Shown here: in pieces, positions 1-64,000 of the stretch
How positions within the stretch are numbered: position 1 is the first letter of the stretch
Layout: the number at the start of each line of letters is the position of its first letter
Source of the DNA: Methanothrix thermoacetophila PT
GTDB taxonomy: Archaea > Halobacteriota > Methanosarcinia > Methanotrichales > Methanotrichaceae
DNA: 64,000 nucleotides
Direction: 5' to 3'
Assembly: GCF_000014945.1 (NCBI RefSeq)
Contig: NC_008553.1
Span: 1,798,001 to 1,862,000, forward strand
Program-made: the position numbers and the translations under genes
Notes under the pieces: model-generated
What the model was told of the DNA's origin: nothing
Seen by the model: the letters and a program-made list of their open reading frames with translations, nothing else
Database searches by the model: none

Positions 1-701
1 GATCTCAGCCACTCCCATGAGCTCGCAGCGTTGTGCATGCCAGAGCATATCGGCAGGCCGAGCTTCGCCTTCGCAACAATTGCGAACCTCAACGCGGCGC
101 CTGCCCCACTCCCGAGTGGCGCCACGCCCGGGTCCAGGAGCATGTTGTTGATCCCAGCATTACTGGCGATTGCCAGGAGACCACCATCACGTCTCAGCAG
201 ATCCATCCTGGATTCAACGCTCGATGCATTCGGACTGAAAGCTAGCAGTATCGCCGAGTCTATATCAGATTCTCTCAGCAAACCCATCTCTTTCTCAGTG
301 GACGCCAGACCAATGCTGTTGTAGATCGTGCGATCCGCGTATCCAACCTCGGTCACGTGTATTGCCATCTCTCCCCTTGTCTTCGGATCGGACGAGTCTA
401 TTATCAACGGGCCGTTCCAGATGGGATCGATGAAATCGAGATATCGTTCAAAAGCGCGCCGTGTGCTCGCGAATATGTGCAGCACTCCTGGATTTCCGGT
501 CACCTCTGAGATCTCAACCTGCCTGTTTATGAGCTCCTCAGCCCTCTTAGCATCAAATATGCCCCTCTCCTCGTCGGAGACTATGCTGTGGCCGTGGTAG
601 AAGATGGTCCCGGCCAAAGCTGTGGGAAGCTCACCCGGCTGGCCTCCGATGCGAAGCCCGGCGATGTTGATCACCGACTGATCCCTGGCAAATCTGAACA
701 A
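1..701 (-). CDS. mtrH: MtrH-type tetrahydromethanopterin S-methyltransferase subunit H (3' end outside window)
   Basis: MtrH moves the methyl group of methyl-tetrahydromethanopterin (in Methanothrix, methyl-tetrahydrosarcinapterin) to the corrinoid carried by MtrA. The reading frame is open from a TTG start at 701 to the left edge, giving about 233 residues; the family is usually about 310-320. Its N-terminus reads LFRFARDQSVINIAG, followed by AGTIFYHGHSIVSDEERGIF and NRQVEISEVTG, all typical MtrH segments, and near the edge CSGMHNAASSWEWL. A GAGGTGAT ribosome-binding sequence lies about 5 nt before the TTG. It overlaps the end of the upstream mtrA-like gene by 31 nt, so the two are probably translationally coupled. 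No other mtr genes adjoin it within the window, so this may be a paralog of the main mtr complex rather than part of it. Family confidence is high; physiological role is uncertain. Confidence 0.9.
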   Translation of the reverse strand, partial: MFRFARDQSVINIAGLRIGGQPGELPTALAGTIFYHGHSIVSDEERGIFDAKRAEELINRQVEISEVTGNPGVLHIFASTRRAFERYLDFIDPIWNGPLIIDSSDPKTRGEMAIHVTEVGYADRTIYNSIGLASTEKEMGLLRESDIDSAILLAFSPNASSVESRMDLLRRDGGLLAIASNAGINNMLLDPGVAPLGSGAGAALRFAIVAKAKLGLPICSGMHNAASSWEWLR

Positions 702-1315
702 GTGCCATCACCTCTTCCGTCACTTACTGAAGGCAAGTGCTGTTTCTGCGTTAGTGGAAACACCACCCATGTATCCACATCCAGATACACGTCTGGTCCG
801 AGGCTGACATCGATATCGCTAGGTTGGGACATTGACCTATGCGTTTTTTTGACAACCCCAAAAGGTGGCTCTGGGAACGGCTCGGCGATCTCTCTGTAAT
901 GATCAACGACCCTCTCGATCTCAGCTACGTCCTCGACCCCTCTCATATCCACAACATCGATCTGCCTGCGGAACCTCTCGACCGCCTCGGGCTGGAGGTT
1001 CTGGATGAACGGTATCGCCCCGGCAGCGCCTATGATTCTGCCGCTGCTGTCTATGCCGTTTCTGTGCAGGGATATTATCGCATCGCCAGGCAGATGACCC
1101 CGCGACTCGGCGCCGCACACAATCAAATATCTTATACTCGGGTTGGAGATGAGATTCACCACGATCTTCTCCACCCCAAGATTCTCGGTCTTGCATGTTC
1201 CGACTATTGCAGCTCCTCTGATCTCCAGGCTGCTGGCAAGTGTGACGACTGCGACGCCCCGTCTCCTGTCGCCAACCCTGTAATCACCGCGAACTGGCGG
1301 CCAGTCATCATCCAT
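671..1315 (-). CDS. mtrA: MtrA-like corrinoid methyltransferase subunit, soluble form
   Basis: This is a corrinoid-binding methyl-carrier protein of 214 residues. The N-terminal domain is clearly MtrA: WPPVRGDYRVGD at 5-16, VAVVTLASSLE at 21-31, YLIVCGAESRGHLPGD at 63-78 with His74 matching the cobalamin-ligating histidine of MtrA, and GIDSSGRIIGAAGAIPF after it. Classical MtrA is about 240 residues and ends in a membrane helix; here the last 40 residues are polar and show no hydrophobic segment, so this version should be soluble. It precedes an overlapping mtrH. An MtrA-MtrH pair without the membrane subunits suggests a cytoplasmic methyl transfer step, for example with an extra methyl donor or acceptor; that is inference. 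Start chosen at the ATG giving the usual MtrA N-terminus. Confidence 0.85.
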   Translation of the reverse strand: MDDDWPPVRGDYRVGDRRRGVAVVTLASSLEIRGAAIVGTCKTENLGVEKIVVNLISNPSIRYLIVCGAESRGHLPGDAIISLHRNGIDSSGRIIGAAGAIPFIQNLQPEAVERFRRQIDVVDMRGVEDVAEIERVVDHYREIAEPFPEPPFGVVKKTHRSMSQPSDIDVSLGPDVYLDVDTWVVFPLTQKQHLPSVSDGRGDGTCSDLPGISR

Positions 1316-1719
1316 CTACTCACGCCCTCACGTGTGGAATACGAGAGGACCTCTCTGCACGCATCCAAGCGCGGTCCGTGCACTTTCATCCTCATCGATC
1401 AAAGCACTGAGAGACAGCTGCTCCTGCTGAAGATCGAAGTCCCGCCGTCCCACGCTGAAGATCTGTGAAAATAATACGATATAACATCTCCGTCACGCCT
1501 TAGGGGCCACCACAGCCTATATATCTCATGAGTTCCATCCTCAATGGCGGTGTCCTATCATCCCGGCCATGGATGCTCTGTCTGGGGGCGACCAGTGAGG
1601 ACAGGCTCCTGGCCAAGTGATAGTGCCTATTCGCCGGATCAGCGGATTGGTCAGGCATCAGATGCTTGGCTATGATACCATCAAACACTGTGAAGTTAGT
1701 TCCAAGGTGGTGACCAACC
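1316..1719. promoter_or_regulatory. Divergent intergenic region, mtrA-like / alba
   Basis: No convincing gene is seen here. A leftward TATA-like element (GTTATATCG, complement of 1477-1485) could serve mtrA-mtrH with a leader of about 140 nt. A rightward TATATAT at 1518-1524 would start transcription near 1547 and give alba a leader of about 170 nt. That leader is fairly G+C rich and has short self-complementary blocks, so it could fold, but I see no recognisable riboswitch or known RNA. Confidence 0.4.
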
Positions 1720-1989
1720 ATGGCAGAAGATGATGTGGTGTTCGTCGGCAATAAACCAGTGATGAACTATGTACTGGCTGTAGTGACCCAGTTCAACAGC
1801 GGTGCGAAGGAAGTCAGGATAATGGCAAGAGGGCGTGCGATCTCCAGAGCTGTCGATGTCGCTGAGGTCTCACGCAGCAGGTTCCTGGGCGATGTTGTGG
1901 TAAAGGACATAAAGATATCGACCGAGACGTTGAACACGGATAGAGGGGAGACCAACGTCTCCGCGATAGAGATCGTACTTGGAAAGTGA
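1720..1989 (+). CDS. albA: DNA/RNA-binding protein Alba
   Basis: Alba is the small dimeric chromatin and RNA-binding protein of archaea; its DNA affinity is lowered by acetylation or modification of a lysine near the N-terminus. The 89-residue product has the family pattern throughout: [19 protein letters not shown] at 7-25 (the basic GNKPVMNY loop that contacts DNA), then [20 protein letters not shown] and the C-terminal IEIVLGK strand. Length is typical. The gene ends 11 nt inside the start of purN, so the two are co-transcribed and coupled. Identity is secure. Confidence 0.96.
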
Positions 1990-2644
1990 TACCTTTACCG
2001 GCTCGACGCCTCTTCCGCGCATTGGTGTTGTATCCTCAGGGCGTGGAGAGAATCTCAGGTACATAATAAAGGCCACCAGGTCTGGTTATCTTAGGGCAGA
2101 GGTGGCTATTGTCCTGACTAACCAGCCGGACGCTGGAGCTCTCAGAATAGCCAGGGAGTTCGGTGTCCCGGCTGAGTTCATCGATCCGGCAGGCCTGTCC
2201 AGGGAGGAGTACGACAGGCTGCTCATAGAGAGGCTTGATGCTGCAAGGGTCGATCTGGTGGTTCTGACAGGCTACATGCGCATCCTGTCGCCTGAGTTTG
2301 TGCGGCACTACAGGAACAGGATCCTGAACATACATCCTGCTCTTCTTCCCTCCTTCAGAGGAGTGGATGCGTTCCAGCAGGCTCTTGACTACGGGGTGAG
2401 ATGGACCGGAACGACGATACATATCGTTGATGAGGAGGTCGATCACGGCCCCATCGTGTACCAGGTGCCGGTTCCGGTGAAACCGGGTGATACGCATGAG
2501 AGCCTCAAGGCTAGGATCCAGAGGGCGGAGTACAAGGCATATCCAAAGGCCATCAAAATGTTTCTCGAAGGGAATCCGAGGATAGAGGGGCGGAGGGTGG
2601 TGTTTGAGAGGGAGGCATCTGACCGCAAGAACGCACGATCTTGA
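1979..2644 (+). CDS. purN: Phosphoribosylglycinamide formyltransferase
   Basis: PurN formylates GAR to FGAR in purine synthesis, using a 10-formyl folate (in methanogens possibly a formyl-pterin or a formate-linked route). The product is 221 residues: a glycine-rich SSGRGENL loop at 19-26, the catalytic segment [10 protein letters not shown] at 117-126 with Asn117 and His119, and DEEVDHGPI at 151-159 whose Asp155 is the third catalytic residue. Length fits the family. The start is a TTG at 1979 that overlaps the last codons of alba; no better start lies between it and the conserved region. The last 20 residues are charged and may be a small extension. The pairing with alba probably reflects shared transcription only. 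Confidence 0.93.
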
Positions 2645-2709
2645 AAATATTCTGAGCGCGGGATGCAGCATTTAGGCTGCATAGGAGCCGGCGTAAAGGG
2701 AGGCGACGG

Positions 2710-3204
2710 ATGGACGTTCTTTGGGCGCCTTGGCGCATCGATTACATATTGAGTGAGAAGGGAAAGGGCTGTATCTTCTGCGAGAAGCCCAAGGAGAACA
2801 AGGACCGCGAGAACCTGATACTCTACCGGGGAAAGAGTCACTTCGTAATAATGAACGCTTTTCCGTACAACAACGGTCATATGATGGTTGTCCCTTACCG
2901 TCACACATCGACGCTATCGGGATGGAGCGGGGATGAGCTTCAGGAGTTCATGGAGCTTGCTGATCTTTGTGTATCCGTGCTCCAGAGGACAATGCGGCCT
3001 GATGGCTTCAATTTGGGTATAAACATGGGTGAGGTGGCAGGTGCGGGCATCGCGGAGCACATACACCTTCACATCGTTCCAAGATGGAAGGGTGATACGA
3101 ACTTCATGCCTGTTCTGGCCGACACAAGGGTGATACCAGAGCACATCAGGGCAACATACGAGAAGCTCCTCCAAAACCTGAAACTAATGATGCAGGAGAA
3201 GTAG
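2710..3204 (+). CDS. HIT family (histidine triad) nucleotide-binding protein
   Basis: HIT proteins hydrolyse or transfer nucleotides through a nucleotidyl-histidine intermediate. This 164-residue protein carries the triad HIHLH at 117-121 (His117, His119, His121) followed by IVPRW, and an N-terminal CIFC zinc pair at 21-24, placing it with the Fhit/AP4A-hydrolase-like branch that has N-terminal zinc cysteines. A strong Shine-Dalgarno GGGAGG at 2698-2703 sits 6 nt ahead of the ATG. It follows purN by 65 nt on the same strand. The substrate cannot be told from sequence; dinucleoside polyphosphates or adenylylated compounds are the family norm. Confidence 0.9.
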   Translation: MDVLWAPWRIDYILSEKGKGCIFCEKPKENKDRENLILYRGKSHFVIMNAFPYNNGHMMVVPYRHTSTLSGWSGDELQEFMELADLCVSVLQRTMRPDGFNLGINMGEVAGAGIAEHIHLHIVPRWKGDTNFMPVLADTRVIPEHIRATYEKLLQNLKLMMQEK

Positions 3205-3433
3205 AGGGTGTCATCTCAGCAAACCGCCTGGTTACTGCTCATGTCTGTTGAGCAAATAAGAGGTCTTGCTGTTGTTTGAATCCAGGGGCACACAAAAATC
3301 CTCAAAGCACGCTGAATCAGGAGACCCCCAGCAGGTCGTATCCGCTGATCCAGGCTGTAGATCATGAAGCAGTCAATACCATGTAGCCTGGCTTTTATAA
3401 ATTGTGAGCTGCCCCCATCCTGGGGCGCTCATC

Positions 3434-3940
3434 TCACATCCCGAAGAGCGTGATTATGCTCTGAGTGATTATCTGCCCCTGCGACTCCTGTAAGGTGTTG
3501 TTTCCTGATGAGGCTGCCCTGAAGCTGGTGGGCACTGCTTCAGATACTGCAGCAGGGGACTTGCTCTGACTGAACTTGTATATGATCTCCCTCTCGAGCA
3601 TGTTGCTGGTCAGAACAGACGGGCTTACATTCCTTACGCTCACCATGCCCGCTGTGAATGTCGTATCCCCGAGCTTGATGGGGTTCTCGAACCTGCTCGG
3701 GAATGTGTTCAGCCATATTCCCATTGCATTGCTCGTCGCGGTGCTGCCTGTACCCCCCTCAACATAGGTGTTCCAGTAATTCTGAACATCCTGCTGGAAG
3801 CTGCCCTCATCCGGACCGTTGAGAAACATCTGCTGGTTCCTGCTGTACTGGGCCTGGGCTACTGCATCAGCAGCTGCCCCTCCAACCAGACAGAGCAGTA
3901 ATAACAATACCATACATCTCATATTTTGATGTACCCCCAT
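3434..3940 (-). CDS. Secreted protein of unknown function
   Basis: I do not recognise this 168-residue protein. It starts with a basic stretch and a leucine-rich core (MVLLLLLCLVGGAAADA), a clear signal peptide with cleavage likely after about residue 25, then a Gln/Asn-rich soluble region with no membrane helix, so it is probably exported and free or wall-associated. It ends with an Ile-rich segment (QIITQSIITLFGM). It is divergent from tgtA with only about 65 nt between starts; an ATAAATAGG element on the complement of 3970-3978 would place transcription start about 9 nt before the ATG at 3940. ATG at 3922 is an alternative start. Confidence 0.7.
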   Translation of the reverse strand: MGVHQNMRCMVLLLLLCLVGGAAADAVAQAQYSRNQQMFLNGPDEGSFQQDVQNYWNTYVEGGTGSTATSNAMGIWLNTFPSRFENPIKLGDTTFTAGMVSVRNVSPSVLTSNMLEREIIYKFSQSKSPAAVSEAVPTSFRAASSGNNTLQESQGQIITQSIITLFGM

Positions 3941-4004
3941 AATATTGGCTTTGTATCGCCATCGGTCCCAACCTATTTATGTCTATCCGTGGAGCCGATT
4001 GCAC

Positions 4005-5435
4005 ATGCAGGGCTGCTTTGAGATCCTACACAAAGACCTGGCCGGCAGGATAGGGAGGCTTCACACGCCTCATGGCATTGTGGAGACGCCGGCGCTCATG
4101 CCTGTGGTGAATCCACACGTTCTTCTGCTCAGCCCACAGGAGCTGGCAGATCTCGGCGCTGAGATGATCATAACAAACAGCTACATAATCCATCAGGACC
4201 CGGTGCTCAGGGATACGGCGCTCGAGCGCGGGGTCCACGGGCTTCTGAATTTCGATGGACCTGTTATGACAGACTCGGGCGCGTTTCAGCTCTCCGTTTA
4301 CGGAAGTGTGGACATAGAGCCGTTGGAGATACTTAAGTTCCAGCAAAAGATCCGCTCAGACGTCTCCGTGCCGCTGGACATACCAACCGCTCCTGATGCT
4401 CCGAGAGAGCAGGCTGAGAGGGAGCTCGCTGAGACGGAGAGGAGGCTCAGGGAGGCTGTGGATCACAGAAGTGAAAGTCTTCTTCTAGCAGGGCCGGTCC
4501 AGGGCGGCATTTACCCTGATTTAAGAGAGTCTTCGGCGCGCAGGTTGAGGGATTTGGGATTTGATCTGTACCCGATCGGCGCCGTCGTCCCCCTCATGGA
4601 GAGCTACAGGTTCAGAGAGCTCGTCGATGTTGTCGTCGCATCGAAGACCGGCCTGGGTCCTGGGGTGCCCGTTCACCTCTTCGGCGCCGGCCATCCGATG
4701 GTCTTTGCACTTGCAGCAGCCCTGGGATGCGATCTCTTCGATTCCGCAGCTTACGCACTGTACGCTCGTGATGGCAGATATCTCACGCCAAGGGGCACTT
4801 ACAGGCTCTCAGAGATGAAGTACCTGCCGTGCTCATGTGATGTGTGCAGGAAACACACGCCAGAATCCCTCAACGAGGATCCGAAAAGGGTGGAGCTTCT
4901 CGCCCGCCACAACCTGGCAGTCTCCTTCCAGGAGATCAGAGCTGTGAGGCAGAGCATCCACGAGGGATCACTCTGGGAGCATCTCGAGAGGAGATGCAGA
5001 TCCCATCCGAGGATGTATCAGGCGTTCAAACATCTCTCGAGATACGTGGAATATTTCGAGAGGCTCGACCGTGTGTCGAAATCGACCCTGTTCTATTTGA
5101 GCACTGAGTCTGCAAGGAGGCCCGAGGTCCTCAGATACAGAAAGCGGATCTGCAGGCTGGAGCTGAGGGGCAGGGTCCTGGTCACAGATAGGCGTCCTGC
5201 AGAGGAGGATCGCTCGAAATACGACCACATCCTGGGATTTCTGCCTCCTTTCGGGCCGTATCCGCTGGGGCTGGAGGAGATGTACCCACTGAACGCTGAG
5301 CTGCCTGATGAGATGGATGAGAATGCGATGAAAGAGGCGCTTGATACTCTGAGATTGCTGATCAGAGAGAACCCAGATGCAGAGTTTCATTTTGAGATAC
5401 GTTGCCTGGAGGGGCACAGGGATGCGGTTCTTTGA
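4005..5435 (+). CDS. tgtA: Archaeosine tRNA-guanine transglycosylase
   Basis: TgtA replaces guanine-15 in the D-loop of archaeal tRNAs with the 7-deazaguanine preQ0, the first tRNA step of archaeosine formation. The 476-residue product shows the TIM-barrel signatures GRLHTPHGIVETPALMPVV near residue 17, VMTDSGAFQ with Asp90, LLAGPVQGGIYPDLR, and the zinc site CSCDVC with a following histidine. I chose ATG 4005 rather than an upstream in-frame ATG at 3945 because a CTATTTATG TATA element (3971-3979) lies about 30 nt before it and the family begins right here (MQGCFEILHKD). It overlaps arcS by 14 nt, so both pathway enzymes are translationally coupled. Confidence 0.95.
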   Translation: MQGCFEILHKDLAGRIGRLHTPHGIVETPALMPVVNPHVLLLSPQELADLGAEMIITNSYIIHQDPVLRDTALERGVHGLLNFDGPVMTDSGAFQLSVYGSVDIEPLEILKFQQKIRSDVSVPLDIPTAPDAPREQAERELAETERRLREAVDHRSESLLLAGPVQGGIYPDLRESSARRLRDLGFDLYPIGAVVPLMESYRFRELVDVVVASKTGLGPGVPVHLFGAGHPMVFALAAALGCDLFDSAAYALYARDGRYLTPRGTYRLSEMKYLPCSCDVCRKHTPESLNEDPKRVELLARHNLAVSFQEIRAVRQSIHEGSLWEHLERRCRSHPRMYQAFKHLSRYVEYFERLDRVSKSTLFYLSTESARRPEVLRYRKRICRLELRGRVLVTDRRPAEEDRSKYDHILGFLPPFGPYPLGLEEMYPLNAELPDEMDENAMKEALDTLRLLIRENPDAEFHFEIRCLEGHRDAVL

Positions 5436-7122
5436 GGTCCTCAGAAGGGACGGGCCGGCGCGACTTGGTAGGCTAATGCTCGACAGGAACATCACAACGC
5501 CCTGCATAATATCACCAGAGGACTATGTGAGCGCGGGAAGCATCTTCAGGCACAGGAACCTGGAGGAGGCGAGGGAGGCCAAGGTCTCCCTGACGGAGTC
5601 CCTCCCGGCAGGGAGGAGGCTGGTCGTTCTTCCTTATCCGTATGATTTGGTTAACATCGATATTGATATCGACGCGCCCAGGGCTCTTGTTGTGGACCCT
5701 GGTTCTCCCCTGCCACTGAAGGACGCGGACGTTTATGTTCTCAGGGCAGCGGGGGCCATTTCAGGCGCAAGGGATCTCGTCAATACGCTGATTGAGATAA
5801 GGGAGTCGATACCTCCGGACGCAGCTCTCTACACCCCCGCGCTCGCAACTCCATCAAATCTCTCGCTGCTCGTCTACCTCGGCGTGGACATCGTTGACTC
5901 TGTCAGGGTGGAGATGGACGGTTATTACAGCAGGTATCACACAAGGGACGGTCTCTTCCAGAGAGATGAGCTTTCGGAGCTCCCCTGCAGGTGCGAGCAC
6001 TGCTCCTCCGGAGACACACCGGCGCACAACATCCTGAAGCTAGAGGAAGAGCTGGTGTGGGTCAGAGAGTGCATAAGGTCCGGCACTCTGAGAGAGTATG
6101 TGGAGCGGCAGGTCAGATGTGTGCCCTGGATGACAGCAGCGCTCAGGCTTTTAGATACACAGGAGCGGTACATGGAGCGCAGGACGCCGACGCACAGGGG
6201 AAGCGTGATGTACGCGAACACATCGGAGTCGCTGCGCAGGGTGGAGGTCAGGCGGTTCGTGAGCAGGGTGCTCACCAGGTACAGACCGCCTGAGAGCGAT
6301 GTTCTCCTGCTCTTACCATGCTCTGCCCGGAAGCCGTACTCGGAGTCGAGGAGCCACAGGCTCTTCCGCTCTGCCATGGGAGGAATGCGAAGATTCGTTC
6401 ACGAGCTCATACTTACCTCGCCGCTTGCGATAGTGCCGAGGGAGCTGGAGGATGTATACCCTGCGGCACACTACGACACACCCGTGACAGGTGTGTGGGA
6501 TCTGGAGGAGAGGGCGTGGGTCATCAACTCCCTCAAGTCGTACCTGAAGAAGAACAGGTACACACGCATCGTTGCGCATCTTGAAGGAGAGCTGTGCGAT
6601 GCGCTTCGTGATGGCGGGATAGATGCGATATACACAGGCGGGGGAACAGGGCCGGAGGAGCTTGAGAGGCTCAGGGAGGCGCTGGAGTTTGCATGCGCCA
6701 GTGCCAGGCCGATCGGAAACTTCAGGCTACAGGAGTTCAGGGCGAAGGCCGATTTTTACTTCGGAGCCGGCGCTGGAGATATCCTCACTCAAGGCGCAAG
6801 AGTGAAAGGAAACAGGCTGTTTGATTCTGCAGGAAGAACACTCGCCTCAATCAACAGCGGCAGGATCGCGCTCACGCTGGATGGCGCTCGGAGGCTGCTG
6901 CCGCTCGGAGTTTACATCGTCCGCATAGGCGATTTCATTCCAAGAGGAACCGTTCTGGCGCCAGGGGTGGTCGACGCGGACGAGCAGATCCGGCCTGGGG
7001 ATGAGGTGATCGTTGTTAGTGATTATTTCCTCGGTACGGGAAGGGCGAGGATGAGCGGATGGGAGATGGTCGCATCAAGGCGCGGCGTTGCCGTGGAGCT
7101 GCGGGAGGGGGCTGAGGTTTGA
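5422..7122 (+). CDS. arcS: Archaeosine synthase alpha (ArcS)
   Basis: ArcS converts preQ0 in position 15 of tRNA to archaeosine, by lysine addition (with a RaSEA partner in many archaea) or direct amidination. The 566-residue product has a degenerate TGT-like barrel without the nucleophile region, the ArcS signature LLLLPCSARKPYSESRSH (near residues 295-310), DVYPAAHYDTPVTGVWD, and a C-terminal PUA RNA-binding domain over the last 80 residues (GARRLLPLGVYIVRIGDF, RPGDEVIVVSDYFLGTG). The start at 5422 gives MRFFEVLRRDGPARLG, matching the TgtA-like N-terminus, and overlaps tgtA. No RaSEA gene is seen here. The tgtA-arcS pair forms a two-gene archaeosine operon. Confidence 0.94.
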   Translation: MRFFEVLRRDGPARLGRLMLDRNITTPCIISPEDYVSAGSIFRHRNLEEAREAKVSLTESLPAGRRLVVLPYPYDLVNIDIDIDAPRALVVDPGSPLPLKDADVYVLRAAGAISGARDLVNTLIEIRESIPPDAALYTPALATPSNLSLLVYLGVDIVDSVRVEMDGYYSRYHTRDGLFQRDELSELPCRCEHCSSGDTPAHNILKLEEELVWVRECIRSGTLREYVERQVRCVPWMTAALRLLDTQERYMERRTPTHRGSVMYANTSESLRRVEVRRFVSRVLTRYRPPESDVLLLLPCSARKPYSESRSHRLFRSAMGGMRRFVHELILTSPLAIVPRELEDVYPAAHYDTPVTGVWDLEERAWVINSLKSYLKKNRYTRIVAHLEGELCDALRDGGIDAIYTGGGTGPEELERLREALEFACASARPIGNFRLQEFRAKADFYFGAGAGDILTQGARVKGNRLFDSAGRTLASINSGRIALTLDGARRLLPLGVYIVRIGDFIPRGTVLAPGVVDADEQIRPGDEVIVVSDYFLGTGRARMSGWEMVASRRGVAVELREGAEV

Positions 7123-7244
7123 GTTGATGGGTTCAATCAAAACGGTCTATGAGAGCCGGCAACGCTCAAAGATGTGTAAAATGAAAAGATAGGATCTTCC
7201 ACCAGGGTCCGCCTTCAGGATAGCAGAGATGCGCAGTCGTGAGA

Positions 7245-7805
7245 TCACATCACCGGTCTTGGATAGATGGTCTCATCCCTCGAGTAATGTATATCGAAGA
7301 ACCTGCTTTTTGCTGGCGTGGTCGTGGTTGGCGCAGCTTTCGATTCGGTCGCAACCTCATTTTTCTCTCCAACAGATGTTACGTTTCCTAGGAACCGGGG
7401 ATCCGGGTTTGTGAGAGTGGCTATGAAGCTCCCCCTCCATGCCCTGCCATCGGATGACGCTGCGACGAAGCTACCTCTGAGCAGCCCGGAATCCTGGCTG
7501 CTGCCTCTGAGGGAGATTATGAGAATATACCTCCTGTACATTGTCGCTGAGATCTGGAATCCCTCTGGAGCATAGGTGCCTGTGATCCTCCCCTCCATCT
7601 GCTCCGGCTCCTCGATGTATGCATCTCCTGTTATGACGCTCCCGTTCTGAATGATGGAGATGATCGTGCTCCCGAGCATCTCAGATGTCGTCGACCAGGC
7701 GACATCGTACCTGAAGTCCCAGAGCCCGGTGATTTCCGCTGCATGGACAGGGACGGATAAGATCAGGATCGCTGCAATCAGGGCAGCGCATATCTTCACA
7801 TTCAT
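7245..7805 (-). CDS. Secreted protein of unknown function
   Basis: Not recognised. The 186-residue product has an N-terminal signal peptide (MNVKICAALIAAILILSVP then VHAAE), followed by a beta-rich region with repeated glycine-aromatic turns (ITGLWDFRYDVAW, EGRITGTYAPEGFQ, LLRGSFVAASSDGRAWRG) that resembles a small lipocalin-like or calycin barrel; that fold suggestion is weak. The C-terminal 50 residues are low complexity (Thr/Pro rich). The start at 7805 is preferred over 7826 because it begins exactly at the signal peptide. It is divergent from the HD gene, with which it shares the promoter gap. Confidence 0.65.
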   Translation of the reverse strand: MNVKICAALIAAILILSVPVHAAEITGLWDFRYDVAWSTTSEMLGSTIISIIQNGSVITGDAYIEEPEQMEGRITGTYAPEGFQISATMYRRYILIISLRGSSQDSGLLRGSFVAASSDGRAWRGSFIATLTNPDPRFLGNVTSVGEKNEVATESKAAPTTTTPAKSRFFDIHYSRDETIYPRPVM

Positions 7806-7828
7806 CACATGATGATGAGATGCCATTA

Positions 7829-7836
7829 TTTATATG
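7829..7836 (+). promoter_or_regulatory. TATA box for the HD phosphohydrolase gene
   Basis: TTTATATG lies about 24 nt before ATG 7856. Archaeal initiation about 25 nt downstream of the box would make a leaderless transcript beginning at that ATG, which is why the shorter start was chosen over an in-frame ATG at 7820 located upstream of the box. Confidence 0.6.
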
Positions 7837-7855
7837 CTGCTCCATTGATGAGCAC

Positions 7856-9043
7856 ATGGTGGAGATCAGGGATCCTGTTCATGGATATGTGAAGATAGAT
7901 GGTCTGTGTCTATCGCTGCTGGACACCCCGCAGTTTCAGAGGCTCCGCTGGATCAGGCAGCTCGGCCTTGCGTCTCTGGTGTATCCAGGGGCATCCCACT
8001 CCAGGTTCGAGCACAGCCTGGGCTCATATCATCTTGCAGTCATCCTAAGCGACCGGCTCGGGCTCAGCGATGATGATGCGATGAGGATAAGAGCCGCTGC
8101 GCTTCTTCATGACATAGGCCACGGTCCTTTATCACATGTGACAGAGCCTATGCTGTCCAAATACCTCCGCCGCAGGCACGAGAGCATCCTGGATCTTCTC
8201 AGATCAGAGGATATCCGCACGCGTTTGGAGCATTACGGAATAACACCTGAGGAGATTCAGAAGTTGATAAAGGGCAGAACAGAGCTCGGAAAGATAGTCT
8301 CGGGCGAGATAGATGTGGACAGGATGGATTATCTGATAAGAGATGCGCACTACACAGGCGTTGCGTATGGTGTGTTCGATCACCTCAGGCTGATCGAGAG
8401 GATGCATCTCTCTTCAGGTAGACTCATGATCGACTCTGGCGGAGTTCATGCTGCAGAGTCCCTTCTGCTCTCAAGACTTCTCATGCAGCCCACAGTCTAT
8501 CAGCATCACGTCTGCAGAATCTCTGAGTGCATGGTTGCAGGTGCACTGAGATACATGATCGATGATCTCGGATTCGATCCATCATCGATCCTGAGAATGG
8601 ACGACTTTGAGCTCTTCGGAGCCATGGGATCCGCGGGAGGATACGCCTCTGAGATCGCAGAACGGATCAAGACCAGGAGGCTTTTCAAGAGGGCGCTGTA
8701 TGTTGGCGCTGAATCGCTGGAGTTCATTCCAAAGCCTGGAAGTGAAAGGATGCTCGCTGAGGAGATATCGTCAGATTCCGGCGTCGATCAGAGATATGTC
8801 CTTGTGGACAGCCCGCCGGCCCCTGAGGTCCCGGAGGGGAGCTTCCCCGTGATGATCAACACTGAGGTCATGCAGCTGCGCGAGGTCTCTCCTGTGGCAA
8901 GAATACTTGAGGACGCGCACAGGGCGACATGGCGGCTCGGCGTTTACACGCTGCCGGAGCACAGAGAAAGGGTTGCAAGGGCAGCGGAGCGCTGTCTTGG
9001 GGTGAGAAAGCCCCCCAGACAGCACACACTGGACTCGCTGTGA
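7856..9043 (+). CDS. HD-domain phosphohydrolase (dNTPase/SAMHD1-like family)
   Basis: This 395-residue protein belongs to the metal-dependent HD superfamily. The pattern is DPVHGYVKID near the start, GASHSRFEHSLGSYHLA with His53, LLHDIGHGPLSH with the HD pair His85-Asp86, and GEIDVDRMDYLIRDAHYTGV with the last metal-binding Asp. This arrangement (DPxHG ... RFEHSLG ... LLHDxGHGPFSH ... DxDRMDYLxRD) is that of COG1078, which includes dNTP triphosphohydrolases and SAMHD1. Length is typical. It may hydrolyse deoxynucleoside triphosphates, but members with other substrates exist. It stands alone between a divergent secreted protein and a repeat-bearing gap. Confidence 0.88.
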   Translation: MVEIRDPVHGYVKIDGLCLSLLDTPQFQRLRWIRQLGLASLVYPGASHSRFEHSLGSYHLAVILSDRLGLSDDDAMRIRAAALLHDIGHGPLSHVTEPMLSKYLRRRHESILDLLRSEDIRTRLEHYGITPEEIQKLIKGRTELGKIVSGEIDVDRMDYLIRDAHYTGVAYGVFDHLRLIERMHLSSGRLMIDSGGVHAAESLLLSRLLMQPTVYQHHVCRISECMVAGALRYMIDDLGFDPSSILRMDDFELFGAMGSAGGYASEIAERIKTRRLFKRALYVGAESLEFIPKPGSERMLAEEISSDSGVDQRYVLVDSPPAPEVPEGSFPVMINTEVMQLREVSPVARILEDAHRATWRLGVYTLPEHRERVARAAERCLGVRKPPRQHTLDSL

Positions 9044-9076
9044 ATTCTAGATCGACATGATGCAGGAACACATTGC

Positions 9077-9182
9077 CTTCACGAAACGCATATCAAACGT
9101 CCGATGATCGTTGATTGTCGGCCTGGTTGGAACCTCCACGCGTGGACCGCTTCACGAAACACATATCAAACATCCGATGATC
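9077..9182. repeat. Pair of 33-bp direct repeats
   Basis: Two copies of a 33-bp sequence lie at 9077-9109 and 9150-9182, spaced 73 bp start to start, with only two mismatches. Each begins CTTCACGAAAC and ends CCGATGATC. They are in the 299-bp gap between the HD gene and the small acidic protein gene and are not in any convincing coding frame. The rest of the gap shows nothing else. They could be operator sites, small-RNA parts or remnants of a duplication. Confidence 0.6.
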
Positions 9183-9342
9183 TTTTGGCCACGATGTCCA
9201 GATAAAAGTGGGTTGCGGGCATGATTTTTCAAATCACCCTAGAAACCAGTAACCATTGGCATCATGGCAACATGAGTTCTGTGCATGTCAATTACGTAAG
9301 CAAACAACAGAGATGGTAGCTGAGGTTAAGGCAGGATTGCTA

Positions 9343-9588
9343 TCACTCCTCTTCCTCAGACATCATGCTCTTCATGCTCTCTGCGAGCTCAGCGATGAGC
9401 GGCTCCATCGCCTCCCTGATCTCCGGCCTGTACTTCACAAGCATGTCTGTGATCAGCGGTATCCCTATGAACTTCAGTAAGGCGTTGAGCTCGGCCATCT
9501 CATCCGAGATCTCCGCGAGTAGAGAAGCGATCTCCTCCAGGCTCTCCTTTATGCTTTCCAGGCCCTCATCCTTCGATTGCTTTGCCAT
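9343..9588 (-). CDS. Small acidic coiled-coil protein of unknown function
   Basis: Not recognised. The product is 81 residues and strongly acidic, with heptad-like leucine and isoleucine spacing (LESIKESLEEIASLLAEI), a short hydrophobic centre (LLKFIGIPLITDMLVKY), a second helix (LIAELAESMKSMM) and a SEEEE tail. It probably forms a helical hairpin or oligomer and could be an adaptor or chaperone-like partner. The start at 9588 has a good ribosome-binding sequence GAAGGTGAA about 4 nt upstream; longer in-frame extensions lack one. It lies downstream of the FmdE-like gene on the same strand, about 170 nt away. Confidence 0.65.
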   Translation of the reverse strand: MAKQSKDEGLESIKESLEEIASLLAEISDEMAELNALLKFIGIPLITDMLVKYRPEIREAMEPLIAELAESMKSMMSEEEE

Positions 9589-9756
9589 GTATTCACCTTC
9601 GCCCATGCTTTCGAAATATAGTATATGTAGCTGACGAGCTGCAGATCTCGTGACGTAATGGTGGTGACAGAGCTGTCCTCGAGAGAGCTGCAGGCCCAAA
9701 CCACAAACCGTGACCTACTCTCCCGAAGATTGGAGTTTGTACCCTGCTGCTCTCTA

Positions 9757-10299
9757 TCATGCCAGCCTGGAGAAGCACTCCTCGCAGACGATCTTACCGT
9801 TCACAACCTTGCCCCTGATCTCCATGAAGCTCTCGCCGCACTCCTGGCATTTTATCGACGGGTATATCCTCGCCCTCGGCGGCTCTGGAATATTCACATT
9901 TCTTACGGAAAGAATCACCTCATCAGGGGCACTCAGTATCGCCTCTGTGGCCTTCGATCTGGCCTCCTCTCCTCTGCCATCTCTGAATATCTCCTGCAGG
10001 ATATCGTCTCTGAAGTAGATCCTGATCGCGTTTCCATCTCCTCTATGATAGAATGTGAAGACCTGCTTGCCATTGTCGACGAATATCAGGTTGCCCTTGC
10101 CGAAGGTGCATCCGAGCATCTCTTGTATCGCATCGACACTGCACGAGTTGTTCTCGACCACCGCAACAAGCTCCTCGTCCTCGGATCTGCGGTAGTGGTT
10201 CATCACGTATTTCGCCACCCTGTAGCCGATCGCCAAACCCGGGCACATATGGCCGTGAAACTCGATTGCTCTTTTTAAATCATCTTCCATGATTGGCAT
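9757..10299 (-). CDS. FmdE-like protein (formylmethanofuran dehydrogenase subunit E family)
   Basis: The 180-residue product has the FmdE domain: FHGHMCPGLAIGYRVAKY at 13-30, then NNSCSVDAIQEMLGCTFGKG at about 49-68, with the conserved HGHxCPG and two further cysteines that bind metal or an Fe-S cluster in this family. At the C-terminus is a zinc ribbon, CQECGESF and CEECFSRL. FmdE-family proteins are found with the tungsten or molybdenum formylmethanofuran dehydrogenase and as stand-alone proteins of unclear role. No fmd/fwd catalytic genes are nearby, so this is probably a stand-alone member. ATG 10290 is an equally possible start. Confidence 0.85.
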   Translation of the reverse strand: MPIMEDDLKRAIEFHGHMCPGLAIGYRVAKYVMNHYRRSEDEELVAVVENNSCSVDAIQEMLGCTFGKGNLIFVDNGKQVFTFYHRGDGNAIRIYFRDDILQEIFRDGRGEEARSKATEAILSAPDEVILSVRNVNIPEPPRARIYPSIKCQECGESFMEIRGKVVNGKIVCEECFSRLA

Positions 10300-10481
10300 G
10301 TGATCGCAACCATGACTTCAATCTAGCGATCGCCCTTCAGGGCTGAACGAGCCTGTTTGATTCGGCGGGGGAAAAGCAGTGGGCTCACATCGCCAGAATG
10401 GAAATCGACATGCCAAACTCATCACGAGGAGGCTGCGAACATACAGAGATAAAATTTTTGTCGCTCTTGTCAATTTAATGA

Positions 10482-10584
10482 CTTGCCCGAAGGAGCAGTG
10501 GTCATGCTATGCGTTCGTGGTGAATGAATGAGGCCATCACCAACCACATCGCATGTCCTACAAGTTGCTACCCACACATGAGCG
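10482..10584 (+). repeat. Dispersed 103-nt structured intergenic repeat, copy 1
   Basis: This stretch matches 35945-36048 on the opposite strand over its whole length, with only about a dozen differences. Reading the plus strand, ATGCG (10509-10513) can pair with CGCAT (10550-10554), and inside it TGGTGA (10518-10523) with TCACCA (10537-10542). In the other copy the inner pair is TGGCGA/TCGCCA, a compensatory T-A to C-G change that keeps the helix. It lies between the ATP-grasp gene (14 nt after its stop) and the FmdE-like gene, both on the minus strand. The remaining part of this 298-bp gap, 10300-10481, shows no gene. Confidence 0.75.
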
Positions 10585-10597
10585 ATTTTTGTATATG

Positions 10598-11665
10598 TTA
10601 AAGCCGAAGGATCTGGCCGAGTGCGCTCCTTTTCGCCCTCAGTGACTCCACAACACCCCTCCTCCCTGAGCCGGCTGAGATGATTGATAGCACAGGATCT
10701 CCCATCTCGATCACCGATCCGGGGGCCGGGACGTCCATGATGCCCAAGACAAGCCTCCTGAGGTCTGAATCTATTCGGATGCGCTCGCTGGAGTAAAGGA
10801 TCGCCCTGCCTGCGAAGTACCTCGCCCTCCTCGCCGCAGGTAAACGCCCATCGAAGGCGTCGAGGTGTGCCTGGAAGACAGATATCCCCGTCGAGAGCTC
10901 CACAGTGTCAAGGCTGCCCTGGAAGCGCGGGTTCACCTCGATGACCACGGGTTTATTTCGTGCAAGAATGAAGTCGACGCCGTTCGAGCCGACGAGCCCG
11001 AGCCCTGCGACGATCTCCTCTGCGATGTGTGCGATGCGCTCTCTCACATCAGCATCTGCATCGAGCGGCGTTATGTTCCCGCAGTACCTGAATCCATCCG
11101 CGTTCAGCCATCGCATTCCAGAGAGCTGTTCGTTGACCGCGATAGTTCTGGCATCCGAGCCGTCGCATATCACAGACGCGCTTGCAGGAACCCCCTCAAC
11201 GAACTCCTGGACGATGTGTCCAGGGGGGACTGCTCCGCCTTCAAAGATCCGGCATCCATAACCGCCAGCGCCGATCCTAGGCTTCAGTATCATCTTCCGA
11301 TCGCACGGCGGATCACTCTCCCAGGTGGTGGCGTGTGGATACTCCCTCTCCTCCAGCCATCTGGATAGCCAAAGCTTGTCCGAGACCCTGAGAATTCGGT
11401 CAGGGCTGTTGTTCATCACGCTGTAGCCGTTTATGCGTACTGTCTCAACACCCGGCCCTAAGACCACTGCATCAGGGTCGACGCTCTCGACGATCGCATT
11501 TATCTTGTCAGCATTGAAGAGATCCTCAATGCGGAGCCTGTGGACCTCCACCACCTCAACGAGATCGAGATCGCAGTAGCAGTCTGCAGCGGCCACAGAG
11601 TGGCCTGCCCTGAACGCGGAGATCGCGATGTTCCGAACGCTCTGACCGATCACCAGGATGCGCAT
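10598..11665 (-). CDS. ATP-grasp carboligase
   Basis: A 355-residue ATP-grasp enzyme, which would join a carboxylate to an amine or thiol via an acyl phosphate. The N-terminal pre-ATP-grasp fold begins MRILVIGQSVRNIAISAFRA; the ATP-grasp core follows with SDKLWLSRWLEE, ILKPRIGAGGYGC, VQEFVEGVPASASVI, and the metal-binding end FILARNKPVVIEVNPRFQGSLD. This resembles the predicted archaeal carboligases of the ATP-grasp_3 type, the group that includes MfnD, the tyramine-glutamate ligase of methanofuran synthesis. Its downstream neighbour is FmdE-like, which fits a methanofuran link loosely, but the assignment to MfnD is only a possibility. A C-terminal 80-residue beta-rich extension follows the core. 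Confidence 0.82.
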   Translation of the reverse strand: MRILVIGQSVRNIAISAFRAGHSVAAADCYCDLDLVEVVEVHRLRIEDLFNADKINAIVESVDPDAVVLGPGVETVRINGYSVMNNSPDRILRVSDKLWLSRWLEEREYPHATTWESDPPCDRKMILKPRIGAGGYGCRIFEGGAVPPGHIVQEFVEGVPASASVICDGSDARTIAVNEQLSGMRWLNADGFRYCGNITPLDADADVRERIAHIAEEIVAGLGLVGSNGVDFILARNKPVVIEVNPRFQGSLDTVELSTGISVFQAHLDAFDGRLPAARRARYFAGRAILYSSERIRIDSDLRRLVLGIMDVPAPGSVIEMGDPVLSIISAGSGRRGVVESLRAKRSALGQILRL

Positions 11666-11779
11666 TTTATCCTCACCGTCTCATTCTTCACATCGTTGGG
11701 CAATTAGGCGGAAGCCTCAGCATTCCGTAACGCAAACTGGAAGTGAAGACCAGAATTAACGACCACCCGTTCAGGATCT

Positions 11780-12304
11780 TCACAACCCTCTGTCTAGAAC
11801 AACCTTCCCCCTGGCAGCCGGTATTACCTTCAGCCTACCTCCAAAGTCTTTCTCCAGCTCCTCTCCCATGAAGAGACGATCCAGGAATACCGCGAGAGCT
11901 GCGACCTCGGAGTGCGGCTGGTTTCCCACCGCCACATTCCAGTCCGCGATGTCGTAAACATCAGGCGGAACCTTCTCAGCGCCGACCACGACCATTATTC
12001 TTTCACAGGATCTTATCTCTCCGATCACCTCATCGATCCTTCTGCCGTACATCGTCAGGTGCACTATCTTCCCGCCGGAATCCCTGAACCTTCTCAACTC
12101 GTCCCTCCAGGCGATGCCATCTGTGACACTGAATGATCCTCCCCACCGGTTCACAACGTCTCTGAGGCTCTCAACAACGCTCTCATCTCTTCCCTCTATG
12201 AGGATCTCATCGGCGCCGAACGCCCTCGCCACCAGCCCCACGTGTGTCGTGATCCTCTTGTCCCTCTCGGGGCGGTGGCCCAGACGGAGGACGGTGATTC
12301 GCAT
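11780..12304 (-). CDS. tRNA (cytidine-56-2'-O)-methyltransferase aTrm56
   Basis: aTrm56 is the archaea-specific SPOUT-family enzyme that 2'-O-methylates C56 in the T-loop of tRNA. The 174-residue product starts [20 protein letters not shown], the family N-terminal signature, followed by [14 protein letters not shown], a central [10 protein letters not shown], and the knot region [41 protein letters not shown] read in overlapping pieces ([28 protein letters not shown]). Length is typical. A longer in-frame extension to 12799 exists but runs through other genes and lacks homology, so ATG 12304 is the start. Confidence 0.93.
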
Positions 12305-12419
12305 GATCTCACATCCTAGGATGGGGTTTATAGAGATTGGGGTATGGCAAAGCCCTTCTTCGGAGCATTCACTTGTGCACTGATACCGGATTAGCGACGG
12401 TTTCCATGCGCTCGACAGC

Positions 12420-12426
12420 TTTAAAT
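12420..12426 (+). promoter_or_regulatory. TATA box for the two small genes at 12452-12771
   Basis: TTTAAAT lies about 29 nt before ATG 12452, placing transcription start at or just ahead of that codon. This supports the very short gene that follows as real. Confidence 0.5.
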
Positions 12427-12451
12427 GGTGTTTCAGACAAGTAAACAAAAG

Positions 12452-12586
12452 ATGTACGAAGATCTTGATGAGGATTTGCCCGAGATCTACCTGGCCATTC
12501 TCGAGGACGAACGGAGGCGCAGGTATCTCAGGGAGATCAGCGAGTGGCTTGTTGAGGAGTATTACACCCCTGATCAGGCGTCGTGA
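12452..12586 (+). CDS. 44-residue acidic protein of unknown function
   Basis: A short open frame of 44 codons plus stop begins [19 protein letters not shown] and continues [19 protein letters not shown], ending TPDQAS. It is rich in Glu, Tyr and Arg and predicted fully helical. Three things support it: a TATA box at the right distance, a stop that overlaps the GTG start of the next gene in a GTGA arrangement, and a codon composition like the surrounding genes. The function is unknown. It may act with the zinc-finger protein encoded immediately after it. Confidence 0.6.
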
Positions 12587-12771
12587 TATGGGATATGGAG
12601 ATCTTTGGAATATGTGCCGGATGCGGCAGGGCTGCGAAGCTCTACACATGCCAGCTTTGCGGCGGTCTCTTCTGTATTGATTGCTTCGTCCCTGAGCGTG
12701 GCGTGTGTAAGAGCTGTGCCAGGGGCAGAAAAACTGGAAAAAACTATTTTTATAGACATTTCTCAGTGTAG
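12583..12771 (+). CDS. Small zinc-finger protein
   Basis: The 62-residue product carries eight cysteines as four CxxC pairs: CAGC (11-14), CQLC (23-26), CIDC (31-34) and CKSC (42-45), plus a basic tail ([17 protein letters not shown]). The spacing suggests two interleaved zinc sites as in RING/B-box or HIT-zinc-finger folds. The GTG at 12583 overlaps the preceding stop; ATG 12595 is an alternative that leaves the fingers intact. A nucleic-acid or protein-binding adaptor is plausible; there is no specific assignment. Confidence 0.75.
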
Positions 12772-13045
12772 GGGCTGCGCTTTGGGCAAGCTGCAGCATT
12801 TAACATCCATTCGAGTGAATCCACATATCTGTCGCGAACCCTTCGTGGGGTGAATGTTCGCGAAAGTACATGGATTTCACAGCTGTCGATTCACATCACG
12901 CTGGGAGTGAATGGATGAATCTACATGGGATTGAGTTTGTGAATACTATTATGACTACTAACAGGAATTTTAGGGCCATTAATACAAAAAATACCCGTTT
13001 AAAACTGTTTTTATCAAGCATATACAGATTAGCACTCTCGTAAAC

Positions 13046-13053
13046 TTTATATA
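13046..13053 (+). promoter_or_regulatory. TATA box with no protein gene downstream
   Basis: TTTATATA is a strong archaeal TATA match. Transcription would begin near 13078, but the only ATG close by gives a five-codon frame. The box therefore probably drives an untranslated RNA or a long leader for the gene at 13605. Confidence 0.45.
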
Positions 13054-13077
13054 CCATCGAGCCATGATGTTTGTGTG

Positions 13078-13200
13078 TTAAGAAGGGACTAAAATACAGC
13101 CCATGCGCGTGATTGCATTCGTTCTGAATGCCATCACAGGGCATAAACGGGGTAGCAAGCCTGAGGAGGTGCAGGGTTAATTATTGTAGACTGAACTTTC
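13078..13200 (+). ncRNA. Candidate small RNA with a strong stem-loop
   Basis: Downstream of the TATA box, GTGAT-T-GCATTC (13109-13120) pairs with GAATGC-C-ATCAC (13126-13137) across a 5-nt loop, an 11-bp helix with one T/C mismatch, extended by ATGC (13103-13106) with GCAT (13141-13144). No family was recognised, and the 3' end is a guess. It could equally be the long leader of the winged-helix gene. Confidence 0.25.
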
Positions 13201-13604
13201 GGGAAGAAGGGATCCTGAAGGTCTGCTTTATACGCGGAAGGGAGTAGCAATGAATGTCTGCTTTGAAGGGGGCAGACAGCAGGAAAGCGACCTCGTGCTG
13301 CAGTATGCACTGCAGCATTTATTCCGAATGTTGATGGCATCCGTGAAGTACTTCAGGTATCTGAGATCAGTATCTGAAATAAGGTAGAATACTTCGTATG
13401 TATATTTGAAATATTGAGTTGCAAAGGGGCTTGGTCCAGATGAGAGGCCATATCAAGCTGTTCACAATACCAGTCGATCTTGAGAATGCAGCGAAGTATA
13501 ATATACATGTTAGTGCGTATCATGCTGTGAATTGCCGAGGTGCATGTAGCAGGGACAAGCCCCGTCAGATACATGCACTCCAGATTCACATGTGAGGTCT
13601 GCCT

Positions 13605-14054
13605 GTGAGGATCGCAATAGAGATAGATGATGATGGTCTCAAGGCCAGCATGTCTTTTGAGTTCGATAAGAGATGTATGGATCCTGCAGCATTACGTGAG
13701 ATGATAGCGGACAAGATTGTGGATTTTCTCAACATTCCAGGTACGATCTCAGAGAGCGCTCAGCATATAGTTGGAGATCAGCAGCCAAAGACGCTTATGG
13801 ACAGCCTTGCCGAGTTTATAAAATATGAGTTCCGCGATCAGTGGTTTACGTCCCAGCAGCTCAGAGAGAGGTATGAGACTGTCCGTGATGACATCAAGCT
13901 GAGCACGGTCTCGACCTATCTCTCCAGGATGCATAATGATGGTATTCTCCAGAGGAGGGGAAACAGAAACAACAGAGAGTACCGCCTTGTCTCTCCAACA
14001 TCTCTGGAGAGCGTTCCATGCAGCAGAGAGAATCGATCCGAGACGAAGCTCTAG
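13605..14054 (+). CDS. Winged-helix DNA-binding protein (putative regulator)
   Basis: The 149-residue product begins MRIAIEIDDDGLKASMSF from a GTG start, an N-terminal beta-rich dimer-like region, and from about residue 68 has a winged-helix segment: SLAEFIKYEFRDQWFTSQQL, RDDIKLSTVSTYLSRMHNDG, then ILQRRGNRNNREYRLV. The helix-turn-helix and wing pattern (recognition helix STVSTYLSRM) is clear; the specific family is not. It is probably a transcriptional regulator, perhaps autoregulated through the long region upstream. It is convergent with the ABC-2 exporter operon. Confidence 0.75.
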   Translation: MRIAIEIDDDGLKASMSFEFDKRCMDPAALREMIADKIVDFLNIPGTISESAQHIVGDQQPKTLMDSLAEFIKYEFRDQWFTSQQLRERYETVRDDIKLSTVSTYLSRMHNDGILQRRGNRNNREYRLVSPTSLESVPCSRENRSETKL

Positions 14055-14195
14055 TATGACGCCCAGTCTAGTGTGAAGCATGTGAAGCCCAGGCATGTCT
14101 TTTATCATACACGGCGCATGCGATGAAAAGGCGTGCTGAAGGCAGAATGAGGAGAGCCTTTGATATTCTGTTAATTCCTCCCGAAACGACTCGAC

Positions 14196-14217
14196 ACATG
14201 GATTTATCTCTCCATGT
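14196..14217. terminator. Hairpin between convergent genes
   Basis: ACATGGA (14196-14202) pairs with TCCATGT (14211-14217) around an 8-nt T-rich loop, with a T-rich stretch after it. It lies between the ends of the winged-helix gene and the ABC permease gene and could terminate either transcript. Evidence is only the inverted repeat. Confidence 0.3.
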
Positions 14218-14266
14218 CATTCATTTGTGGTCCTCTGTGGTAACCCAGTCCTCTCGATAACATCTC

Positions 14267-15310
14267 TCATGCCACCTCTCTGTGCATAACAAGGATGGCA
14301 GCTGCAAATGACAGAGCGAAGAAAACTACAAGTGCCGTGATGTCAGGATATATAACATCTCCCAGAGTGCTGCCCTTCAGCATGACCGCCCTCAGCGCAT
14401 TGGTGGCGTATGTCAATGGCAGGATATACGATACCGGCCTGACGAAATCCGGTATCGACTGAATCGGCCACCAAACGCCCGAAAGTATGATCTGGGGTAT
14501 CACGACCATCGGAATGAACTGGACCACCTGGAACTCACTCCTGGCGAAGTTCGAGAAGAACGTTCCAAGCGCCAGCGCCCCCGCGCCCAGAAGTATGACG
14601 ATCGAGAGCAGCAGCATCGGGCTGCCCTTCAGTGGGACGCCGAAGACGAAGATCACCACAAGCAGCGTGGTTGTTGATTGAAGGAGCGTGAATAGCGAGA
14701 ATCCCAGGATGTATCCGGAGACGATCTCCATGCTGCTCAGCGGAGATACCATGAACTTCTCCAGCGTCCCCTGGGATCGCTCTCTTACGAACGCCACGGC
14801 TGCATTGATGAATGTGAAGAAGAACACCACCAGGCCGAGTATGGCCGGCCCGATCGTGTCAGTCATCTCCATATCATATCCGTACACGTATCTCTCGACG
14901 ATTGGTGCGTTAATTTGTGGAACCTCACTCCTGGCCCCTGCAAGAACAGCGCTTCTTACTGCGTTAGCTATCTGTGGGCTGGTGGCATCCAGTAGCAGTT
15001 GTATCTCAGCGGGAGATATCACCACTGCGCCGTTGAGTCTTCCTTCAGAGACGAGCCTCTCAGCATCAGACTCCGATCCCAGATAAAGTATTGTGAAATC
15101 CTTCATGCCCTCCAGATGCGATCTGAGCGCAGGATGCCCTCCCAGATCCACTATCCCAAGCTGGATCCCACTCATCTCTCCTGAGAGGGCGTAGCCGAAT
15201 AGCATCATCAGAACTATGGGCGCGAAGGTGATCAGGCCTATAGTTCGCCTGTCCCTCTTGAGCTGGCGCACCACTCGGAGCGCGACCACGCAAACACGCC
15301 TTATATTCAT
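14267..15310 (-). CDS. ABC-2 type transporter permease
   Basis: The membrane half of an ABC-2 exporter, 347 residues. One membrane helix near the N-terminus (TIGLITFAPIVLMMLFGYAL) precedes a large external loop of about 140 residues, then five helices toward the C-terminus; FVRERSQGTLEKFMVSPLS is the typical cytoplasmic loop of DrrB/NodJ-like permeases (ERxxGTLE...SP). Its start overlaps the stop of the ATPase gene by 4 nt. With the ATPase and the COG1361-type protein upstream it forms a three-gene export unit. The substrate is unknown; drug, lipid or glycan export are family possibilities. Confidence 0.9.
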   Translation of the reverse strand: MNIRRVCVVALRVVRQLKRDRRTIGLITFAPIVLMMLFGYALSGEMSGIQLGIVDLGGHPALRSHLEGMKDFTILYLGSESDAERLVSEGRLNGAVVISPAEIQLLLDATSPQIANAVRSAVLAGARSEVPQINAPIVERYVYGYDMEMTDTIGPAILGLVVFFFTFINAAVAFVRERSQGTLEKFMVSPLSSMEIVSGYILGFSLFTLLQSTTTLLVVIFVFGVPLKGSPMLLLSIVILLGAGALALGTFFSNFARSEFQVVQFIPMVVIPQIILSGVWWPIQSIPDFVRPVSYILPLTYATNALRAVMLKGSTLGDVIYPDITALVVFFALSFAAAILVMHREVA

Positions 15311-16200
15311 GCCACTCCAGAGAGAGTGAGAAACGCCTCCTCCAGGCTCGGCTCCCTGAGCCTCATATCAAGGGGCGAGATGATCTCAAGGATCTCCTTT
15401 ATCTGCGCATGTTTGTCGATCCTGATCCTCACCACCCCTCCTGATACCTCCACCTCGTATCCCTCAGATCTCAGGAGGGATGCATCGCGCTCCGGATCTT
15501 CGAGCAGGAGCTCAAGATGCGGCTTCAGACCAGCAAGCTGCATGATCTCATCAGGGCTGCCCTCCGCGGCCATTCTCCCTGAGCGCATGTAGCCCACAAT
15601 CCTGCATTTCTCCGCTTCGTCCATCAGATGGGTGGAGATGATCACAGTCTTTCCCTCAGATGCAAGCTGATCGAAGTACATCCAGAAGCTCTGACGGAGC
15701 GCCGGATCCACCCCGACGGTCGGCTCATCGAGCAACAATAACTCTGGCTCGTGTATGAGCGTACATGCGAGAGAGAGACGCTGGTACATCCCGCCGCTCA
15801 GCGCCCCTGCCAGTCGATCCCTATGATCGGAGAGCTCTACCATCTCAAGAAGCTCTGCGATCCTTCTCTTTCTCCTCTGCCCGTCAATGCCGTAGAGGCC
15901 GGCGAAGAACTCCATGTTCTCCTGCACCGTCAGATCCGGGTAGAGCGCGCGGTGCTGCGTCATGTAGCCGATTCTGGGATAAAGAGACCTGACGCTAGAG
16001 ACATGCTCCCCAAGGACATGCAGATCACCGCCATCGAGGCGAATAAGTCCCACAATTGCGCGTATGAACGTGGTCTTGCCGGAGCCATTCGGGCCGAGCA
16101 GGCAGTACGTCGCACCACGCGGTATTCTGACTGTCAGGCCATCAAGGGCTCTCAGACCTCGAAACATCTTGACAAGATCTCGGGCATCTACAGCATCTAT
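15307..16200 (-). CDS. ABC transporter ATP-binding protein (probable ATA start)
   Basis: The ATPase half of the exporter. All nucleotide-binding motifs are present: Walker A GPNGSGKTT, Q-loop YMTQHRALYPDL, signature LSGGMYQR, Walker B LLLLDEPTVGVD, and the switch histidine in ISTHLMDEA. The first standard start codon, ATG 16167, would cut off the first beta strand. Reading upstream in frame gives RIDAVDARDLVKMFRGL, which matches the usual ABC N-terminus, but the frame has no ATG, GTG or TTG there. An ATA at 16200 overlaps the upstream stop in an ATAG arrangement and is preceded by GAGGAGGGG. I therefore place the start there, as inference. Confidence 0.85.
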   Translation of the reverse strand: MDAVDARDLVKMFRGLRALDGLTVRIPRGATYCLLGPNGSGKTTFIRAIVGLIRLDGGDLHVLGEHVSSVRSLYPRIGYMTQHRALYPDLTVQENMEFFAGLYGIDGQRRKRRIAELLEMVELSDHRDRLAGALSGGMYQRLSLACTLIHEPELLLLDEPTVGVDPALRQSFWMYFDQLASEGKTVIISTHLMDEAEKCRIVGYMRSGRMAAEGSPDEIMQLAGLKPHLELLLEDPERDASLLRSEGYEVEVSGGVVRIRIDKHAQIKEILEIISPLDMRLREPSLEEAFLTLSGVA

Positions 16201-17318
16201 GCGCCACCCCTCCTCTTTCTGATGATGAAAATGATCGATGCAATGGCAGCGATCAGAAGCGCACCAGCCCAGAGCGAGGTAGGTCTCTGCTGATCGATCA
16301 TGATGTAGACATTCTCAGAGTCGCTCAGGTTGTCCCTGTACGTGTCGGAGAACTCGAAGGTTACCCTGAGCAGATACACTTTTCCCGGAACAGCATCCTT
16401 CGAGACGTCCAGCTTGTAGACGAACTCTGCGCTCTCACCTGGCTCCAGGCGGGGCACTGGCGACTCATCCACGCTCACGTAGATCCCGCTCTCGGGTTTC
16501 AGCCTGGCGACCAGATCCCTGGCTGTATCTGTGCCCACGTTCTTTACGGAAATCCTCACCACGTTATCGCTGGAGCCGGCAGGAAGCCTCTCCGGATTCA
16601 CTCCCAGAACTTCGAACTCCACATCGCTCTTTCGCTCAACCCTGAGCTCCAGCGGCACCACCTGGCTGATTCTCTCGTACCAGTAATAGACATCCGGCGT
16701 ATCTGGATGATCCTCGTCGCTCTTAACAGCGACATCTCTTTGATACGTGCAGTTGATCAGCGCATACATCCTGTACATCCCTGGATGTGTGTTTTTGTAA
16801 ACCTCAATCGGGAACTCAAGCGGCGCTGAGGTCTGACCCTCGCGAAGGTTTCCGGGGAATGCAACAGCGCGTTTGACATCTATTGCGCTCTTGTTCTCAA
16901 CGACCAGCTCCACAGAGACATCCTGGGCGGTGGTCCTCTGTCTCTCAAGCTCAAGCTCCCGCTGCGCTGCCAGTATCTCATCCCTCCTGTCCGGCGCAGG
17001 CTCGCTGTTGACCTTTATGGCGGTGACCCTTCCGCGGTTGGTCAGGGTCAGAAAAATGGATGTTATCTCTCCTTGATACACTGAGGATCGTTCCAGTGAG
17101 ACTGTGAGATCGGGCGTGCCGTAGACTTTGTAGTAGTCATCCCCGAACATCTCCGGGGGCACCGGAGCGCCTATCTCAAGGGCGATGGAGATTGAAGAGC
17201 ATGTGAGCAGAACACAGATGATGCAGACCGGAAACAGCAATCCGGGATGGTCCGATGCAGTTGCTGCCTGGCGCCTGAAGATCCAGCGAGAGGGGAGTGA
17301 CAGACCGAGGGATGGCAT
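16197..17318 (-). CDS. Membrane-anchored COG1361-type extracellular protein
   Basis: The 373-residue product has an N-terminal hydrophobic export segment (HPGLLFPVCIICVLLTCSSI), two or more beta-sandwich domains of the NEW3/CARDB kind seen in COG1361 S-layer-like proteins (SVYQGEITSIFLTLTNRGR near 80; VRISVKNVGTDTARDLVARL near 255, ending PGESAEFVYKLDVSKDAVPG), and a C-terminal membrane helix (LWAGALLIAAIASIIFII) followed by RKRRGG. It would be displayed outside with a C-terminal anchor. COG1361 proteins next to ABC-2 exporters are common in methanogens; it may be an accessory or adaptor of the transporter encoded directly downstream. Confidence 0.8.
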   Translation of the reverse strand: MPSLGLSLPSRWIFRRQAATASDHPGLLFPVCIICVLLTCSSISIALEIGAPVPPEMFGDDYYKVYGTPDLTVSLERSSVYQGEITSIFLTLTNRGRVTAIKVNSEPAPDRRDEILAAQRELELERQRTTAQDVSVELVVENKSAIDVKRAVAFPGNLREGQTSAPLEFPIEVYKNTHPGMYRMYALINCTYQRDVAVKSDEDHPDTPDVYYWYERISQVVPLELRVERKSDVEFEVLGVNPERLPAGSSDNVVRISVKNVGTDTARDLVARLKPESGIYVSVDESPVPRLEPGESAEFVYKLDVSKDAVPGKVYLLRVTFEFSDTYRDNLSDSENVYIMIDQQRPTSLWAGALLIAAIASIIFIIRKRRGGA

Positions 17319-17361
17319 CTGAAAACCGATACCCAGGGCGCAGCACCCGATTCGCGATCGC

Positions 17362-19497
17362 TCAGATGTTCTCAGATCTCGCAGAAAACTCCCCCCATTC
17401 CCTCAGCTTATCTCTTATCAGAAGCCTGCACCTCTCAGGATCTGCCAGCACCATCTCCCTCTGAACCCACTCTGGGAGATACATCCTGACGCCTCCCAGA
17501 CCCATGGACGCAAACCTGCTGTCGCAGAGGAGTATGACTCCCCTCTCGCTCTCCGCCCTTATGACCCTCCCGGCTGCCTGGAGCCCGCGGTTGATCGCAG
17601 GGAGGGTATACGCTATCAGCGTACCCCGTTTCTTGCCGTACTTATGAGTGTAATAAGAGATGACCTCCTTCTGGATCTCATCGAAGACCGAAAGTGGAAG
17701 ACCGACAACAGCCACCCCATTGAGGGCCTCGCCCTTGTAGTCTATGCCCTCAGCGAGCTTTCCTCCTGAGACCCCGAGCAGCACAGCTCCCGCGCTCCTG
17801 CCAGCCCTGAAGAACTCCTCAAGGATCTGAGGGACATCCTCTGCAGATCGCGGCTCTGTGAAGACTTTTTTGCCAGCGCCGCGCGCGAATCTGGCACACG
17901 CATCCCTGTACGATGCCATCATGGGGTATGATGTGAAGAATACCGCTACATTCCCCGGCACCTCCTCTATCAGGGCGCTTATGTAGCCGGATATCAGGTT
18001 CCTGTTATCCGGGTTCTCCCTCGCGCTGAGCTGTGTCGTCGCTCTCTCCGCTGCTATGATCAAACGGTTGCTCTGAGGGAATGGGTTTGGGAGGGAAATC
18101 TTTCTGGCTCTGCCCTGCTCGCCGAGGCAGTACAGCTCGTATGCATCAATAGGCGAGAGGGTGCCGCTGAGCATCAGGGTTGCATTGACGTTATCGACGA
18201 CTCTTCTTATCACGGGAGCGGGATCGATCTTCGTCACCTCCAGGCGAGTCCATCTCCTCTCCCCTGATGATGCTGTCACGATCTTTCTCTGGTACGATGA
18301 ATCGTGCTCGGCCTCCTCAACCTCTCTCAGGAACATGACCATCGTGGCGAGGCTGGGCTGTATGTCCCCGTAGAGGGTTTCATGATCGCTCTCTGCAAGC
18401 TTCATCTCCGCGATCGCAACAGCCACATCGCTCAGATATGAGAGAGCGAGGTCTATATCGTCGATCCCATCGTACACATACTGCCTGAAGAGCTCGCCGT
18501 CGAGAAGCATCTCCCCGTCCTTCGATCTGGCCTCCTTCGCGGCTATGAATCTCCTGATTCTTGGTATTAGCAGCCTGGCTGTACTGAGCCCCTCCCTGCG
18601 CCAGTCGTGATGCTCCTCACCGAGTTTCGCCTGGCCCAGCGCCTTCTCGAACCTGTTTATCTCCCGCTCCGCAAGCTCCAAGATCCTGGGCGTGAGCACC
18701 CTGGTGTTCATCTCCCTGACAGAGTCGCCAAGGTTGTGGGCCTCGTCAACGATCACTGTCATGCGGTCTGCCTCAAGGCCGAGCCACTGGATTATAGCGT
18801 CCTGAAAATCCGGGCTGAAGAGGTGATGGTAATTCAAAATGATGACATCACTGCTCTTCGCGTGCAGCGACATAACCTCATACGGGCAGACACCTCCGCA
18901 GATCTTCTCAAGGGCATCGACAGGCACTATCCTCCTGCTCATCCTCTCTGCAGCATCCACAGCTGCTGATGAGGACCTGAAGTAGACCTTCCCGTTGATC
19001 TCGAAGGCCTCTTTGCTCCTCAGGTAATGGGGACAGACGGTCCTCTCTCCGGGAGGCTCATCCGGTATCTCGTCCCTGGACGGATCGTAGATATCGTTAT
19101 GCCCTCTCTCCAGCCTGGAGGCCATGTAGTTCTTCGAGCCTTCTCTCAGCCTCATGCACGCGTAGTAGATGCTCTCCCCCCAGATCTCAGATGCGAGCAG
19201 GCATGCCTTCTGCTTTCCTATGAGGTATGAGACTGTGGGCCTGTGCCTGGTGTTAGACCAGATCCTGTTTATCTCATCCAGATACACTCCTATCTGGCTC
19301 ACGGTTCTGACCGCAACCACGATCTTTCCTGGCGCGGCTGCAAGTGCCGCTGATATGCAGCTCGTCTTTCCTGAGCCTGTGGGCGCATCTATCATCAGAA
19401 CCCCATGGCCGCCTGTGGAGACGACATCGTAGACGGCGTCGAGCATCTCATCCTGGTGTGGGCGCAGCGATGGATAGGGGATGTAGTCGAGATACAC
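17362..19497 (-). CDS. XPD/Rad3-family DNA helicase with 4Fe-4S cluster
   Basis: A superfamily 2 5'-3' DNA helicase of the XPD/DinG group, about 711 residues. From the GTG start: PYPSLRPHQDEML, Walker A DAPTGSGKTSC near 38-47, four cysteines of the Fe-S domain (in KACLLAS, YYACMRL, TVCPHYL and GGVCPYEV), DEAH box VDEAHNLGDS, and late motifs LLGVSGGKLAEGIDYKGE and AAGRVIRAESERGVIL. GTG 19497 is preferred over ATG 19581 because a CTTTTATC TATA element on the complement of 19522-19529 places transcription start at about 19499, and the protein's homology begins here. It acts in nucleotide excision repair or lesion processing. Confidence 0.93.
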   Translation of the reverse strand: MYLDYIPYPSLRPHQDEMLDAVYDVVSTGGHGVLMIDAPTGSGKTSCISAALAAAPGKIVVAVRTVSQIGVYLDEINRIWSNTRHRPTVSYLIGKQKACLLASEIWGESIYYACMRLREGSKNYMASRLERGHNDIYDPSRDEIPDEPPGERTVCPHYLRSKEAFEINGKVYFRSSSAAVDAAERMSRRIVPVDALEKICGGVCPYEVMSLHAKSSDVIILNYHHLFSPDFQDAIIQWLGLEADRMTVIVDEAHNLGDSVREMNTRVLTPRILELAEREINRFEKALGQAKLGEEHHDWRREGLSTARLLIPRIRRFIAAKEARSKDGEMLLDGELFRQYVYDGIDDIDLALSYLSDVAVAIAEMKLAESDHETLYGDIQPSLATMVMFLREVEEAEHDSSYQRKIVTASSGERRWTRLEVTKIDPAPVIRRVVDNVNATLMLSGTLSPIDAYELYCLGEQGRARKISLPNPFPQSNRLIIAAERATTQLSARENPDNRNLISGYISALIEEVPGNVAVFFTSYPMMASYRDACARFARGAGKKVFTEPRSAEDVPQILEEFFRAGRSAGAVLLGVSGGKLAEGIDYKGEALNGVAVVGLPLSVFDEIQKEVISYYTHKYGKKRGTLIAYTLPAINRGLQAAGRVIRAESERGVILLCDSRFASMGLGGVRMYLPEWVQREMVLADPERCRLLIRDKLREWGEFSARSENI

Positions 19498-19648
19498 AGC
19501 CTCACTGTGAATCTTCTTGGAGATAAAAGCTTGGCTGCATGATTCTGCTGCGCATGCTCGAGATCGGGAATGGCCGCACACGCCCCAAGGAGCACCGTAT
19601 TGGAAAGCTTAATAAATATTGATGAGAATGATGATAATTGGTGGAAAA

Positions 19649-19768
19649 ATGACCCATCACGAGAAGAAGGAAGAGGAGAAGGAGGAAGAGGCTGCCAAGG
19701 TTGAGCCCGTCAAGCCTGGCGAGAAGCGTGGCGGCAAGAAGAAGGGTCTTCTGGATACATGCGTGTGA
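19649..19768 (+). CDS. 39-residue Lys/Glu-rich protein of unknown function
   Basis: A 39-codon gene with its own signals: a TATA-like TAATAAATATT at 19608-19618, a GGTGG ribosome-binding sequence about 5 nt before the ATG, and a strong terminator directly after the stop. The product starts MTHHEKKEEEKEEEAAKVEP and ends GGKKKGLLDTCV. It is highly charged, probably disordered, with a single cysteine next to the C-terminus that could carry a modification or bind metal. Unrecognised. The complete transcription unit of about 160 nt is the main evidence. Confidence 0.65.
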   Translation: MTHHEKKEEEKEEEAAKVEPVKPGEKRGGKKKGLLDTCV

Positions 19769-19773
19769 AGCAG

Positions 19774-19815
19774 AGCCCTACCCCTCGAGGGTAGGGGCTG
19801 ATTGTTTCTTTGAGT
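19774..19815 (+). terminator. Hairpin terminator after the 39-residue gene
   Basis: CCCTACCC (19776-19783) pairs perfectly with GGGTAGGG (19789-19796) around CTCGA, followed by a T-rich run ATTGTTTCTTTG. It starts 8 nt after the stop codon. Confidence 0.7.
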
Positions 19816-20222
19816 TCTCATCCCGTGGATGAGGGGGTTTGTCTACCAGCCTGTCAAGGGCTTCAGGGATCCGGGTTTTCTGCGATTTTTGTGGCTGCTT
19901 CGAACCAGCTGCAGGATTGTCTCTCCCGCTGCTGTCCGGTTATTTACGGCATATTATATAGGATAAATCACATCATTATCAATATCAAATTACACAATAT
20001 ATATTATTGCTCCGTTATGCAGATGCAAGCTGATAGGAAGGGTAATAACTGAGCAGCTCGATCTGAGGAAGGAATGTATGCCAGAGTTGGGTGCGTCTCC
20101 AGGAGGAGTGCGGGAAGAGAAGCGTATGAGCGATTCTGTACAGGAGATTTCCATAATCATGATTATATTCTGGTTTTGAGATCCACAGCAGACAACCATC
20201 GTCGCTTCACATCACATAATCA
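19816..20222. promoter_or_regulatory. AT-rich gap before the glycan locus
   Basis: No gene is supported. The segment 19940-20010 is AT rich and holds two TATA-like elements (CATATTATATAGG near 19950 and ACAATATATATTA near 19994), either of which could start a long leader for the flippase gene at 20223. No clear hairpin or repeat was seen. Confidence 0.35.
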
Positions 20223-21686
20223 ATGGAAGATCTGCAGAGCATGAGCGAATACAGGCTTCTCGCGCAGCGGATAGGTCTGATAGGCCTCGCGAATGTGCTG
20301 GTGAACCTCAGCGGCATATTTCTCCTTCCAATTCTGACAAAGAGCCTGCCGGTCGAGGATTACGGCGTCTGGGCGCAGGTTAATGTCACGATCAGCCTCG
20401 CCTCAGTCGTAATCTGCCTGGGGCTCTCTGCCTCCATGGTCAGATTCATGGCCGCGGCGAGCAGCAGGGAGGAGATTCAGGAGTGCTTCTACTCGATACT
20501 CGCAGTGGTGATGCTGACCGGCATATCCGCGATGCTTCTCATCTTCTGCCTCGCTGAGCCCATTGCCAGAGCCCTCTTCAACGGGAATGTGGCGGTGACA
20601 AGGGCGCTGTCGGTGATCGTTTTTGTGGAGGCGATGAATGGGCTTCTGTTCAGCTATTACAGGGCTACGCAGAGAATGAAGCTATACGCGATATTCAGCG
20701 TAGCTGTGGTATATATCACGATCGTGCTGGCGTACTGTTTTGTCAAATTGGGTTATGGCGTCTATGGTGCTGTTCTCGGATTGGGTATCGCGAAACTGAT
20801 TGGTTTTGTGTTTATGCTCACCATGTTACTACAACAAATTGGTTTTCGTATACCAAGCTTTTTACATCTCCTAGAATATGTGTCCTTTGGAATACCTCTT
20901 TTTTCCTCGTATCTATTTGATTGGATCGTCAATTCCAGCGATCGGTATATAATAGGCATGCTTTTAGGCACTGTATGGGTGGGTTATTATAACCCTGGTT
21001 ATCTGCTGGGTAGCCTAATTACAGTATTTATAAGTCCGATTGGTACAGTGTTACCTATAACACTGTACAGATATTATGACTGTGGAGATATTAAATCAGT
21101 TGAGAAACTACTGGGCTTCACAATTAAATACTTCCTTGCCCTAGCCATACCATCTGTATTTGGTTTGACACTTTTATCAAAACCGATGCTGTTTATGTTA
21201 TCGACCCCCGATATTGCAGAGCACAGCTATCTAATTACGCCTTTTATTGCACTCAGCATGGTTCTCGTAGGTATTGCCAGTATATTATCCAACGCGATAT
21301 ATATTGCTAAGAAAACTGCAATATCTATGAAGATCTCTTTAATAGCAGCGATAATAAACTTGACACTTACATTGCTTCTTGTTAGTATGGCTGGTGTGGT
21401 TGGTGCTGCTGTAGCAACTTTTTTCACATTCTTTTTTATATTCATAGCTACCAATTACTTTGCAAATATGTTTATCCAAATCAAATTTGATTACGAATTT
21501 ATGTTAAAAAGTTTCGTTGCTTCGCTTGTGATGTCCATTCCACTAATTCTCTGGCCTCCCTCAGGATTCATCGAGATTTTAAGAATCATTGCAGTATCGA
21601 TAATTATATATTTGCAAGCGATATGGTTGCTTAGAGGGATCAATAAAGAAGAAATTAGGTTTATTAAATCCTTGCTCAATCTTTAG
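20223..21686 (+). CDS. Polysaccharide/oligosaccharide flippase (Wzx-like, MATE fold)
   Basis: A 487-residue integral membrane protein with about 12-14 hydrophobic helices. The N-terminus (LANVLVNLSGIFLLPILTKS followed by LPVEDYGVWAQVNVT) is the typical start of Wzx/RfbX-type exporters that flip lipid-linked glycans across the membrane. It heads a glycosyltransferase cluster, which supports that role for surface glycan or N-glycan precursors. The first third has the ordinary G+C of the window; from about 20740 the gene becomes markedly AT rich and stays so through the next genes. The frame is intact, so it looks like a recombinant joining a resident 5' part to an acquired 3' part. Confidence 0.88.
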   Translation: MEDLQSMSEYRLLAQRIGLIGLANVLVNLSGIFLLPILTKSLPVEDYGVWAQVNVTISLASVVICLGLSASMVRFMAAASSREEIQECFYSILAVVMLTGISAMLLIFCLAEPIARALFNGNVAVTRALSVIVFVEAMNGLLFSYYRATQRMKLYAIFSVAVVYITIVLAYCFVKLGYGVYGAVLGLGIAKLIGFVFMLTMLLQQIGFRIPSFLHLLEYVSFGIPLFSSYLFDWIVNSSDRYIIGMLLGTVWVGYYNPGYLLGSLITVFISPIGTVLPITLYRYYDCGDIKSVEKLLGFTIKYFLALAIPSVFGLTLLSKPMLFMLSTPDIAEHSYLITPFIALSMVLVGIASILSNAIYIAKKTAISMKISLIAAIINLTLTLLLVSMAGVVGAAVATFFTFFFIFIATNYFANMFIQIKFDYEFMLKSFVASLVMSIPLILWPPSGFIEILRIIAVSIIIYLQAIWLLRGINKEEIRFIKSLLNL

Positions 21687-21707
21687 CGTGTCAATGGAGG
21701 TTACGAA

Positions 21708-22493
21708 TTGAAGCCAATTGACTATATCGTACCTACATGGAATTCAGGAACTACTTTAGGTATTACGCTAGAATCCATTAAAAAATATGGTAATCCTAAT
21801 AATATAATAATCGTTGATAGGAACTCCGAAGATAACACACTTGAGATAGCTCGTCGATATGGTTGCAAAATACTGACATCCGAATCGAATTTAGGAACCG
21901 CAAGGATCGAAGGCGCTAAAGCCGCAGAGACAGAATTGATTGGATTTGTTGATTCTGATGTCGAACTAACCGATGGCTGGAGAGAGCTTTTGAGGCATGC
22001 TTGGAGCGGCCGAGAGAGATACAAAGATGTTGGGGTTTTTGGTGCATATTGTGAAGGACCTATTATTAAAGATTCGCCTTTGGTTTTATATGGAAGAAAT
22101 GGTGTGTTCGGCTGCATTATCACATACAGGTCGCTTATATTAGACTGCCCTGAAATGACGAAATATTCCAGCGATGAAGATTTCGCTTATGGGCAGTGTA
22201 TTTTTAAAAAAGGACTTAAATGGTACATATTTCCATTTTTAATGCAGCATCACCATGATCTTACTGGCATATCGGAGTATATTCGAATGAGGTGGTACGG
22301 CGCGGGCTTACGTATTCGTGATGGATTCAAATTGGTAAATGTTCGCCGGATAATTGGTGGAGCAGTTGTTGGCATCCCCATGCACAATCCAAATGCTAGC
22401 TACATGGAAAATTGGCGCATTAGGCTGAATTACTTTTTGGGATACATTATGTATAAAAAATATTATGAACTCAATCGTAGTAAAAATAAATAA
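21708..22493 (+). CDS. Family 2 glycosyltransferase
   Basis: A 261-residue GT-A fold enzyme that would add a sugar from a nucleotide donor to a growing glycan on the cytoplasmic side. It begins DYIVPTWNSGTTLGITLESI, has the nucleotide-binding IIIVDRNSEDNT segment and the metal-binding VDSDVEL (DxD-type) near residue 84. There is no membrane helix. It is AT rich like its neighbours. Its N-terminus closely resembles the relic at 23616-23738, suggesting the two derive from the same kind of gene at this locus. Sugar specificity is unknown. Confidence 0.88.
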   Translation: MKPIDYIVPTWNSGTTLGITLESIKKYGNPNNIIIVDRNSEDNTLEIARRYGCKILTSESNLGTARIEGAKAAETELIGFVDSDVELTDGWRELLRHAWSGRERYKDVGVFGAYCEGPIIKDSPLVLYGRNGVFGCIITYRSLILDCPEMTKYSSDEDFAYGQCIFKKGLKWYIFPFLMQHHHDLTGISEYIRMRWYGAGLRIRDGFKLVNVRRIIGGAVVGIPMHNPNASYMENWRIRLNYFLGYIMYKKYYELNRSKNK

Positions 22494-22505
22494 TATAAAT
22501 GCATT

Positions 22506-23597
22506 TTAATTATGAAAATCTTTTGAATATAACTTTAATATATTATTAACTGCAGCGCTCCACGAAAACCGATCTCTTGCAGTTTTTTTAGCGTTTAGAC
22601 CAATCTCTTCCGCTATCTCTTTATTTCTAAGCAGGCAAATCACTTTTTCGGCAATCTTAGCTTCATCTGGTTCCACAAGAAGGCCATTTTTCCCGTCCTC
22701 TATAGCTTCTGGTATTCCTCCCACTGGAGTAGCTATTATCGGTTTTCCCATGGACATTGCCTCTAATAATGCTATTGGCAACCCTTCCCCCAATGAGATA
22801 TGAGTATAAATATCACTTAGCAACAATGGAACATACGGATTATCCACATCACCTGTGAATATAACAGCGTGTTCAAGACCTTCTTTTTTTGCAAATTCCC
22901 TTAGCTCGGCAGTATATTTGCCTTCACGTGTGACTAAAAGAATAGCGTTTGGGTATACGCATTTAATTTTTTTAAGAGATTTTATTAGATACTTAAGGCC
23001 ATCTGCTTTATATTTTAATGCAGTCAGGCCGAGCGCCAGAAGAATAGGATATTGATTCTTGATGTCAAATTTGCTATTAAATGTAGCTATCTCTTCCTCT
23101 GATGCATCTCTTACATCTATACCTGCGTAAGTTATTACTGTGTTCTTGAACTTTAGACCCCATACGTCCCCAACAGTGGTTTCTAGCTTTTTTGAAACAA
23201 ATGTAACATAGTCACATTTTTCTAAAAGCTTCTGAAGAGCGATTCTTTTTAAAACCGGCAATTTATTATCTTTTTCGGGTTCTGTATGAAATGTATAGAT
23301 CAGCTTACATCTAAAAAGTTTTTTATAAAAATATCCTGCCAGAAGATAATAGTATAATCCGCCATGCGAGTGGATTACATTTGGCTTAAATTTCAATAAT
23401 AAGTAAAATGCTGATAATAACTTAGTGAGAATAAAGTTTCGATTTTTGATTTTATAATTCTCTGGATCCTGTCCCTCCTTAAATGCAACTTTTACATCGA
23501 TGTCTCTTTTCTTGAGCTCCTCCACTAAGCCTTCCACATAGCTTCGTATTCCGCCCGCGCATCCTTTCCAATAAGTAGTAGTTATAAGAACTCTCAT
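22506..23597 (-). CDS. Family 4 glycosyltransferase
   Basis: A 363-residue GT-B enzyme. It starts MRVLITTTYWKGCAGGIRSY with a glycine-rich acceptor loop, has VIHSHGGLYYYLL, and in the C-terminal half the donor-binding region GEGLPIALLEAMSMGKPIIA, continuing PVGGIPEAIEDGKNGLLV, whose EX7E-type motif is that of GT4 retaining transferases. It is very AT rich compared with the flanking transferases and converges on the family 2 gene with 12 nt between them. ATG 23606, three codons upstream, is an alternative start. Activity is a sugar transfer to a surface glycan; the sugar is not known. Confidence 0.88.
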   Translation of the reverse strand: MRVLITTTYWKGCAGGIRSYVEGLVEELKKRDIDVKVAFKEGQDPENYKIKNRNFILTKLLSAFYLLLKFKPNVIHSHGGLYYYLLAGYFYKKLFRCKLIYTFHTEPEKDNKLPVLKRIALQKLLEKCDYVTFVSKKLETTVGDVWGLKFKNTVITYAGIDVRDASEEEIATFNSKFDIKNQYPILLALGLTALKYKADGLKYLIKSLKKIKCVYPNAILLVTREGKYTAELREFAKKEGLEHAVIFTGDVDNPYVPLLLSDIYTHISLGEGLPIALLEAMSMGKPIIATPVGGIPEAIEDGKNGLLVEPDEAKIAEKVICLLRNKEIAEEIGLNAKKTARDRFSWSAAVNNILKLYSKDFHN

Positions 23598-23615
23598 AGT
23601 GCCCATCTCAAATTG

Positions 23616-23738
23616 CTATGCAAGTCGATTTATCATTACTATTTGTTTATGATCTCCGTATATTTTTATTGATTTTATCGCGAGCTCCAGAGTAGCTCCG
23701 GAGTTCCATGTTGGTATTATATAATCGATTCTATCCAT
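23616..23738 (-). pseudogene. Truncated family 2 glycosyltransferase remnant
   Basis: A 40-codon frame on the minus strand begins MDRIDYIIPTWNSGATLELA and continues IKSIKIYGDHKQIVMINRLA before a stop. It matches the first 40 residues of the family 2 transferase at 21708 (DYIVPTWNSGTTLGITLESI then KKYG), with the same spacing, and then ends where the family continues VDRNSEDNT. The start lies 5 nt after the stop of the transferase gene at 23743, so the intact gene was probably the next member of that operon, cut when the AT-rich segment arrived. Confidence 0.75.
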
Positions 23739-23742
23739 ATGA

Positions 23743-24711
23743 TCACCGCCCCTTCTCCGGCAGTTCCTTTAACAGCGTGACTAGTCTGCGTTCCCTTTGA
23801 TCAATCCTGAAACTCCTCTCAATCCGATCTCTGGGGGATTTCTCAGAGACCATTGCCATCCGTATCGCTTCAGCCGTTGCCTTTTCATCGCCATATGGAA
23901 CATAGAAACCTGTATCCCCCACAACCTCAGGAAGCGCCCCTCGATCTGTGACCACGGGAACACATCCGCATGCCATCGCCTCTGCAAGAGCCATACCAAA
24001 CGACTCGACATAGGAGAGCTGACAGTACACCTTTGCTCTTTGATAGCATTCCACGAGCTCATCCCGTGAAACACGTCCTAAGATCTTCACGTTCTCAGGG
24101 CTTTTTGATCTCAGAATATTTAATACATCTCCACGAACTCCAATTATCAAAAATTTAACATTCGGAAGCAAATATGCAGCCTCAACAAAGGTATCCAATC
24201 CCTTCAGCTTGATGACATTTGTTGAACCTGAGGCGACTGTAAGTACCAGATCATCTTTTTCTCCCTTCGGATGGAACTTCTCTGTATCTACGCCGTTGTA
24301 GACGACCTCTAAACGTCTTGGTTTCGTCCTTTTGAGGACTTCCTCTCTGGTGAATTGCGAAACCGCCAGAACCGCATCAGCATTCTCCAATGCCAGATCT
24401 GTGTATTTCCGTTTAATCCATCCCTGCGTATACTGACCATATCCAATATCAGGAAGGAATGCAACATCGTAGCCACCCGCCACCACCACAGACCTTTTCC
24501 CAAATATCCTGGAAAGCATTACACTCAGAAAAGAATGGCCAGCGGCAAACCAGCTGAATACAATATCAGAGCGCGATATGGAAGACGCCATCTCAAAGAT
24601 ATCGCCCGGCTTACTGTACTGCACCCTCTCCACATCGAAATGCCTGGAGAGGATCTCATAATCCTGCTCGACAAATGATGAATAATCGTAATATACGAAT
24701 GCTACTCTCAT
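23743..24711 (-). CDS. Family 4 glycosyltransferase
   Basis: A 322-residue GT-B protein starting MRVAFVYYDYSSFVEQDYEI. Typical GT4 features are KRSVVVAGGYDVAFLPDIGY in the N-terminal domain, VYNGVDTEKFHPKGEKD at the domain junction, and the C-terminal VESFGMALAEAMACGCVPVV followed by TDRGALPEVVGDTGFYV, which binds the nucleotide sugar. Base composition is intermediate. It lies downstream of two more transferase genes on the same strand, with short gaps, as part of a leftward glycan operon that starts at 26907. The sugar and acceptor are not predictable. Confidence 0.88.
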   Translation of the reverse strand: MRVAFVYYDYSSFVEQDYEILSRHFDVERVQYSKPGDIFEMASSISRSDIVFSWFAAGHSFLSVMLSRIFGKRSVVVAGGYDVAFLPDIGYGQYTQGWIKRKYTDLALENADAVLAVSQFTREEVLKRTKPRRLEVVYNGVDTEKFHPKGEKDDLVLTVASGSTNVIKLKGLDTFVEAAYLLPNVKFLIIGVRGDVLNILRSKSPENVKILGRVSRDELVECYQRAKVYCQLSYVESFGMALAEAMACGCVPVVTDRGALPEVVGDTGFYVPYGDEKATAEAIRMAMVSEKSPRDRIERSFRIDQRERRLVTLLKELPEKGR

Positions 24712-24755
24712 AGATGACGCCTTTTAGATCACGAATAGCTGTCAGATGCCTGCCT

Positions 24756-25739
24756 TCATCCCCACACCCTCTCGTACACCTCTTTCACCCGCTCCGTATT
24801 CTCCTCCCAGAACCTGTAGTCGCTCTCTTTCATTTTCTCAGGCTCCCTCTCCATGCTCTCCTCCACTGCTCTTCTCAGCTCTGTGCTCCTCACAACCCAC
24901 AGGTTCTTCCTCCTCTCCTCCAGGGTGATTCCGGAGGCGACAACCTGCCTGCCCAGGTTCAGGTACTCGTTCAGCTTCCATATGCTCTTGTCTGTGGAGT
25001 ACGGCGTAAGCGCGTTCTCCCTTCTCGGGATTATGCAGATTCTGGCTCTTCTGACAAGCGCTGCGACCCTGCTGTGAGGCTGCCAGCCGAGCGCTTTAAC
25101 ATTTTCTGTTTTTCTCCGGAGATACCACCACGCGAACGGCCCGCCTCCAACGATCCAGAACTCCTGATCCGGGAGATCCCGCGCGACTCTTAAAAGAGAA
25201 TCGATGCCCTCCTGCTCGCACACTCTTCCGACGAAGATCACCACGTTCTCCGGCTCGATATCGTCTCCAGGCTCCGCGAAGCTCCTCTGCGGGTAATTTG
25301 GAATCACGCGAATCTCCTTCCCTGGAGCATACGACATCGCCTTCTCCTTCAAGGGTGTGTTCACAGTGGTTATCACATCAGCCGCCTCAGCCAGCTGCCG
25401 CTCGAAGCGCTCGCATGCACTCTTTGCGATGGAGCCGAAGCGCAGCTGCGTCTCCACGCCCCATGGAGATCTGTAATCGTATATCAGGCGTCTGTATCCC
25501 GATCCTCTAAGAGAGGGAATCCAGTGGTAAATCACATCAGGAACGTTGAAGAGATGAACGATATCAGGCCTCTCCTTAAGAACGATCCCCCTGGCCTTCC
25601 TTGCGATGGAGATCCAGTTGACTGTATCAAACCTCGGCACGATCGTCTCGTACCCCAGCTCCTTCAGCGTCGCCTCAAAGAGCCTGAGCCTCGTCGTCTT
25701 CTCCGGCTGGTTCGCGAGAAGCAGCACCTTCATCTGCAC
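24756..25739 (-). CDS. Glycosyltransferase, GT-B fold (family 1/4-like)
   Basis: A 327-residue protein beginning MKVLLLANQPEKTTRLRLFE after a two-codon extension. RPDIVHLFNVPDVIYHW, DYRSPWGVETQ, ITTVNTPLKEKAMSYAPGKE, VIPNYPQRSFAEPGDD and VIFVGRVCEQEGIDSLLRVA are standard GT4-type landmarks. The C-terminal donor region is unusual: STDKSIWKLNEYLNLGRQVV replaces the normal ExFGxxxxEAM motif, as in some divergent transferases. It is probably a transferase of the same surface-glycan pathway as its neighbours; an unusual donor is possible. Confidence 0.82.
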   Translation of the reverse strand: MQMKVLLLANQPEKTTRLRLFEATLKELGYETIVPRFDTVNWISIARKARGIVLKERPDIVHLFNVPDVIYHWIPSLRGSGYRRLIYDYRSPWGVETQLRFGSIAKSACERFERQLAEAADVITTVNTPLKEKAMSYAPGKEIRVIPNYPQRSFAEPGDDIEPENVVIFVGRVCEQEGIDSLLRVARDLPDQEFWIVGGGPFAWWYLRRKTENVKALGWQPHSRVAALVRRARICIIPRRENALTPYSTDKSIWKLNEYLNLGRQVVASGITLEERRKNLWVVRSTELRRAVEESMEREPEKMKESDYRFWEENTERVKEVYERVWG

Positions 25740-25785
25740 CCATCTCCAACATCGAGCAACTTTGGTTGCGCTTCATCCTCCATCA

Positions 25786-26907
25786 TCAATCTTCTGCAGC
25801 CCTCCTCAGAACGCTCTCGTACCTGGCTGCCAGAGCGCGCCAGTCATACCTCTCAGCGATCTCCCTGTATCTTCTCTGATCCTGCGGGCTCTCCAGGATA
25901 CGCTTCACCTGCGATATGAAGCTCTCCCTGTCATCATAGTAGTACAGGCTGTCCCCGAGAAGCCGCTCGAGCGAGAGCATTCTTGTGGTGAGAACAGGCC
26001 TGCCGCATGCGAGGTAGTTGAAGATCTTCCCTCCAGCAGCATACTCGTTCTTCTTCATCATTCTCAGGGGGTTGAGGCCTATGTCCATCGCAGATATGTA
26101 CCTGCCGAGCTCCGCGTACGGCACAGCTCCCGTGAAGATCACCCTCTCTCCAACGCCGAGCCGCTCAGCCATATCCTTTATGCGCTCGCCGTAATCCGTG
26201 AACAGGCTCGGGCCCACAACGAGGAGTGTGACATCGAGATCTGGCAGAGCGCTCACAACGGTCTCGAGATCGACCCAGTACTCCAGCGATCCGACGTAAC
26301 CGATCACATCCCCCTCAAGACCGAGAGCGATCTTTGCCTCTCCAGCATCAATAGGTTTCAGAAGGCTCGTGTCCACGCCGTTCGGAATGATCTCCACATC
26401 ACGAACGCCGATGTTTCTGAGGTACTCTTTGAGCTCCTGGGTCACGGTTATCACAGCCCTGGCGTGCCTGAGGTTGTACCTGGTGATCGCCCTGACGCCG
26501 AGCTTGACAGCCCTGCCGAAGAGCGAGCCCGGGTAGTATATGGATGCGGATTCCTCCAGATGGTCGAGATAGTCGAAGACCACGGGCGTATCTGTGAGGT
26601 TCGCCATGAAGGACGGGAGGATGTTCGCTGATAGAATCACATCAGAGTCCCTGGCAGCATCGCGGATCACGCGGAGATGGGATAAAGCGCTTGTGATGTA
26701 GTAGACAGACGGATCCTCAGCTTTGGACGATCCTGCCTTCAAAAGAGAGCATCTCGTCCATCTCGGGCTGTTATCTCTGAACTTCGAGAGCTCGAAGTGC
26801 AAAACCTGCACCTCATGCCTCTCCGCTATTATATCGAATATGAAGTTCAACCTGTTCGGAAACGGATGTCTTATCCAGTCAGTTGTCGGTATGACCAGTA
26901 TCTTCAT
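25786..26907 (-). CDS. Family 4-like glycosyltransferase, first gene of the leftward operon
   Basis: A 373-residue GT-B protein: MKILVIPTTDWIRHPFPNRL at the start, FDYLDHLEESASIYYPGSLF, AVITVTQELKEYLRNIGVRD, IPNGVDTSLLKPIDAGEA, VIGYVGSLEYWVDLETVVSA, and a donor site GLNPLRMMKKNEYAAGGKIF followed by NYLACGRPVL. The KxFEYLAxGxPV-like ending is that of GT4 members resembling TuaH-type transferases. Its ATG lies about 26 nt from a TATA element shared with the divergent glmU gene, so the transcript is probably leaderless. It leads the operon of three transferases. Confidence 0.86.
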   Translation of the reverse strand: MKILVIPTTDWIRHPFPNRLNFIFDIIAERHEVQVLHFELSKFRDNSPRWTRCSLLKAGSSKAEDPSVYYITSALSHLRVIRDAARDSDVILSANILPSFMANLTDTPVVFDYLDHLEESASIYYPGSLFGRAVKLGVRAITRYNLRHARAVITVTQELKEYLRNIGVRDVEIIPNGVDTSLLKPIDAGEAKIALGLEGDVIGYVGSLEYWVDLETVVSALPDLDVTLLVVGPSLFTDYGERIKDMAERLGVGERVIFTGAVPYAELGRYISAMDIGLNPLRMMKKNEYAAGGKIFNYLACGRPVLTTRMLSLERLLGDSLYYYDDRESFISQVKRILESPQDQRRYREIAERYDWRALAARYESVLRRAAED

Positions 26908-26929
26908 TGGCGATTCTGAGGAGAATCAT

Positions 26930-26943
26930 TAAAATATATAAAC
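26930..26943. promoter_or_regulatory. Shared bidirectional TATA element
   Basis: TAAAATATATAAAC reads as a TATA box both ways. Leftward, initiation about 26 nt away falls at ATG 26907 (leaderless glycosyltransferase). Rightward, initiation near 26963 gives the glmU-like gene a leader of about 18 nt before CTG 26981. The same short element could coordinate sugar-donor synthesis with glycan assembly. Confidence 0.55.
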
Positions 26944-26980
26944 TAGCTGCATATCTGGTCTCTGTTCAGGGCGTGAGAAT

Positions 26981-28177
26981 CTGAAGGCTGTCATACTTGC
27001 TGCCGGAGAGGGGCACAGGTGCAGGCCCCTGACCCAGACCAGGCCGAAGGTCATGCTGCCACTGGCGAACATGCCGTTCATGGAGCATGTCGTCCGAGCC
27101 CTTGTGGACAACGGGATAGATGAGATCGTGGCTGTCGTCGGGTATCAGAAGGAGCGGGTGATGGACTACTTCGAGGATGGCGTGAAGTTCGGCGCCCGCA
27201 TAACATACGTCTTCCAGGAGGAGCGTCTTGGCACAGCACACGCGCTCCGCAGGGCCCAGGAGCACATCGATGATCAGTTTCTGGTCGTGAATGGCGACAA
27301 CATCCTGGACAGCAGAGCGGTCGGGGATCTTTTAAGCGCGGATGGCGATTACGTCATCCTCGGCGCGCTCAGGGAGCATGCTGGAGATTATGGAGTTCTT
27401 GTGGTTGATGGGGATGTGGTAAAGCAGATCCATGAGAAGCCTGGGAGGGCCTGTGCGGGCATCGTGAACACAGGTGCGTACAAGATGATGCCCGATATCT
27501 TCGAGGAGATACCGAGGACGCCGATATCAGAGCGTGGAGGATATGATATCACCCAGACCCTCTGCCAGATGATGGAGAGAGGGGTGAAGATCAGGACAGT
27601 CGTGACGAAGGCCATCTGGGGCGATGCGGCCTTCGCATGGGATCTGCTCGCTGCGAACAGCATCGCAGCCGGCTTGATGAAGAGCGAGATTCATGGGGAG
27701 ATCGAGGATGGCGTGGTAATCCGTGGGCAGGTCTCGCTCGGGGAGGGCAGCCTGATCAGATCCGGCTCATACATAATAGGGCCTGTGCTCATAGGAGAGG
27801 GATGCGACATAGGCCCGAATGTCACGATCCTCCCCTCAACGACCATCGGGGACTCGGTACGTGTGGGTTCGTTCACAGAGATCAGGAACAGCATCCTGAT
27901 GAGAGGCTCAAGGATAGGATCGATGTCTGTCATATCAGACTCAGTCATCGGAGAGGACTGCTGCCTCGGAGATATGTGTTTGATAGAAGCAGGCAGCTCA
28001 CTGGCAGAGGTCGAGGGAGAGTTCTACAGAGCTGAGTTTGGTGCTGTGATGGGCGATTCTGTGGTGGCGGGAAGCAGGGTTCTGATGATGCCGTGCAGCG
28101 TCGTGGGATCCTCTGCTAAAATCGGATCCGGTGTCACGATCCGCGGCAGCGTGGAGCGGGGGAGCAGGGTGGTTTAG
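26981..28177 (+). CDS. Bifunctional sugar-1-phosphate nucleotidylyltransferase/acetyltransferase (GlmU-like), probable CTG start
   Basis: Makes a nucleotide sugar, most likely UDP-GlcNAc from glucosamine-1-phosphate. The N-terminal nucleotidylyltransferase has the required signature LKAVILAAGEGHRCRPLTQ followed by TRPKVMLPLAN, then VVNGDNILDS and NTGAYKM; the C-terminal half is a left-handed beta helix (hexapeptide repeats such as VRVGSFTEIRNSILMRGS). The first ATG in frame, 27053, would remove the catalytic signature, and the frame has no ATG, GTG or TTG before it back to a TAA at about 26939. The CTG at 26981 encodes the residue that is Met in homologs, so CTG initiation is inferred. It abuts glmS directly. 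Confidence 0.88.
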   Translation: MKAVILAAGEGHRCRPLTQTRPKVMLPLANMPFMEHVVRALVDNGIDEIVAVVGYQKERVMDYFEDGVKFGARITYVFQEERLGTAHALRRAQEHIDDQFLVVNGDNILDSRAVGDLLSADGDYVILGALREHAGDYGVLVVDGDVVKQIHEKPGRACAGIVNTGAYKMMPDIFEEIPRTPISERGGYDITQTLCQMMERGVKIRTVVTKAIWGDAAFAWDLLAANSIAAGLMKSEIHGEIEDGVVIRGQVSLGEGSLIRSGSYIIGPVLIGEGCDIGPNVTILPSTTIGDSVRVGSFTEIRNSILMRGSRIGSMSVISDSVIGEDCCLGDMCLIEAGSSLAEVEGEFYRAEFGAVMGDSVVAGSRVLMMPCSVVGSSAKIGSGVTIRGSVERGSRVV

Positions 28178-29995
28178 ATGTGCGGGATTGTTGCGTACAT
28201 AGGCGCCGAAAAGGCCGGCCCAGTACTCCTCGACACGCTGAAGAGGCTCGAGTACAGGGGCTACGACTCCGCAGGGATAGCGCTAGCCTCCAATGGCAGC
28301 ATGGAGGTTTTGAAGGCTGCAGGCAGAATCTCGGATCTAGAGATCATCTACAGATCCAGAGGAGAGCCGGAGGGATCGATAGGGATAGGGCACACCCGCT
28401 GGGCCACGCATGGGCGGCCCAGCGATGAGAACGCGCATCCGCACACCTCTGGAAGCATAGCGGTTGTGCATAATGGAATTATCGAGAACTATCTCGAGCT
28501 CAGGGAGCAGCTCAGGGATAAAGGCTATGTCTTCACATCGGAGACAGACAGCGAGGTTCTCGCACACCTCATCAATTACCACTACAGCGGCGAGACGAAT
28601 GGGGATCTTGCTGTATCCGTCTCGAGAGCCCTGAAGGATGTCAGAGGATCCTACGCAATAGTTGTCATGGCCTCTGGTATTCCGTACCTCGTATGCGCGA
28701 GAAAGGACAGCCCGCTGGTGATAGGGATCGGCGGATCCTCGAACTACATCGCCTCTGATGTCCCTGCGTTACTGCCGTACACGCGCGACGTAATAAGGCT
28801 CAGGGATGGGGAGATAGCGGTAGTTCACAGGGATAAGATCGAGATAATGGATATCTCGGGAGCGGTGCGTGAGCCAGCGGTTGAGCGCATCACATGGGAT
28901 GCGGATGCTGCGGAGCGCGGCGGCTACCCTCACTTCATGCTCAAGGAGATCCACGAGCAGCCAAGGGCGGTTCAGGAGACGCTTGCCGGCAGGATCTCAG
29001 AGATGGAAGGAGATGTCAGGCTCGACCTCGGACTTAACCAGTGGGAGATACAGACGCTCCAGAGGGTATCGATACTGGCGTGCGGCACATCATACCACGC
29101 AGGCCTTCTGGCACGCTACTTCTTCCCGCGCACTGCTGGCCTGCCCGTCGATGTTGAGGTCGCGTCTGAGTTCCAGCACATGCAGCTCCGGCCGGGAACG
29201 CTCCTTGTGGCGATATCTCAGTCAGGAGAGACCGCGGACACGCTCATGGCGCTCAAGAAGGCGAAGACATGTGGCGTCAAGAGCCTGGCGATAACCAATG
29301 TCGTCGGGAGCTCCATAACAGAGATCGTCGATGCCACGATATACACAAGATGCGGCCCTGAGATCGGGGTCGCGGCCACGAAGACTTTTGTCGGGCAGCT
29401 CGTTGCGCTGTTCCTTCTGGGCATCAGGCTCGGCCGGGCCAGAAACCATCTGCTTCCGGAGCAGGGGAGGAGGCTTCTCGGAGAGCTCTCGCGCCTGCCA
29501 GGGCTCATACAGGCCGTTCTTGAGAGGAGGGATCAGATAAGAGAGATAGCTCAGAGGTTCTCTGGCGCGGACATATACTTCTTCATAGGCAGGGATATCC
29601 TCTATCCGATAGCTCTCGAGGGCGCCCTGAAGATGAAGGAGATCGCGTACATACCAGCGGAGGGATACCCTGCGGGCGAGCTGAAGCACGGGCCTCTTGC
29701 ACTGATCACCGAAGGCACCCCTGTCGTGGCGTTTGCGACCTGCGGGGAGAAGATATACTCCAACATGAAGGAGGTCAGGGCACGTGGCGGAGAGGTGATA
29801 GCGTTCGCGGCGGAGGGCGACCGGGAGGCAGCAGAGATAACCGACACGGTCGTCGAACTCCCCAATACACTTCCCGTATTCTCCGCGGTCCTCTGCACCG
29901 TGGGGGCACAGCTCCTCGCGTATTACACCGCACAGATCCTTGGAAGGGATATCGACAAGCCCAGAAACCTGGCGAAGAGCGTTACGGTGGAGTGA
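28178..29995 (+). CDS. glmS: Glutamine-fructose-6-phosphate aminotransferase (isomerizing)
   Basis: GlmS makes glucosamine-6-phosphate, the entry to UDP-GlcNAc. The 605-residue product begins MCGIVAYIGAEKAGPVLLDT, with Cys2 the N-terminal nucleophile of the class II glutaminase, followed by LEYRGYDSAGIAL and GIGHTRWATHGRPSDENAHP. Two SIS domains follow (LACGTSYHAGLLAR, AISQSGETADTLMALKKAK; then AEGYPAGELKHGPLALI). It ends ILGRDIDKPRNLAKSVTVE, the standard C-terminus. Its ATG immediately follows the stop of the glmU-like gene, so both enzymes of the pathway are made from one transcript, next to the glycosyltransferases that would use the product. Confidence 0.97.
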   Translation: MCGIVAYIGAEKAGPVLLDTLKRLEYRGYDSAGIALASNGSMEVLKAAGRISDLEIIYRSRGEPEGSIGIGHTRWATHGRPSDENAHPHTSGSIAVVHNGIIENYLELREQLRDKGYVFTSETDSEVLAHLINYHYSGETNGDLAVSVSRALKDVRGSYAIVVMASGIPYLVCARKDSPLVIGIGGSSNYIASDVPALLPYTRDVIRLRDGEIAVVHRDKIEIMDISGAVREPAVERITWDADAAERGGYPHFMLKEIHEQPRAVQETLAGRISEMEGDVRLDLGLNQWEIQTLQRVSILACGTSYHAGLLARYFFPRTAGLPVDVEVASEFQHMQLRPGTLLVAISQSGETADTLMALKKAKTCGVKSLAITNVVGSSITEIVDATIYTRCGPEIGVAATKTFVGQLVALFLLGIRLGRARNHLLPEQGRRLLGELSRLPGLIQAVLERRDQIREIAQRFSGADIYFFIGRDILYPIALEGALKMKEIAYIPAEGYPAGELKHGPLALITEGTPVVAFATCGEKIYSNMKEVRARGGEVIAFAAEGDREAAEITDTVVELPNTLPVFSAVLCTVGAQLLAYYTAQILGRDIDKPRNLAKSVTVE

Positions 29996-30071
29996 AAAGC
30001 AGCCGGCTCAGCCTGAACCGCCAGCGTATGCAGGGTTGGAGTATGCTCTCGGCACCGACCTCCACAATCAT

Positions 30072-30081
30072 TTTATTACCA
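30072..30081. repeat. Left target-site duplication of the insertion sequence
   Basis: TTTATTACCA at 30072-30081 is repeated exactly at 30951-30960 on the other side of the element. Because the last base can also be assigned to the inverted repeat, the true duplication is 8 to 10 bp. Confidence 0.75.
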
Positions 30082-30950
30082 GGGTGTGTCTAATATGCTA
30101 ATATTAGAATATGCTGTATTCCAAAGTTAAGCTAAGATAAATTTTAATATACCATAAAACAAGCAAATAACATGCTTAAGAGATGGGATACAAGATTATA
30201 CGATATTAAGTTAATATTAGAAGTATTTGATTCGTTATCGTTAGATTTGCGATCAATAAATGCTCCAAAACCAAAAGTTTATGATTTGGAGACCATAATT
30301 AAGGCACTTTTGATAAAAGAGTTTGAGGGGCATTCTTTAAGATCAGCAGAAGTTAGGATTAAAGAAGTGCTTGGAATAAGAATTGATCATTCAGTTTTGC
30401 ATTTCTGGGAAAAGAATTTATCTTCAAATATTGAAGAGATATTAAATAAAGTTCTTGAAAGGTTACAATCAATAGATTATACAGATAGTTTCATTGATTC
30501 CACTAAATTCGCAAATAAAAAAAGGATATCATAAAGATACAAGCAATAACCAGGAAAAATGAAACGATATTCCCTGTGGAAACGAGGATAAAATCGGAAC
30601 TAACAGTGCCTGAGGGATCAGGCTATTTATTTGGTGACGGTGAATATGATTCCAGGAAATTTTTGAATGATGTTGTAGATAAAGGTTACATGCCTGTTAT
30701 TAAACCGAGAAAAATAAGTGCCGGTGGTTTTGGATCCAGAATCAGAGATCGGATCTTTAATAGAGAAATATACAAACACAGATCAGTTTGTGAAGGATTC
30801 TTTGGTGCTTTGACCAATTGGTTTGGAGATAGAATACCATGTTTCCTCGAAGAGACAACTATTACAAGGATGCTTCTGAGAGTACTGGCTTATGCATTGA
30901 GAATTCTATCAAGATTTAGTATAAAATAAATTTGAATGATAGACACACCC
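30082..30950 (+). mobile_element. Insertion sequence, about 870 bp, DDE transposase type
   Basis: A compact insertion sequence bounded by inverted repeats: GGGTGTGTCTA at the left (30082-30092) and its complement TAGACACACCC at the right (30940-30950). Flanking direct repeats of 8-10 bp (TTTATTACCA) show it arrived by transposition. It encodes one transposase in two frames. The interior is much richer in A+T than the host genes. It lies between glmS and the metal-binding protein gene, only about 16 bp from that gene's TATA box. Family assignment (IS4/IS5-like superfamily) is tentative. Confidence 0.85.
30172..30929 (+). pseudogene. Transposase split by a frameshift at an A7 run
   Basis: Part one (30172-30534, 120 residues) begins MLKRWDTRLYDIK and ends at SFIDSTKFANKK; part two, in the -1 frame, continues KDIIKIQAITRKNETIFPV to 30929. 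The catalytic residues of a DDE transposase seem to be Asp in FIDSTKF, Asp in LFGDGEYDSRKF and Glu in RSVCEGFFGALTNWF. The frames meet at a run of seven A (AATAAAAAAAGG, about 30510-30521), where a -1 slip would join them perfectly. It is either a programmed frameshift, as used by several IS families, or an inactivating indel. The start of the second part as an independent protein (GTG 30576) is unlikely. Confidence 0.75.
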
Positions 30951-30960
30951 TTTATTACCA
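30951..30960. repeat. Right target-site duplication of the insertion sequence
   Basis: TTTATTACCA, identical to 30072-30081. It ends 6 bp before the TATA box of the downstream gene. Confidence 0.75.
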
Positions 30961-30966
30961 TAATCC

Positions 30967-30975
30967 TTAAATATA
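30967..30975 (+). promoter_or_regulatory. TATA box of the metal-binding protein gene
   Basis: TTAAATATA centred about 35 nt before ATG 31006 puts the start of transcription near 30997. The insertion sequence ends just upstream, so the TATA box is intact but any operator further upstream has been displaced by 880 bp. Confidence 0.55.
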
Positions 30976-31005
30976 GAACTTATTAAACATTATTTTGTGA
31001 TTAGT

Positions 31006-31803
31006 ATGAAGAAAGCGATATTGCTCCTGATTTTATCGCTGATCGCTGTTCACTCAGCATATGCTGAGCCGATCAAGATAGTGGCCACGACCTCCACCCT
31101 GGAAGATCTCATAAAGGGCGTGGGCGGGGATAATGTCGATGTCACCTACATAGTCTCTTCCGGTGTGTGTCCAGATCACTGGGACCTGAAGCCATCGCAG
31201 GTTGCCGCTCTGAACGAGGCGAGCATAATATTCCAGCATGGCATGGAGGGGTGGCTGAAGAACATCACAAGGCCAGATCAGAAGGTGATAGTCCTCTCCG
31301 GTCCCTGGAACACGCCGCAGATGGCGATAAACAAGACGATGCAGATCGCGGCCGCTCTCAAGGAGGCCGATCCGGAGCATGCAGAGGAGTATGATCGGAG
31401 AGCAGAAGTGCTGGTCGAACGCTTCCAGAACGTCTCGGAGGTTCTGAGCGAGAGGGCCAGGGAGGCGGGCACTGGGAACGTGAAGGTCCTGTGCATGGAA
31501 TGGCAGTCCGGATTCGTATCGTGGATGGGATTTGATATAGTGAAGACATACGCCTCTGAGGAGAAGCTCTCGCTGAAGGATGTCAATGATTTGATAAATG
31601 TGGGCAGGGAGAACAGCGTCTCCATAGTTGTGGATAACCTCCAGAGCGGTGTCAATGTTGGCGAGCAGATCGCAAAGGAGATAAACGCCACGCATGTAGT
31701 CCTGACCAACTTCCCCGGAGCGGTCGAGGGGACAGAGACGCTCGATAAGATGATTCTCCACAACGGCGAGGCACTGCTTGCAGCAGTCGGCTCAGCCGCA
31801 TGA
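31006..31803 (+). CDS. Metal ABC transporter substrate-binding protein (ZnuA-like)
   Basis: A 265-residue exported solute-binding protein of cluster A-I (zinc/manganese type). Signal peptide MKKAILLLILSLIAVHSAYA, then EPIKIVATTSTLEDLIKGVG and the metal-site segments GVCPDHWDLKPSQ and IFQHGMEGWLKNI, each supplying a histidine. The third ligand region, usually a histidine, is MEWQSGFVSWMGFDIV here, so the metal site may differ from typical ZnuA. A GTG at 30997 is an alternative start. No permease or ATPase gene follows, so it either works with a transporter encoded elsewhere or has another role. The insertion sequence just upstream may have altered its expression. Confidence 0.85.
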   Translation: MKKAILLLILSLIAVHSAYAEPIKIVATTSTLEDLIKGVGGDNVDVTYIVSSGVCPDHWDLKPSQVAALNEASIIFQHGMEGWLKNITRPDQKVIVLSGPWNTPQMAINKTMQIAAALKEADPEHAEEYDRRAEVLVERFQNVSEVLSERAREAGTGNVKVLCMEWQSGFVSWMGFDIVKTYASEEKLSLKDVNDLINVGRENSVSIVVDNLQSGVNVGEQIAKEINATHVVLTNFPGAVEGTETLDKMILHNGEALLAAVGSAA

Positions 31804-32002
31804 GGGGCACGCTGCGGAGTAGATGCTCCGAAATTTTTTGGCCGCATCTTGATTCGGCGGACTGGTAGTGGAGACGGAGTCGATTGTTTCTGGTTCTGGC
31901 ACCAGAGCGCCTCTCCATGAGTTTTTGTGCCGAGGACGTCTCAAATTGCTTCATAAGAGCGTATCGGATAACTGATACGTAAACTGATGCACCAAAATCC
32001 CT

Positions 32003-33211
32003 TCAGAGCAGGCTTTTTCTGTCAGCGAGCCCCAGAAGGTTCAGCAGCCCCAGAAGATTCTCCCTGGATATCGATCCGTCGGAGACCTTCTTCAGAACAT
32101 CCTTTGCATTGAATGCCACTCCCAGTCCTGCATTCTGTATCATAATACAATCATTTGCTCCATCCCCGACAGCAACGATATTGTCAGGGCTTATACCCTC
32201 CATCTCAGCGAGCCGCTTGACTATCTCTCCCTTCGCCTTGGCATCAATGATCTCGCCCTTTATCTCTCCTGTCAAACGCCCATCCTGTATCTCGAGCTCA
32301 TTGGCGAATGTGTAGTCGAAACCCAAACGCTCCTTAAGGACATCGGTGAAGTACGTGAAACCCCCACTTATGAGCGCTATCTTGTAGCCCATCTGCTTAA
32401 GGTGGTGGATGAGCTCCTCAGACCCAGGTGTGAGAGAAAGCTGATCCGCGATCTCCTTCAGTGCCGATACCGGCATCCCTTTAAGGAGCCTCACGCGACG
32501 CCTGAGCGACTCCTCGAAATCGATCTCGCCGTTCATCGCCCTGTCTGTTATCCTCCTCACCTCCTCATCGACGCCTGCGAAGCTTGCGAGCCTGTTTATT
32601 ATCTCGAAGTCCACGATCGTCATGTCCATGTCGAAGACGATCAGACGCTTCTCCTTTCTGGCCTTGTCCAGACTCTGGACCACGACATCTAGACCCAGAC
32701 GCTCGCATTCCGATCTGATCCACTCCCTGCACTCATCAGGATTCGCATCCCCGAAGTCCATCACGAACTCTATTGAGATGAGATCGCCACGAGCGGTCAC
32801 CGCAGCCCTCTCGATGTTTATGTCTCTGGCGGATGCCACTGATGCAACATCTCTTATTATCCCCACCCTGTCCCTTGCGAGGATTGTGACGACGTAGAGG
32901 TTCTTCATGCTCCTTCTAATTCCCCGGTATCTCTCCAGCGGCAGGAACATGCACTGCACTCCAAGGGAATTGGACCGTCTATGCATCTCCATCTCAAGCT
33001 CTTTTGGGGAGATCTCCGCTCTGGAGAAATCCGCGACCACAGACATGACGAACAGCCCCTGGAGAACCCTCTGGTCCATGTCTACTATATTCACATTCCT
33101 CTCTGCTGGGAGCTGGAGTATGTCGTGTATGAGGCCGGGCCGGTCCCTGCCCACGAATGATATCACCCACAGGTCTTTAAAATGGGATTCAGGATCGGCG
33201 CTCATAAACAA
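32003..33211 (-). CDS. serB: Phosphoserine phosphatase with two N-terminal ACT domains
   Basis: Catalyses the last step of serine synthesis. Residues 12-90 and 102-180 are two ACT domains (WVISFVGRDRPGLIHDILQL; YVVTILARDRVGIIRDVASV) that in this family bind amino acids and give feedback control. The HAD phosphatase follows: FDMDMTIVD at 193-201 with catalytic Asp194 and Asp196, ALISGGFTYFTDVLKERLG, then AVGDGANDCIMIQNAGLGVA. A 402-residue length fits the ACT-ACT-SerB class. The family's usual DxDST is DMDMT here, a common variant. It is transcribed alone, opposite to the gene on its left. Confidence 0.94.
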   Translation of the reverse strand: MFMSADPESHFKDLWVISFVGRDRPGLIHDILQLPAERNVNIVDMDQRVLQGLFVMSVVADFSRAEISPKELEMEMHRRSNSLGVQCMFLPLERYRGIRRSMKNLYVVTILARDRVGIIRDVASVASARDINIERAAVTARGDLISIEFVMDFGDANPDECREWIRSECERLGLDVVVQSLDKARKEKRLIVFDMDMTIVDFEIINRLASFAGVDEEVRRITDRAMNGEIDFEESLRRRVRLLKGMPVSALKEIADQLSLTPGSEELIHHLKQMGYKIALISGGFTYFTDVLKERLGFDYTFANELEIQDGRLTGEIKGEIIDAKAKGEIVKRLAEMEGISPDNIVAVGDGANDCIMIQNAGLGVAFNAKDVLKKVSDGSISRENLLGLLNLLGLADRKSLL

Positions 33212-33448
33212 GATGCTCCTTTCTCCATCCCGGTGAATCTGCTGTCTGGCTCCGCAGTGGTGCGCAAACCGCGGATGCAGCTTGTGAAGTACCGCCTATC
33301 GGTTCTCGATCCCATATCCATGCACACCTTAGCGCGCCGAGAGCAGCTTTCAGAGGGCTTCTTCGAGCCTGGGGTCTGATCTGACCTGTGCTCATCTCTG
33401 CGCAAATGAATCTGCAGATGGGCGACATCTGGCGTGATGGATGCATTT

Positions 33449-34270
33449 CTAGTATTTAGATTTGAAGCCGTCAGTGTTCTGATCCATTCGGGGCGCATCG
33501 GTCGCTGTATTGACAGACGCCCTCCACAATGCCTCTCCGAGGTCCCTGTACACCCTGGAGAGAGCATCTCCTGTTGTTATCGCCATGACGGCCTGCTCAC
33601 CTGAGACGACCAGGAGCACATAGCCTTTGTCCGGTATCAACGCGCAGATCCCCTTCTCGCTCCACGGGTAGATCCTCCGCTCAATGCCAGGGATATCCCA
33701 GGAAGGTGTATCTTCAGGAGATACAGATCTGATCGATACGCCACGATCCAGCGCGCTTCTGATGGCATTATTCACATGCGAGAATATGTTGTACAGACCT
33801 CTCAGGTTCTCGAGCAGAGATGGGTTGATTATGAGGATGTCCCTTTCAGCTCCTGATAGCACCTCCATGACCTTCTCGTAGACCCTGCCTGCTCCCTGAT
33901 GCACCCAGATCCCCATCTCCTCCTCGCGCCTGTCACCCTCAGCAGAGTACACCTCCTCCAGGGCGTGAAGCGCGACTTCTGCATCGGTCATGAAGCTGCT
34001 CTTCAGCCGCTCGAGCGCTGCAGCAGGATCCGTGACCCTGTACCTCATGGGCTTTGAGGGCTGGACTTCCACTATCCCCCTCATCACAAGCCTCTTCAGA
34101 GCGCCATAAACCGCAGGTCTTGGTATTCCGGAGATCTGGTGGATCTCAGAGGCTATTCCTGCCTTGAGCCTGGTGAGTGCTGTATAAACCCTGGCCTCAT
34201 ATTCAGTGAGCCCGAGGTCGCGCAGAGCTTTGATCGCGTTCTTCTCAGACATCCTGTGTATATCTCTCAT
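33449..34270 (-). CDS. TrmB-family transcriptional regulator
   Basis: A 273-residue regulator. An N-terminal winged helix (ALRDLGLTEYEARVYTALTR, then GIASEIHQISGIPRPAVYGA and LKRLVMRGIVEVQ) is the TrmB pattern. The C-terminal 150 residues form the effector domain of the PLD-like kind (VMEVLSGAERDILIINPSLL). It is divergent from the Tes-like gene, with only 35 bp between starts and a single TATA element there, so it probably controls itself and that gene. ATG 34252 is an alternative start. TrmB relatives often sense sugars or cofactors; the ligand here is unknown. Confidence 0.85.
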   Translation of the reverse strand: MRDIHRMSEKNAIKALRDLGLTEYEARVYTALTRLKAGIASEIHQISGIPRPAVYGALKRLVMRGIVEVQPSKPMRYRVTDPAAALERLKSSFMTDAEVALHALEEVYSAEGDRREEEMGIWVHQGAGRVYEKVMEVLSGAERDILIINPSLLENLRGLYNIFSHVNNAIRSALDRGVSIRSVSPEDTPSWDIPGIERRIYPWSEKGICALIPDKGYVLLVVSGEQAVMAITTGDALSRVYRDLGEALWRASVNTATDAPRMDQNTDGFKSKY

Positions 34271-34276
34271 AGAAGG

Positions 34277-34285
34277 TTTTATATG
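34277..34285 (+). promoter_or_regulatory. TATA box for the Tes-like gene
   Basis: TTTTATATG lies in the 35-bp gap between the TrmB-type regulator and the radical SAM gene. Initiation about 26 nt away falls at ATG 34306, making a leaderless transcript; ATG 34315 would then have a leader of about 9 nt. Any regulator bound here would affect both genes. Confidence 0.55.
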
Positions 34286-34305
34286 TCTTTCTGTAGAGTA
34301 ACAGT

Positions 34306-35829
34306 ATGGTCGTTATGGCATTAAATACAATAGACAGGGATGTGGCTTCCGTCTGTCCTGTGTGTCTAAAGATCGTAAATGCACATATATTCCAGCAGGG
34401 TCAGGCGGTCATGATTCGGAAGACATGCCCGGAGCATGGGGAGTTCGAGGATGTCTATTGGTCAGATGCCGAGCTTTACAGAAGGTTTGTCAGATACATT
34501 GAGACCGGCAGGGGCATAGAGAACTTCATCACAAAGGGGGACTGCCCGTTCAGCTGCGGTCTCTGTGATAACCATAAAACTACAACGCTTCTCGCAAACA
34601 TAGACGTGACGACGAGGTGCAACCTCTCATGCCCGATATGCTTCGCGGATGCATCTCCAAAAAAAGTCTATGAGCCCACCATGGAGCAGATCGAGCGCAT
34701 GCTGAAGATCCTGCGGGAGGAGCGCCCGGTCCCGTGCTATGCGGTGCAGTTCTCGGGTGGAGAGCCCACTGTGCGTGATGACCTTCCTGAGATGGTGGCT
34801 CTCGCGAGGTCCATGGGCTTCACGCAGATTCAGATCGCTACAAATGGGCTGAGGCTTGCGGCATCACCTGAGCTGGCGAGCCGTCTCAGCGAGGCTGGAC
34901 TGAGCACGGTCTATCTCCAGTTCGATGGGGTGGATGCAGGGCCGTATATCACAATGAGGGGCAGGAATCTTCTCGACGTGAAGCTACGCGCGATAGAGTC
35001 CTGCAGGAGCGGCGGGCTGAAGAGCGTAGTTCTGGTCCCGACGGTGGCGAAAGGCGTTAACGACTTTCAGTTAGGCGGGATCATCCGATTCGCGAGCCGC
35101 AATGTGGATATCATCCGCGGGGTCAACATGCAGCCCATATCTTTTGCGGGAAGGGTTGAGGAGGCGGAGCGAAAGTCAAACAGGATCACGATACCCGACC
35201 TCATAAAGTCGATCGAGGAGCAGACCGAAGGGGAGGTGTCGAGAGAGGACTTCTATCCGGTTCCGTTCGTCGCTCCGATCTCCAGGATCGTGGAGGTGCT
35301 GACCGAGAGACCCAGGCTGGTCTTCACGGTGCATCCCTGCTGTGGTGCAGCCACCTATGTCTACTGTGAGGGCGAGAGGCTGATACCCATAACGAGGTTT
35401 GTGGATGTGGAGGGCCTGATGGAGAGGCTCACGGAGATCCTCCAGGATTACAACGGATCGAAGATATCGAAACTCAGGATTCAGGGGTCTCTGCTGAAGG
35501 ACCTGCCCGGGTTTATAGATGAGAGCAGAGCCCCAGGGGATCTGAATATCACAAAGCTCCTGATGAACGTGCTGAGAACAGGCACGTTCGACTCCCTGAG
35601 GGAGTTCCATTCCAGGAATCTGTTCATAGGTGCCATGCACTTCCAGGATCTATACAACCTGGATCTTGAACGGGTGAGCAGATGCGGTATACATTACGCC
35701 ACTCCGGATGGTAGGATAATACCGTTCTGCACATACAATACAATCCACAGGAGCGAGGTGGAGAATCAGTATTCCATCGCGGAGACATGCGCACCAGCGC
35801 AGGAGGTGGGAGTGCCTCCTGCCATGTAA
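34306..35829 (+). CDS. Radical SAM protein of the tetraether lipid synthase (Tes)/MJ0619 family
   Basis: The 507-residue product has the unusual cysteine array of MJ0619-type enzymes: CPVC at 17-20, TCPEHG with Cys41, CPFSCGLCDNH with Cys80, Cys84 and Cys87, then the radical SAM cluster CNLSCPIC (Cys105, Cys109, Cys112), and QFSGGEPTVRDD for SAM binding. The C-terminal domain contains HPCCGAATYVYCEGERLIP and other cysteines. MJ0619 and its Methanosarcina relative were shown to join lipid tails to form tetraether (GDGT) membrane lipids; MJ0619 had earlier been proposed as a pterin methylase. Several paralogs can occur per genome, so substrate remains open. A TrmB-type regulator sits divergently upstream. 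Confidence 0.85.
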   Translation: MVVMALNTIDRDVASVCPVCLKIVNAHIFQQGQAVMIRKTCPEHGEFEDVYWSDAELYRRFVRYIETGRGIENFITKGDCPFSCGLCDNHKTTTLLANIDVTTRCNLSCPICFADASPKKVYEPTMEQIERMLKILREERPVPCYAVQFSGGEPTVRDDLPEMVALARSMGFTQIQIATNGLRLAASPELASRLSEAGLSTVYLQFDGVDAGPYITMRGRNLLDVKLRAIESCRSGGLKSVVLVPTVAKGVNDFQLGGIIRFASRNVDIIRGVNMQPISFAGRVEEAERKSNRITIPDLIKSIEEQTEGEVSREDFYPVPFVAPISRIVEVLTERPRLVFTVHPCCGAATYVYCEGERLIPITRFVDVEGLMERLTEILQDYNGSKISKLRIQGSLLKDLPGFIDESRAPGDLNITKLLMNVLRTGTFDSLREFHSRNLFIGAMHFQDLYNLDLERVSRCGIHYATPDGRIIPFCTYNTIHRSEVENQYSIAETCAPAQEVGVPPAM

Positions 35830-35944
35830 TTGCCGGCGCATCTTGTAATCTGGCCTGCAGACAGAACTGCCTCGCCAGGTCGGGGGATGCCGCAGGCCTC
35901 AGATCTTCTCGGGTTCGTCAGGGCACTGGACAAATGCCGGTAAA

Positions 35945-36048
35945 CGCTCATATGTTGGTAGCAACTTGTAGGGCATGCGATGTGGTTGGCGAAAGCACTC
36001 ATTCATTCGCCACGAACGCATAGCATGACCACTGTTCCTTCGGGCAAG
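35945..36048 (-). repeat. Dispersed structured intergenic repeat, copy 2
   Basis: The reverse complement of this stretch matches 10482-10584 almost throughout. Read on the minus strand it keeps ATGCG/CGCAT and the inner helix TGGCGA/TCGCCA, the latter changed by a compensating base pair from TGGTGA/TCACCA in copy 1. It ends 7 nt before the start codon of the HprK-like gene and begins about 115 nt after the Tes-like gene, so in gene orientation it forms the immediate 5' region of the HprK-like gene. Confidence 0.75.
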
Positions 36049-36055
36049 CCATCAA

Positions 36056-37039
36056 ATGGATAAGAGCGCCGGTAAAATACTCTCAGGACAGGAGGAAGGC
36101 AGCGTGAGATACTCTGTTGAGTTGATATCCCCGGAGAGAAAGATCGAGTTTGCTGAGAAGTATGCGGATCAGGTTCTGTATGAGGTCAAATCCGAGATAT
36201 ACGGATGCTGCATAAAGCTTCTCACAGGAATCCGCGATGTGAAGAGCAGGTGGGAGGAGAGCTTCTACTTCATGTCCCAGAGCGTCCGCTCTCACGGGCG
36301 GATGTATGTTGTGAATGACGATGGCGGGAAGAACCGTGTTCTGTACGATCCCCAGTCGAAGACCGCGTTCCTTGTGAACTTCGACTACTATGGATGGATA
36401 AAGTCGCTTGCTTTATCACTGGCCGGAGACATCCTGGAGGATGAGCACGGGATACACTCGGTGCATGGCGCATGCCTCGATCTCGATGGGAGGGGCATAT
36501 GCATCATAGGAGGCTCAGGCACGGGAAAGACGACACACACCTACGGTCTTCTGAGAGATCAGAGGGTGCGGGTGGTATCGGACGACTGGTTCTTCGGGAG
36601 GATCTACGGCAGAGACGTCCTGGGCTATGGATCAGAGAAGAACTTTTACATAAGAGCAGAGCTCTCAACAATCTGGAAGGAGTTTGCCTGGCTTGTGGAG
36701 AGGGCTGAGCTCGACTCCATGGGGAGAGGGGTGGTCGACCTCAGATGGGCGATAGGCAAGGGCAGAATACTGCCTCTCACCACGATACGGCATGTGTTCA
36801 TTCTCAAGAGAGATTCTTCGGACGACCGGATTGTGCGTCTCTCTCCGGAGGATGCCCTCCAGATGGTCGAAAAAAACGGTTACTTCAACCCCCATCTGCT
36901 CGTCGATGGGGATCTCAAGAGAAGGATCCGGAGCGGGTTCTTCAGGGCGATGCTCTCGAGCGCATCTGTATGGGTGGTCAACACCATAGGGACGCCTGAG
37001 GAGACCCAGTCCATGATAAGGGATGCGATTAACGTTTAG
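36056..37039 (+). CDS. HPr-kinase-like P-loop protein
   Basis: A 327-residue protein with a Walker A loop IGGSGTGKTTHTYGLL at 151-166, preceded by GIHSVHGACLDLDGRGICI and followed by VVSDDWFFGRIYG, where the Asp pair would bind metal. This layout (HG.......G....GxSGxGKS/T ... SDD) is that of HprK/PEPCK-like kinases rather than ordinary P-loop NTPases. Archaea lack HPr in general, so the substrate is another protein or a small molecule. The C-terminal half is unassigned. The first 80 residues (ELISPERKIEFAEKYADQVL) are unrelated to any domain I know. The start is directly behind the repeat at 35945-36048. Confidence 0.75.
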   Translation: MDKSAGKILSGQEEGSVRYSVELISPERKIEFAEKYADQVLYEVKSEIYGCCIKLLTGIRDVKSRWEESFYFMSQSVRSHGRMYVVNDDGGKNRVLYDPQSKTAFLVNFDYYGWIKSLALSLAGDILEDEHGIHSVHGACLDLDGRGICIIGGSGTGKTTHTYGLLRDQRVRVVSDDWFFGRIYGRDVLGYGSEKNFYIRAELSTIWKEFAWLVERAELDSMGRGVVDLRWAIGKGRILPLTTIRHVFILKRDSSDDRIVRLSPEDALQMVEKNGYFNPHLLVDGDLKRRIRSGFFRAMLSSASVWVVNTIGTPEETQSMIRDAINV

Positions 37040-37059
37040 TTAATGCCGCCTTGTGACAT

Positions 37060-37443
37060 TCACCTGATGTCCATCTTGACCTTCCCCATCGAGGAGAGGT
37101 AGGCCACCTCCTTTCCGGGCTCGAGCTTCGGCTTCATGTCCTCCGTTATCGGCACGTCTATCGTTGTGTAATCCTTCAGATCCATGAGCTGAACGCTGGT
37201 CTCACCCACAGATAACACCTGTCCCGTCTTCCGCTCTACTATCGGCGCGTAAACCTTCGTGGTGACCGGCGCGACGATGGATCGCTTCTGGTTGTCGAAT
37301 ATGCCGATCGCGTCTATTCTCGCCTTGGCAGCTCCGTGCTTGCCGGGTTTCGAATGCGCTATGCTCTTGATTATGCATGGCTCGTCATCGATTATTATAT
37401 ATCTTCCTTCCTTGAGCGTCCTTATCTCTACTTGCTCCTTCAT
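37060..37443 (-). CDS. eif5A: Translation initiation factor 5A
   Basis: aIF5A helps ribosomes through difficult peptide bonds and carries hypusine or deoxyhypusine. The 127-residue product begins MKEQVEIRTLKEGRYIIIDD; the modification loop is SKPGKHGAAKARIDAIGIFD, with Lys35 in GKHG the hypusine site. The C-terminal OB fold ends YLSSMGKVKMDIR. Length and order are typical. A TTTAAATATATG element on the complement of 37488-37499 would start transcription about 25 nt before the ATG. It converges with the HprK-like gene. Confidence 0.96.
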   Translation of the reverse strand: MKEQVEIRTLKEGRYIIIDDEPCIIKSIAHSKPGKHGAAKARIDAIGIFDNQKRSIVAPVTTKVYAPIVERKTGQVLSVGETSVQLMDLKDYTTIDVPITEDMKPKLEPGKEVAYLSSMGKVKMDIR

Positions 37444-37632
37444 TTGAGATCAACCCTGGTCTTTCGTCTTCCGGTGGAATGATCAGATCATATATTTAAA
37501 GGTGAGGAAGATGCTCCATCCTGCATCACCATGAGTCTGCATGGCCATCAGATGCAGGTTCGGTGATGAGCTCATAAAATAGTGGGAAGATCTCAGTTTT
37601 GTGAGATCTCTGCATACGCAGGCTGTTTTGGG

Positions 37633-38332
37633 TCAGAGAATTAGAGCGGCCATGAGCATAGTAGTGGGTCTTGACATCTCCACGAGATCGTTAACTCTGA
37701 CGAATCTCATTCCCCTCTCAGATGCATCACCGACGAACCTATCAAGTGCGTCCGGAGCGGATATCTTCTTTGAGGAATCCGAGAAAGCCGCTGATCGTGA
37801 GCAGCGGGGCTCTCATATCATGAGATATCGTGTACAGGCGCCACTCCATCTCCTCGTTTTTCAATTTGAGCTCTGAGGTCCTGTCAGAGACGAGCTTCTC
37901 CATAGTCTTGTGGGAGCTCCTGAGCATCGCCTCTTTCTCTTTTTCTTCGGTGATGTTGCTACTTATGATCTGTGCGCGTATGCTGCTCGATCTGAGCGGA
38001 TGCACCCATGTTCTCAGATGCAGTTTCTTACCATCCGGACTGTTGTAGATGTGCTCGAAGCTCTTTTCATAACCGGTGTCGAGAATATCGAGAATGCGCG
38101 AGCGCGCCTCGCGATCTCCGAATGGCGGATGGTCCATTCTGTTGATCCCCTCTATGTCCAGTCCAGTTATCGATGTGAACGCCGGGTTTGCAAGCACAAC
38201 CCTGCATTCTTGATCCAGATACGCCACGCCCAGCGGCAGGCTCTCGAAGAGATGTTTGTAAATAACACACTGGTCGATGTCATGCTCTTCCACATGCGCT
38301 CCCTCCAAAAGACTCTTCAGTGAATGACACAA
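37633..38332 (-). pseudogene. Decayed PAS sensor histidine kinase lacking its ATPase domain
   Basis: The intact part (37742-38332, 196 residues) has a PAS domain (LFESLPLGVAYLDQECRVVL, then ANPAFTSITGLDIEG), a coiled linker, and the start of a dimerisation domain with the phospho-acceptor box ISHDMRAPLLTISGFLGFL, then stops. Just downstream, in another frame, LDRFVGDASERGMRFVRVND then LVEMSR continues the expected second helix of the dimerisation domain up to 37633. No ATP-binding domain follows. So a frameshift near 37745 and loss of the 3' part have destroyed the kinase. The truncated protein might still be made as a PAS protein. Confidence 0.7.
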
Positions 38333-38406
38333 TTCAAAATATTAAAAATGTTGTCCCTCTGCGGTGTGGCGAGGGCTAAGAACTTTTGTCACCTGTTAAG
38401 GCAGTA

Positions 38407-38565
38407 TTAGAGATTCTCTTTCAGCAGCTGGTACACCACATAAACCGCAATCACGAAGACCACAAGCTTTGCCAGCCACATCAGCGGTCCCCACAGCACT
38501 ATCACGAGTATCACTGCTAGTATCAGGAGTATCAGGTTTCTGTCCCTTTTCTTGAATCTGCTCAT
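38407..38565 (-). CDS. Small membrane protein, 52 residues
   Basis: After a short basic start (MSRFKKRDRN) come two closely spaced hydrophobic stretches, LILLILAVILVIVLWGPLMW and LAKLVVFVIAVYVVYQLL, and a KENL tail, so it is a two-helix membrane hairpin. I do not recognise a family. A CTATATAA element (complement of 38589-38596) lies about 27 nt before the ATG, predicting a leaderless transcript; it is shared with the divergent pentapeptide-repeat gene. Being tied to that promoter, it may work with the channel-like protein. Confidence 0.6.
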   Translation of the reverse strand: MSRFKKRDRNLILLILAVILVIVLWGPLMWLAKLVVFVIAVYVVYQLLKENL

Positions 38566-38588
38566 GAGAGATACAATGTGTTGATGGG

Positions 38589-38596
38589 TTATATAG
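38589..38596. promoter_or_regulatory. Shared TATA element between two membrane-protein genes
   Basis: TTATATAG is a near-palindromic TATA box. Leftward it predicts initiation at ATG 38565; rightward it predicts initiation near 38618, about 50 nt before ATG 38668, whose SD sequence GGGGAGGAAG lies at 38651-38660. Confidence 0.5.
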
Positions 38597-38667
38597 ATGA
38601 TTGGCTGGAGATCATCAAGATCCGGCTCTGGCATCCCCGCCTTTCATGGTGGGGAGGAAGTCACCAC

Positions 38668-40341
38668 ATGAAATTGCAGACCGCACTGGACAAAGCCTAT
38701 ATCCAGGCAGGTTGCAGGAACAGCAGGAGCGTGGTTCAGATACGGACTGTCGTGTGGTGTTCGCTGCTGTTATGCCTGCTGATGGCCTCCATGGCCTCCG
38801 GCCAGGATGTCGGCTGCAACGTTAGCGACGGCGTTTGCAGGATCGTATCTGCGGCTGAGATCATGGGGAAGATCCGCGCTGGAGAGCCAGTGATGTATGA
38901 GAACGTCTTCGTCTCGGGAGATATCAACCTCAGCAGGATCGGAAAGCCCGTGGTCTCTCCGATAAAGATAGTAAACTCTACGATCAACGGCTCGCTGAAT
39001 ATCAACGGTGTTGAGTTCATGGGCCCCCTGAACCTCAGCGGCACGGTGTTCTCAGGGGATGTGGCCGCGAGGGGTGCGAGTTTCGGCTCTGACGTCTCTT
39101 TCGCGGGCGCGCATCTGCTCAGGGTTGCTGAGTTTACCCTGACAAAATTCGGAGGGGTTGCAAACTTCGTCGGGACGAATTTTCACGGGCCGGTGAGCAT
39201 GGGCTACGCCCAATTCTCCAAGGTGGGGAGTTTCGAGGGGGCAGCGTTCTGGAATTGTGCGGATTTCTCGAACGCGCAGTTCATGGATGACACAAGCTTC
39301 GAAAGGGTTCATTTTCTCAGGAGTACGAGCTTCGAGTTCGCGCGGTTCTATCAGCTTATCTCCTTCTGGCGCTCTGTGTTTCATGAAGAGGTGAGCTTTG
39401 CGAACAGCGAGTTCTCCGGAACGGCCAACTTCATAAGCGTGAGTTTCGATGAGAACGCGATATTCATGGGCTCCAGGTTCTCCCATGATGTAACGTTCAG
39501 TGCGGCACAGTTTTCGAAATCCGCTGTATTTGGCCTTGCAGCTTTCCAGGGATTCTCCGACTTTTCCAGCGCTCTCTTCAAATCAGTCGCATTCTTCGGG
39601 CTCGCAAAGCTCGAGGACAATACGAGGTTTGCGAACACGACATTTGATGGGGATCTCGTGCTCACGAGCTCGCGCATATACTCTATGCAGCTCGAGAACG
39701 CGAGCTTCTCAGATTCATCTAAGATATACCTGAACGAGGCCGACTTCACGAGAATGCTCGCCCGCTGGTCTCTGATAAAAGATCATCTCGTCTACGACAG
39801 CGCCGCTTATCTAGCACTCGTGAAGAACTACAAGAACATGGAGTGGAGGGACGACGCGAACGACTGTTACTACCAGTACAGGAGGATAAGCCAGTCCTCT
39901 GAGCCGTGGGGATTGGAGAAGATGATCGATGTGATCTCATGGCTCTCCTGCGGTTACGGCGTGAAGCCGAGCTACACCATATTCTGGTCGATGTTCATGA
40001 TCCTCCTCTTCGGTTTGGTGTACTGGATCGGCAACGGGATAAGGGAGATCGCCTGGGAGAACCTATCGGATGAGGAGGTGGATGGAGAGCAGGAGAAGAA
40101 TCCAGAGGCCCACGAGGGTGATTCTGATAGCGTCTCTGAGAGCAGGCCTGTGCGATCGACGGAGAGGCGCATACCGTTCTCAGACTCGATATTCTTCAGC
40201 GCGATGTCGTTCACCGCCCAGTCACCAGCCTCGCTCTATCCTGTCGGCATATACAAGCACGTCAGCATGATCGAGGGGATACTCGGATGGTTCCTGCTGG
40301 GGCTGTTCGTGGTTGTTCTCAGCGGGATGCTGATACGATAA
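38668..40341 (+). CDS. Pentapeptide-repeat protein with a C-terminal ion-channel-like membrane domain
   Basis: A 557-residue protein with a signal or anchor helix (VVWCSLLLCLLMASMASGQ), a long run of pentapeptide-type repeats with Phe at regular spacing (SFEGAAFWNCADFSNAQF, SFEFARFYQLISFWRSVF and so on, about residues 100-360) that form a right-handed quadrilateral beta helix outside the cell, a charged linker, and a C-terminal domain with three hydrophobic helices. The last pair (IFFSAMSFTAQSPASLYPVG, then GILGWFLLGLFVVVLSGMLI) matches the pore region of two-helix ion channels, but the GYG-type filter is replaced by SLYPVG. ATG 38668 is chosen for its strong SD. Function is unknown; a gated pore or sensor is one reading. 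Confidence 0.8.
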   Translation: MKLQTALDKAYIQAGCRNSRSVVQIRTVVWCSLLLCLLMASMASGQDVGCNVSDGVCRIVSAAEIMGKIRAGEPVMYENVFVSGDINLSRIGKPVVSPIKIVNSTINGSLNINGVEFMGPLNLSGTVFSGDVAARGASFGSDVSFAGAHLLRVAEFTLTKFGGVANFVGTNFHGPVSMGYAQFSKVGSFEGAAFWNCADFSNAQFMDDTSFERVHFLRSTSFEFARFYQLISFWRSVFHEEVSFANSEFSGTANFISVSFDENAIFMGSRFSHDVTFSAAQFSKSAVFGLAAFQGFSDFSSALFKSVAFFGLAKLEDNTRFANTTFDGDLVLTSSRIYSMQLENASFSDSSKIYLNEADFTRMLARWSLIKDHLVYDSAAYLALVKNYKNMEWRDDANDCYYQYRRISQSSEPWGLEKMIDVISWLSCGYGVKPSYTIFWSMFMILLFGLVYWIGNGIREIAWENLSDEEVDGEQEKNPEAHEGDSDSVSESRPVRSTERRIPFSDSIFFSAMSFTAQSPASLYPVGIYKHVSMIEGILGWFLLGLFVVVLSGMLIR

Positions 40342-40501
40342 GTATTTATTGCGATGTTTGTGATACATCTATAGATCTGGTGGGGCAGGCAAATTGACAC
40401 CAAAAAATTTGCGGCAGTGTGTCAGAAGATATGTGGTTCTGTATAGCTTGTGATTAAAGGGGGAATAAAATACATAATTTCGGGCAACCAGAGGGAGGAA
40501 C

Positions 40502-43500
40502 ATGATTTACAACAGAGTGGGATTTGTGCGCACTGCAATAACAAAAATATTTTTGATGCTTTTGATCATAGTGATCGTAGCTGCAAATAATGTTTCAGCA
40601 CTTACGTTAGACAGTTCCTCTGGTGTATGGACCAGTGTCACTGGCGGAAGTGGTATAACAGGAGTGAATACAAATGAGGTGAGGTGGGGAACACCTGCAG
40701 AAAAGTATAAAAGCGGGCTACGTTTTGATGGAGTCACATCAAGTCAGAATATAGAAACTGGCAAGGACTTTTGTTTAGGTAAGCTCACGCACTTCAATTA
40801 CCCTGTTTATTCTGGAACTGCGGCATCGGGAGCTAAATTAAAGATAACACTTCATTTTTCCAATCCGTCCATCACAGCTGATTTTTATTACGATCTGACA
40901 ATTGATGAGACGCCCAACAGCGGCACATGTGAAAGATGTGCGTATAAACCATGCGAAACACCATGCCCTGACAAAGTGTCCTGGTCAAATACACTCTCAT
41001 CCCAGTCATTTTTCATCAATGGTGAGGAGTATATCGTTCAGATAGCGGGATTTGTAAATCAATGTCCGGGTGGAACACCTGTATCTGATTTTATAACTCA
41101 GGAGAAAAAGAAAAACGAAGCGTATCTTGTTGGCAGGGTTCTTCTAAAAAGACCAGCTATAGGTGTTGTGAAGACAGCATCTCTTGATGGTACATGTCCT
41201 GGCACGGATCCAGTTACTGCTGGTATAGGCGCTACGGTGACCTACTGTTATCAGGTCCAGAACACAGGAGATGTCAAATTAACAGATGTGAGTCTCACGG
41301 ACGACAAGTATGGCACTATAACGCTTGATAAGACGACACTTGAGCCAGGCGAAACAGCAGAAGGTACATCGACACATACGGTCACGCCATCAGATTATCC
41401 GTTGTTGAAGAATATTGCAACAGCGACAGGCAAAACGCCCATAGGATCCACTATTAGTGCCGTAGATGACTGTAAGGTCAATGTTGTCTGCACACCTCTC
41501 ACAGTTTCAGTTAGTCCGACATCGGGCGAGCTGAACTGCAATGTAAACGAGGTCGAGCTCGAAGCAACTGTTTCAGGAGGCAAACCGGATTACTCGTACC
41601 AGTGGTACAAGGACAACAGTCCGATAACAGGAGCGACCGGTTCGAGCTACACAGCGACAGGAGCAGGTAGCTACAAGGTCGTGGTGACCGATGCAAACGG
41701 TTGTACCGGGACGTCGGATGAAGTTCCAGTGACCAGTGTCGGTTCGCCGAGTGTGAGTGTTGGACCGACATCGGGCGAGCTGAACTGCAATGTAAACGAG
41801 GTCGAGCTCGAAGCAACTGTTTCAGGAGGCAAACCGGATTACTCGTACCAGTGGTACAAGGACAACAGTCCGATAACAGGAGCGACCGGTTCGAGCTACA
41901 CAGCGACAGGAGCAGGTAGCTACAAGGTCGTGGTGACCGATGCAAACGGTTGTACCGGGACGTCGGATGAAGTTCCAGTGACCAGTGTCGGTTCGCCGAG
42001 TGTGAGTGTTGGACCGACATCGGGCGAGCTGAACTGCAATGTAAACGAGGTCGAGCTCGAAGCAACTGTTTCAGGAGGCAAACCGGATTACTCGTACCAG
42101 TGGTACAAGGACAACAGTCCGATAACAGGAGCGACCGGTTCGAGCTACACAGCGACAGGAGCAGGTAGCTACAAGGTCGTGGTGACCGATGCAAACGGTT
42201 GTACCGGGACGTCGGATGAAGTTCCAGTGACCAGTGTCGGTTCGCCGAGTGTGAGTGTTGGACCGACATCGGGCGAGCTGAACTGCAATGTAAACGAGGT
42301 CGAGCTCGAAGCAACTGTTTCAGGAGGCAAACCGGATTACTCGTACCAGTGGTACAAGGGAGATTCGCTGATAAATGGAGCAACTGGTTCGAGCTATACA
42401 GCCAGAGAAGCAGGTATCTACAAGGTCGAGGTGACCGATGCAAACGGCTGTACCGGGACGTCGAATGAAGTTACAGTGATCAGAGTCGGTTCGCCGAGTG
42501 TGAGTGTCAGTCCGGCATCGGGCGAATTGAACTGTAATGTAAACAGCATCGAGCTCACAGCAACGGTTACTGGAGGCGAAGAGCCGTACTCGTACCAGTG
42601 GTACAAGGACGACAGTCCGATAACAGGAGCGACCGGTTCGAGCTACACAGCGACAGGAGCAGGTAGCTACAAGGTCGTGGTGACCGATGCAAACGGTTGT
42701 ACCGGGACGTCGGATGAAGTTCCAGTGACCAGTGTCGGTTCGCCGAGTGTGAGTGTTGGACCGACATCGGGCGAGCTGAACTGCAATGTAAACGAGGTCG
42801 AGCTCGAAGCAACTGTTTCAGGAGGCAAACCGGATTACTCGTACCAGTGGTACAAGGGAGATTCGCTGATAAATGGAGCAACTGGTTCGAGCTATACAGC
42901 CAGAGAAGCAGGTATCTACAAGGTCGAGGTGACCGATGCAAACGGCTGTACCGGGACGTCGAATGAAGTTACAGTGATCAGAGTCGGTTCGCCGAGTGTG
43001 AGTGTCAGTCCGGCATCGGGCGAATTGAACTGTAATGTAAACAGCATCGAGCTCACAGCAACGGTTACTGGAGGCGAAGAGCCGTACTCGTACCAGTGGT
43101 ACAAGGACGACAGTCCGATAACAGGAGCGACCGGTTCGAGCTACACAGCGACAGGAGCAGGTAGCTACAAGGTCGTGGTGACCGATGCAAACGGTTGTAC
43201 CGGGACGTCGGATGAAGTTCCAGTGACCAGTGTCGGTTCGCCGAGTGTGAGTGTTGGACCGACATCGGGCGAGCTGAACTGCAATGTAAACGAGGTCGAG
43301 CTCGAAGCAACTGTTTCAGGAGGCAAACCGGATTACTCGTACCAGTGGTACAAGGACGACAGTCCGATAACAGGAGCGACCGGTTCGAGCTACACAGCGA
43401 CAGGAGCAGGTAGCTACAAGGTCGTGGTGACCGATGCAAACGGTTGTACCGGGACGTCGGATGAAGTTCCAGTGACCAGTGTCGGTTCGCCGAGTGTGAG

Positions 43501-46500
43501 TGTTGGACCGACATCGGGCGAGCTGAACTGCAATGTAAACGAGGTCGAGCTCGAAGCAACTGTTTCAGGAGGCAAACCGGATTACTCGTACCAGTGGTAC
43601 AAGGACAACAGTCCGATAACAGGAGCGACCGGTTCGAGCTACACAGCGACAGGAGCAGGTAGCTACAAGGTCGTGGTGACCGATGCAAACGGTTGTACCG
43701 GGACGTCGGATGAAGTTCCAGTGACCAGTGTCGGTTCGCCGAGTGTGAGTGTTGGACCGACATCGGGCGAGCTGAACTGCAATGTAAACGAGGTCGAGCT
43801 CGAAGCAACTGTTTCAGGAGGCAAACCGGATTACTCGTACCAGTGGTACAAGGGAGATTCGCTGATAAATGGAGCAACTGGTTCGAGCTATACAGCCAGA
43901 GAAGCAGGTATCTACAAGGTCGAGGTGACCGATGCAAACGGCTGTACCGGGACGTCGAATGAAGTTACAGTGATCAGAGTCGGTTCGCCGAGTGTGAGTG
44001 TCAGTCCGGCATCGGGCGAATTGAACTGTAATGTAAACAGCATCGAGCTCACAGCAACGGTTACTGGAGGCGAAGAGCCGTACTCGTACCAGTGGTACAA
44101 GGACGACAGTCCGATAACAGGAGCGACCGGTTCGAGCTACACAGCGACAGGAGCAGGTAGCTACAAGGTCGTGGTGACCGATGCAAACGGTTGTACCGCA
44201 GAGTCCAGTGCGACAATAACAGAGGTCGAGTGTATTACTAAGATCATAGTCGACAAGGTTACAGACCCAAGCGGCTCGACTGAGAGCTTCGAGTTCACAG
44301 GCTCCTGGAGTGGAGGCACGACATTCTCTCTGACCGACGGTGCCGATCCTTACGATAGCGGGCAGCTTGAACCAGGCGAGTACACGGTAACCGAGATTGT
44401 GCCTGATGGCTGGGACCTGAGCAGCATAGAAATCGATGGTGATACAGATGGTGGATCCACCTCCACCACGTCAGGCTCCACTGCCACAATCGATCTTGAT
44501 GCAGGCGAGACGATCAGAGTCACGTTCACCAATACCCTCAAGACAGGCGGTCAGGGCAAACTCGACGTCAGCGGATACAAGTTCAACGATCTGAACGGGA
44601 ATGGTAATTGGGATACAGGAGAGCCTGGAATCGAGGGCTGGACGATTTACCTCTCGGACGGCACAACAACGATCTCGACTACTACCGGCTCAGATGGGAG
44701 CTACTCCTTCACAAACCTGCCCGCTGGAAAGTACACGATAACAGAGGAGGAGAGGGCAGGATGGAGCAGAACACTCCCTGCAGATCTCGGAAGCTATGAG
44801 ATCAACTTTGACGGCGAGGAGGACAGGAGCGTAGCGGACCAGAACTTCGGAAATGTTCAGACTGTACAGCCGCAGGCCAAGCTTGCGATAACCTCCACTC
44901 CTCAGGATCCCTGCAGCAATACGCCTGTGGTTGTAACAGTGAGCTGTGAGAACCTGCAGGGCGATCTCTGCGGCAGCATCGCCAGCATGACTCTGTACTA
45001 CGATTCCTCCTCAGTGGAGATGACGAAGGGTTCGAACGGCAGATGGACCGCGACGGTGCCAGGCCAGTCTGCAGGCACCACACTCAGCGTTTACGCAGTG
45101 CCGAAGGACTCCCAGGGCAATTTCATAGAATCGATAGGGACGACCGCGACCGTGGAAATAACCTGGGTGGACTGCGCAATCGATATCGAGAAGACTGCTG
45201 ATAGGGAGACCGTGGAGCCTGGCGACACCATAACATACACTCTCACGGTGAAAAACACCGGCAGCGCGACGATAAATGATGCCACAGTGGTCGACACGCT
45301 CCCGCCAGGCACGCTGTACAAATCCGCGGATCCAGAGCCGTCAGGCGTCAGCGGCAGTGTCGTCACGTGGAACCTGGGGGCTCTCGAGGCGGGCGCATCT
45401 GTGGTCATCACCCTGACCGCGACGGTCGAGAGCGACGTATGCACGCGCCAGAGCTTCACGCCATCAGATGAGCAGAACCAGAAGCGCGGTCTGGCTCCAC
45501 CTGTGACAGGAGAGGAGAGGCTCACCATAATGGCAGCATCTCCCGTCGACCAGGAGCTGATCGATTCTCTATATAGAAATATGACCAGACTGGAGGCGAA
45601 GCTGAACTACGTCAGGAAGTACAGGGACACGTTCGATAAGGTGAACGCCTCTCTGGTCATCAGCAACGTCACTCTGAACGGCTCTGTGTACAAGCTGATG
45701 AACTACACCAACACCACAACCGGAGATGTTCTCACAGAGGCCTACAACTCCTCAGGAGCTCTTGCATGGTCCCTCCTTGTGAGGCCTCAGAAATACGACT
45801 CCCTGCGCACAGAGTACGTCAACGGCAGGGTAGTCTCTGAGAACTACATCACAAGAGAGCCATGGGAGGGCCTCCTCATCGAGTACGACAGGCCATATCC
45901 AGGGTACACGAACCTCACGGTCACTTACTATCCGACGGGCGATACGCTTGTCGTCGTCAGGGATCTCTACGGGAATGTGATCAGCAGGGAGTACAAGAAG
46001 CTGCCAGGAGTGCCGCCTGTGCCCCTGGAGCTCGAGAACTGCGCCACGGTTAAGGGCAGAATAGGCGAGATAGAGGTGAGCGACAGCTCCTGCGCCATAG
46101 TCACTTTGATATGCCCATTACCGGTGCAGGGAAAGCTCACACTGGATAAAAGGCCCTCCGTCGAGGTCGCATCTGTCGGCCAGACGATCACGTACACATA
46201 TACGATCACAAACGGTGGGGAGATAACGATCTCTAACATCTACGTATACGATGATCGGCTTGGCAGGATCAATGCAGATCCCATAACCCTCGACCCGGGA
46301 GATACCACCGAGGTCACCGCGACATATGTTGTAAAAGCCACAGATGAATCTCCGATAAAGAACATCGCAACAGCAAAAGGCGAGGATCCGAATGGCGATC
46401 CTGTGGTCTCGGACCCGGCTGAGGCTGAGGTCATGATCGCTAGTGAGGTCCTCTTCAACAAGACCGCTGAGCCGAAGGTGGTCGAGCCTGGAGACACGAT

Positions 46501-48643
46501 AACGTACACGATAAGGTATCAGAACAGGGGGGGCACATTACACGACGTCCGCATTGTGGATTACTACCCGAACGAGGTTTATTTCATAAGCGCGACCCCT
46601 GCGCCGACGAGCGGGAACAATGTATGGTACATAGGGGATCTCGCTAGTGGCGAATCTGGCGAGATAGTGATACTCGTGGGCGTTGCACAGGAGCTGGGCA
46701 ACATGAGCTTCAGGATGGACCAGAGCGTTAGCGGCTCAGGTTACGTCAACGTTTACAACAACCTCTGCACCACCCCGCCGAGGATAGTGAACAGGGCTGA
46801 GATGGTCTACAGGCTTACTCAGAATGGAGAGAGCACAAAGGTCACTACAGCCGCAGAGGTCCAGCTCGGACCGCCTGCCACATGCGCCAAGATCAAGGAG
46901 CACGGGAGCGGGTCGTACGAGACTGATGATCTTGTGAGATACGAGCGCGGAAACCGCACGATAACATGGAACAAGAGCCTGTCAGCGACGCATTACCCGA
47001 CATCGTTCTCTCTTCCAAGAAACAGAAGCTTGAACTACACGACGCTCTGGGTCGAGAAGCAGAAGGCCAAGAACTACGCGACAGACGCATCATTCAGCGA
47101 GGAGTACACGTATGCCAGGGACATAAAGCGCGATAGCTCCCTCCAGATGGACGAGAACGGCTCCAGGCTCATGATCGATACGGAGTTCACAGGCATGGGT
47201 CATGTTGGAATACTCAAAGCCAGGGAGGGCAACCTGACGAAGAACGCCTTGGACAATGCTGTTTACGAGAGCAGGGAGGACTACGTCGGCAGCTTCAGGT
47301 TGTATCAGAAGGTCGATGAGTACGGCGAGCACCTCCGCTCCGAGAGCGAGGCGAGCGGCACGGGCTTTGCATCTGTGGATAAACGTCTTGGATCTGCCCA
47401 GCGCTCCTACGAGTCTGGCACTGGCAGCTACGAGAGCTCCCAGCTCATGGACACCCTTAGCAGCTACATGCACAAGGAGATCAGCCTCGAACACGCGCCT
47501 GCGAACTACACGTACTCACAGGGCATGGGTGTGAACTACACCGGCAAGTGGTACGAGGGGATGTGGTCAAAGACGGATAAGAGCCTGATCAGCGAGAGCT
47601 TCTCATCGCTTAACACCCTCGAGAAGGAGACGTACGCGAGGGGCCTGAACGAGATGGAGACCGAGGCGGAGTTCTCAGGAAAGGCTGACTTCAGGGTCCT
47701 CTACCAGGATCTGAGCGGCAGGGAGGGAAGAACTGTTGATCTCGTCGATCAGTACATCGGTGATTACAAGGTGAACCGCAAGGTCTCGATAACAGGTGTA
47801 TCCAGATACAGCTACCCGCACATCTCTGTGAGAAAGGAGGGCTCCGTCGACCTGGCGAACAGCACATACGCTGATTACAGGATCATCGTTGAGAACGACG
47901 GCAACGTCAATCTTGGGCCTGTATACATCCTTGACATCTTCCCGCCTGGCACGGAGTACGTGGGATCATCTGCAAGACCTGGTGAACTGACATCAGAGTA
48001 TGCGAACTGGACGCTCCTGCACCTTGGAATAGGCGATACCGCAACGATCTCGCTCACTCTCAACATAACAGAAGAGGTATCGAACCTGGTCAACAGGGTG
48101 ATCGTTTCAGGAGCGCATGACGATGAATGGGTCACGGCCAGAAACTTCTCCTCGATAAAGGTCGACTGGCTCGAGTGCTGTCCGGCGGAGCTCACGGCAA
48201 CTAAGACAGCGGCAGTGCACAACGACACTGTGAGTTACAGGATCTCGCTGAGCAACAGAGCGAACTACACGATGGTCGCGTTCGTGATCGATTACATACC
48301 ATCAGATATGCAGCTGATCAACTACTCGCTCACGCCCTCCCAGATACGAGAGAACAGGATCGAGTGGGCGATACTCGATCTCAGGCCCGGAAAGAGGATC
48401 GATATCGATTACAACATGAGAGCGCTCAGGAGCGGCACGTTCACGAACAGGGCCAGGGTGGAGGCCTACCCGATCGATGGGCCAGGATCGGTCGAGGCAG
48501 ATCTGGCGGCCAGAGCATACGTCGGAGTCGAGATAAAAGAGCGGGAGAGAGAAGGGTGGACAGTGCCGAAGTGCATGGGTCTGAACTGCACCGAGTCGTA
48601 CAGGGACGACTGGATGTCATGCAGCACATGTGCACCGGAGTAG
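40502..48643 (+). CDS. Giant secreted surface protein with tandem Ig-like repeats and DUF11 domains
   Basis: A 2713-residue exported protein. A signal peptide (IFLMLLIIVIVAANNVSA) is followed by a unique domain (30-215), one DUF11 repeat (about 217-325), eleven 83-residue Ig/PKD-type repeats (331 to about 1240) with the core SYQWYKDNSPITGATGSSY, then a SpaA-like domain (about 1245-1345), a SdrD B-like domain (GYKFNDLNGNGNWDTGEPGI near 1360), and at least five more DUF11 domains (ITYTLTVKNTGSATINDATV near 1570; others near 1880, 1985, 2450, 2560), separated by an unknown 350-residue stretch. No C-terminal membrane helix or LPXTG-like motif is seen; the end is cysteine rich (CSTCAPE). The SD GAGGGAGGA lies directly before the ATG. 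It is probably a sheath or adhesion protein. Confidence 0.88.
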   Translation: MIYNRVGFVRTAITKIFLMLLIIVIVAANNVSALTLDSSSGVWTSVTGGSGITGVNTNEVRWGTPAEKYKSGLRFDGVTSSQNIETGKDFCLGKLTHFNYPVYSGTAASGAKLKITLHFSNPSITADFYYDLTIDETPNSGTCERCAYKPCETPCPDKVSWSNTLSSQSFFINGEEYIVQIAGFVNQCPGGTPVSDFITQEKKKNEAYLVGRVLLKRPAIGVVKTASLDGTCPGTDPVTAGIGATVTYCYQVQNTGDVKLTDVSLTDDKYGTITLDKTTLEPGETAEGTSTHTVTPSDYPLLKNIATATGKTPIGSTISAVDDCKVNVVCTPLTVSVSPTSGELNCNVNEVELEATVSGGKPDYSYQWYKDNSPITGATGSSYTATGAGSYKVVVTDANGCTGTSDEVPVTSVGSPSVSVGPTSGELNCNVNEVELEATVSGGKPDYSYQWYKDNSPITGATGSSYTATGAGSYKVVVTDANGCTGTSDEVPVTSVGSPSVSVGPTSGELNCNVNEVELEATVSGGKPDYSYQWYKDNSPITGATGSSYTATGAGSYKVVVTDANGCTGTSDEVPVTSVGSPSVSVGPTSGELNCNVNEVELEATVSGGKPDYSYQWYKGDSLINGATGSSYTAREAGIYKVEVTDANGCTGTSNEVTVIRVGSPSVSVSPASGELNCNVNSIELTATVTGGEEPYSYQWYKDDSPITGATGSSYTATGAGSYKVVVTDANGCTGTSDEVPVTSVGSPSVSVGPTSGELNCNVNEVELEATVSGGKPDYSYQWYKGDSLINGATGSSYTAREAGIYKVEVTDANGCTGTSNEVTVIRVGSPSVSVSPASGELNCNVNSIELTATVTGGEEPYSYQWYKDDSPITGATGSSYTATGAGSYKVVVTDANGCTGTSDEVPVTSVGSPSVSVGPTSGELNCNVNEVELEATVSGGKPDYSYQWYKDDSPITGATGSSYTATGAGSYKVVVTDANGCTGTSDEVPVTSVGSPSVSVGPTSGELNCNVNEVELEATVSGGKPDYSYQWYKDNSPITGATGSSYTATGAGSYKVVVTDANGCTGTSDEVPVTSVGSPSVSVGPTSGELNCNVNEVELEATVSGGKPDYSYQWYKGDSLINGATGSSYTAREAGIYKVEVTDANGCTGTSNEVTVIRVGSPSVSVSPASGELNCNVNSIELTATVTGGEEPYSYQWYKDDSPITGATGSSYTATGAGSYKVVVTDANGCTAESSATITEVECITKIIVDKVTDPSGSTESFEFTGSWSGGTTFSLTDGADPYDSGQLEPGEYTVTEIVPDGWDLSSIEIDGDTDGGSTSTTSGSTATIDLDAGETIRVTFTNTLKTGGQGKLDVSGYKFNDLNGNGNWDTGEPGIEGWTIYLSDGTTTISTTTGSDGSYSFTNLPAGKYTITEEERAGWSRTLPADLGSYEINFDGEEDRSVADQNFGNVQTVQPQAKLAITSTPQDPCSNTPVVVTVSCENLQGDLCGSIASMTLYYDSSSVEMTKGSNGRWTATVPGQSAGTTLSVYAVPKDSQGNFIESIGTTATVEITWVDCAIDIEKTADRETVEPGDTITYTLTVKNTGSATINDATVVDTLPPGTLYKSADPEPSGVSGSVVTWNLGALEAGASVVITLTATVESDVCTRQSFTPSDEQNQKRGLAPPVTGEERLTIMAASPVDQELIDSLYRNMTRLEAKLNYVRKYRDTFDKVNASLVISNVTLNGSVYKLMNYTNTTTGDVLTEAYNSSGALAWSLLVRPQKYDSLRTEYVNGRVVSENYITREPWEGLLIEYDRPYPGYTNLTVTYYPTGDTLVVVRDLYGNVISREYKKLPGVPPVPLELENCATVKGRIGEIEVSDSSCAIVTLICPLPVQGKLTLDKRPSVEVASVGQTITYTYTITNGGEITISNIYVYDDRLGRINADPITLDPGDTTEVTATYVVKATDESPIKNIATAKGEDPNGDPVVSDPAEAEVMIASEVLFNKTAEPKVVEPGDTITYTIRYQNRGGTLHDVRIVDYYPNEVYFISATPAPTSGNNVWYIGDLASGESGEIVILVGVAQELGNMSFRMDQSVSGSGYVNVYNNLCTTPPRIVNRAEMVYRLTQNGESTKVTTAAEVQLGPPATCAKIKEHGSGSYETDDLVRYERGNRTITWNKSLSATHYPTSFSLPRNRSLNYTTLWVEKQKAKNYATDASFSEEYTYARDIKRDSSLQMDENGSRLMIDTEFTGMGHVGILKAREGNLTKNALDNAVYESREDYVGSFRLYQKVDEYGEHLRSESEASGTGFASVDKRLGSAQRSYESGTGSYESSQLMDTLSSYMHKEISLEHAPANYTYSQGMGVNYTGKWYEGMWSKTDKSLISESFSSLNTLEKETYARGLNEMETEAEFSGKADFRVLYQDLSGREGRTVDLVDQYIGDYKVNRKVSITGVSRYSYPHISVRKEGSVDLANSTYADYRIIVENDGNVNLGPVYILDIFPPGTEYVGSSARPGELTSEYANWTLLHLGIGDTATISLTLNITEEVSNLVNRVIVSGAHDDEWVTARNFSSIKVDWLECCPAELTATKTAAVHNDTVSYRISLSNRANYTMVAFVIDYIPSDMQLINYSLTPSQIRENRIEWAILDLRPGKRIDIDYNMRALRSGTFTNRARVEAYPIDGPGSVEADLAARAYVGVEIKEREREGWTVPKCMGLNCTESYRDDWMSCSTCAPE
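41492..44230 (+). repeat. Eleven 249-bp tandem repeats in the giant surface-protein gene
   Basis: The units begin at 41492, 41741, 41990, 42239, 42488, 42737, 42986, 43235, 43484, 43733 and 43982, an exact 249-bp period equal to 83 codons. Three unit types occur: A (DNSPITG or DDSPITG with SGGKPDYSYQWYK), B (GDSLINGATG with AREAGIYKVEV) and C (SPASGELNCNVNSIELTAT). The order is A A A B C B C A A B C. The BC pair appears three times as a 498-bp block. Copies are nearly identical in DNA, so they are kept alike by recombination. The last unit ends differently (TAESSATITEVE). Confidence 0.95.
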
Positions 48644-48654
48644 AGCAGAAGGAC

Positions 48655-48690
48655 GGCGGGAGGTCATCCCGCCACTCATTTGTTTTCTCA
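48655..48690 (+). terminator. Hairpin terminator after the giant surface-protein gene
   Basis: GGCGGGA (48655-48661) pairs with TCCCGCC (48667-48673) around GGTCA, then comes a T-rich stretch ending TTTGTTTTCTC. It begins 12 nt after the stop. The next gene converges on it. Confidence 0.65.
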
Positions 48691-48718
48691 GATGCTCAGA
48701 GTTGTTTTTCTGAGCTTC

Positions 48719-49363
48719 TCAGAGCAGGATGTTATCTGAATGCTGGTGGCTGCCCTGCTGGCCCCTTCCTTTTGCGAGCAGCTTCTCCCTGTGGAGGTAC
48801 ATCGCAGCCCTGTTCGCGTACTGCCTGTTCGTCGAGATCACCCGCTCCCTGAGCTCCGGCGTAACCTTTCTGATCTCTCTCGCTGGCACACCAGCCCACA
48901 GCGTCTCAGGCGGCACCTTCGTGCCCTCGAGCACAAGAGCGCCCGCAGCAACTATTGCGCCACTGCCCACAACAGATCCGCTGAGAACGGTGGCGCCTAT
49001 GCCCACCATCGCCCAATCCTCTATATGAGAGGCATGCACAGTGACCCTGTGGCCGAGCGTGACGTGATCCCCTATGATACATGGCGTGTCCGGCTCCACG
49101 TGCAGCACCGAGCAGTCCTGGATGTTGCTCTTCTCCCCGACCTCTATGTAGGACTCATCTCCTCTGAGAACGCATCCATACCATACAGAACTTTCCCGCT
49201 TCAGAACAACCCGTCCGATAAGAACAGCGCCGGGGCTCACCCATGCGGTCTCATCCACAACCGGCTCGCACCACAGCGCCTCCCAGTCAGATCTCTCAGA
49301 GGGATACGGCAGATCGGGCGGTTCAGGCACTGAGGCTGCAGGCCATATGCTTTTTTCGCTCAT
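48719..49363 (-). CDS. Gamma-class carbonic anhydrase-like hexapeptide protein (CamH type)
   Basis: A 214-residue left-handed beta-helix protein. After about 35 residues the helix coils follow (ETAWVSPGAVLIGRVVLKRE and so on), with metal-ligand positions SVLHVEP (His88), LGHRVTVHAS (His105 and His110) matching the three zinc/iron histidines of the gamma-carbonic-anhydrase family. The acidic loop with the proton-shuttle glutamate of Methanosarcina Cam is absent, so it belongs with CamH/YrdA-like proteins. In acetate-using methanogens these enzymes help remove CO2 produced during acetate cleavage, but not all members have been shown to be active. It ends in a short Gln/His-rich tail. Confidence 0.88.
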   Translation of the reverse strand: MSEKSIWPAASVPEPPDLPYPSERSDWEALWCEPVVDETAWVSPGAVLIGRVVLKRESSVWYGCVLRGDESYIEVGEKSNIQDCSVLHVEPDTPCIIGDHVTLGHRVTVHASHIEDWAMVGIGATVLSGSVVGSGAIVAAGALVLEGTKVPPETLWAGVPAREIRKVTPELRERVISTNRQYANRAAMYLHREKLLAKGRGQQGSHQHSDNILL

Positions 49364-49521
49364 GATGAAACAGGATAAAATGGATCCGAGATATCATTTG
49401 CGATCTGCAGCAGTGGTTTGCAGCAAACGTGTGGCTCAGGCTTATGGACAGGATCGGGATGGCAGCGCGTCCTGCGAGGCGCGAAGGGGCCACTGGCAGT
49501 GGATGTGATCATCAGGAGATT

Positions 49522-50580
49522 TCAGGCGGCGTGTTTCATCTTGAGCTGCGATGTTTTGTCTATTCTCTTCAGAAGGTATGCGGTCGCAGCGCCTCCCGCG
49601 ATCGTAAGGAACCAGAGCTGTATCAGTCTGGAGAGTATTGTCGCAGCGACAGCGTAGCTGGTGGGAACCCCGATGGCGCTGAAGAGCGTTATCATCACTA
49701 TGTCGACAAGCCCGATGCCGCCGGGAAGCACCAGAGGAAGCATCTGGATGAATATCATCACAGCGTAGACCGCGAATATCGCCCACATCGATACTTCGAT
49801 ACCCATCGACTTGAACGTGACAAACGCGACCAGATTCATGCAGAACCAGGCTGCGAACGCCCATGCTGAGCTCACAATGATCGTCCACCTGTGCTCCGTG
49901 AAGCCATTCATTGCAGAGTGGAATCTCCGGACTATGCCGATGCACAGGTTTCTGTCCACCCTGCGATTGAACACCTTCTCGATGAACTCGATCAGCCTCG
50001 ATATGATCCCTTCAAGCCAGCCGCTCGAGAAGCATATGCCTACGAATATCGCATTGATGCCGAAGAGAACAAATGCGATTCCCGAGCACGTCGCGATCGC
50101 CCACGCTGGCGCGTTCGTCTCGAACACTAGGTAGACCATGCCGATCGCGATTCCAAAAAAGAACGGCACGGCAGTGATTATGCGCGTCGCGGCGACCGTT
50201 GCCGAGGACCGATCAATCCCAGGAGACGCAAGCTTCTCCAGGAAGTATATCCTTGCGGTCTCGCCTGAGAAGCTCCCAGATGGTATGAGATTGTTGAGGA
50301 ATATGCAGGATAGGTACATCAGAAACGCATCCGAGACCGACATACTGCAATCAAATTTGATGGCAACACGCCTCCAGGCGAGGCCGTCGAAGAGCACGCC
50401 GAGGAGCGCCAGGATGAATCCGAGAGAGAAGATGCGGAGATCCACGGATCTCATGCTATCCGCTATCTCTGAGAAGCCGACATGGTAGAGGTACGTGAGA
50501 TACAGCGATGTGCCGACCACCACCAGGGCGATCGACTTTCTCGCGTTCGGCGTGGGAAGCTCTATCCCATCTCGATACAC
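49522..50580 (-). CDS. UPF0104/AglD-like integral membrane protein
   Basis: A 352-residue membrane protein with about eight helices, of the lysylphosphatidylglycerol-synthase-TM/UPF0104 family: FLNNLIPSGSFSGETARIYF, then RSSATVAATRIITAVPFFFG, and LPLVLPGGIGLVDIVMITLF are the family signatures. The family is linked to lipid flipping or glycolipid processing. GTG 50580 is chosen because a TATTTTTATC element on the complement of 50601-50610 predicts initiation there; a frame running to ATG 50679 extends upstream of that box. It is transcribed alone. Confidence 0.85.
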   Translation of the reverse strand: MYRDGIELPTPNARKSIALVVVGTSLYLTYLYHVGFSEIADSMRSVDLRIFSLGFILALLGVLFDGLAWRRVAIKFDCSMSVSDAFLMYLSCIFLNNLIPSGSFSGETARIYFLEKLASPGIDRSSATVAATRIITAVPFFFGIAIGMVYLVFETNAPAWAIATCSGIAFVLFGINAIFVGICFSSGWLEGIISRLIEFIEKVFNRRVDRNLCIGIVRRFHSAMNGFTEHRWTIIVSSAWAFAAWFCMNLVAFVTFKSMGIEVSMWAIFAVYAVMIFIQMLPLVLPGGIGLVDIVMITLFSAIGVPTSYAVAATILSRLIQLWFLTIAGGAATAYLLKRIDKTSQLKMKHAA

Positions 50581-50708
50581 ACTGAATGGAACGATCTGAA
50601 GATAAAAATAGCTTATCGTCGTGAGGGCCTGCCAGCTCGATGAAGGTGAATGCTGCCGGTAAAAATATTGAGGGGGCACCGAAGAGAGGCGTTCCCGGTG
50701 AAAGGCGA

Positions 50709-51809
50709 TCAGATGGAGAGCAGAGGAGTGTTCGTCCTCAGCGCACTCTCCGCATCCCTTAGAAGATCTTGCATGCCTTCCATCTGCCGGTATCTCCTAA
50801 CAAGAACCTCTGCGAGGCTACCGTTATCGATGCGCTCTTTGATCAGCGGGAGATATGCCATCTCATCAGGAGACGCGTGCCTTTCCGCCTCTATGTAAAG
50901 CCTCTGGAGCTCGGGTTTCATCTCTGATGTGCCTCTCCTGATGGCGAGATACATCATCTCCCTCAGACTCTCTTCATCATCCTCCAGGGAGATATCGCTT
51001 CGCAGAAGTGCATTTAGGAAAGCGGTCACACCCATATCAGATCTTATGCACTCCTGCTCATCTATGGCTTTGACCTCAAGACATCTTCTTTTAAACCTGA
51101 CGATAATCCCCCTGGAGTTCACCCACTCCCTGCAGAGCAGATCTGCGCCTCTTTCCTGGAGTTTCCTGTATATCACTCTGTTTATTATAACATAATCCCT
51201 GATGCTTCTGATTCTCTCAGGTATCACATCATGGCATATCTCCGGGATCTCCCGCTGGTTCTCCATGTAGAAAAGAAGCCTGTTATCCATGTATCCTGTG
51301 AATCTGCCCTCAACAAACGGGGATGCTGCAGATATCGCTATCAGGTAGGGCAGCAGGGCTCTCAGCCTGTTGAACATCTCCACCAGCATATCGCTTCCGG
51401 CGTATGAGATGTTAATCTGTAGAGCCTGAATGTTCAGCCAGCCGTGCTGTTTTATGTTGAAGAGCCTGTCATAGATGTGGTAGTACTCGGCCTCGTCATG
51501 CTCCCAGAAGGTAGTCTGGTCCAGTGTTAGAAGGGGATGCATCCCCAGCCCGAGGAATCTGTACTCCCCGAAGCAGCTGTAAAGCCTCCTGACTCCACCA
51601 TAAAGCAAAGCCTCCAGCTCCTGAAGGCTCTCAGCCGGTGGCGGAACCAGCTCCAGGACGTGCTTCTGGAGCTCCTTTGAAAGGCGTAGAGCGCCAAAAT
51701 CTATCTCGTGCTCGACCCTCCCACTCAATCTTTTTATGAGCAAATCTGAGATTGGGAGGGGATTGAAGCAGAGGTCGTTTATGGAGTACTCATGCTCTGT
51801 GCCTATCAT
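50709..51809 (-). CDS. GCS2-family carboxylate-amine ligase (glutamate-cysteine-ligase-like)
   Basis: A 366-residue protein of the GCS2 superfamily, which joins a carboxylate (often gamma-glutamyl) to an amine. It starts MIGTEHEYSINDLCF, the active-site GxEHE-type motif, followed by LSKELQKHVLELVPPP, LGLGMHPLLT, and INISYAGSDMLVEMFNRLRA, then LIAISAASPFVEGRFTGYMD, which match the substrate and metal site of GCS2 enzymes. It is the last gene of a compact four-gene operon with a cysteine-cluster protein, a RimK-type ATP-grasp and an RLAN protein. Together they suggest a peptide or gamma-glutamyl product, but the substrate cannot be read from sequence. Confidence 0.82.
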   Translation of the reverse strand: MIGTEHEYSINDLCFNPLPISDLLIKRLSGRVEHEIDFGALRLSKELQKHVLELVPPPAESLQELEALLYGGVRRLYSCFGEYRFLGLGMHPLLTLDQTTFWEHDEAEYYHIYDRLFNIKQHGWLNIQALQINISYAGSDMLVEMFNRLRALLPYLIAISAASPFVEGRFTGYMDNRLLFYMENQREIPEICHDVIPERIRSIRDYVIINRVIYRKLQERGADLLCREWVNSRGIIVRFKRRCLEVKAIDEQECIRSDMGVTAFLNALLRSDISLEDDEESLREMMYLAIRRGTSEMKPELQRLYIEAERHASPDEMAYLPLIKERIDNGSLAEVLVRRYRQMEGMQDLLRDAESALRTNTPLLSI

Positions 51810-52296
51810 ATGAGATCTCCATGACCTTGAACGTCTCAGGCTCCTCTATTTTAAGAACAGCTGCGAGTTCATCCTCTCTCATATTCTCAATCAGATCGAG
51901 GATCTTCTCAACCGCCAGCTTTAGCTGTCTCTCGTACGCCTCTCGATCTCTGAGAAGATAACCTGCGAGGGGGCATATGCTCTCCCTCTTGAGGTAGATC
52001 TCCACCCTTCCGTCCATCATATCGAAGGTGAAGGGACCTGCTGAACACGTCTCAGGCTTGAGATGATGCAGCCTGCACCTTCCATTCTCCAGGAGCACGC
52101 ATGACCCGTCATCCCTCGCCCTGAGCCTCTTGTAGCCAGCGTGTTCGATATCATCAGGGCGTAGACCTGCGGAGATCAGAATCTCCGCACGCTTCTCCGT
52201 AAGAGGCGGCCTTGCATCGATGCAGCAGATGCCACCGCATGAGCTGCAGATGTTGCTGAATACATCAGAATCTACATCAGAATCCACTTCGGTCAC
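51790..52296 (-). CDS. YkgJ-family cysteine-cluster protein
   Basis: A 168-residue protein with the CxxCxxxCC cluster (NICSSCGGICCIDA, Cys17, Cys20, Cys24, Cys25) and later RCRLHHLKPETCSAGPFTFD and ESICPLAGYLL, supplying the other cysteines of the metal or Fe-S site of this family. The GTG at 52296 is 1 nt after the stop of the ATP-grasp gene; longer frames run backwards through that gene. The 3' end overlaps the GCS2 gene by 20 nt. The family has no settled activity; the context suggests it is a maturation, redox or methylation-related partner of the two ligases. Confidence 0.85.
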   Translation of the reverse strand: MTEVDSDVDSDVFSNICSSCGGICCIDARPPLTEKRAEILISAGLRPDDIEHAGYKRLRARDDGSCVLLENGRCRLHHLKPETCSAGPFTFDMMDGRVEIYLKRESICPLAGYLLRDREAYERQLKLAVEKILDLIENMREDELAAVLKIEEPETFKVMEISYDRHRA

Positions 52297-52297
52297 C

Positions 52298-53305
52298 TCA
52301 TCTCTCGAAGTCGATCCTGTATGCCAGAGGTTCCTCGGATCCGAGCACGTTCTGGGTGGATGGGTCGAACCTCGCATCTCTCATGTAGCTCTGCAGCCCT
52401 GATGGCATGTAGCTGAGCGTGTCCGCATACTGATCGCCGTTTATGAGGTATGATATTATCCTCCTGTATATCTCAGGGTAGCAGACATCCTCACCGCCAT
52501 CGAGCGATGGGTTGTCGTTGACCTCTATGACGTAGAGACGGCCGTTGCTCTCCTTGATGTCCACTCCGTACAGCCCCTTGCCTATGGCCTTTCCCGCCTC
52601 AATCCCCAGATCTATGATCTCCGACGGCACATCCTCCGGCGGAACGCTCTCCACCCCACAGTAAACGAGATGACCGTTCACAGATGCCTGGATCTTGAAG
52701 GTCTGGGCTGGGATGACATATCTGCATGCGTAGAGGAACTCTCCATTGAGCACGCCAATCCTCCAGTCGAAGCTGCTCGGCACGTACTCCTGCACCACGA
52801 TCCAGTCCGAGAGCCTGAGGAACCGCTTCGCTATCCTCATGAACTCCTGGACGTTCGACGCCTTCTCGACCCTTGCCGAGAACGATGTCGAAGGTTCCTT
52901 TAACACCAGCGGCGTGCCGAGCCTCTCGAAGAGCGCCCTGGCGTACTCCGGCGCTATCTCCCTCTTGCTCGGGAAGACCGTCCTGGGTATGGGCAGCTTC
53001 TTCTTCATCAGGTGGAGGTACATGTTGATCTTGTCGGAGCATATCTGGATCGATGCTGGATCGTCTATTACAGGGATCCCGTAAAGGCTCGCGATTCTAG
53101 ATGCGACATACGTCGCATTCATCGGATCCGTGTTGGCTCTTATGAACAGAGCATCGAGCTTCGGAATCCTGTTTATGTCCACCGGGAATATGAACTCCGC
53201 AGTGTGTCCCATGCTCTCGGCAGCATCTCTGCACTTTATGAGCGCGGTGAGCTGCTCTGAGCTGCTAAGCGTTTGTCTGTTGACGAATATTCCCAACCTG
53301 CTCAA
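52298..53305 (-). CDS. RimK-type ATP-grasp ligase
   Basis: A 335-residue ATP-grasp enzyme: MSRLGIFVNRQTLSSSEQLT at the start, DALFIRANTDPMNATYVASR and IDDPASIQICSDKINMYLHL of the RimK group, then GTPLVLKEPSTSFSARVEKA, VVQEYVPSSFDWRIGVLNGE, and GVDIKESNGRLYVIEVNDNP with the metal-binding Glu and Asn. RimK-type enzymes add amino acids to a peptide, protein or small molecule. Its start overlaps the stop of the RLAN gene in a 4-nt ATGA arrangement. The two proteins correspond to domains found fused in some bacterial RimK-like proteins. Confidence 0.87.
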   Translation of the reverse strand: MSRLGIFVNRQTLSSSEQLTALIKCRDAAESMGHTAEFIFPVDINRIPKLDALFIRANTDPMNATYVASRIASLYGIPVIDDPASIQICSDKINMYLHLMKKKLPIPRTVFPSKREIAPEYARALFERLGTPLVLKEPSTSFSARVEKASNVQEFMRIAKRFLRLSDWIVVQEYVPSSFDWRIGVLNGEFLYACRYVIPAQTFKIQASVNGHLVYCGVESVPPEDVPSEIIDLGIEAGKAIGKGLYGVDIKESNGRLYVIEVNDNPSLDGGEDVCYPEIYRRIISYLINGDQYADTLSYMPSGLQSYMRDARFDPSTQNVLGSEEPLAYRIDFER

Positions 53306-53946
53306 CTGCTCACCCTCTTCTCAAGGATGCTCTTCATCAGATCCCTCTCCTTTTCGGAGAGCTGGGAGTACATCACAGGTGCAAGTGATGACAAACGATA
53401 TCCTCCAAGATCTCTGACGAGCACGAGGCTCACCAGTGGTATGTTGAAGACCGCATAGATCTTCTCAGCCAGCGTCTCTATCTCATCAGAGCAGTCGATC
53501 GTTCTTCCGAAGATGGAGGTGTACACTGCCACCTCTGCCTCATCGCTTATCTTCTGATAGCAGAACGGGTACTTGCCGTAGTTTGTCACGTGCTTTATCG
53601 CCTTCTTCGCGCTTGTGAAATCCTTCACGACAAAATGTTCAGAGGGTGTGGAGAAGTAGTTCAGCCCGTAGACTATCGCTGGAAGAGTTATGTATGCGTA
53701 AGAGACGACCCACTCGCATACAGGTATCCCTGCCATTCTTGCTTTCTCGAGACATATCGGCACAATGTAAGCATCGAGAACCGCACTGCTGCTTGGAACT
53801 GTCCTGATTCCCTCGAACTCGTTCTGCACTATCGTGTAGTATGGCTCTGTCTTGTAGAAGTAGCTCTCGTTGATTATGTATACTGTCCCATTTTTATTTA
53901 ATGTATACATAATATTCTTCTTTGGAATAGTGTGACGTTTGTTCAT
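53302..53946 (-). CDS. RLAN-domain protein (RimK-like ATP-grasp N-terminal)
   Basis: A 214-residue protein of the RLAN type, normally the N-terminal companion of RimK-like ATP-grasp enzymes: YIINESYFYKTEPYYTIVQN, then EFEGIRTVPSSSAVLDAYIV, VYGLNYFSTPSEHFVVKDFT, and VAVYTSIFGRTID. It is first in the operon and overlaps the ATP-grasp gene by 4 nt. It most likely binds the acceptor or tethers the substrate for that ligase. GTG 53958 and ATG 53910 are other possible starts. Family placement rests on the Tyr/Asn-rich opening and on gene context. Confidence 0.75.
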   Translation of the reverse strand: MNKRHTIPKKNIMYTLNKNGTVYIINESYFYKTEPYYTIVQNEFEGIRTVPSSSAVLDAYIVPICLEKARMAGIPVCEWVVSYAYITLPAIVYGLNYFSTPSEHFVVKDFTSAKKAIKHVTNYGKYPFCYQKISDEAEVAVYTSIFGRTIDCSDEIETLAEKIYAVFNIPLVSLVLVRDLGGYRLSSLAPVMYSQLSEKERDLMKSILEKRVSS

Positions 53947-54107
53947 ACGAGCGGCCACCAGCTCTGGAAAACAGTCTGGATGCAGCCAGTTGGCCTTATC
54001 ACCACTCCACTACGGTGTTTTTTATGGTATCTGCGCTCCATAAGGAGATCCTCGGCACCACAGTGTGCCGGACGGCTTTACTGTAGATGTCTGGAAGTAT
54101 TTAGAGC

Positions 54108-56117
54108 TTACCCTGATGCATTCTCAGAACTTCTGAGTTCTCTAACATCGAGAAGCTCGATCATACTTCTTATATCTGTTGCCGGAAAGCTGCATGTGTA
54201 TCTGCTGCAGACATACGCGGTGGCCTTTTTATCCACAGGTCTCAGAGAAGATGCCCACTCCGGAGGTCTATCACCTGATACCACGACCTTTCTCGGTGCG
54301 TAGACGGACCAGAGCGCGCGCAGCATAGTTCTTGTATTATCCGCATCGCCCACGATTGCGATCTCATGCGACGGGCCGAGCGCGAGATCGAGAGCGATCA
54401 GGAGTCCCACCTGCGCAGGCAGGGAGGCCATGCTGATGTGCCTGAGGCTCATCGAAGCGATCTCCTCCAGATCCGGCCTGCCGAGGATTTTCCCGAGCAG
54501 GAGCATGTCCATGGTGGCCATCGAATAGCCTGATGGGATCGCACCATCGCGGATCTCCTTTCTTTGCAGGATGATGTCACTCTGCTCCTTCATCGTGTAA
54601 TAGAACCCTCCATCCGGATCTGAGAAATGGGAGACCATCTCATCACACAAGATCTCAGCTCTCTCCAGATACCTTCCGTCGAACCCGGCCTGGTAAAGCT
54701 CTATCAGCCCAAAGATGAGGAAGGCGTAATCGTCCAGAATCGACACCCTGCTTCCCTTATAGGAATGCATCAGCATGCCGTCTCTGTGCATGCTCGACAG
54801 CACGAAATCCGCTGCCTCGGATGCTATGCGGAGCCATCTCTCATCTCCCAGAACCTGGGCACCTCTGGAGAATGCCGCTATCATCAATCCATTCCAGTCC
54901 GCAAGCACCTTCTCATCTCTGAAGGGTTTTCTCCTCAGAGATCTTGCATCCAGAAGTTTTCTTCTTATGGGCTCGCTGGTGTGCTTGAACTCGCTCAATT
55001 CGCCTTTCAGCGAGATCCTGAGGACGTTCTTTCCATCGCTCCCGCCGATTGGCTCGAGGACGAACACCTCCAGCGCTTTTTTCAGATCATCACCAAGAGC
55101 ATCTCGAAGCTGATCCATTGTCCAGAGATAATATCCTCCCTCGATGTTATCGCTCTCTGCGTCCAGCGCTGAGCAGAAAGCGCCATCGGGTGATCTCAGA
55201 TCCTCAGCAACGAAACCGAGTATCTCATCTGCCACAATCGCGTAATCCCTCTTTCCTGTGGCCTGATACGCCTCAAGATAAACCACAGACATCAGCGCCT
55301 GGTCGTAGAGCATCTTCTCGAAGTGGGGCACGCCCCAGCTCGAATCAGTTGAGTACCTGTGGAAACCATATGCGAGCTGGTCGTATATGCCGCCGCATCG
55401 CATCTCCCTGAGAGTCAGCTCCACCATCTCCAGAGCTTTCATCTCCCCTGTTCTGTGCCAGTACCTGAGCAGGAACAGCAGATTCTGTGCCAGGGGGAAC
55501 TTCGGGGCTCTCCCAAACCCTCCGCTGGTCCAGTCGAAGATCCCAGAAAGCTCGAGGTACGCTCTGCTCAGAGTACTCTCATCCGCATTCGACGCCTGGA
55601 GATGCGTATCAGCCTTTCGCATGGCGTTCAGCACCTTGAATCCGAGAGATGTGAGCTCGGATCTCCGATTTCTCCAGAGCTCCTCCACCAGCGGTATGAG
55701 CTCCCTCAGCCCCATCATACCGAGCCGCCCATCCTTCGGGATATATGTGGCTGCAAAAAAGGGAATGCCATCCGGGGACATTATGATCGTCAGAGGCCAT
55801 CCGCCCCTGCCGGTGATGATCTGGCAGGCCTCCATGTAAATGGCGTCGATATCCGGCCTCTCCTCCCTGTCCACCTTCACGCATACAAATGCCCTGTTCA
55901 GCATCTCAGCGATCCTCTCATCCTCAAAAGACTCCCTTGCCATCACGTGGCACCAGTGGCACGTGGAGTACCCTATGGAGAGAAATATCGGCCTGTCCTC
56001 AGCTCTGGCACGCTCGAAGGCCTCAGGAGACCAGGGATACCAGTCCACGGGGTTGTATGCATGCTGGAGGAGGTAAGGACTTGACTCTCCAGCAAGACGG
56101 TTGGGCTTGCGATCCAT
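54108..56117 (-). CDS. DUF255/thioredoxin-domain protein (YyaL/SSP411 family)
   Basis: A 669-residue protein. The first 170 residues are a thioredoxin-like domain with [20 protein letters not shown] and the redox pair CHWCHVMA (Cys53, Cys56); the rest is an (alpha/alpha)6 barrel like N-acylglucosamine 2-epimerase or cellobiose epimerase ([70 protein letters not shown]). The family is widespread, and its biochemical role is unsettled. Length is a little above average. It is transcribed alone, opposite to the zinc-ribbon/pcm pair. Confidence 0.92.
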
Positions 56118-56449
56118 ATGTGGTTTAATGCTACATTCATGTAAATTGTTTTCTGTATTTGTTGGGTGGATGCATTTTGCATCACCATTTCCAGCAGTGC
56201 CCAGAAGATCACGCTCTGAAGGTTTTCAGGCTCACGTCACCAGATTATCAATACAATCAGAACGCTTCCATTGGGCGATCTACCTACCCGAAGACTGCTA
56301 GCGTCTCTGGATGTGTCCGAATAAGAGCTGAATTCAGAAATCTGCGGCTTGCTGCTTTTTGGGTGGAGGAGATACTCAATCCTTATTCGGACACGTCCGC
56401 GTCTCTGATAGTCATGTTTTTGTATTATTGTGTAGTTAAACACAAAAAC
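56118..56449. other. 332-bp divergent gap with a 13-bp inverted repeat
   Basis: This holds the promoters of the DUF255 protein and the zinc-ribbon gene. GTGTCCGAATAAG (56313-56325) recurs as its exact complement CTTATTCGGACAC (56382-56394), with 56 nt between, and the stretch GCGTCTCTG appears outside each arm (56301 and 56399). This symmetric block could be an operator or a small mobile relic. An AT-rich stretch just before 56450 may hold the TATA box. No gene is supported; a frame from 56159 runs in but lacks homology before the real start. Confidence 0.45.
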
Positions 56450-57013
56450 ATGGAAGGTGACATAATCTGCCCTGCCTGCGACTCCGCCACTGAGCACACT
56501 GTTTTACATGCGGGCAGGGATCTCGTGGTGAGGTGCGAGGTCTGTGGCACGGTGCACTCGGTGGCACCTCACCCTCATGTTAGGATGACGCCTCTAAAGG
56601 TCATCGTGAGCTCCGGACCGAACTCGAGAGTGTACCGCGTAAGTGTCCCTCGTAATGATATGCTCTCGGTTGGCTCTGAGATAGTGGTCGATGATGGGCG
56701 GAGCGATGTTGTTGTGGCGGAGGTAACTGCTATTGAGACAGACAAGAGGGTGAGCCATGCTCTTGCCAGGGATGTGAAATGCGTATGGTCGAGGGCCGTG
56801 GATGATGTTGTGGTCAAGATCTCTGTGTACAGGGCTGGCCGGACGAGATCATTCAGGATCATGACGAAGGGCGACGAGGTTTTCGCGGTCGGTGATGTCC
56901 GAGAGGTCGAGGGTCTCAGGTACAAGATAGTGAAGATCAAGGGGCGCAATGGTGGGTTTCCGGAAAGCTCTGAGGCCAGGGATATCATAAGGGTGTGGGG
57001 GCGCCAGCTTTGA
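56450..57013 (+). CDS. HVO_0476-like zinc-ribbon protein
   Basis: A 187-residue archaeal protein. An N-terminal zinc ribbon ([11 protein letters not shown] with Cys7 and Cys10, [11 protein letters not shown] with Cys29 and Cys32) is followed by a beta-rich region containing [40 protein letters not shown] and VKIKGRNGG. This matches the family named for HVO_0476, found in many euryarchaea and often beside pcm or tRNA genes; function is unknown. It overlaps pcm by 19 nt. A longer frame from 56159 reads through the divergent regulatory region and is not likely. Confidence 0.82.
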
Positions 57014-57642
57014 GGAAGGAGAGGCTCATCGAGAGCCTCAGGAACTATGTGAGCGAGAGGGTTGTGGAGGCGATGTCTAGGGTGCCCAGGGAGCTCTTCG
57101 TTCCCGAGGAGCTCAGGCCCATGGCGTATGAGGATCGCCCACTCCCCATAGGCCACGGCCAGACGATATCTGCGCCCCATATGGTGGCGATGATGTGTGA
57201 TCTTCTGGATCTGCGGGAGGGCATGAAGGTCCTCGAGGTCGGCGGAGGCTGTGGATATCATGCGGCTGTGATGGCGGAGCTGGTTGGCCCATCTGGGCAT
57301 GTCTACTCGGTGGAGCGCATTCCGGAGCTGGTTGAGATGGCACGACGGAATCTGGAAAGGGCGAGATACAGAAACGTGAGCATGATCTTAGGAGATGGGA
57401 CCCTGGGGTACAGCGAGCAGGCACCATACGACAGGATAAGCGTCGCGGCATCCGCGCCTGATATACCGGAGCCGCTGAAAGAGCAGCTCAGGCCAGGCGG
57501 AAGAATGGTTATCCCCGTCGGCTCATACTCACAGGACCTTCTTGTCGTTACAAAGAATCATGATATAAGGGTCGAGCGGGCCATGGGCGTCATATTCGTT
57601 CCGCTCATAGGGAAGTACGGCTTCAAGGACTCGTTCTGGTGA
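56995..57642 (+). CDS. pcm: Protein-L-isoaspartate O-methyltransferase
   Basis: Pcm repairs L-isoaspartyl residues in aged proteins with SAM. The 215-residue product has the N-terminal [20 protein letters not shown] and [20 protein letters not shown] substrate segments, motif [21 protein letters not shown], then [20 protein letters not shown] and [20 protein letters not shown]; it ends [10 protein letters not shown]. All family landmarks are present. The GTG at 56995 overlaps the zinc-ribbon gene; the TTG at 57010 is an alternative that would form a start-stop overlap. Archaeal pcm genes commonly pair with that zinc-ribbon gene. Confidence 0.95.
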
Positions 57643-57710
57643 GATGCACAGCATCGGTGGAGCATCTCACCGATGATGCGCCTGCTGATTCTCAGATCTA
57701 TTCAACGAGT

Positions 57711-57794
57711 GTCTCAAAACAGCCTGATGCACCCTGCACAGGCATAATCGGCCGTCACACCAGATTGCTGCACACCAGATTGCTGTTTTGAGAC
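57711..57794. repeat. Inverted-repeat element with an internal tandem duplication
   Basis: GTCTCAAAACAG (57711-57722) is the exact complement of CTGTTTTGAGAC (57783-57794). Between them, CACACCAGATTGCTG is repeated exactly in tandem (57756-57770 and 57771-57785). The element lies between the convergent ends of pcm and the secreted protein gene. It could act as a terminator for both or be a small mobile relic. Confidence 0.6.
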
Positions 57795-57806
57795 GATTTT
57801 GGAATT

Positions 57807-58760
57807 TCAAATGAGATTCTGAACACCATTTCCCTGTCCCTGGCTCGAGTATCCCTGGATCGCAGCTGGTACCGCTGAAATCCCGGTGTTCGTCTGTGTT
57901 GATGGAGCGGACACAGGCGAATACGAGACAGGAACAGGTTGCCCTGTTGGAATCCCCACGATCGTCGGTGCTGCAGATACCGTGCCGAGCCAGACCTTGG
58001 CCATCACCTGAGTGAACGTGTATCCAGGGGCAACTGCAGTTATCACATAATACCCGGAGGGCAGATCCATGCCGTAATACCCGAGCATATCAGTGGTTAT
58101 GGTGAAGCTTCCCCCCTCCCCGCTGGAGATTACGACCCTTGCCCAAGGAATACCAGCGCCGTTCTGGTCAACCACACGCCCGACTAGGCTGTATGTTGTG
58201 GGATACCTTCCGGGATCGACGAGCACCGATACGTTATTTGTGAGCAGCCCGCCCACCCGCATGACGTAGAGATGGTTTGTCAGCAGATCAGCCTGGGCTC
58301 CTGTTATTCTGTACCAGCCAGGCATCATGAGACCTGTTGAGTAGACCATTCTGCCGTTATCATAAAGCAGGAGATTGCCCGGAACAGATGTGTATACCCA
58401 CAGTATTATCGGGTCTCCGAGAATCACAGACGCCCGGGTTGTGAGCATGCTGCCCTGCTGAACGTATAGAATGTTCGGCAGCCTCAGCTCATCCTTTATG
58501 GTCAGCCCCTCTGCAATGGGATCCATCCTCTCGATAACCATCTGCTGAGAATCAAATGGAGCATACGGGTCCCACTCAGGTCGCTCCACAGCAAATGGGT
58601 TCAGGTAATCTGGCTCAACAGTCGTGACGGCCTGCTGCGGCGTGCTCCATGGGGTCAGCCAGTCAGGCTGCTTCGTTCCGGCAGCCCCGAAGGCCTCACA
58701 GGGTCCTGCAATGAGATTGAGCAGAATCGCGAGCAGAATGATGTGCTTTACATAGTCCAT
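57807..58760 (-). CDS. Secreted protein with a carboxypeptidase-regulatory-like domain
   Basis: A 317-residue exported protein: signal peptide YVKHIILLAILLNLIAGPCE, a proline/tryptophan-rich stretch (TPWSTPQQAVTTVEPDYLNP), a beta-sandwich part, and near residues 195-265 a carboxypeptidase-regulatory-like (CarbopepD_reg) domain: YSLVGRVVDQNGAGIPWARV and DMLGYYGMDLPSGYYVITAV. The C-terminal 50 residues are Ser/Gln/Pro rich. Such domains are typical of surface-displayed proteins in Methanothrix-like genomes. A CAATATTTATC TATA element lies near 58800. It is probably part of the cell surface with the following gene. Confidence 0.7.
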   Translation of the reverse strand: MDYVKHIILLAILLNLIAGPCEAFGAAGTKQPDWLTPWSTPQQAVTTVEPDYLNPFAVERPEWDPYAPFDSQQMVIERMDPIAEGLTIKDELRLPNILYVQQGSMLTTRASVILGDPIILWVYTSVPGNLLLYDNGRMVYSTGLMMPGWYRITGAQADLLTNHLYVMRVGGLLTNNVSVLVDPGRYPTTYSLVGRVVDQNGAGIPWARVVISSGEGGSFTITTDMLGYYGMDLPSGYYVITAVAPGYTFTQVMAKVWLGTVSAAPTIVGIPTGQPVPVSYSPVSAPSTQTNTGISAVPAAIQGYSSQGQGNGVQNLI

Positions 58761-58942
58761 ACCGACTCCCCAGCAGAGTAGAGAGTACTGGAAGATAAAT
58801 ATTGCGTGATGTCAGGAATTATTCGTAAAGCGCATGCAGCACGGCATTCAGCGAAATGCCATCGATGCACTCTGTCTTCTTTGAATACAACTCAACCTGT
58901 ACATACGCTATCGATCTGTGCTCTCGATCTGCACATTTCATT

Positions 58943-60340
58943 TCAGCAGTCGAACGCATATGGGCCGCATGTTTTAGATGTATCTGATCTGCATCCGAAT
59001 GTATGGCATTCAGAGGATGAGCCACTATCAGGCCAGACGTAGATGTATATGTAGTTAGACCAGTCGGTTGTGCAGTAGGCGAGTATGTGCCATCCCACCT
59101 TCTCACCGTAGAACCATGTCGGGAACCAGCCTGTGGTCTTGTAGCCGAAGCCCTTCACACTTGGAGAGCAGTAATATCCCCTGGGGAAGCTGCCACATGG
59201 GGCCCATTCGTACGACCAGTATCTTCCAGGGCGCCTGATGTTCGACCAGAGCGGGAGCCACTCGCCCTGAACAACACCGGCAGCTGTGACAAGCTTGTTC
59301 GGCCATACCTGTATGTAATATTCATTGCAGCCGCACCTCTTCTCTGGACAGCTGCAGGATGCAACTTTTGGGAATACTGGATTGAGATCAGCATAGCATT
59401 CATCTCCCGAGCATCCCGGATAGATCTTGTTTGAGTCCGGAAGGATCAGTTGCTCTGTGTTCACATCAGGAGGCGTTGGCGCGCCCTGAACGCTGGATTC
59501 AGAGGTTGATTGGACAGACTGGATGACATTAGAGCTCTGGACGTTGGATACGGATTGTATTATGTTCGTATTCGAGTGTATCACGGAGGTCGGCCAGACA
59601 TAGATGTAGATATAGTTCGACCATCCGTTGCAGTAGTAGCTGATGATGTGCCAGCCGGGAGCGTCACCATAGAACCAGCCGCGCTTGTACCCGGGCCACG
59701 ACCAGCCCCACCACCGGACCTTTGGGGCCGAGCTTGAGGGATACCATTCATATGTATACAGGTTCCCTGCGGAGGCTATCTGCGCCCAGAGGGGAAGGTA
59801 TCCGCCAAGCCAGCATCCGCCTACAGTTCTGAGCCCTGAGGACGTCTGGACATAAAGCCTGTTTCTGGATGTCGATGAGCCCGGCCAGTACCAGGCACCG
59901 CTGGTGTCGAATGAAAGACCTGCAGGAGGTGTTGCTGAGCTGAAGTCGAGACTCCCATCAGGCTGGAAGCTATCAGCGCTCGGCTCCTGGAGCTTCAGAT
60001 CCGTCGGGGTCATGCGCTCTGCATAGGGTCCCTGCGCCTCAGGGGCTGCCGAAAAACCGCCGAGGATGTTCTCAAGGCTTCTCCACGGCTGCTGGTCCGG
60101 CAGCTGCGAGCCTGTTGATGGTGATTGAGATCCAGGATACTGCGTGCTCTGCGGGTAGCCCTGCCCGCTCATCGCTGATGGGCTGTCGAGAGGTGTAAAA
60201 TCGGAATAGCCCTGGACACCGCCATCGCCTATGGCACCGAAGGCGACATTGATGAGCGCAAACGCGATAAGGATACAGGCATAGAGCTTCAACGTGACCC
60301 CGACCTCATATGCTACTCCAGGAAAATATGAGCACTTCAT
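58943..60340 (-). CDS. Secreted protein with two tandem WSNYIYIYVWP-type domains
   Basis: A 465-residue protein. After a signal segment (LKLYACILIAFALINVAFG) and a Gln/Pro/Ser-rich region, it has two homologous domains of about 95 residues: one near 172-265, starting RLYVQTSSGLRTVGG and ending GWSNYIYIYVWPTS, and one near 348-445, starting YIQVWPNKLVTAAGV and ending DWSNYIYIYVWPDS. Each contains LPLWxxI, a YxYEW segment, a GWFxG turn and GWHI.(S/A)YYC-like sequence, rich in Trp and Tyr. Between them is a Cys-rich spacer (CSGDECYADLNP, CSCPEKRCGCNEYY). It is not a family I recognise. A start at 60340 is used; a TTG near the signal peptide is possible. Confidence 0.7.
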   Translation of the reverse strand: MKCSYFPGVAYEVGVTLKLYACILIAFALINVAFGAIGDGGVQGYSDFTPLDSPSAMSGQGYPQSTQYPGSQSPSTGSQLPDQQPWRSLENILGGFSAAPEAQGPYAERMTPTDLKLQEPSADSFQPDGSLDFSSATPPAGLSFDTSGAWYWPGSSTSRNRLYVQTSSGLRTVGGCWLGGYLPLWAQIASAGNLYTYEWYPSSSAPKVRWWGWSWPGYKRGWFYGDAPGWHIISYYCNGWSNYIYIYVWPTSVIHSNTNIIQSVSNVQSSNVIQSVQSTSESSVQGAPTPPDVNTEQLILPDSNKIYPGCSGDECYADLNPVFPKVASCSCPEKRCGCNEYYIQVWPNKLVTAAGVVQGEWLPLWSNIRRPGRYWSYEWAPCGSFPRGYYCSPSVKGFGYKTTGWFPTWFYGEKVGWHILAYCTTDWSNYIYIYVWPDSGSSSECHTFGCRSDTSKTCGPYAFDC

Positions 60341-60474
60341 CTATATATATTTTGGGAGGGGCCCGGTTTCCCTGGAACCCAGCTCGAACCTCGCGACCGG
60401 AAACCACACGAGTGGAGAAGCTGAACGGTTACCGCTCAAAAGAGGATCCGATAGTATTGCATGTTGTATAAAAG

Positions 60475-60572
60475 CGCCGAGGGTGAGATTCGAACTCACG
60501 AGACTCTTTCGAGTCACCAGCTCTCCAGGAGGCTCACTCCAGGCTGGCGCCCTACCACTAGACGACCTCGGC
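60475..60572 (-). tRNA. tRNA-Ser (anticodon GGA) with a 14-nt intron
   Basis: On the minus strand the ends pair as GCCGAGG / CCTCGGC with discriminator G (60475). The T arm is GTGAG-TTCGAAT-CTCAC; the long variable arm is GACTC-GAAA-GAGTC, which marks a class II tRNA. The anticodon stem CCAGC / GCTGG encloses a 21-nt loop; removing 14 nt (60523-60536, TGAGCCTCCTGGAG) at the usual site after position 37 leaves CTGGAGA, anticodon GGA for serine. The mature length is 84 nt. The first 15 nt overlap the end of the cbf5 coding region, including its stop codon. The CCA is not encoded. Confidence 0.93.
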
Positions 60573-61595
60573 ACTGTGCTTCCAGCGTCTTGGGTAAACA
60601 CCGGGATCCATTATCACCCTTTCGGTCGACGCGACTATTCCGCTCTTCGCCACCATCATCTCATCGCTCGAGAGCTTCGCCCTGCCGATTGCAACCGCCT
60701 CACCCTTGAGGGTGTAGATAACAACGAAATCACCCTTGTTTATATCTGTTTCCAGGCTCAACAGACCCGGAGCCGCCAGGGGTGCGCCGTGGCAGATCGC
60801 ATCAACTGCATTATCAGATATTACGAGACCGGGAAGATGCCTGAGGGCCCTCTCAACCGGCAGAACAGCTCTCCTCAGAGCGCTCTCATCCCCGCTCTCG
60901 CGCCAGATCTCGTACGCATCTTTGAGATTGTGCAGCGTGACGAGAGTCTCGTCCTCCGCGAATGGCCCGGCCTTTGTCCTTCGCAGCTCCTCCATGTTTG
61001 CGCCGCATCCCAGCGCGAGCCCCATGTCGTAGCATAGCTTTCTGATGTACGTTCCGGCCTCGCATCCGACCTTCATCAGCACCCTCTGGCCCTCGATCTC
61101 CAGGACATCGATGTAGTATATCTTCCTGGTTCGCAGATTTCTGGCGACGCTCGACTTCAGTGGGGGCCTCTGGTATATCTCACCCGAGAACTCCTCACAG
61201 ACTTCCAGGATCTTTTTCCTGGGGACCTGCTCATGAGTCCTCATCAGACAGACGTACTCCTTGCCGGCTGTGAGCAAAAACTCCACAACCCGTGTCGCAT
61301 CACCGGTGAGCACCGGCAGTATGCCTGTCACCCTCGGATCCAGGGTGCCACTGTGCCCTGCCTTCTCCAGCCCCAGAATCCTCTTGACCCAGGCGACGAC
61401 CTCGTGGCTCGTCGGCCCCGAGGGCTTGTCGAGATTTATCGCGCCGAGCCTTAGATGCTCCTGGAGAGGTCGTCTATCTGGAAAGCAGCCATAAGATGAA
61501 TTCGTGGAGCCCTCACGCCTCACCAGCCTATCCCGGATGCGCTCTGCGGGAAGCCTGGCTCTGGGGATCCCTGCTCTGTGAGATCTGGATGTCAT
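60558..61595 (-). CDS. cbf5: tRNA/rRNA pseudouridine synthase Cbf5 (archaeal TruB family)
   Basis: Cbf5 isomerises uridine in rRNA guided by H/ACA RNAs, and can act on tRNA U55. The 345-residue product has AINLDKPSGPTSHEVVAWVK, then KAGHSGTLDPRVTGILPVL with catalytic Asp86, PLKSSVARNLRTRKIYYIDV, VGCEAGTYIRKLCYDMGLAL, and a C-terminal PUA domain (DFVVIYTLKGEAVAIGRAKL, ERVIMDPGVYPRRWKHS). The length is that of archaeal Cbf5. Its final 15 nt, including TAG at 60558-60560, are also the 5' part of tRNA-Ser. It is preceded by cmk with a 4-nt gap in the secY operon. Confidence 0.95.
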   Translation of the reverse strand: MTSRSHRAGIPRARLPAERIRDRLVRREGSTNSSYGCFPDRRPLQEHLRLGAINLDKPSGPTSHEVVAWVKRILGLEKAGHSGTLDPRVTGILPVLTGDATRVVEFLLTAGKEYVCLMRTHEQVPRKKILEVCEEFSGEIYQRPPLKSSVARNLRTRKIYYIDVLEIEGQRVLMKVGCEAGTYIRKLCYDMGLALGCGANMEELRRTKAGPFAEDETLVTLHNLKDAYEIWRESGDESALRRAVLPVERALRHLPGLVISDNAVDAICHGAPLAAPGLLSLETDINKGDFVVIYTLKGEAVAIGRAKLSSDEMMVAKSGIVASTERVIMDPGVYPRRWKHSAEVV

Positions 61596-61599
61596 AATT

Positions 61600-62118
61600 C
61601 TATTTCAGCGCCCTGATAGCTGCGAGTGCGATCGAGAGCGTGCCTCTCTCGTCCCATCTGCCTGTATCGATTATGAGATCGTATATGCTCAGATCGTTGA
61701 TGTCTATGTTGTAGTACATCTTGTATCTTCTGGCCTCGCACTCCTCCCGCGCCCTGGCCTCTGATAGGGCCTCCTCAATAGACTTGTTCTCCCTCTTTGC
61801 TATCCTGCTGGCCCTCACGCTCAACGAGGTCTTGAGCATGATCTTCAGGTCTGCATCGAGCATGTGTCCTGCAAGCCTGCCCTCGAAGATCCCGCTGCCA
61901 CTCTTCGCCAGACTCCGCTGTGCATCATCTATCAGGTAATCGATCTCCGGGCCCTGCTCTGCGAGCCTCCCGAGCTCCTTCAGCGAGAGGCCACGTTCGG
62001 CTGCGATTCTCCTGAAGAGATCGCCTGAGTTGACCCATCTCACGCCGAGCACCTCGGAGAGACCCCTCGCAAGCGTGCTCGTTCCAGAGCCGGGTGGCCC
62101 GCTGATTGTTATTATCAT
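61600..62118 (-). CDS. cmk: Cytidylate kinase
   Basis: Phosphorylates CMP and dCMP to diphosphates. The 172-residue archaeal-type protein begins MIITISGPPGSGTSTLARGL with the P-loop at 7-15, has WVNSGDLFRRIAAERGLSLK and GIFEGRLAGHM of the nucleoside-binding region, a lid with REECEARRYKMYYNIDINDL, and ends YDLIIDTGRWDERGTLSIAL. It overlaps the DUF106 gene by 4 nt (ATGA) and precedes cbf5. The order secY, DUF106, cmk, cbf5 is conserved in many euryarchaea. Confidence 0.95.
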   Translation of the reverse strand: MIITISGPPGSGTSTLARGLSEVLGVRWVNSGDLFRRIAAERGLSLKELGRLAEQGPEIDYLIDDAQRSLAKSGSGIFEGRLAGHMLDADLKIMLKTSLSVRASRIAKRENKSIEEALSEARAREECEARRYKMYYNIDINDLSIYDLIIDTGRWDERGTLSIALAAIRALK

Positions 62119-62720
62119 TCCATACCGCCGATGTCAAGCGCTTTTCTTATTATCTGGGATATCGGGATCGAGCAGACGAAGTACCAGTAGAACCAGTAGA
62201 GTATCGGCCCCCAGACGATGTGTTTGATGTTCTGCTCTCCCCAGAACGGGAAGACCATGGTTATGCTGTGCTGGTCTATGTACAGATACGCCCACATGAA
62301 GAGCGGCACAGAGACGATTCCGATGTACGCCATTGGCTTGAGCTGCATCTTCATCATCTTCCCCTGGTCGCCCATCATCTCGAGCTGCTTGTTCTGGAGA
62401 TGCTGAACGCGGGCCTGATCGCCTGCGAGCTGGGCTGCCCTCAGCTCAGCCTGGAACTCCCGCATCCTCATCTGCTGCTCCCTAAGGAAATCCCAGTCCA
62501 TCGTGTACTTTTGTATGAGGCTTGCGTACAGGCCTGTTATCGCGGCGAGCACGAAGAGCACCATGTGGAACGGCAGTATCTCTGGAAGCCATCCTATGAC
62601 CAGCTCCATGGCCATGCCTATGGCAACTCTGAACTCATGGCTCACCATTATGCCGATTGTCAGCGCAGCGCCCACGCTGAGCGCAACCGTATCGATGGAC
62701 TCTGCTATCCTGGACCTCAT
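62115..62720 (-). CDS. DUF106 membrane protein (archaeal YidC/EMC3-like insertase)
   Basis: A 201-residue protein of the Oxa1/YidC/EMC3/TMCO1 superfamily, expected to insert membrane proteins. It has an N-terminal helix (ALSVGAALTIGIMV), helices around 55 (MVLFVLAAITGLYASLIQKY), then the characteristic long polar coiled coil (DWDFLREQQMRMREFQAEL, then KQLEMMGDQGKMMKMQLKPM) and two C-terminal helices (MAYIGIVSVPLFMWAYLYI; HIVWGPILYWFYWYFVCSI). It overlaps secY and cmk by 4 nt on each side. Linkage to secY supports a translocon-associated role. Confidence 0.92.
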   Translation of the reverse strand: MRSRIAESIDTVALSVGAALTIGIMVSHEFRVAIGMAMELVIGWLPEILPFHMVLFVLAAITGLYASLIQKYTMDWDFLREQQMRMREFQAELRAAQLAGDQARVQHLQNKQLEMMGDQGKMMKMQLKPMAYIGIVSVPLFMWAYLYIDQHSITMVFPFWGEQNIKHIVWGPILYWFYWYFVCSIPISQIIRKALDIGGME

Positions 62721-64000
62721 GCGCTCTCTCCGAAGATACGCTGCATCATCGGGTACATCTCCTGGATCTGCTCGCTGGCGATCTGCTCATAGAGCCTGTA
62801 CATGATCGAAACCGCTAGCAGAAGGCCGGTACCTCCAGCGCCTCCAAGCGTTCCCAGAAGGCTCGCTATCACGGTGAGCAGCCCGATAATCGCGCCGCCT
62901 ATGACAGTCACCTTTGGTATGTATCGCTCCATGAGCCGCTCTATGCTGACCGGGCTTCTCCTGTATCCCGGTATCTGGAGGCCAGATGCATGAATCTTTG
63001 CAGCAATGCTCTTCGCCCCCATCCCGGTCGTCTCGATCCAGAATATGGCGAATATTATGCCTCCGATTATCAGGAATGCTGTGTCGGTGAGCAGGTGCAG
63101 CCAGATCTGCCATCCGGCTATCGGATTTATTCCAAGCTCCACCAGTCCTGGTGTGGATTGTGACACCATGCTTGGGATCCAGTCGCTCGGTCCGTGTATC
63201 GGCGAGAGATAGTACATCAGCCCTGAAACAGGTTGAGGTGATGTCGCGCTTATCGGAGCACCTGTGGCGGCATCGAACTTCGCCGATGAGAGGAACGTCC
63301 CGAGCCAGCTCTGGTATCCGGTGTAGACGATTCTGACTCCCTCCGCGGTAGTCTCAGCTGTCGTCACCGTACCGAGCTTTGCAGTGAGCAGCGCGCCGAG
63401 CATCTCGATGTTGGCCTGAAGCGCCCTCACGAGGATCATCGGCAGAACGCTAGCGTATACGAGCTTTACAGGGAACCTGCCTCTGGCCCCCCTAACCCTG
63501 CTGTGTGCAAGCGGGATTTCGATTCTGGTGCTCTCGACTAACACGACCAGAAGGATTATCCCCACTGTGGATATCAGCGCCAGGAGCCCGCCTGTAACGA
63601 ATATGAACTTCAGCCCCTCCGCTGTGAAGATCTCATCCAGCCCTATAAGACCCAGCCTGATAATCGATATCCATTTGGGGACGATTCCGATGGGAAGACC
63701 ACCGTCGCCTGTGGCCCAGTTGAACAGACCTGTGACAAGCTGCTGACTCACTCCCGCAACTATGAAGAGACCTACACCGGAGCCGATTCCCCATTTGGAC
63801 ACGACCTCATCCATGTAGAGTATCAGAACACCGCCCAGGCAGACCTGGAGGAATATGATCAGCGAGATGATGGATAATGATACACCAAGCGATGTGGCAA
63901 GTGCCTGGTCCGGAAGCAGGTAACCTCCGGTGATCTGCGGGAGAGCCTCGACGACGATCATCACGAAGACCAGGGCCTTCTGGGTTCCCTGGAATATGGC
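62717..64000 (-). CDS. secY: Protein translocase subunit SecY (5' end outside window)
   Basis: The channel-forming subunit of the SecYE-beta translocon. The frame is open to the right edge; the visible 427 residues contain about eight to nine membrane helices of the ten expected, with family segments such as LVFVMIVVEALPQITGGYLL, LVESTRIEIPLAHSRVRGAR, GRFPVKLVYASVLPMILVRA and the C-terminal SRYIPK-like RYIPKVTVIGGAIIGLLTVI. The missing part is roughly the first 60-70 residues. It ends overlapping the DUF106 gene (ATGA). It would be the first or an early gene of the secY-DUF106-cmk-cbf5-tRNA operon, which usually follows ribosomal protein genes. Confidence 0.95.
   Translation of the reverse strand, partial: AIFQGTQKALVFVMIVVEALPQITGGYLLPDQALATSLGVSLSIISLIIFLQVCLGGVLILYMDEVVSKWGIGSGVGLFIVAGVSQQLVTGLFNWATGDGGLPIGIVPKWISIIRLGLIGLDEIFTAEGLKFIFVTGGLLALISTVGIILLVVLVESTRIEIPLAHSRVRGARGRFPVKLVYASVLPMILVRALQANIEMLGALLTAKLGTVTTAETTAEGVRIVYTGYQSWLGTFLSSAKFDAATGAPISATSPQPVSGLMYYLSPIHGPSDWIPSMVSQSTPGLVELGINPIAGWQIWLHLLTDTAFLIIGGIIFAIFWIETTGMGAKSIAAKIHASGLQIPGYRRSPVSIERLMERYIPKVTVIGGAIIGLLTVIASLLGTLGGAGGTGLLLAVSIMYRLYEQIASEQIQEMYPMMQRIFGESA

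What the first reader, a model, noticed from the sequence alone, without database searches (positions are those of the whole stretch)
50709..53946. Four-gene ligase operon: RLAN, RimK-type ATP-grasp, YkgJ cysteine-cluster protein, GCS2
Four genes are packed with 4-nt or small overlaps and no terminators, so they act together. Two are ATP-dependent amide-bond-forming ligases of different folds, one is the RLAN partner of RimK-like enzymes, and one is a cysteine-cluster protein. Such a set predicts a short peptide-like or gamma-glutamyl metabolite, or a protein tag, whose identity is not known to me. RimK/GCS2 neighbourhoods have been described as uncharacterised amidoligase systems; the exact four-member form with YkgJ is less familiar. 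In a methanogen a cofactor, compatible solute or metal-related thiol are possible products.
Basis: partly seen in the sequence, partly recalled or inferred. Interest (0 to 1): 0.8.

Follow-up and report, generated by a model that had tools for sequence, protein, structure and literature searches.

The report
Archaeal four-gene amide ligase module
A methanogen carries a conserved set of four genes (a working ATP-grasp ligase, its degenerate catalytically dead-looking twin, a glutamate-cysteine-ligase-like enzyme and a cysteine-cluster metal protein) that are gained and lost together across archaea and probably build an unknown short amide-linked compound.

Summary
In detail: RLAN, RimK-type ATP-grasp, YkgJ-type and GCS2 genes sit back to back at 50709-53946 (- strand). 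It is not a chance neighbourhood. In 295 genomes of the phylum, the YkgJ subfamily occurs in 33, all of which also hold RLAN and the GCS2 subfamily. Within the window's family, two genera lack all four genes. Linkage survives at least four gene orders, in methanogens, Archaeoglobaceae and Bathyarchaeota. Bacteria have the core as one fused protein followed by GCS2, with C39-like and FGase hydrolases instead of YkgJ. Where GCS2 is missing, a GNAT acyltransferase usually sits there instead. The tree needs at least six GCS2/GNAT swaps, and both partners occur as triple fusions with the core. New here: the 'RLAN partner' is itself a degenerate ATP-grasp fold (best matches LysX, ArgX, RimK) without the catalytic lysines and metal ligands. 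So the first ligase is probably an active/inactive ATP-grasp pair. Both ligases keep their key residues. Best reading: a two-step amide-ligase pathway in which the ATP-grasp pair makes one bond, GCS2 (or GNAT) caps an amine, and YkgJ does an archaea-specific step. Product and substrates are unknown; a protein tag is not excluded. A new variant of known RLAN-RimK/GCS2 systems.

The parts
53302..53946 (-). RLAN-type protein (214 aa from ATG at 53946): degenerate ATP-grasp fold, predicted non-catalytic partner of the ATP-grasp
   Evidence: Pfam RLAN 35 bits; AF2 model pLDDT 89.7, pTM 0.86; Foldseek best PDB matches LysX/ArgX/RimK E 1e-9, VIA Z 12.9 over 184 of 214 residues; catalytic residues not kept
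52298..53305 (-). RimK-type ATP-grasp ligase (335 aa, TTG start), predicted active; C-terminal extension found only in Methanotrichaceae
   Evidence: Pfam RimK; K92, K136, Q172, R182, D249, E261, N263 kept in 100-101 of 101 homologs; bacterial fused homolog models like ArgX/LysX/RimK, Z 27-29
51790..52296 (-). YkgJ-type CxxCxxCC cysteine-cluster protein (168 aa from GTG at 52296; longest ORF starts at 52377), putative Zn/Fe binder
   Evidence: Pfam CxxCxxCC 39 bits; 8 invariant Cys (C44, 47, 51, 52, 93, 101, 111, 135 in long-ORF numbering) plus a conserved EEPET motif near the C-terminus; subfamily found only in genomes with RLAN and GCS2
50709..51809 (-). GCS2-fold carboxylate-amine ligase (366 aa), predicted active, own subfamily
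   Evidence: Pfam GCS2 156 bits; E7, E46, E53, H91, N126, R238 invariant, E5 nearly so; far below the NCBIfam cut-offs of YbdK/GshA/EgtA; related to plant GCL and YbdK structures

Best explanation
The four genes form one amide-bond-forming module. Step 1 (inferred): the ATP-grasp enzyme, working as a heteromer with the degenerate ATP-grasp RLAN (which probably helps bind substrate or holds the dimer together), uses ATP to activate a carboxylate and couples it to an amine, as RimK, LysX and ArgX do. Step 2 (inferred): the GCS2 enzyme uses ATP to put a second acyl group, most likely a gamma-glutamyl, on an amine of the same compound. That GNAT N-acyltransferases replace GCS2 in other lineages suggests that this step is the capping of an amine. 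Step 3 (speculative): the YkgJ-type protein, through its eight-cysteine metal site, carries out or supports an archaea-specific modification, or takes over the role that the C39-like and FGase hydrolases have in bacterial loci. The most likely product is a small capped dipeptide-like or gamma-glutamyl metabolite. Shown: conserved unit, intact ligase residues, RLAN fold and lost catalytic residues, partner exchange. Not shown: any activity, substrate or product.
For: Co-presence: 33 of 33 genomes with the YkgJ subfamily also have RLAN and GCS2 (Fisher p 1e-41, not corrected for relatedness). Within Methanotrichaceae, 11 genomes of two genera lack RLAN, ATP-grasp and GCS2 altogether and show no YkgJ hit above 28 bits, against 142-219 bits in genomes that have the set. 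Linkage in four orders in several lineages. Fusions RLAN-ATPgrasp-GCS2 and GNAT-RLAN-ATPgrasp. GCS2 and GNAT nearly exclusive among the loci (1 locus with both, 56 GCS2 only, 25 GNAT only; p 5e-11), at least 6 changes on the tree. RLAN model matches ATP-grasp enzymes over its whole length; RLAN and ATP-grasp profiles align at E 7.7e-5 against E 0.59 for RLAN/GCS2. Catalytic residues kept in ATP-grasp and lost in RLAN. RLAN and ATP-grasp distances correlate at r 0.97, GCS2 and YkgJ at 0.83.
Against: No substrate is indicated by sequence: the ATP-grasp has its own NDNP...ED motif unlike the corresponding part of LysX/RimK. Methanocella-like genomes keep RLAN and ATP-grasp without GCS2 and with no GNAT found nearby, so step 2 is not obligatory next to step 1. 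YkgJ is missing from bacterial loci and from a few archaeal GCS2 loci (L055, L068, L146). Hydrolases beside the bacterial ligases would also fit a reversible protein tag.
Confidence: 0.5

Rival explanations
1. Protein modification: the RLAN/ATP-grasp pair adds amino acids to a protein or carrier (as RimK does to ribosomal protein S6) and GCS2 or GNAT caps or branches the added residue; C39-like and FGase hydrolases remove it in bacteria.
For: Fold closest to RimK and LysX/ArgX, which act on protein C-termini; hydrolases of two types beside bacterial ligases.
Against: No target protein gene is consistently linked; no precursor fits between the overlapping genes; GCS2 relatives of known function act on small molecules (established knowledge).
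Confidence: 0.25
2. Amine handling: GCS2 gamma-glutamylates (or GNAT acylates) an external or toxic amine, the ATP-grasp adds a further residue, and the compound is then degraded or exported, as in gamma-glutamylated intermediates of amine catabolism.
For: Exchange of GCS2 and GNAT as amine-capping enzymes and the presence of hydrolases in bacteria.
Against: No oxidase, dehydrogenase or transporter is kept in the neighbourhood.
Confidence: 0.12
3. The YkgJ-type protein is the substrate: a metal-binding carrier protein whose conserved acidic C-terminal region is charged by the ligases, by analogy to the zinc protein LysW served by LysX and ArgX.
For: The ATP-grasp resembles ArgX/LysX in complex with LysW; conserved EEPET motif near the YkgJ C-terminus.
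Against: The C-terminal residues are variable in length and sequence; bacterial and GNAT-type loci have no YkgJ.
Confidence: 0.08
4. Chance neighbours with unrelated functions.
For: None found beyond the fact that the genes are small and tightly packed.
Against: Joint absence in two sister genera, linkage in several gene orders, fusions.
Confidence: 0.01

Closest known systems
RLAN-RimK / GCS2 or GNAT-C39 amidoligase neighbourhoods of bacteria (from memory: Iyer et al. 2009, Mol Biosyst 5:1636, and Pfam PF14401; the paper is not held)
   Same: RLAN, RimK-type ATP-grasp and GCS2 side by side; homologous core; same GCS2 subfamily
   Different: Here RLAN and ATP-grasp are separate proteins, no C39/FGase hydrolase is present, and a YkgJ-type protein is a constant fourth member
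LysX/ArgX and RimK ligases
   Same: ATP-grasp fold with all catalytic residues; RLAN also has this fold
   Different: Below the NCBIfam cut-offs of all named RimK-family enzymes; different substrate-side motif; a degenerate paralog as constant neighbour
GCS2 enzymes (plant GCL, YbdK, EgtA)
   Same: Fold and key acidic residues
   Different: Separate subfamily, far below cut-offs; no glutathione pathway expected in a methanogen (established knowledge)
NAGGN synthesis (GNAT plus ATP-grasp making an N-capped dipeptide; from memory)
   Same: Logic of an ATP-grasp peptide ligase combined with an amine-capping enzyme
   Different: Only an analogy; homology of the systems was not tested

Membership tests
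RLAN-RimK/GCS2 amidoligase systems | RLAN domain next to or fused with a RimK-type ATP-grasp | tested here: met
   Pfam hits in the window; adjacent in all loci that hold both
RLAN-RimK/GCS2 amidoligase systems | GCS2 ligase in the same neighbourhood | tested here: met
RLAN-RimK/GCS2 amidoligase systems | C39-like or FGase hydrolase beside the ligases (frequent in bacteria; treated as a variant trait, not as defining) | tested here: not met
   Present in 23 bacterial GCS2 loci, in none of 28 archaeal loci with YkgJ and GCS2
ATP-grasp fold (for RLAN) | Overall fold | tested here: met
   Foldseek E 1e-9, probability 1.0; VIA Z 12.9, rmsd 4.3, 184 aligned
ATP-grasp enzyme (for RLAN) | ATP-binding lysines and Mg ligands | tested here: not met
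   Lys at the K92 position in 6 of 62, at K136 in 0 of 31 aligned; metal-ligand positions are V/L/P in the window (metal positions mapped by secondary structure, approximate)
RimK / LysX / MptN / CofF (named enzymes) | Score above the NCBIfam cut-off | tested here: not met
   77.8 bits or less against cut-offs of 143 or more
Glutamate-cysteine ligase / YbdK / EgtA | Score above the NCBIfam cut-off | tested here: not met
   49.7 bits or less against 176 or more
YkgJ / CxxCxxCC family PF03692 | Cysteine-cluster signature above the gathering score | tested here: met
   39.1 bits against 23; 8 invariant Cys
YkgJ / CxxCxxCC family PF03692 | Binding of Zn or Fe | not testable with these tools
   Predicted from cysteines only
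Anti-phage defence systems | Match to a PADLOC model | tested here: not met
   No match at E 0.01

The most novel reading that the evidence does not exclude
The module makes an undescribed archaeal gamma-glutamyl-type or otherwise capped peptide metabolite (a thiol, metal ligand or solute) through an ATP-grasp enzyme that works only as a heteromer with a degenerate ATP-grasp twin, with the YkgJ-type protein as a new metal-dependent tailoring enzyme.
Probability: 0.3. Interest if true: 0.85.

Novelty: new variant of a known kind. Interest (0 to 1): 0.62.

Why it matters
RLAN-RimK systems occur in many bacterial and archaeal phyla without a known product. The results give three handles. (1) RLAN is a degenerate ATP-grasp, so co-expression of both subunits is probably needed for activity. 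(2) GCS2 and GNAT replace each other, which points to amine capping. (3) Sister genera of one methanogen family with and without the whole set form a natural comparison for finding the product by metabolomics. The YkgJ protein is tied to one pathway here, a rare lead on a widespread cysteine-cluster family of unknown function.

Tried and rejected
Chance clustering: rejected. Loss of ligase active sites: rejected. A precursor peptide gene inside the operon: none fits between overlapping genes. Upstream DUF255 gene and downstream LPG_synthase_TM gene as members: DUF255 is near only in Methanotrichaceae and LPG is in no other locus. Defence system: no PADLOC match. YkgJ as LysW-like carrier: C-terminus not conserved. 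Literature: no PMC paper names RLAN/PF14401 or a degenerate ATP-grasp of this kind; none links YkgJ to ligases; Iyer et al. 2009 is not held, so whether it mentions YkgJ is unknown. Deoxyhypusine synthase beside some Bathyarchaeota loci was taken as local and not followed.

Full report
What is there. The window lies in a complete 1,879,471-base genome, the size that I remember for Methanothrix (Methanosaeta) thermoacetophila PT; its nearest named relatives in the tree are Methanothrix. Four genes run on the - strand from 53946 to 50709: RLAN, RimK-type ATP-grasp, YkgJ-type (CxxCxxCC) and GCS2, each above its Pfam cut-off. They overlap or touch: TTGA overlap, 1-nt gap with a GTG start for YkgJ, 20-nt overlap. 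The ATP-grasp and GCS2 proteins match no named NCBIfam enzyme at its cut-off.

Is it a unit? Homologs were collected in whole genomes and in 80 named loci. The order RLAN, ATP-grasp, YkgJ, GCS2 is kept in Methanotrichaceae and Methanomicrobiales (Methanoregula, Methanolinea). Archaeoglobaceae have RLAN, ATP-grasp, GCS2, YkgJ in a row or a convergent GCS2-YkgJ pair; Bathyarchaeota have a divergent GCS2-YkgJ pair. In four Archaeoglobaceae genomes GCS2 lies on another contig but is still present. In the 50 genomes of the order, RLAN, ATP-grasp and GCS2 are all absent, and the YkgJ subfamily has no strong hit, in two genera (11 genomes); elsewhere the set is present save for gaps in fragmented assemblies. 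In 295 genomes of the phylum RLAN is found in 40, the GCS2 subfamily in 36 at E 1e-40 or better, the YkgJ subfamily in 33; every YkgJ genome has both others. These p-values ignore relatedness, but the pattern recurs in several lineages.

The bacterial form. Bacteria mostly have RLAN and ATP-grasp fused. In 23 bacterial loci GCS2 comes with a C39-like peptidase, an FGase (N-formylglutamate amidohydrolase family), or both. A Gemmatimonadetes contig fuses RLAN, ATP-grasp and GCS2 in one 940-aa protein. From memory, these neighbourhoods belong to amidoligase systems described by Iyer et al. in 2009; that paper is not held here.

Partner exchange. Where GCS2 is absent, a GNAT acyltransferase usually stands beside the core, sometimes fused to a C39-like domain or to RLAN-ATP-grasp itself. 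One locus has both, 56 only GCS2, 25 only GNAT (p 5e-11), and the ATP-grasp tree needs at least six changes between them. The core therefore accepts either of two unrelated acylating enzymes, which suggests that the GCS2 step is the capping of an amine. Methanocella-like genomes have neither near the core.

RLAN is a degenerate ATP-grasp. The window's RLAN protein was modelled with an alignment of 30 sequences (pLDDT 89.7, pTM 0.86). Its best PDB matches are LysX/ArgX and RimK (Foldseek E 1e-9, probability 1.0; VIA Z 12.9, rmsd 4.3, 184 of 214 residues); the viral library returns ATP-grasp proteins as well. Profile comparison aligns RLAN with the neighbouring ATP-grasp at E 7.7e-5 in one comparison; the control against GCS2 gives 0.59. 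In that register the two ATP-binding lysines are not kept in RLAN, and by secondary-structure position the metal ligands are V, L and P in the window, while the ATP-grasp keeps all of them in 100 or 101 of 101 homologs. The fused bacterial protein, modelled separately, shows the same order of elements in its RLAN part. RLAN and ATP-grasp distances correlate at r 0.97. The inference is a catalytic/non-catalytic ATP-grasp pair, split in archaea and fused in bacteria. That they form a heteromer is inferred, not shown.

YkgJ. The subfamily has eight invariant cysteines and a conserved EEPET motif near a variable C-terminus and no PDB relative. It tracks GCS2 more closely (r 0.83) than the core (r 0.61-0.66). 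Its role is the weakest part of the explanation: a metal-dependent tailoring or supporting protein, or the archaeal counterpart of the bacterial hydrolases. YkgJ and the hydrolases never occur together at GCS2 loci, but this is confounded with domain of life.

Conclusion. The gene set is a real, conserved, co-inherited module, an archaeal variant of the RLAN-RimK/GCS2 systems, with two intact ligases and one degenerate one. A small capped peptide-like product is the best guess (0.5); a protein tag is the main rival (0.25). Nothing here identifies the substrate.

Noticed in passing
window 40502-48643 (+): 2713-aa surface-type protein with many near-identical Ig/PKD-like tandem repeats that carry conserved cysteines.
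   Followed up: no
window 40895-40963 (-): ARAGORN calls a 69-nt tRNA-Glu (TTC) antisense inside the 2713-aa ORF; probably a false positive.
   Followed up: no
window 20200-24700: Low-GC stretch (0.39-0.43) coding for a flippase-like protein and glycosyltransferase-like proteins (read from the sequences), perhaps an acquired surface-polysaccharide cluster.
   Followed up: partly
window 54108-56117 (-): DUF255/thioredoxin-domain gene directly upstream of the module, kept there in Methanotrichaceae but not in other lineages.
   Followed up: partly
L072, L073, L074, L077, L082, downstream of the ATP-grasp: Genes of a deoxyhypusine-synthase cluster lie next to the ATP-grasp in several Bathyarchaeota loci (Pfam match for L072).
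   Followed up: no
L131-L134: Methanocella-like genomes carry RLAN and ATP-grasp without GCS2, YkgJ or a detected GNAT nearby; their partner is unknown.
   Followed up: partly
window 52298-52440 (C-terminus of the ATP-grasp): C-terminal extension of about 45 residues found only in Methanotrichaceae ATP-grasp proteins, mostly ending in a Y-x-I-D-F-like motif.
   Followed up: no
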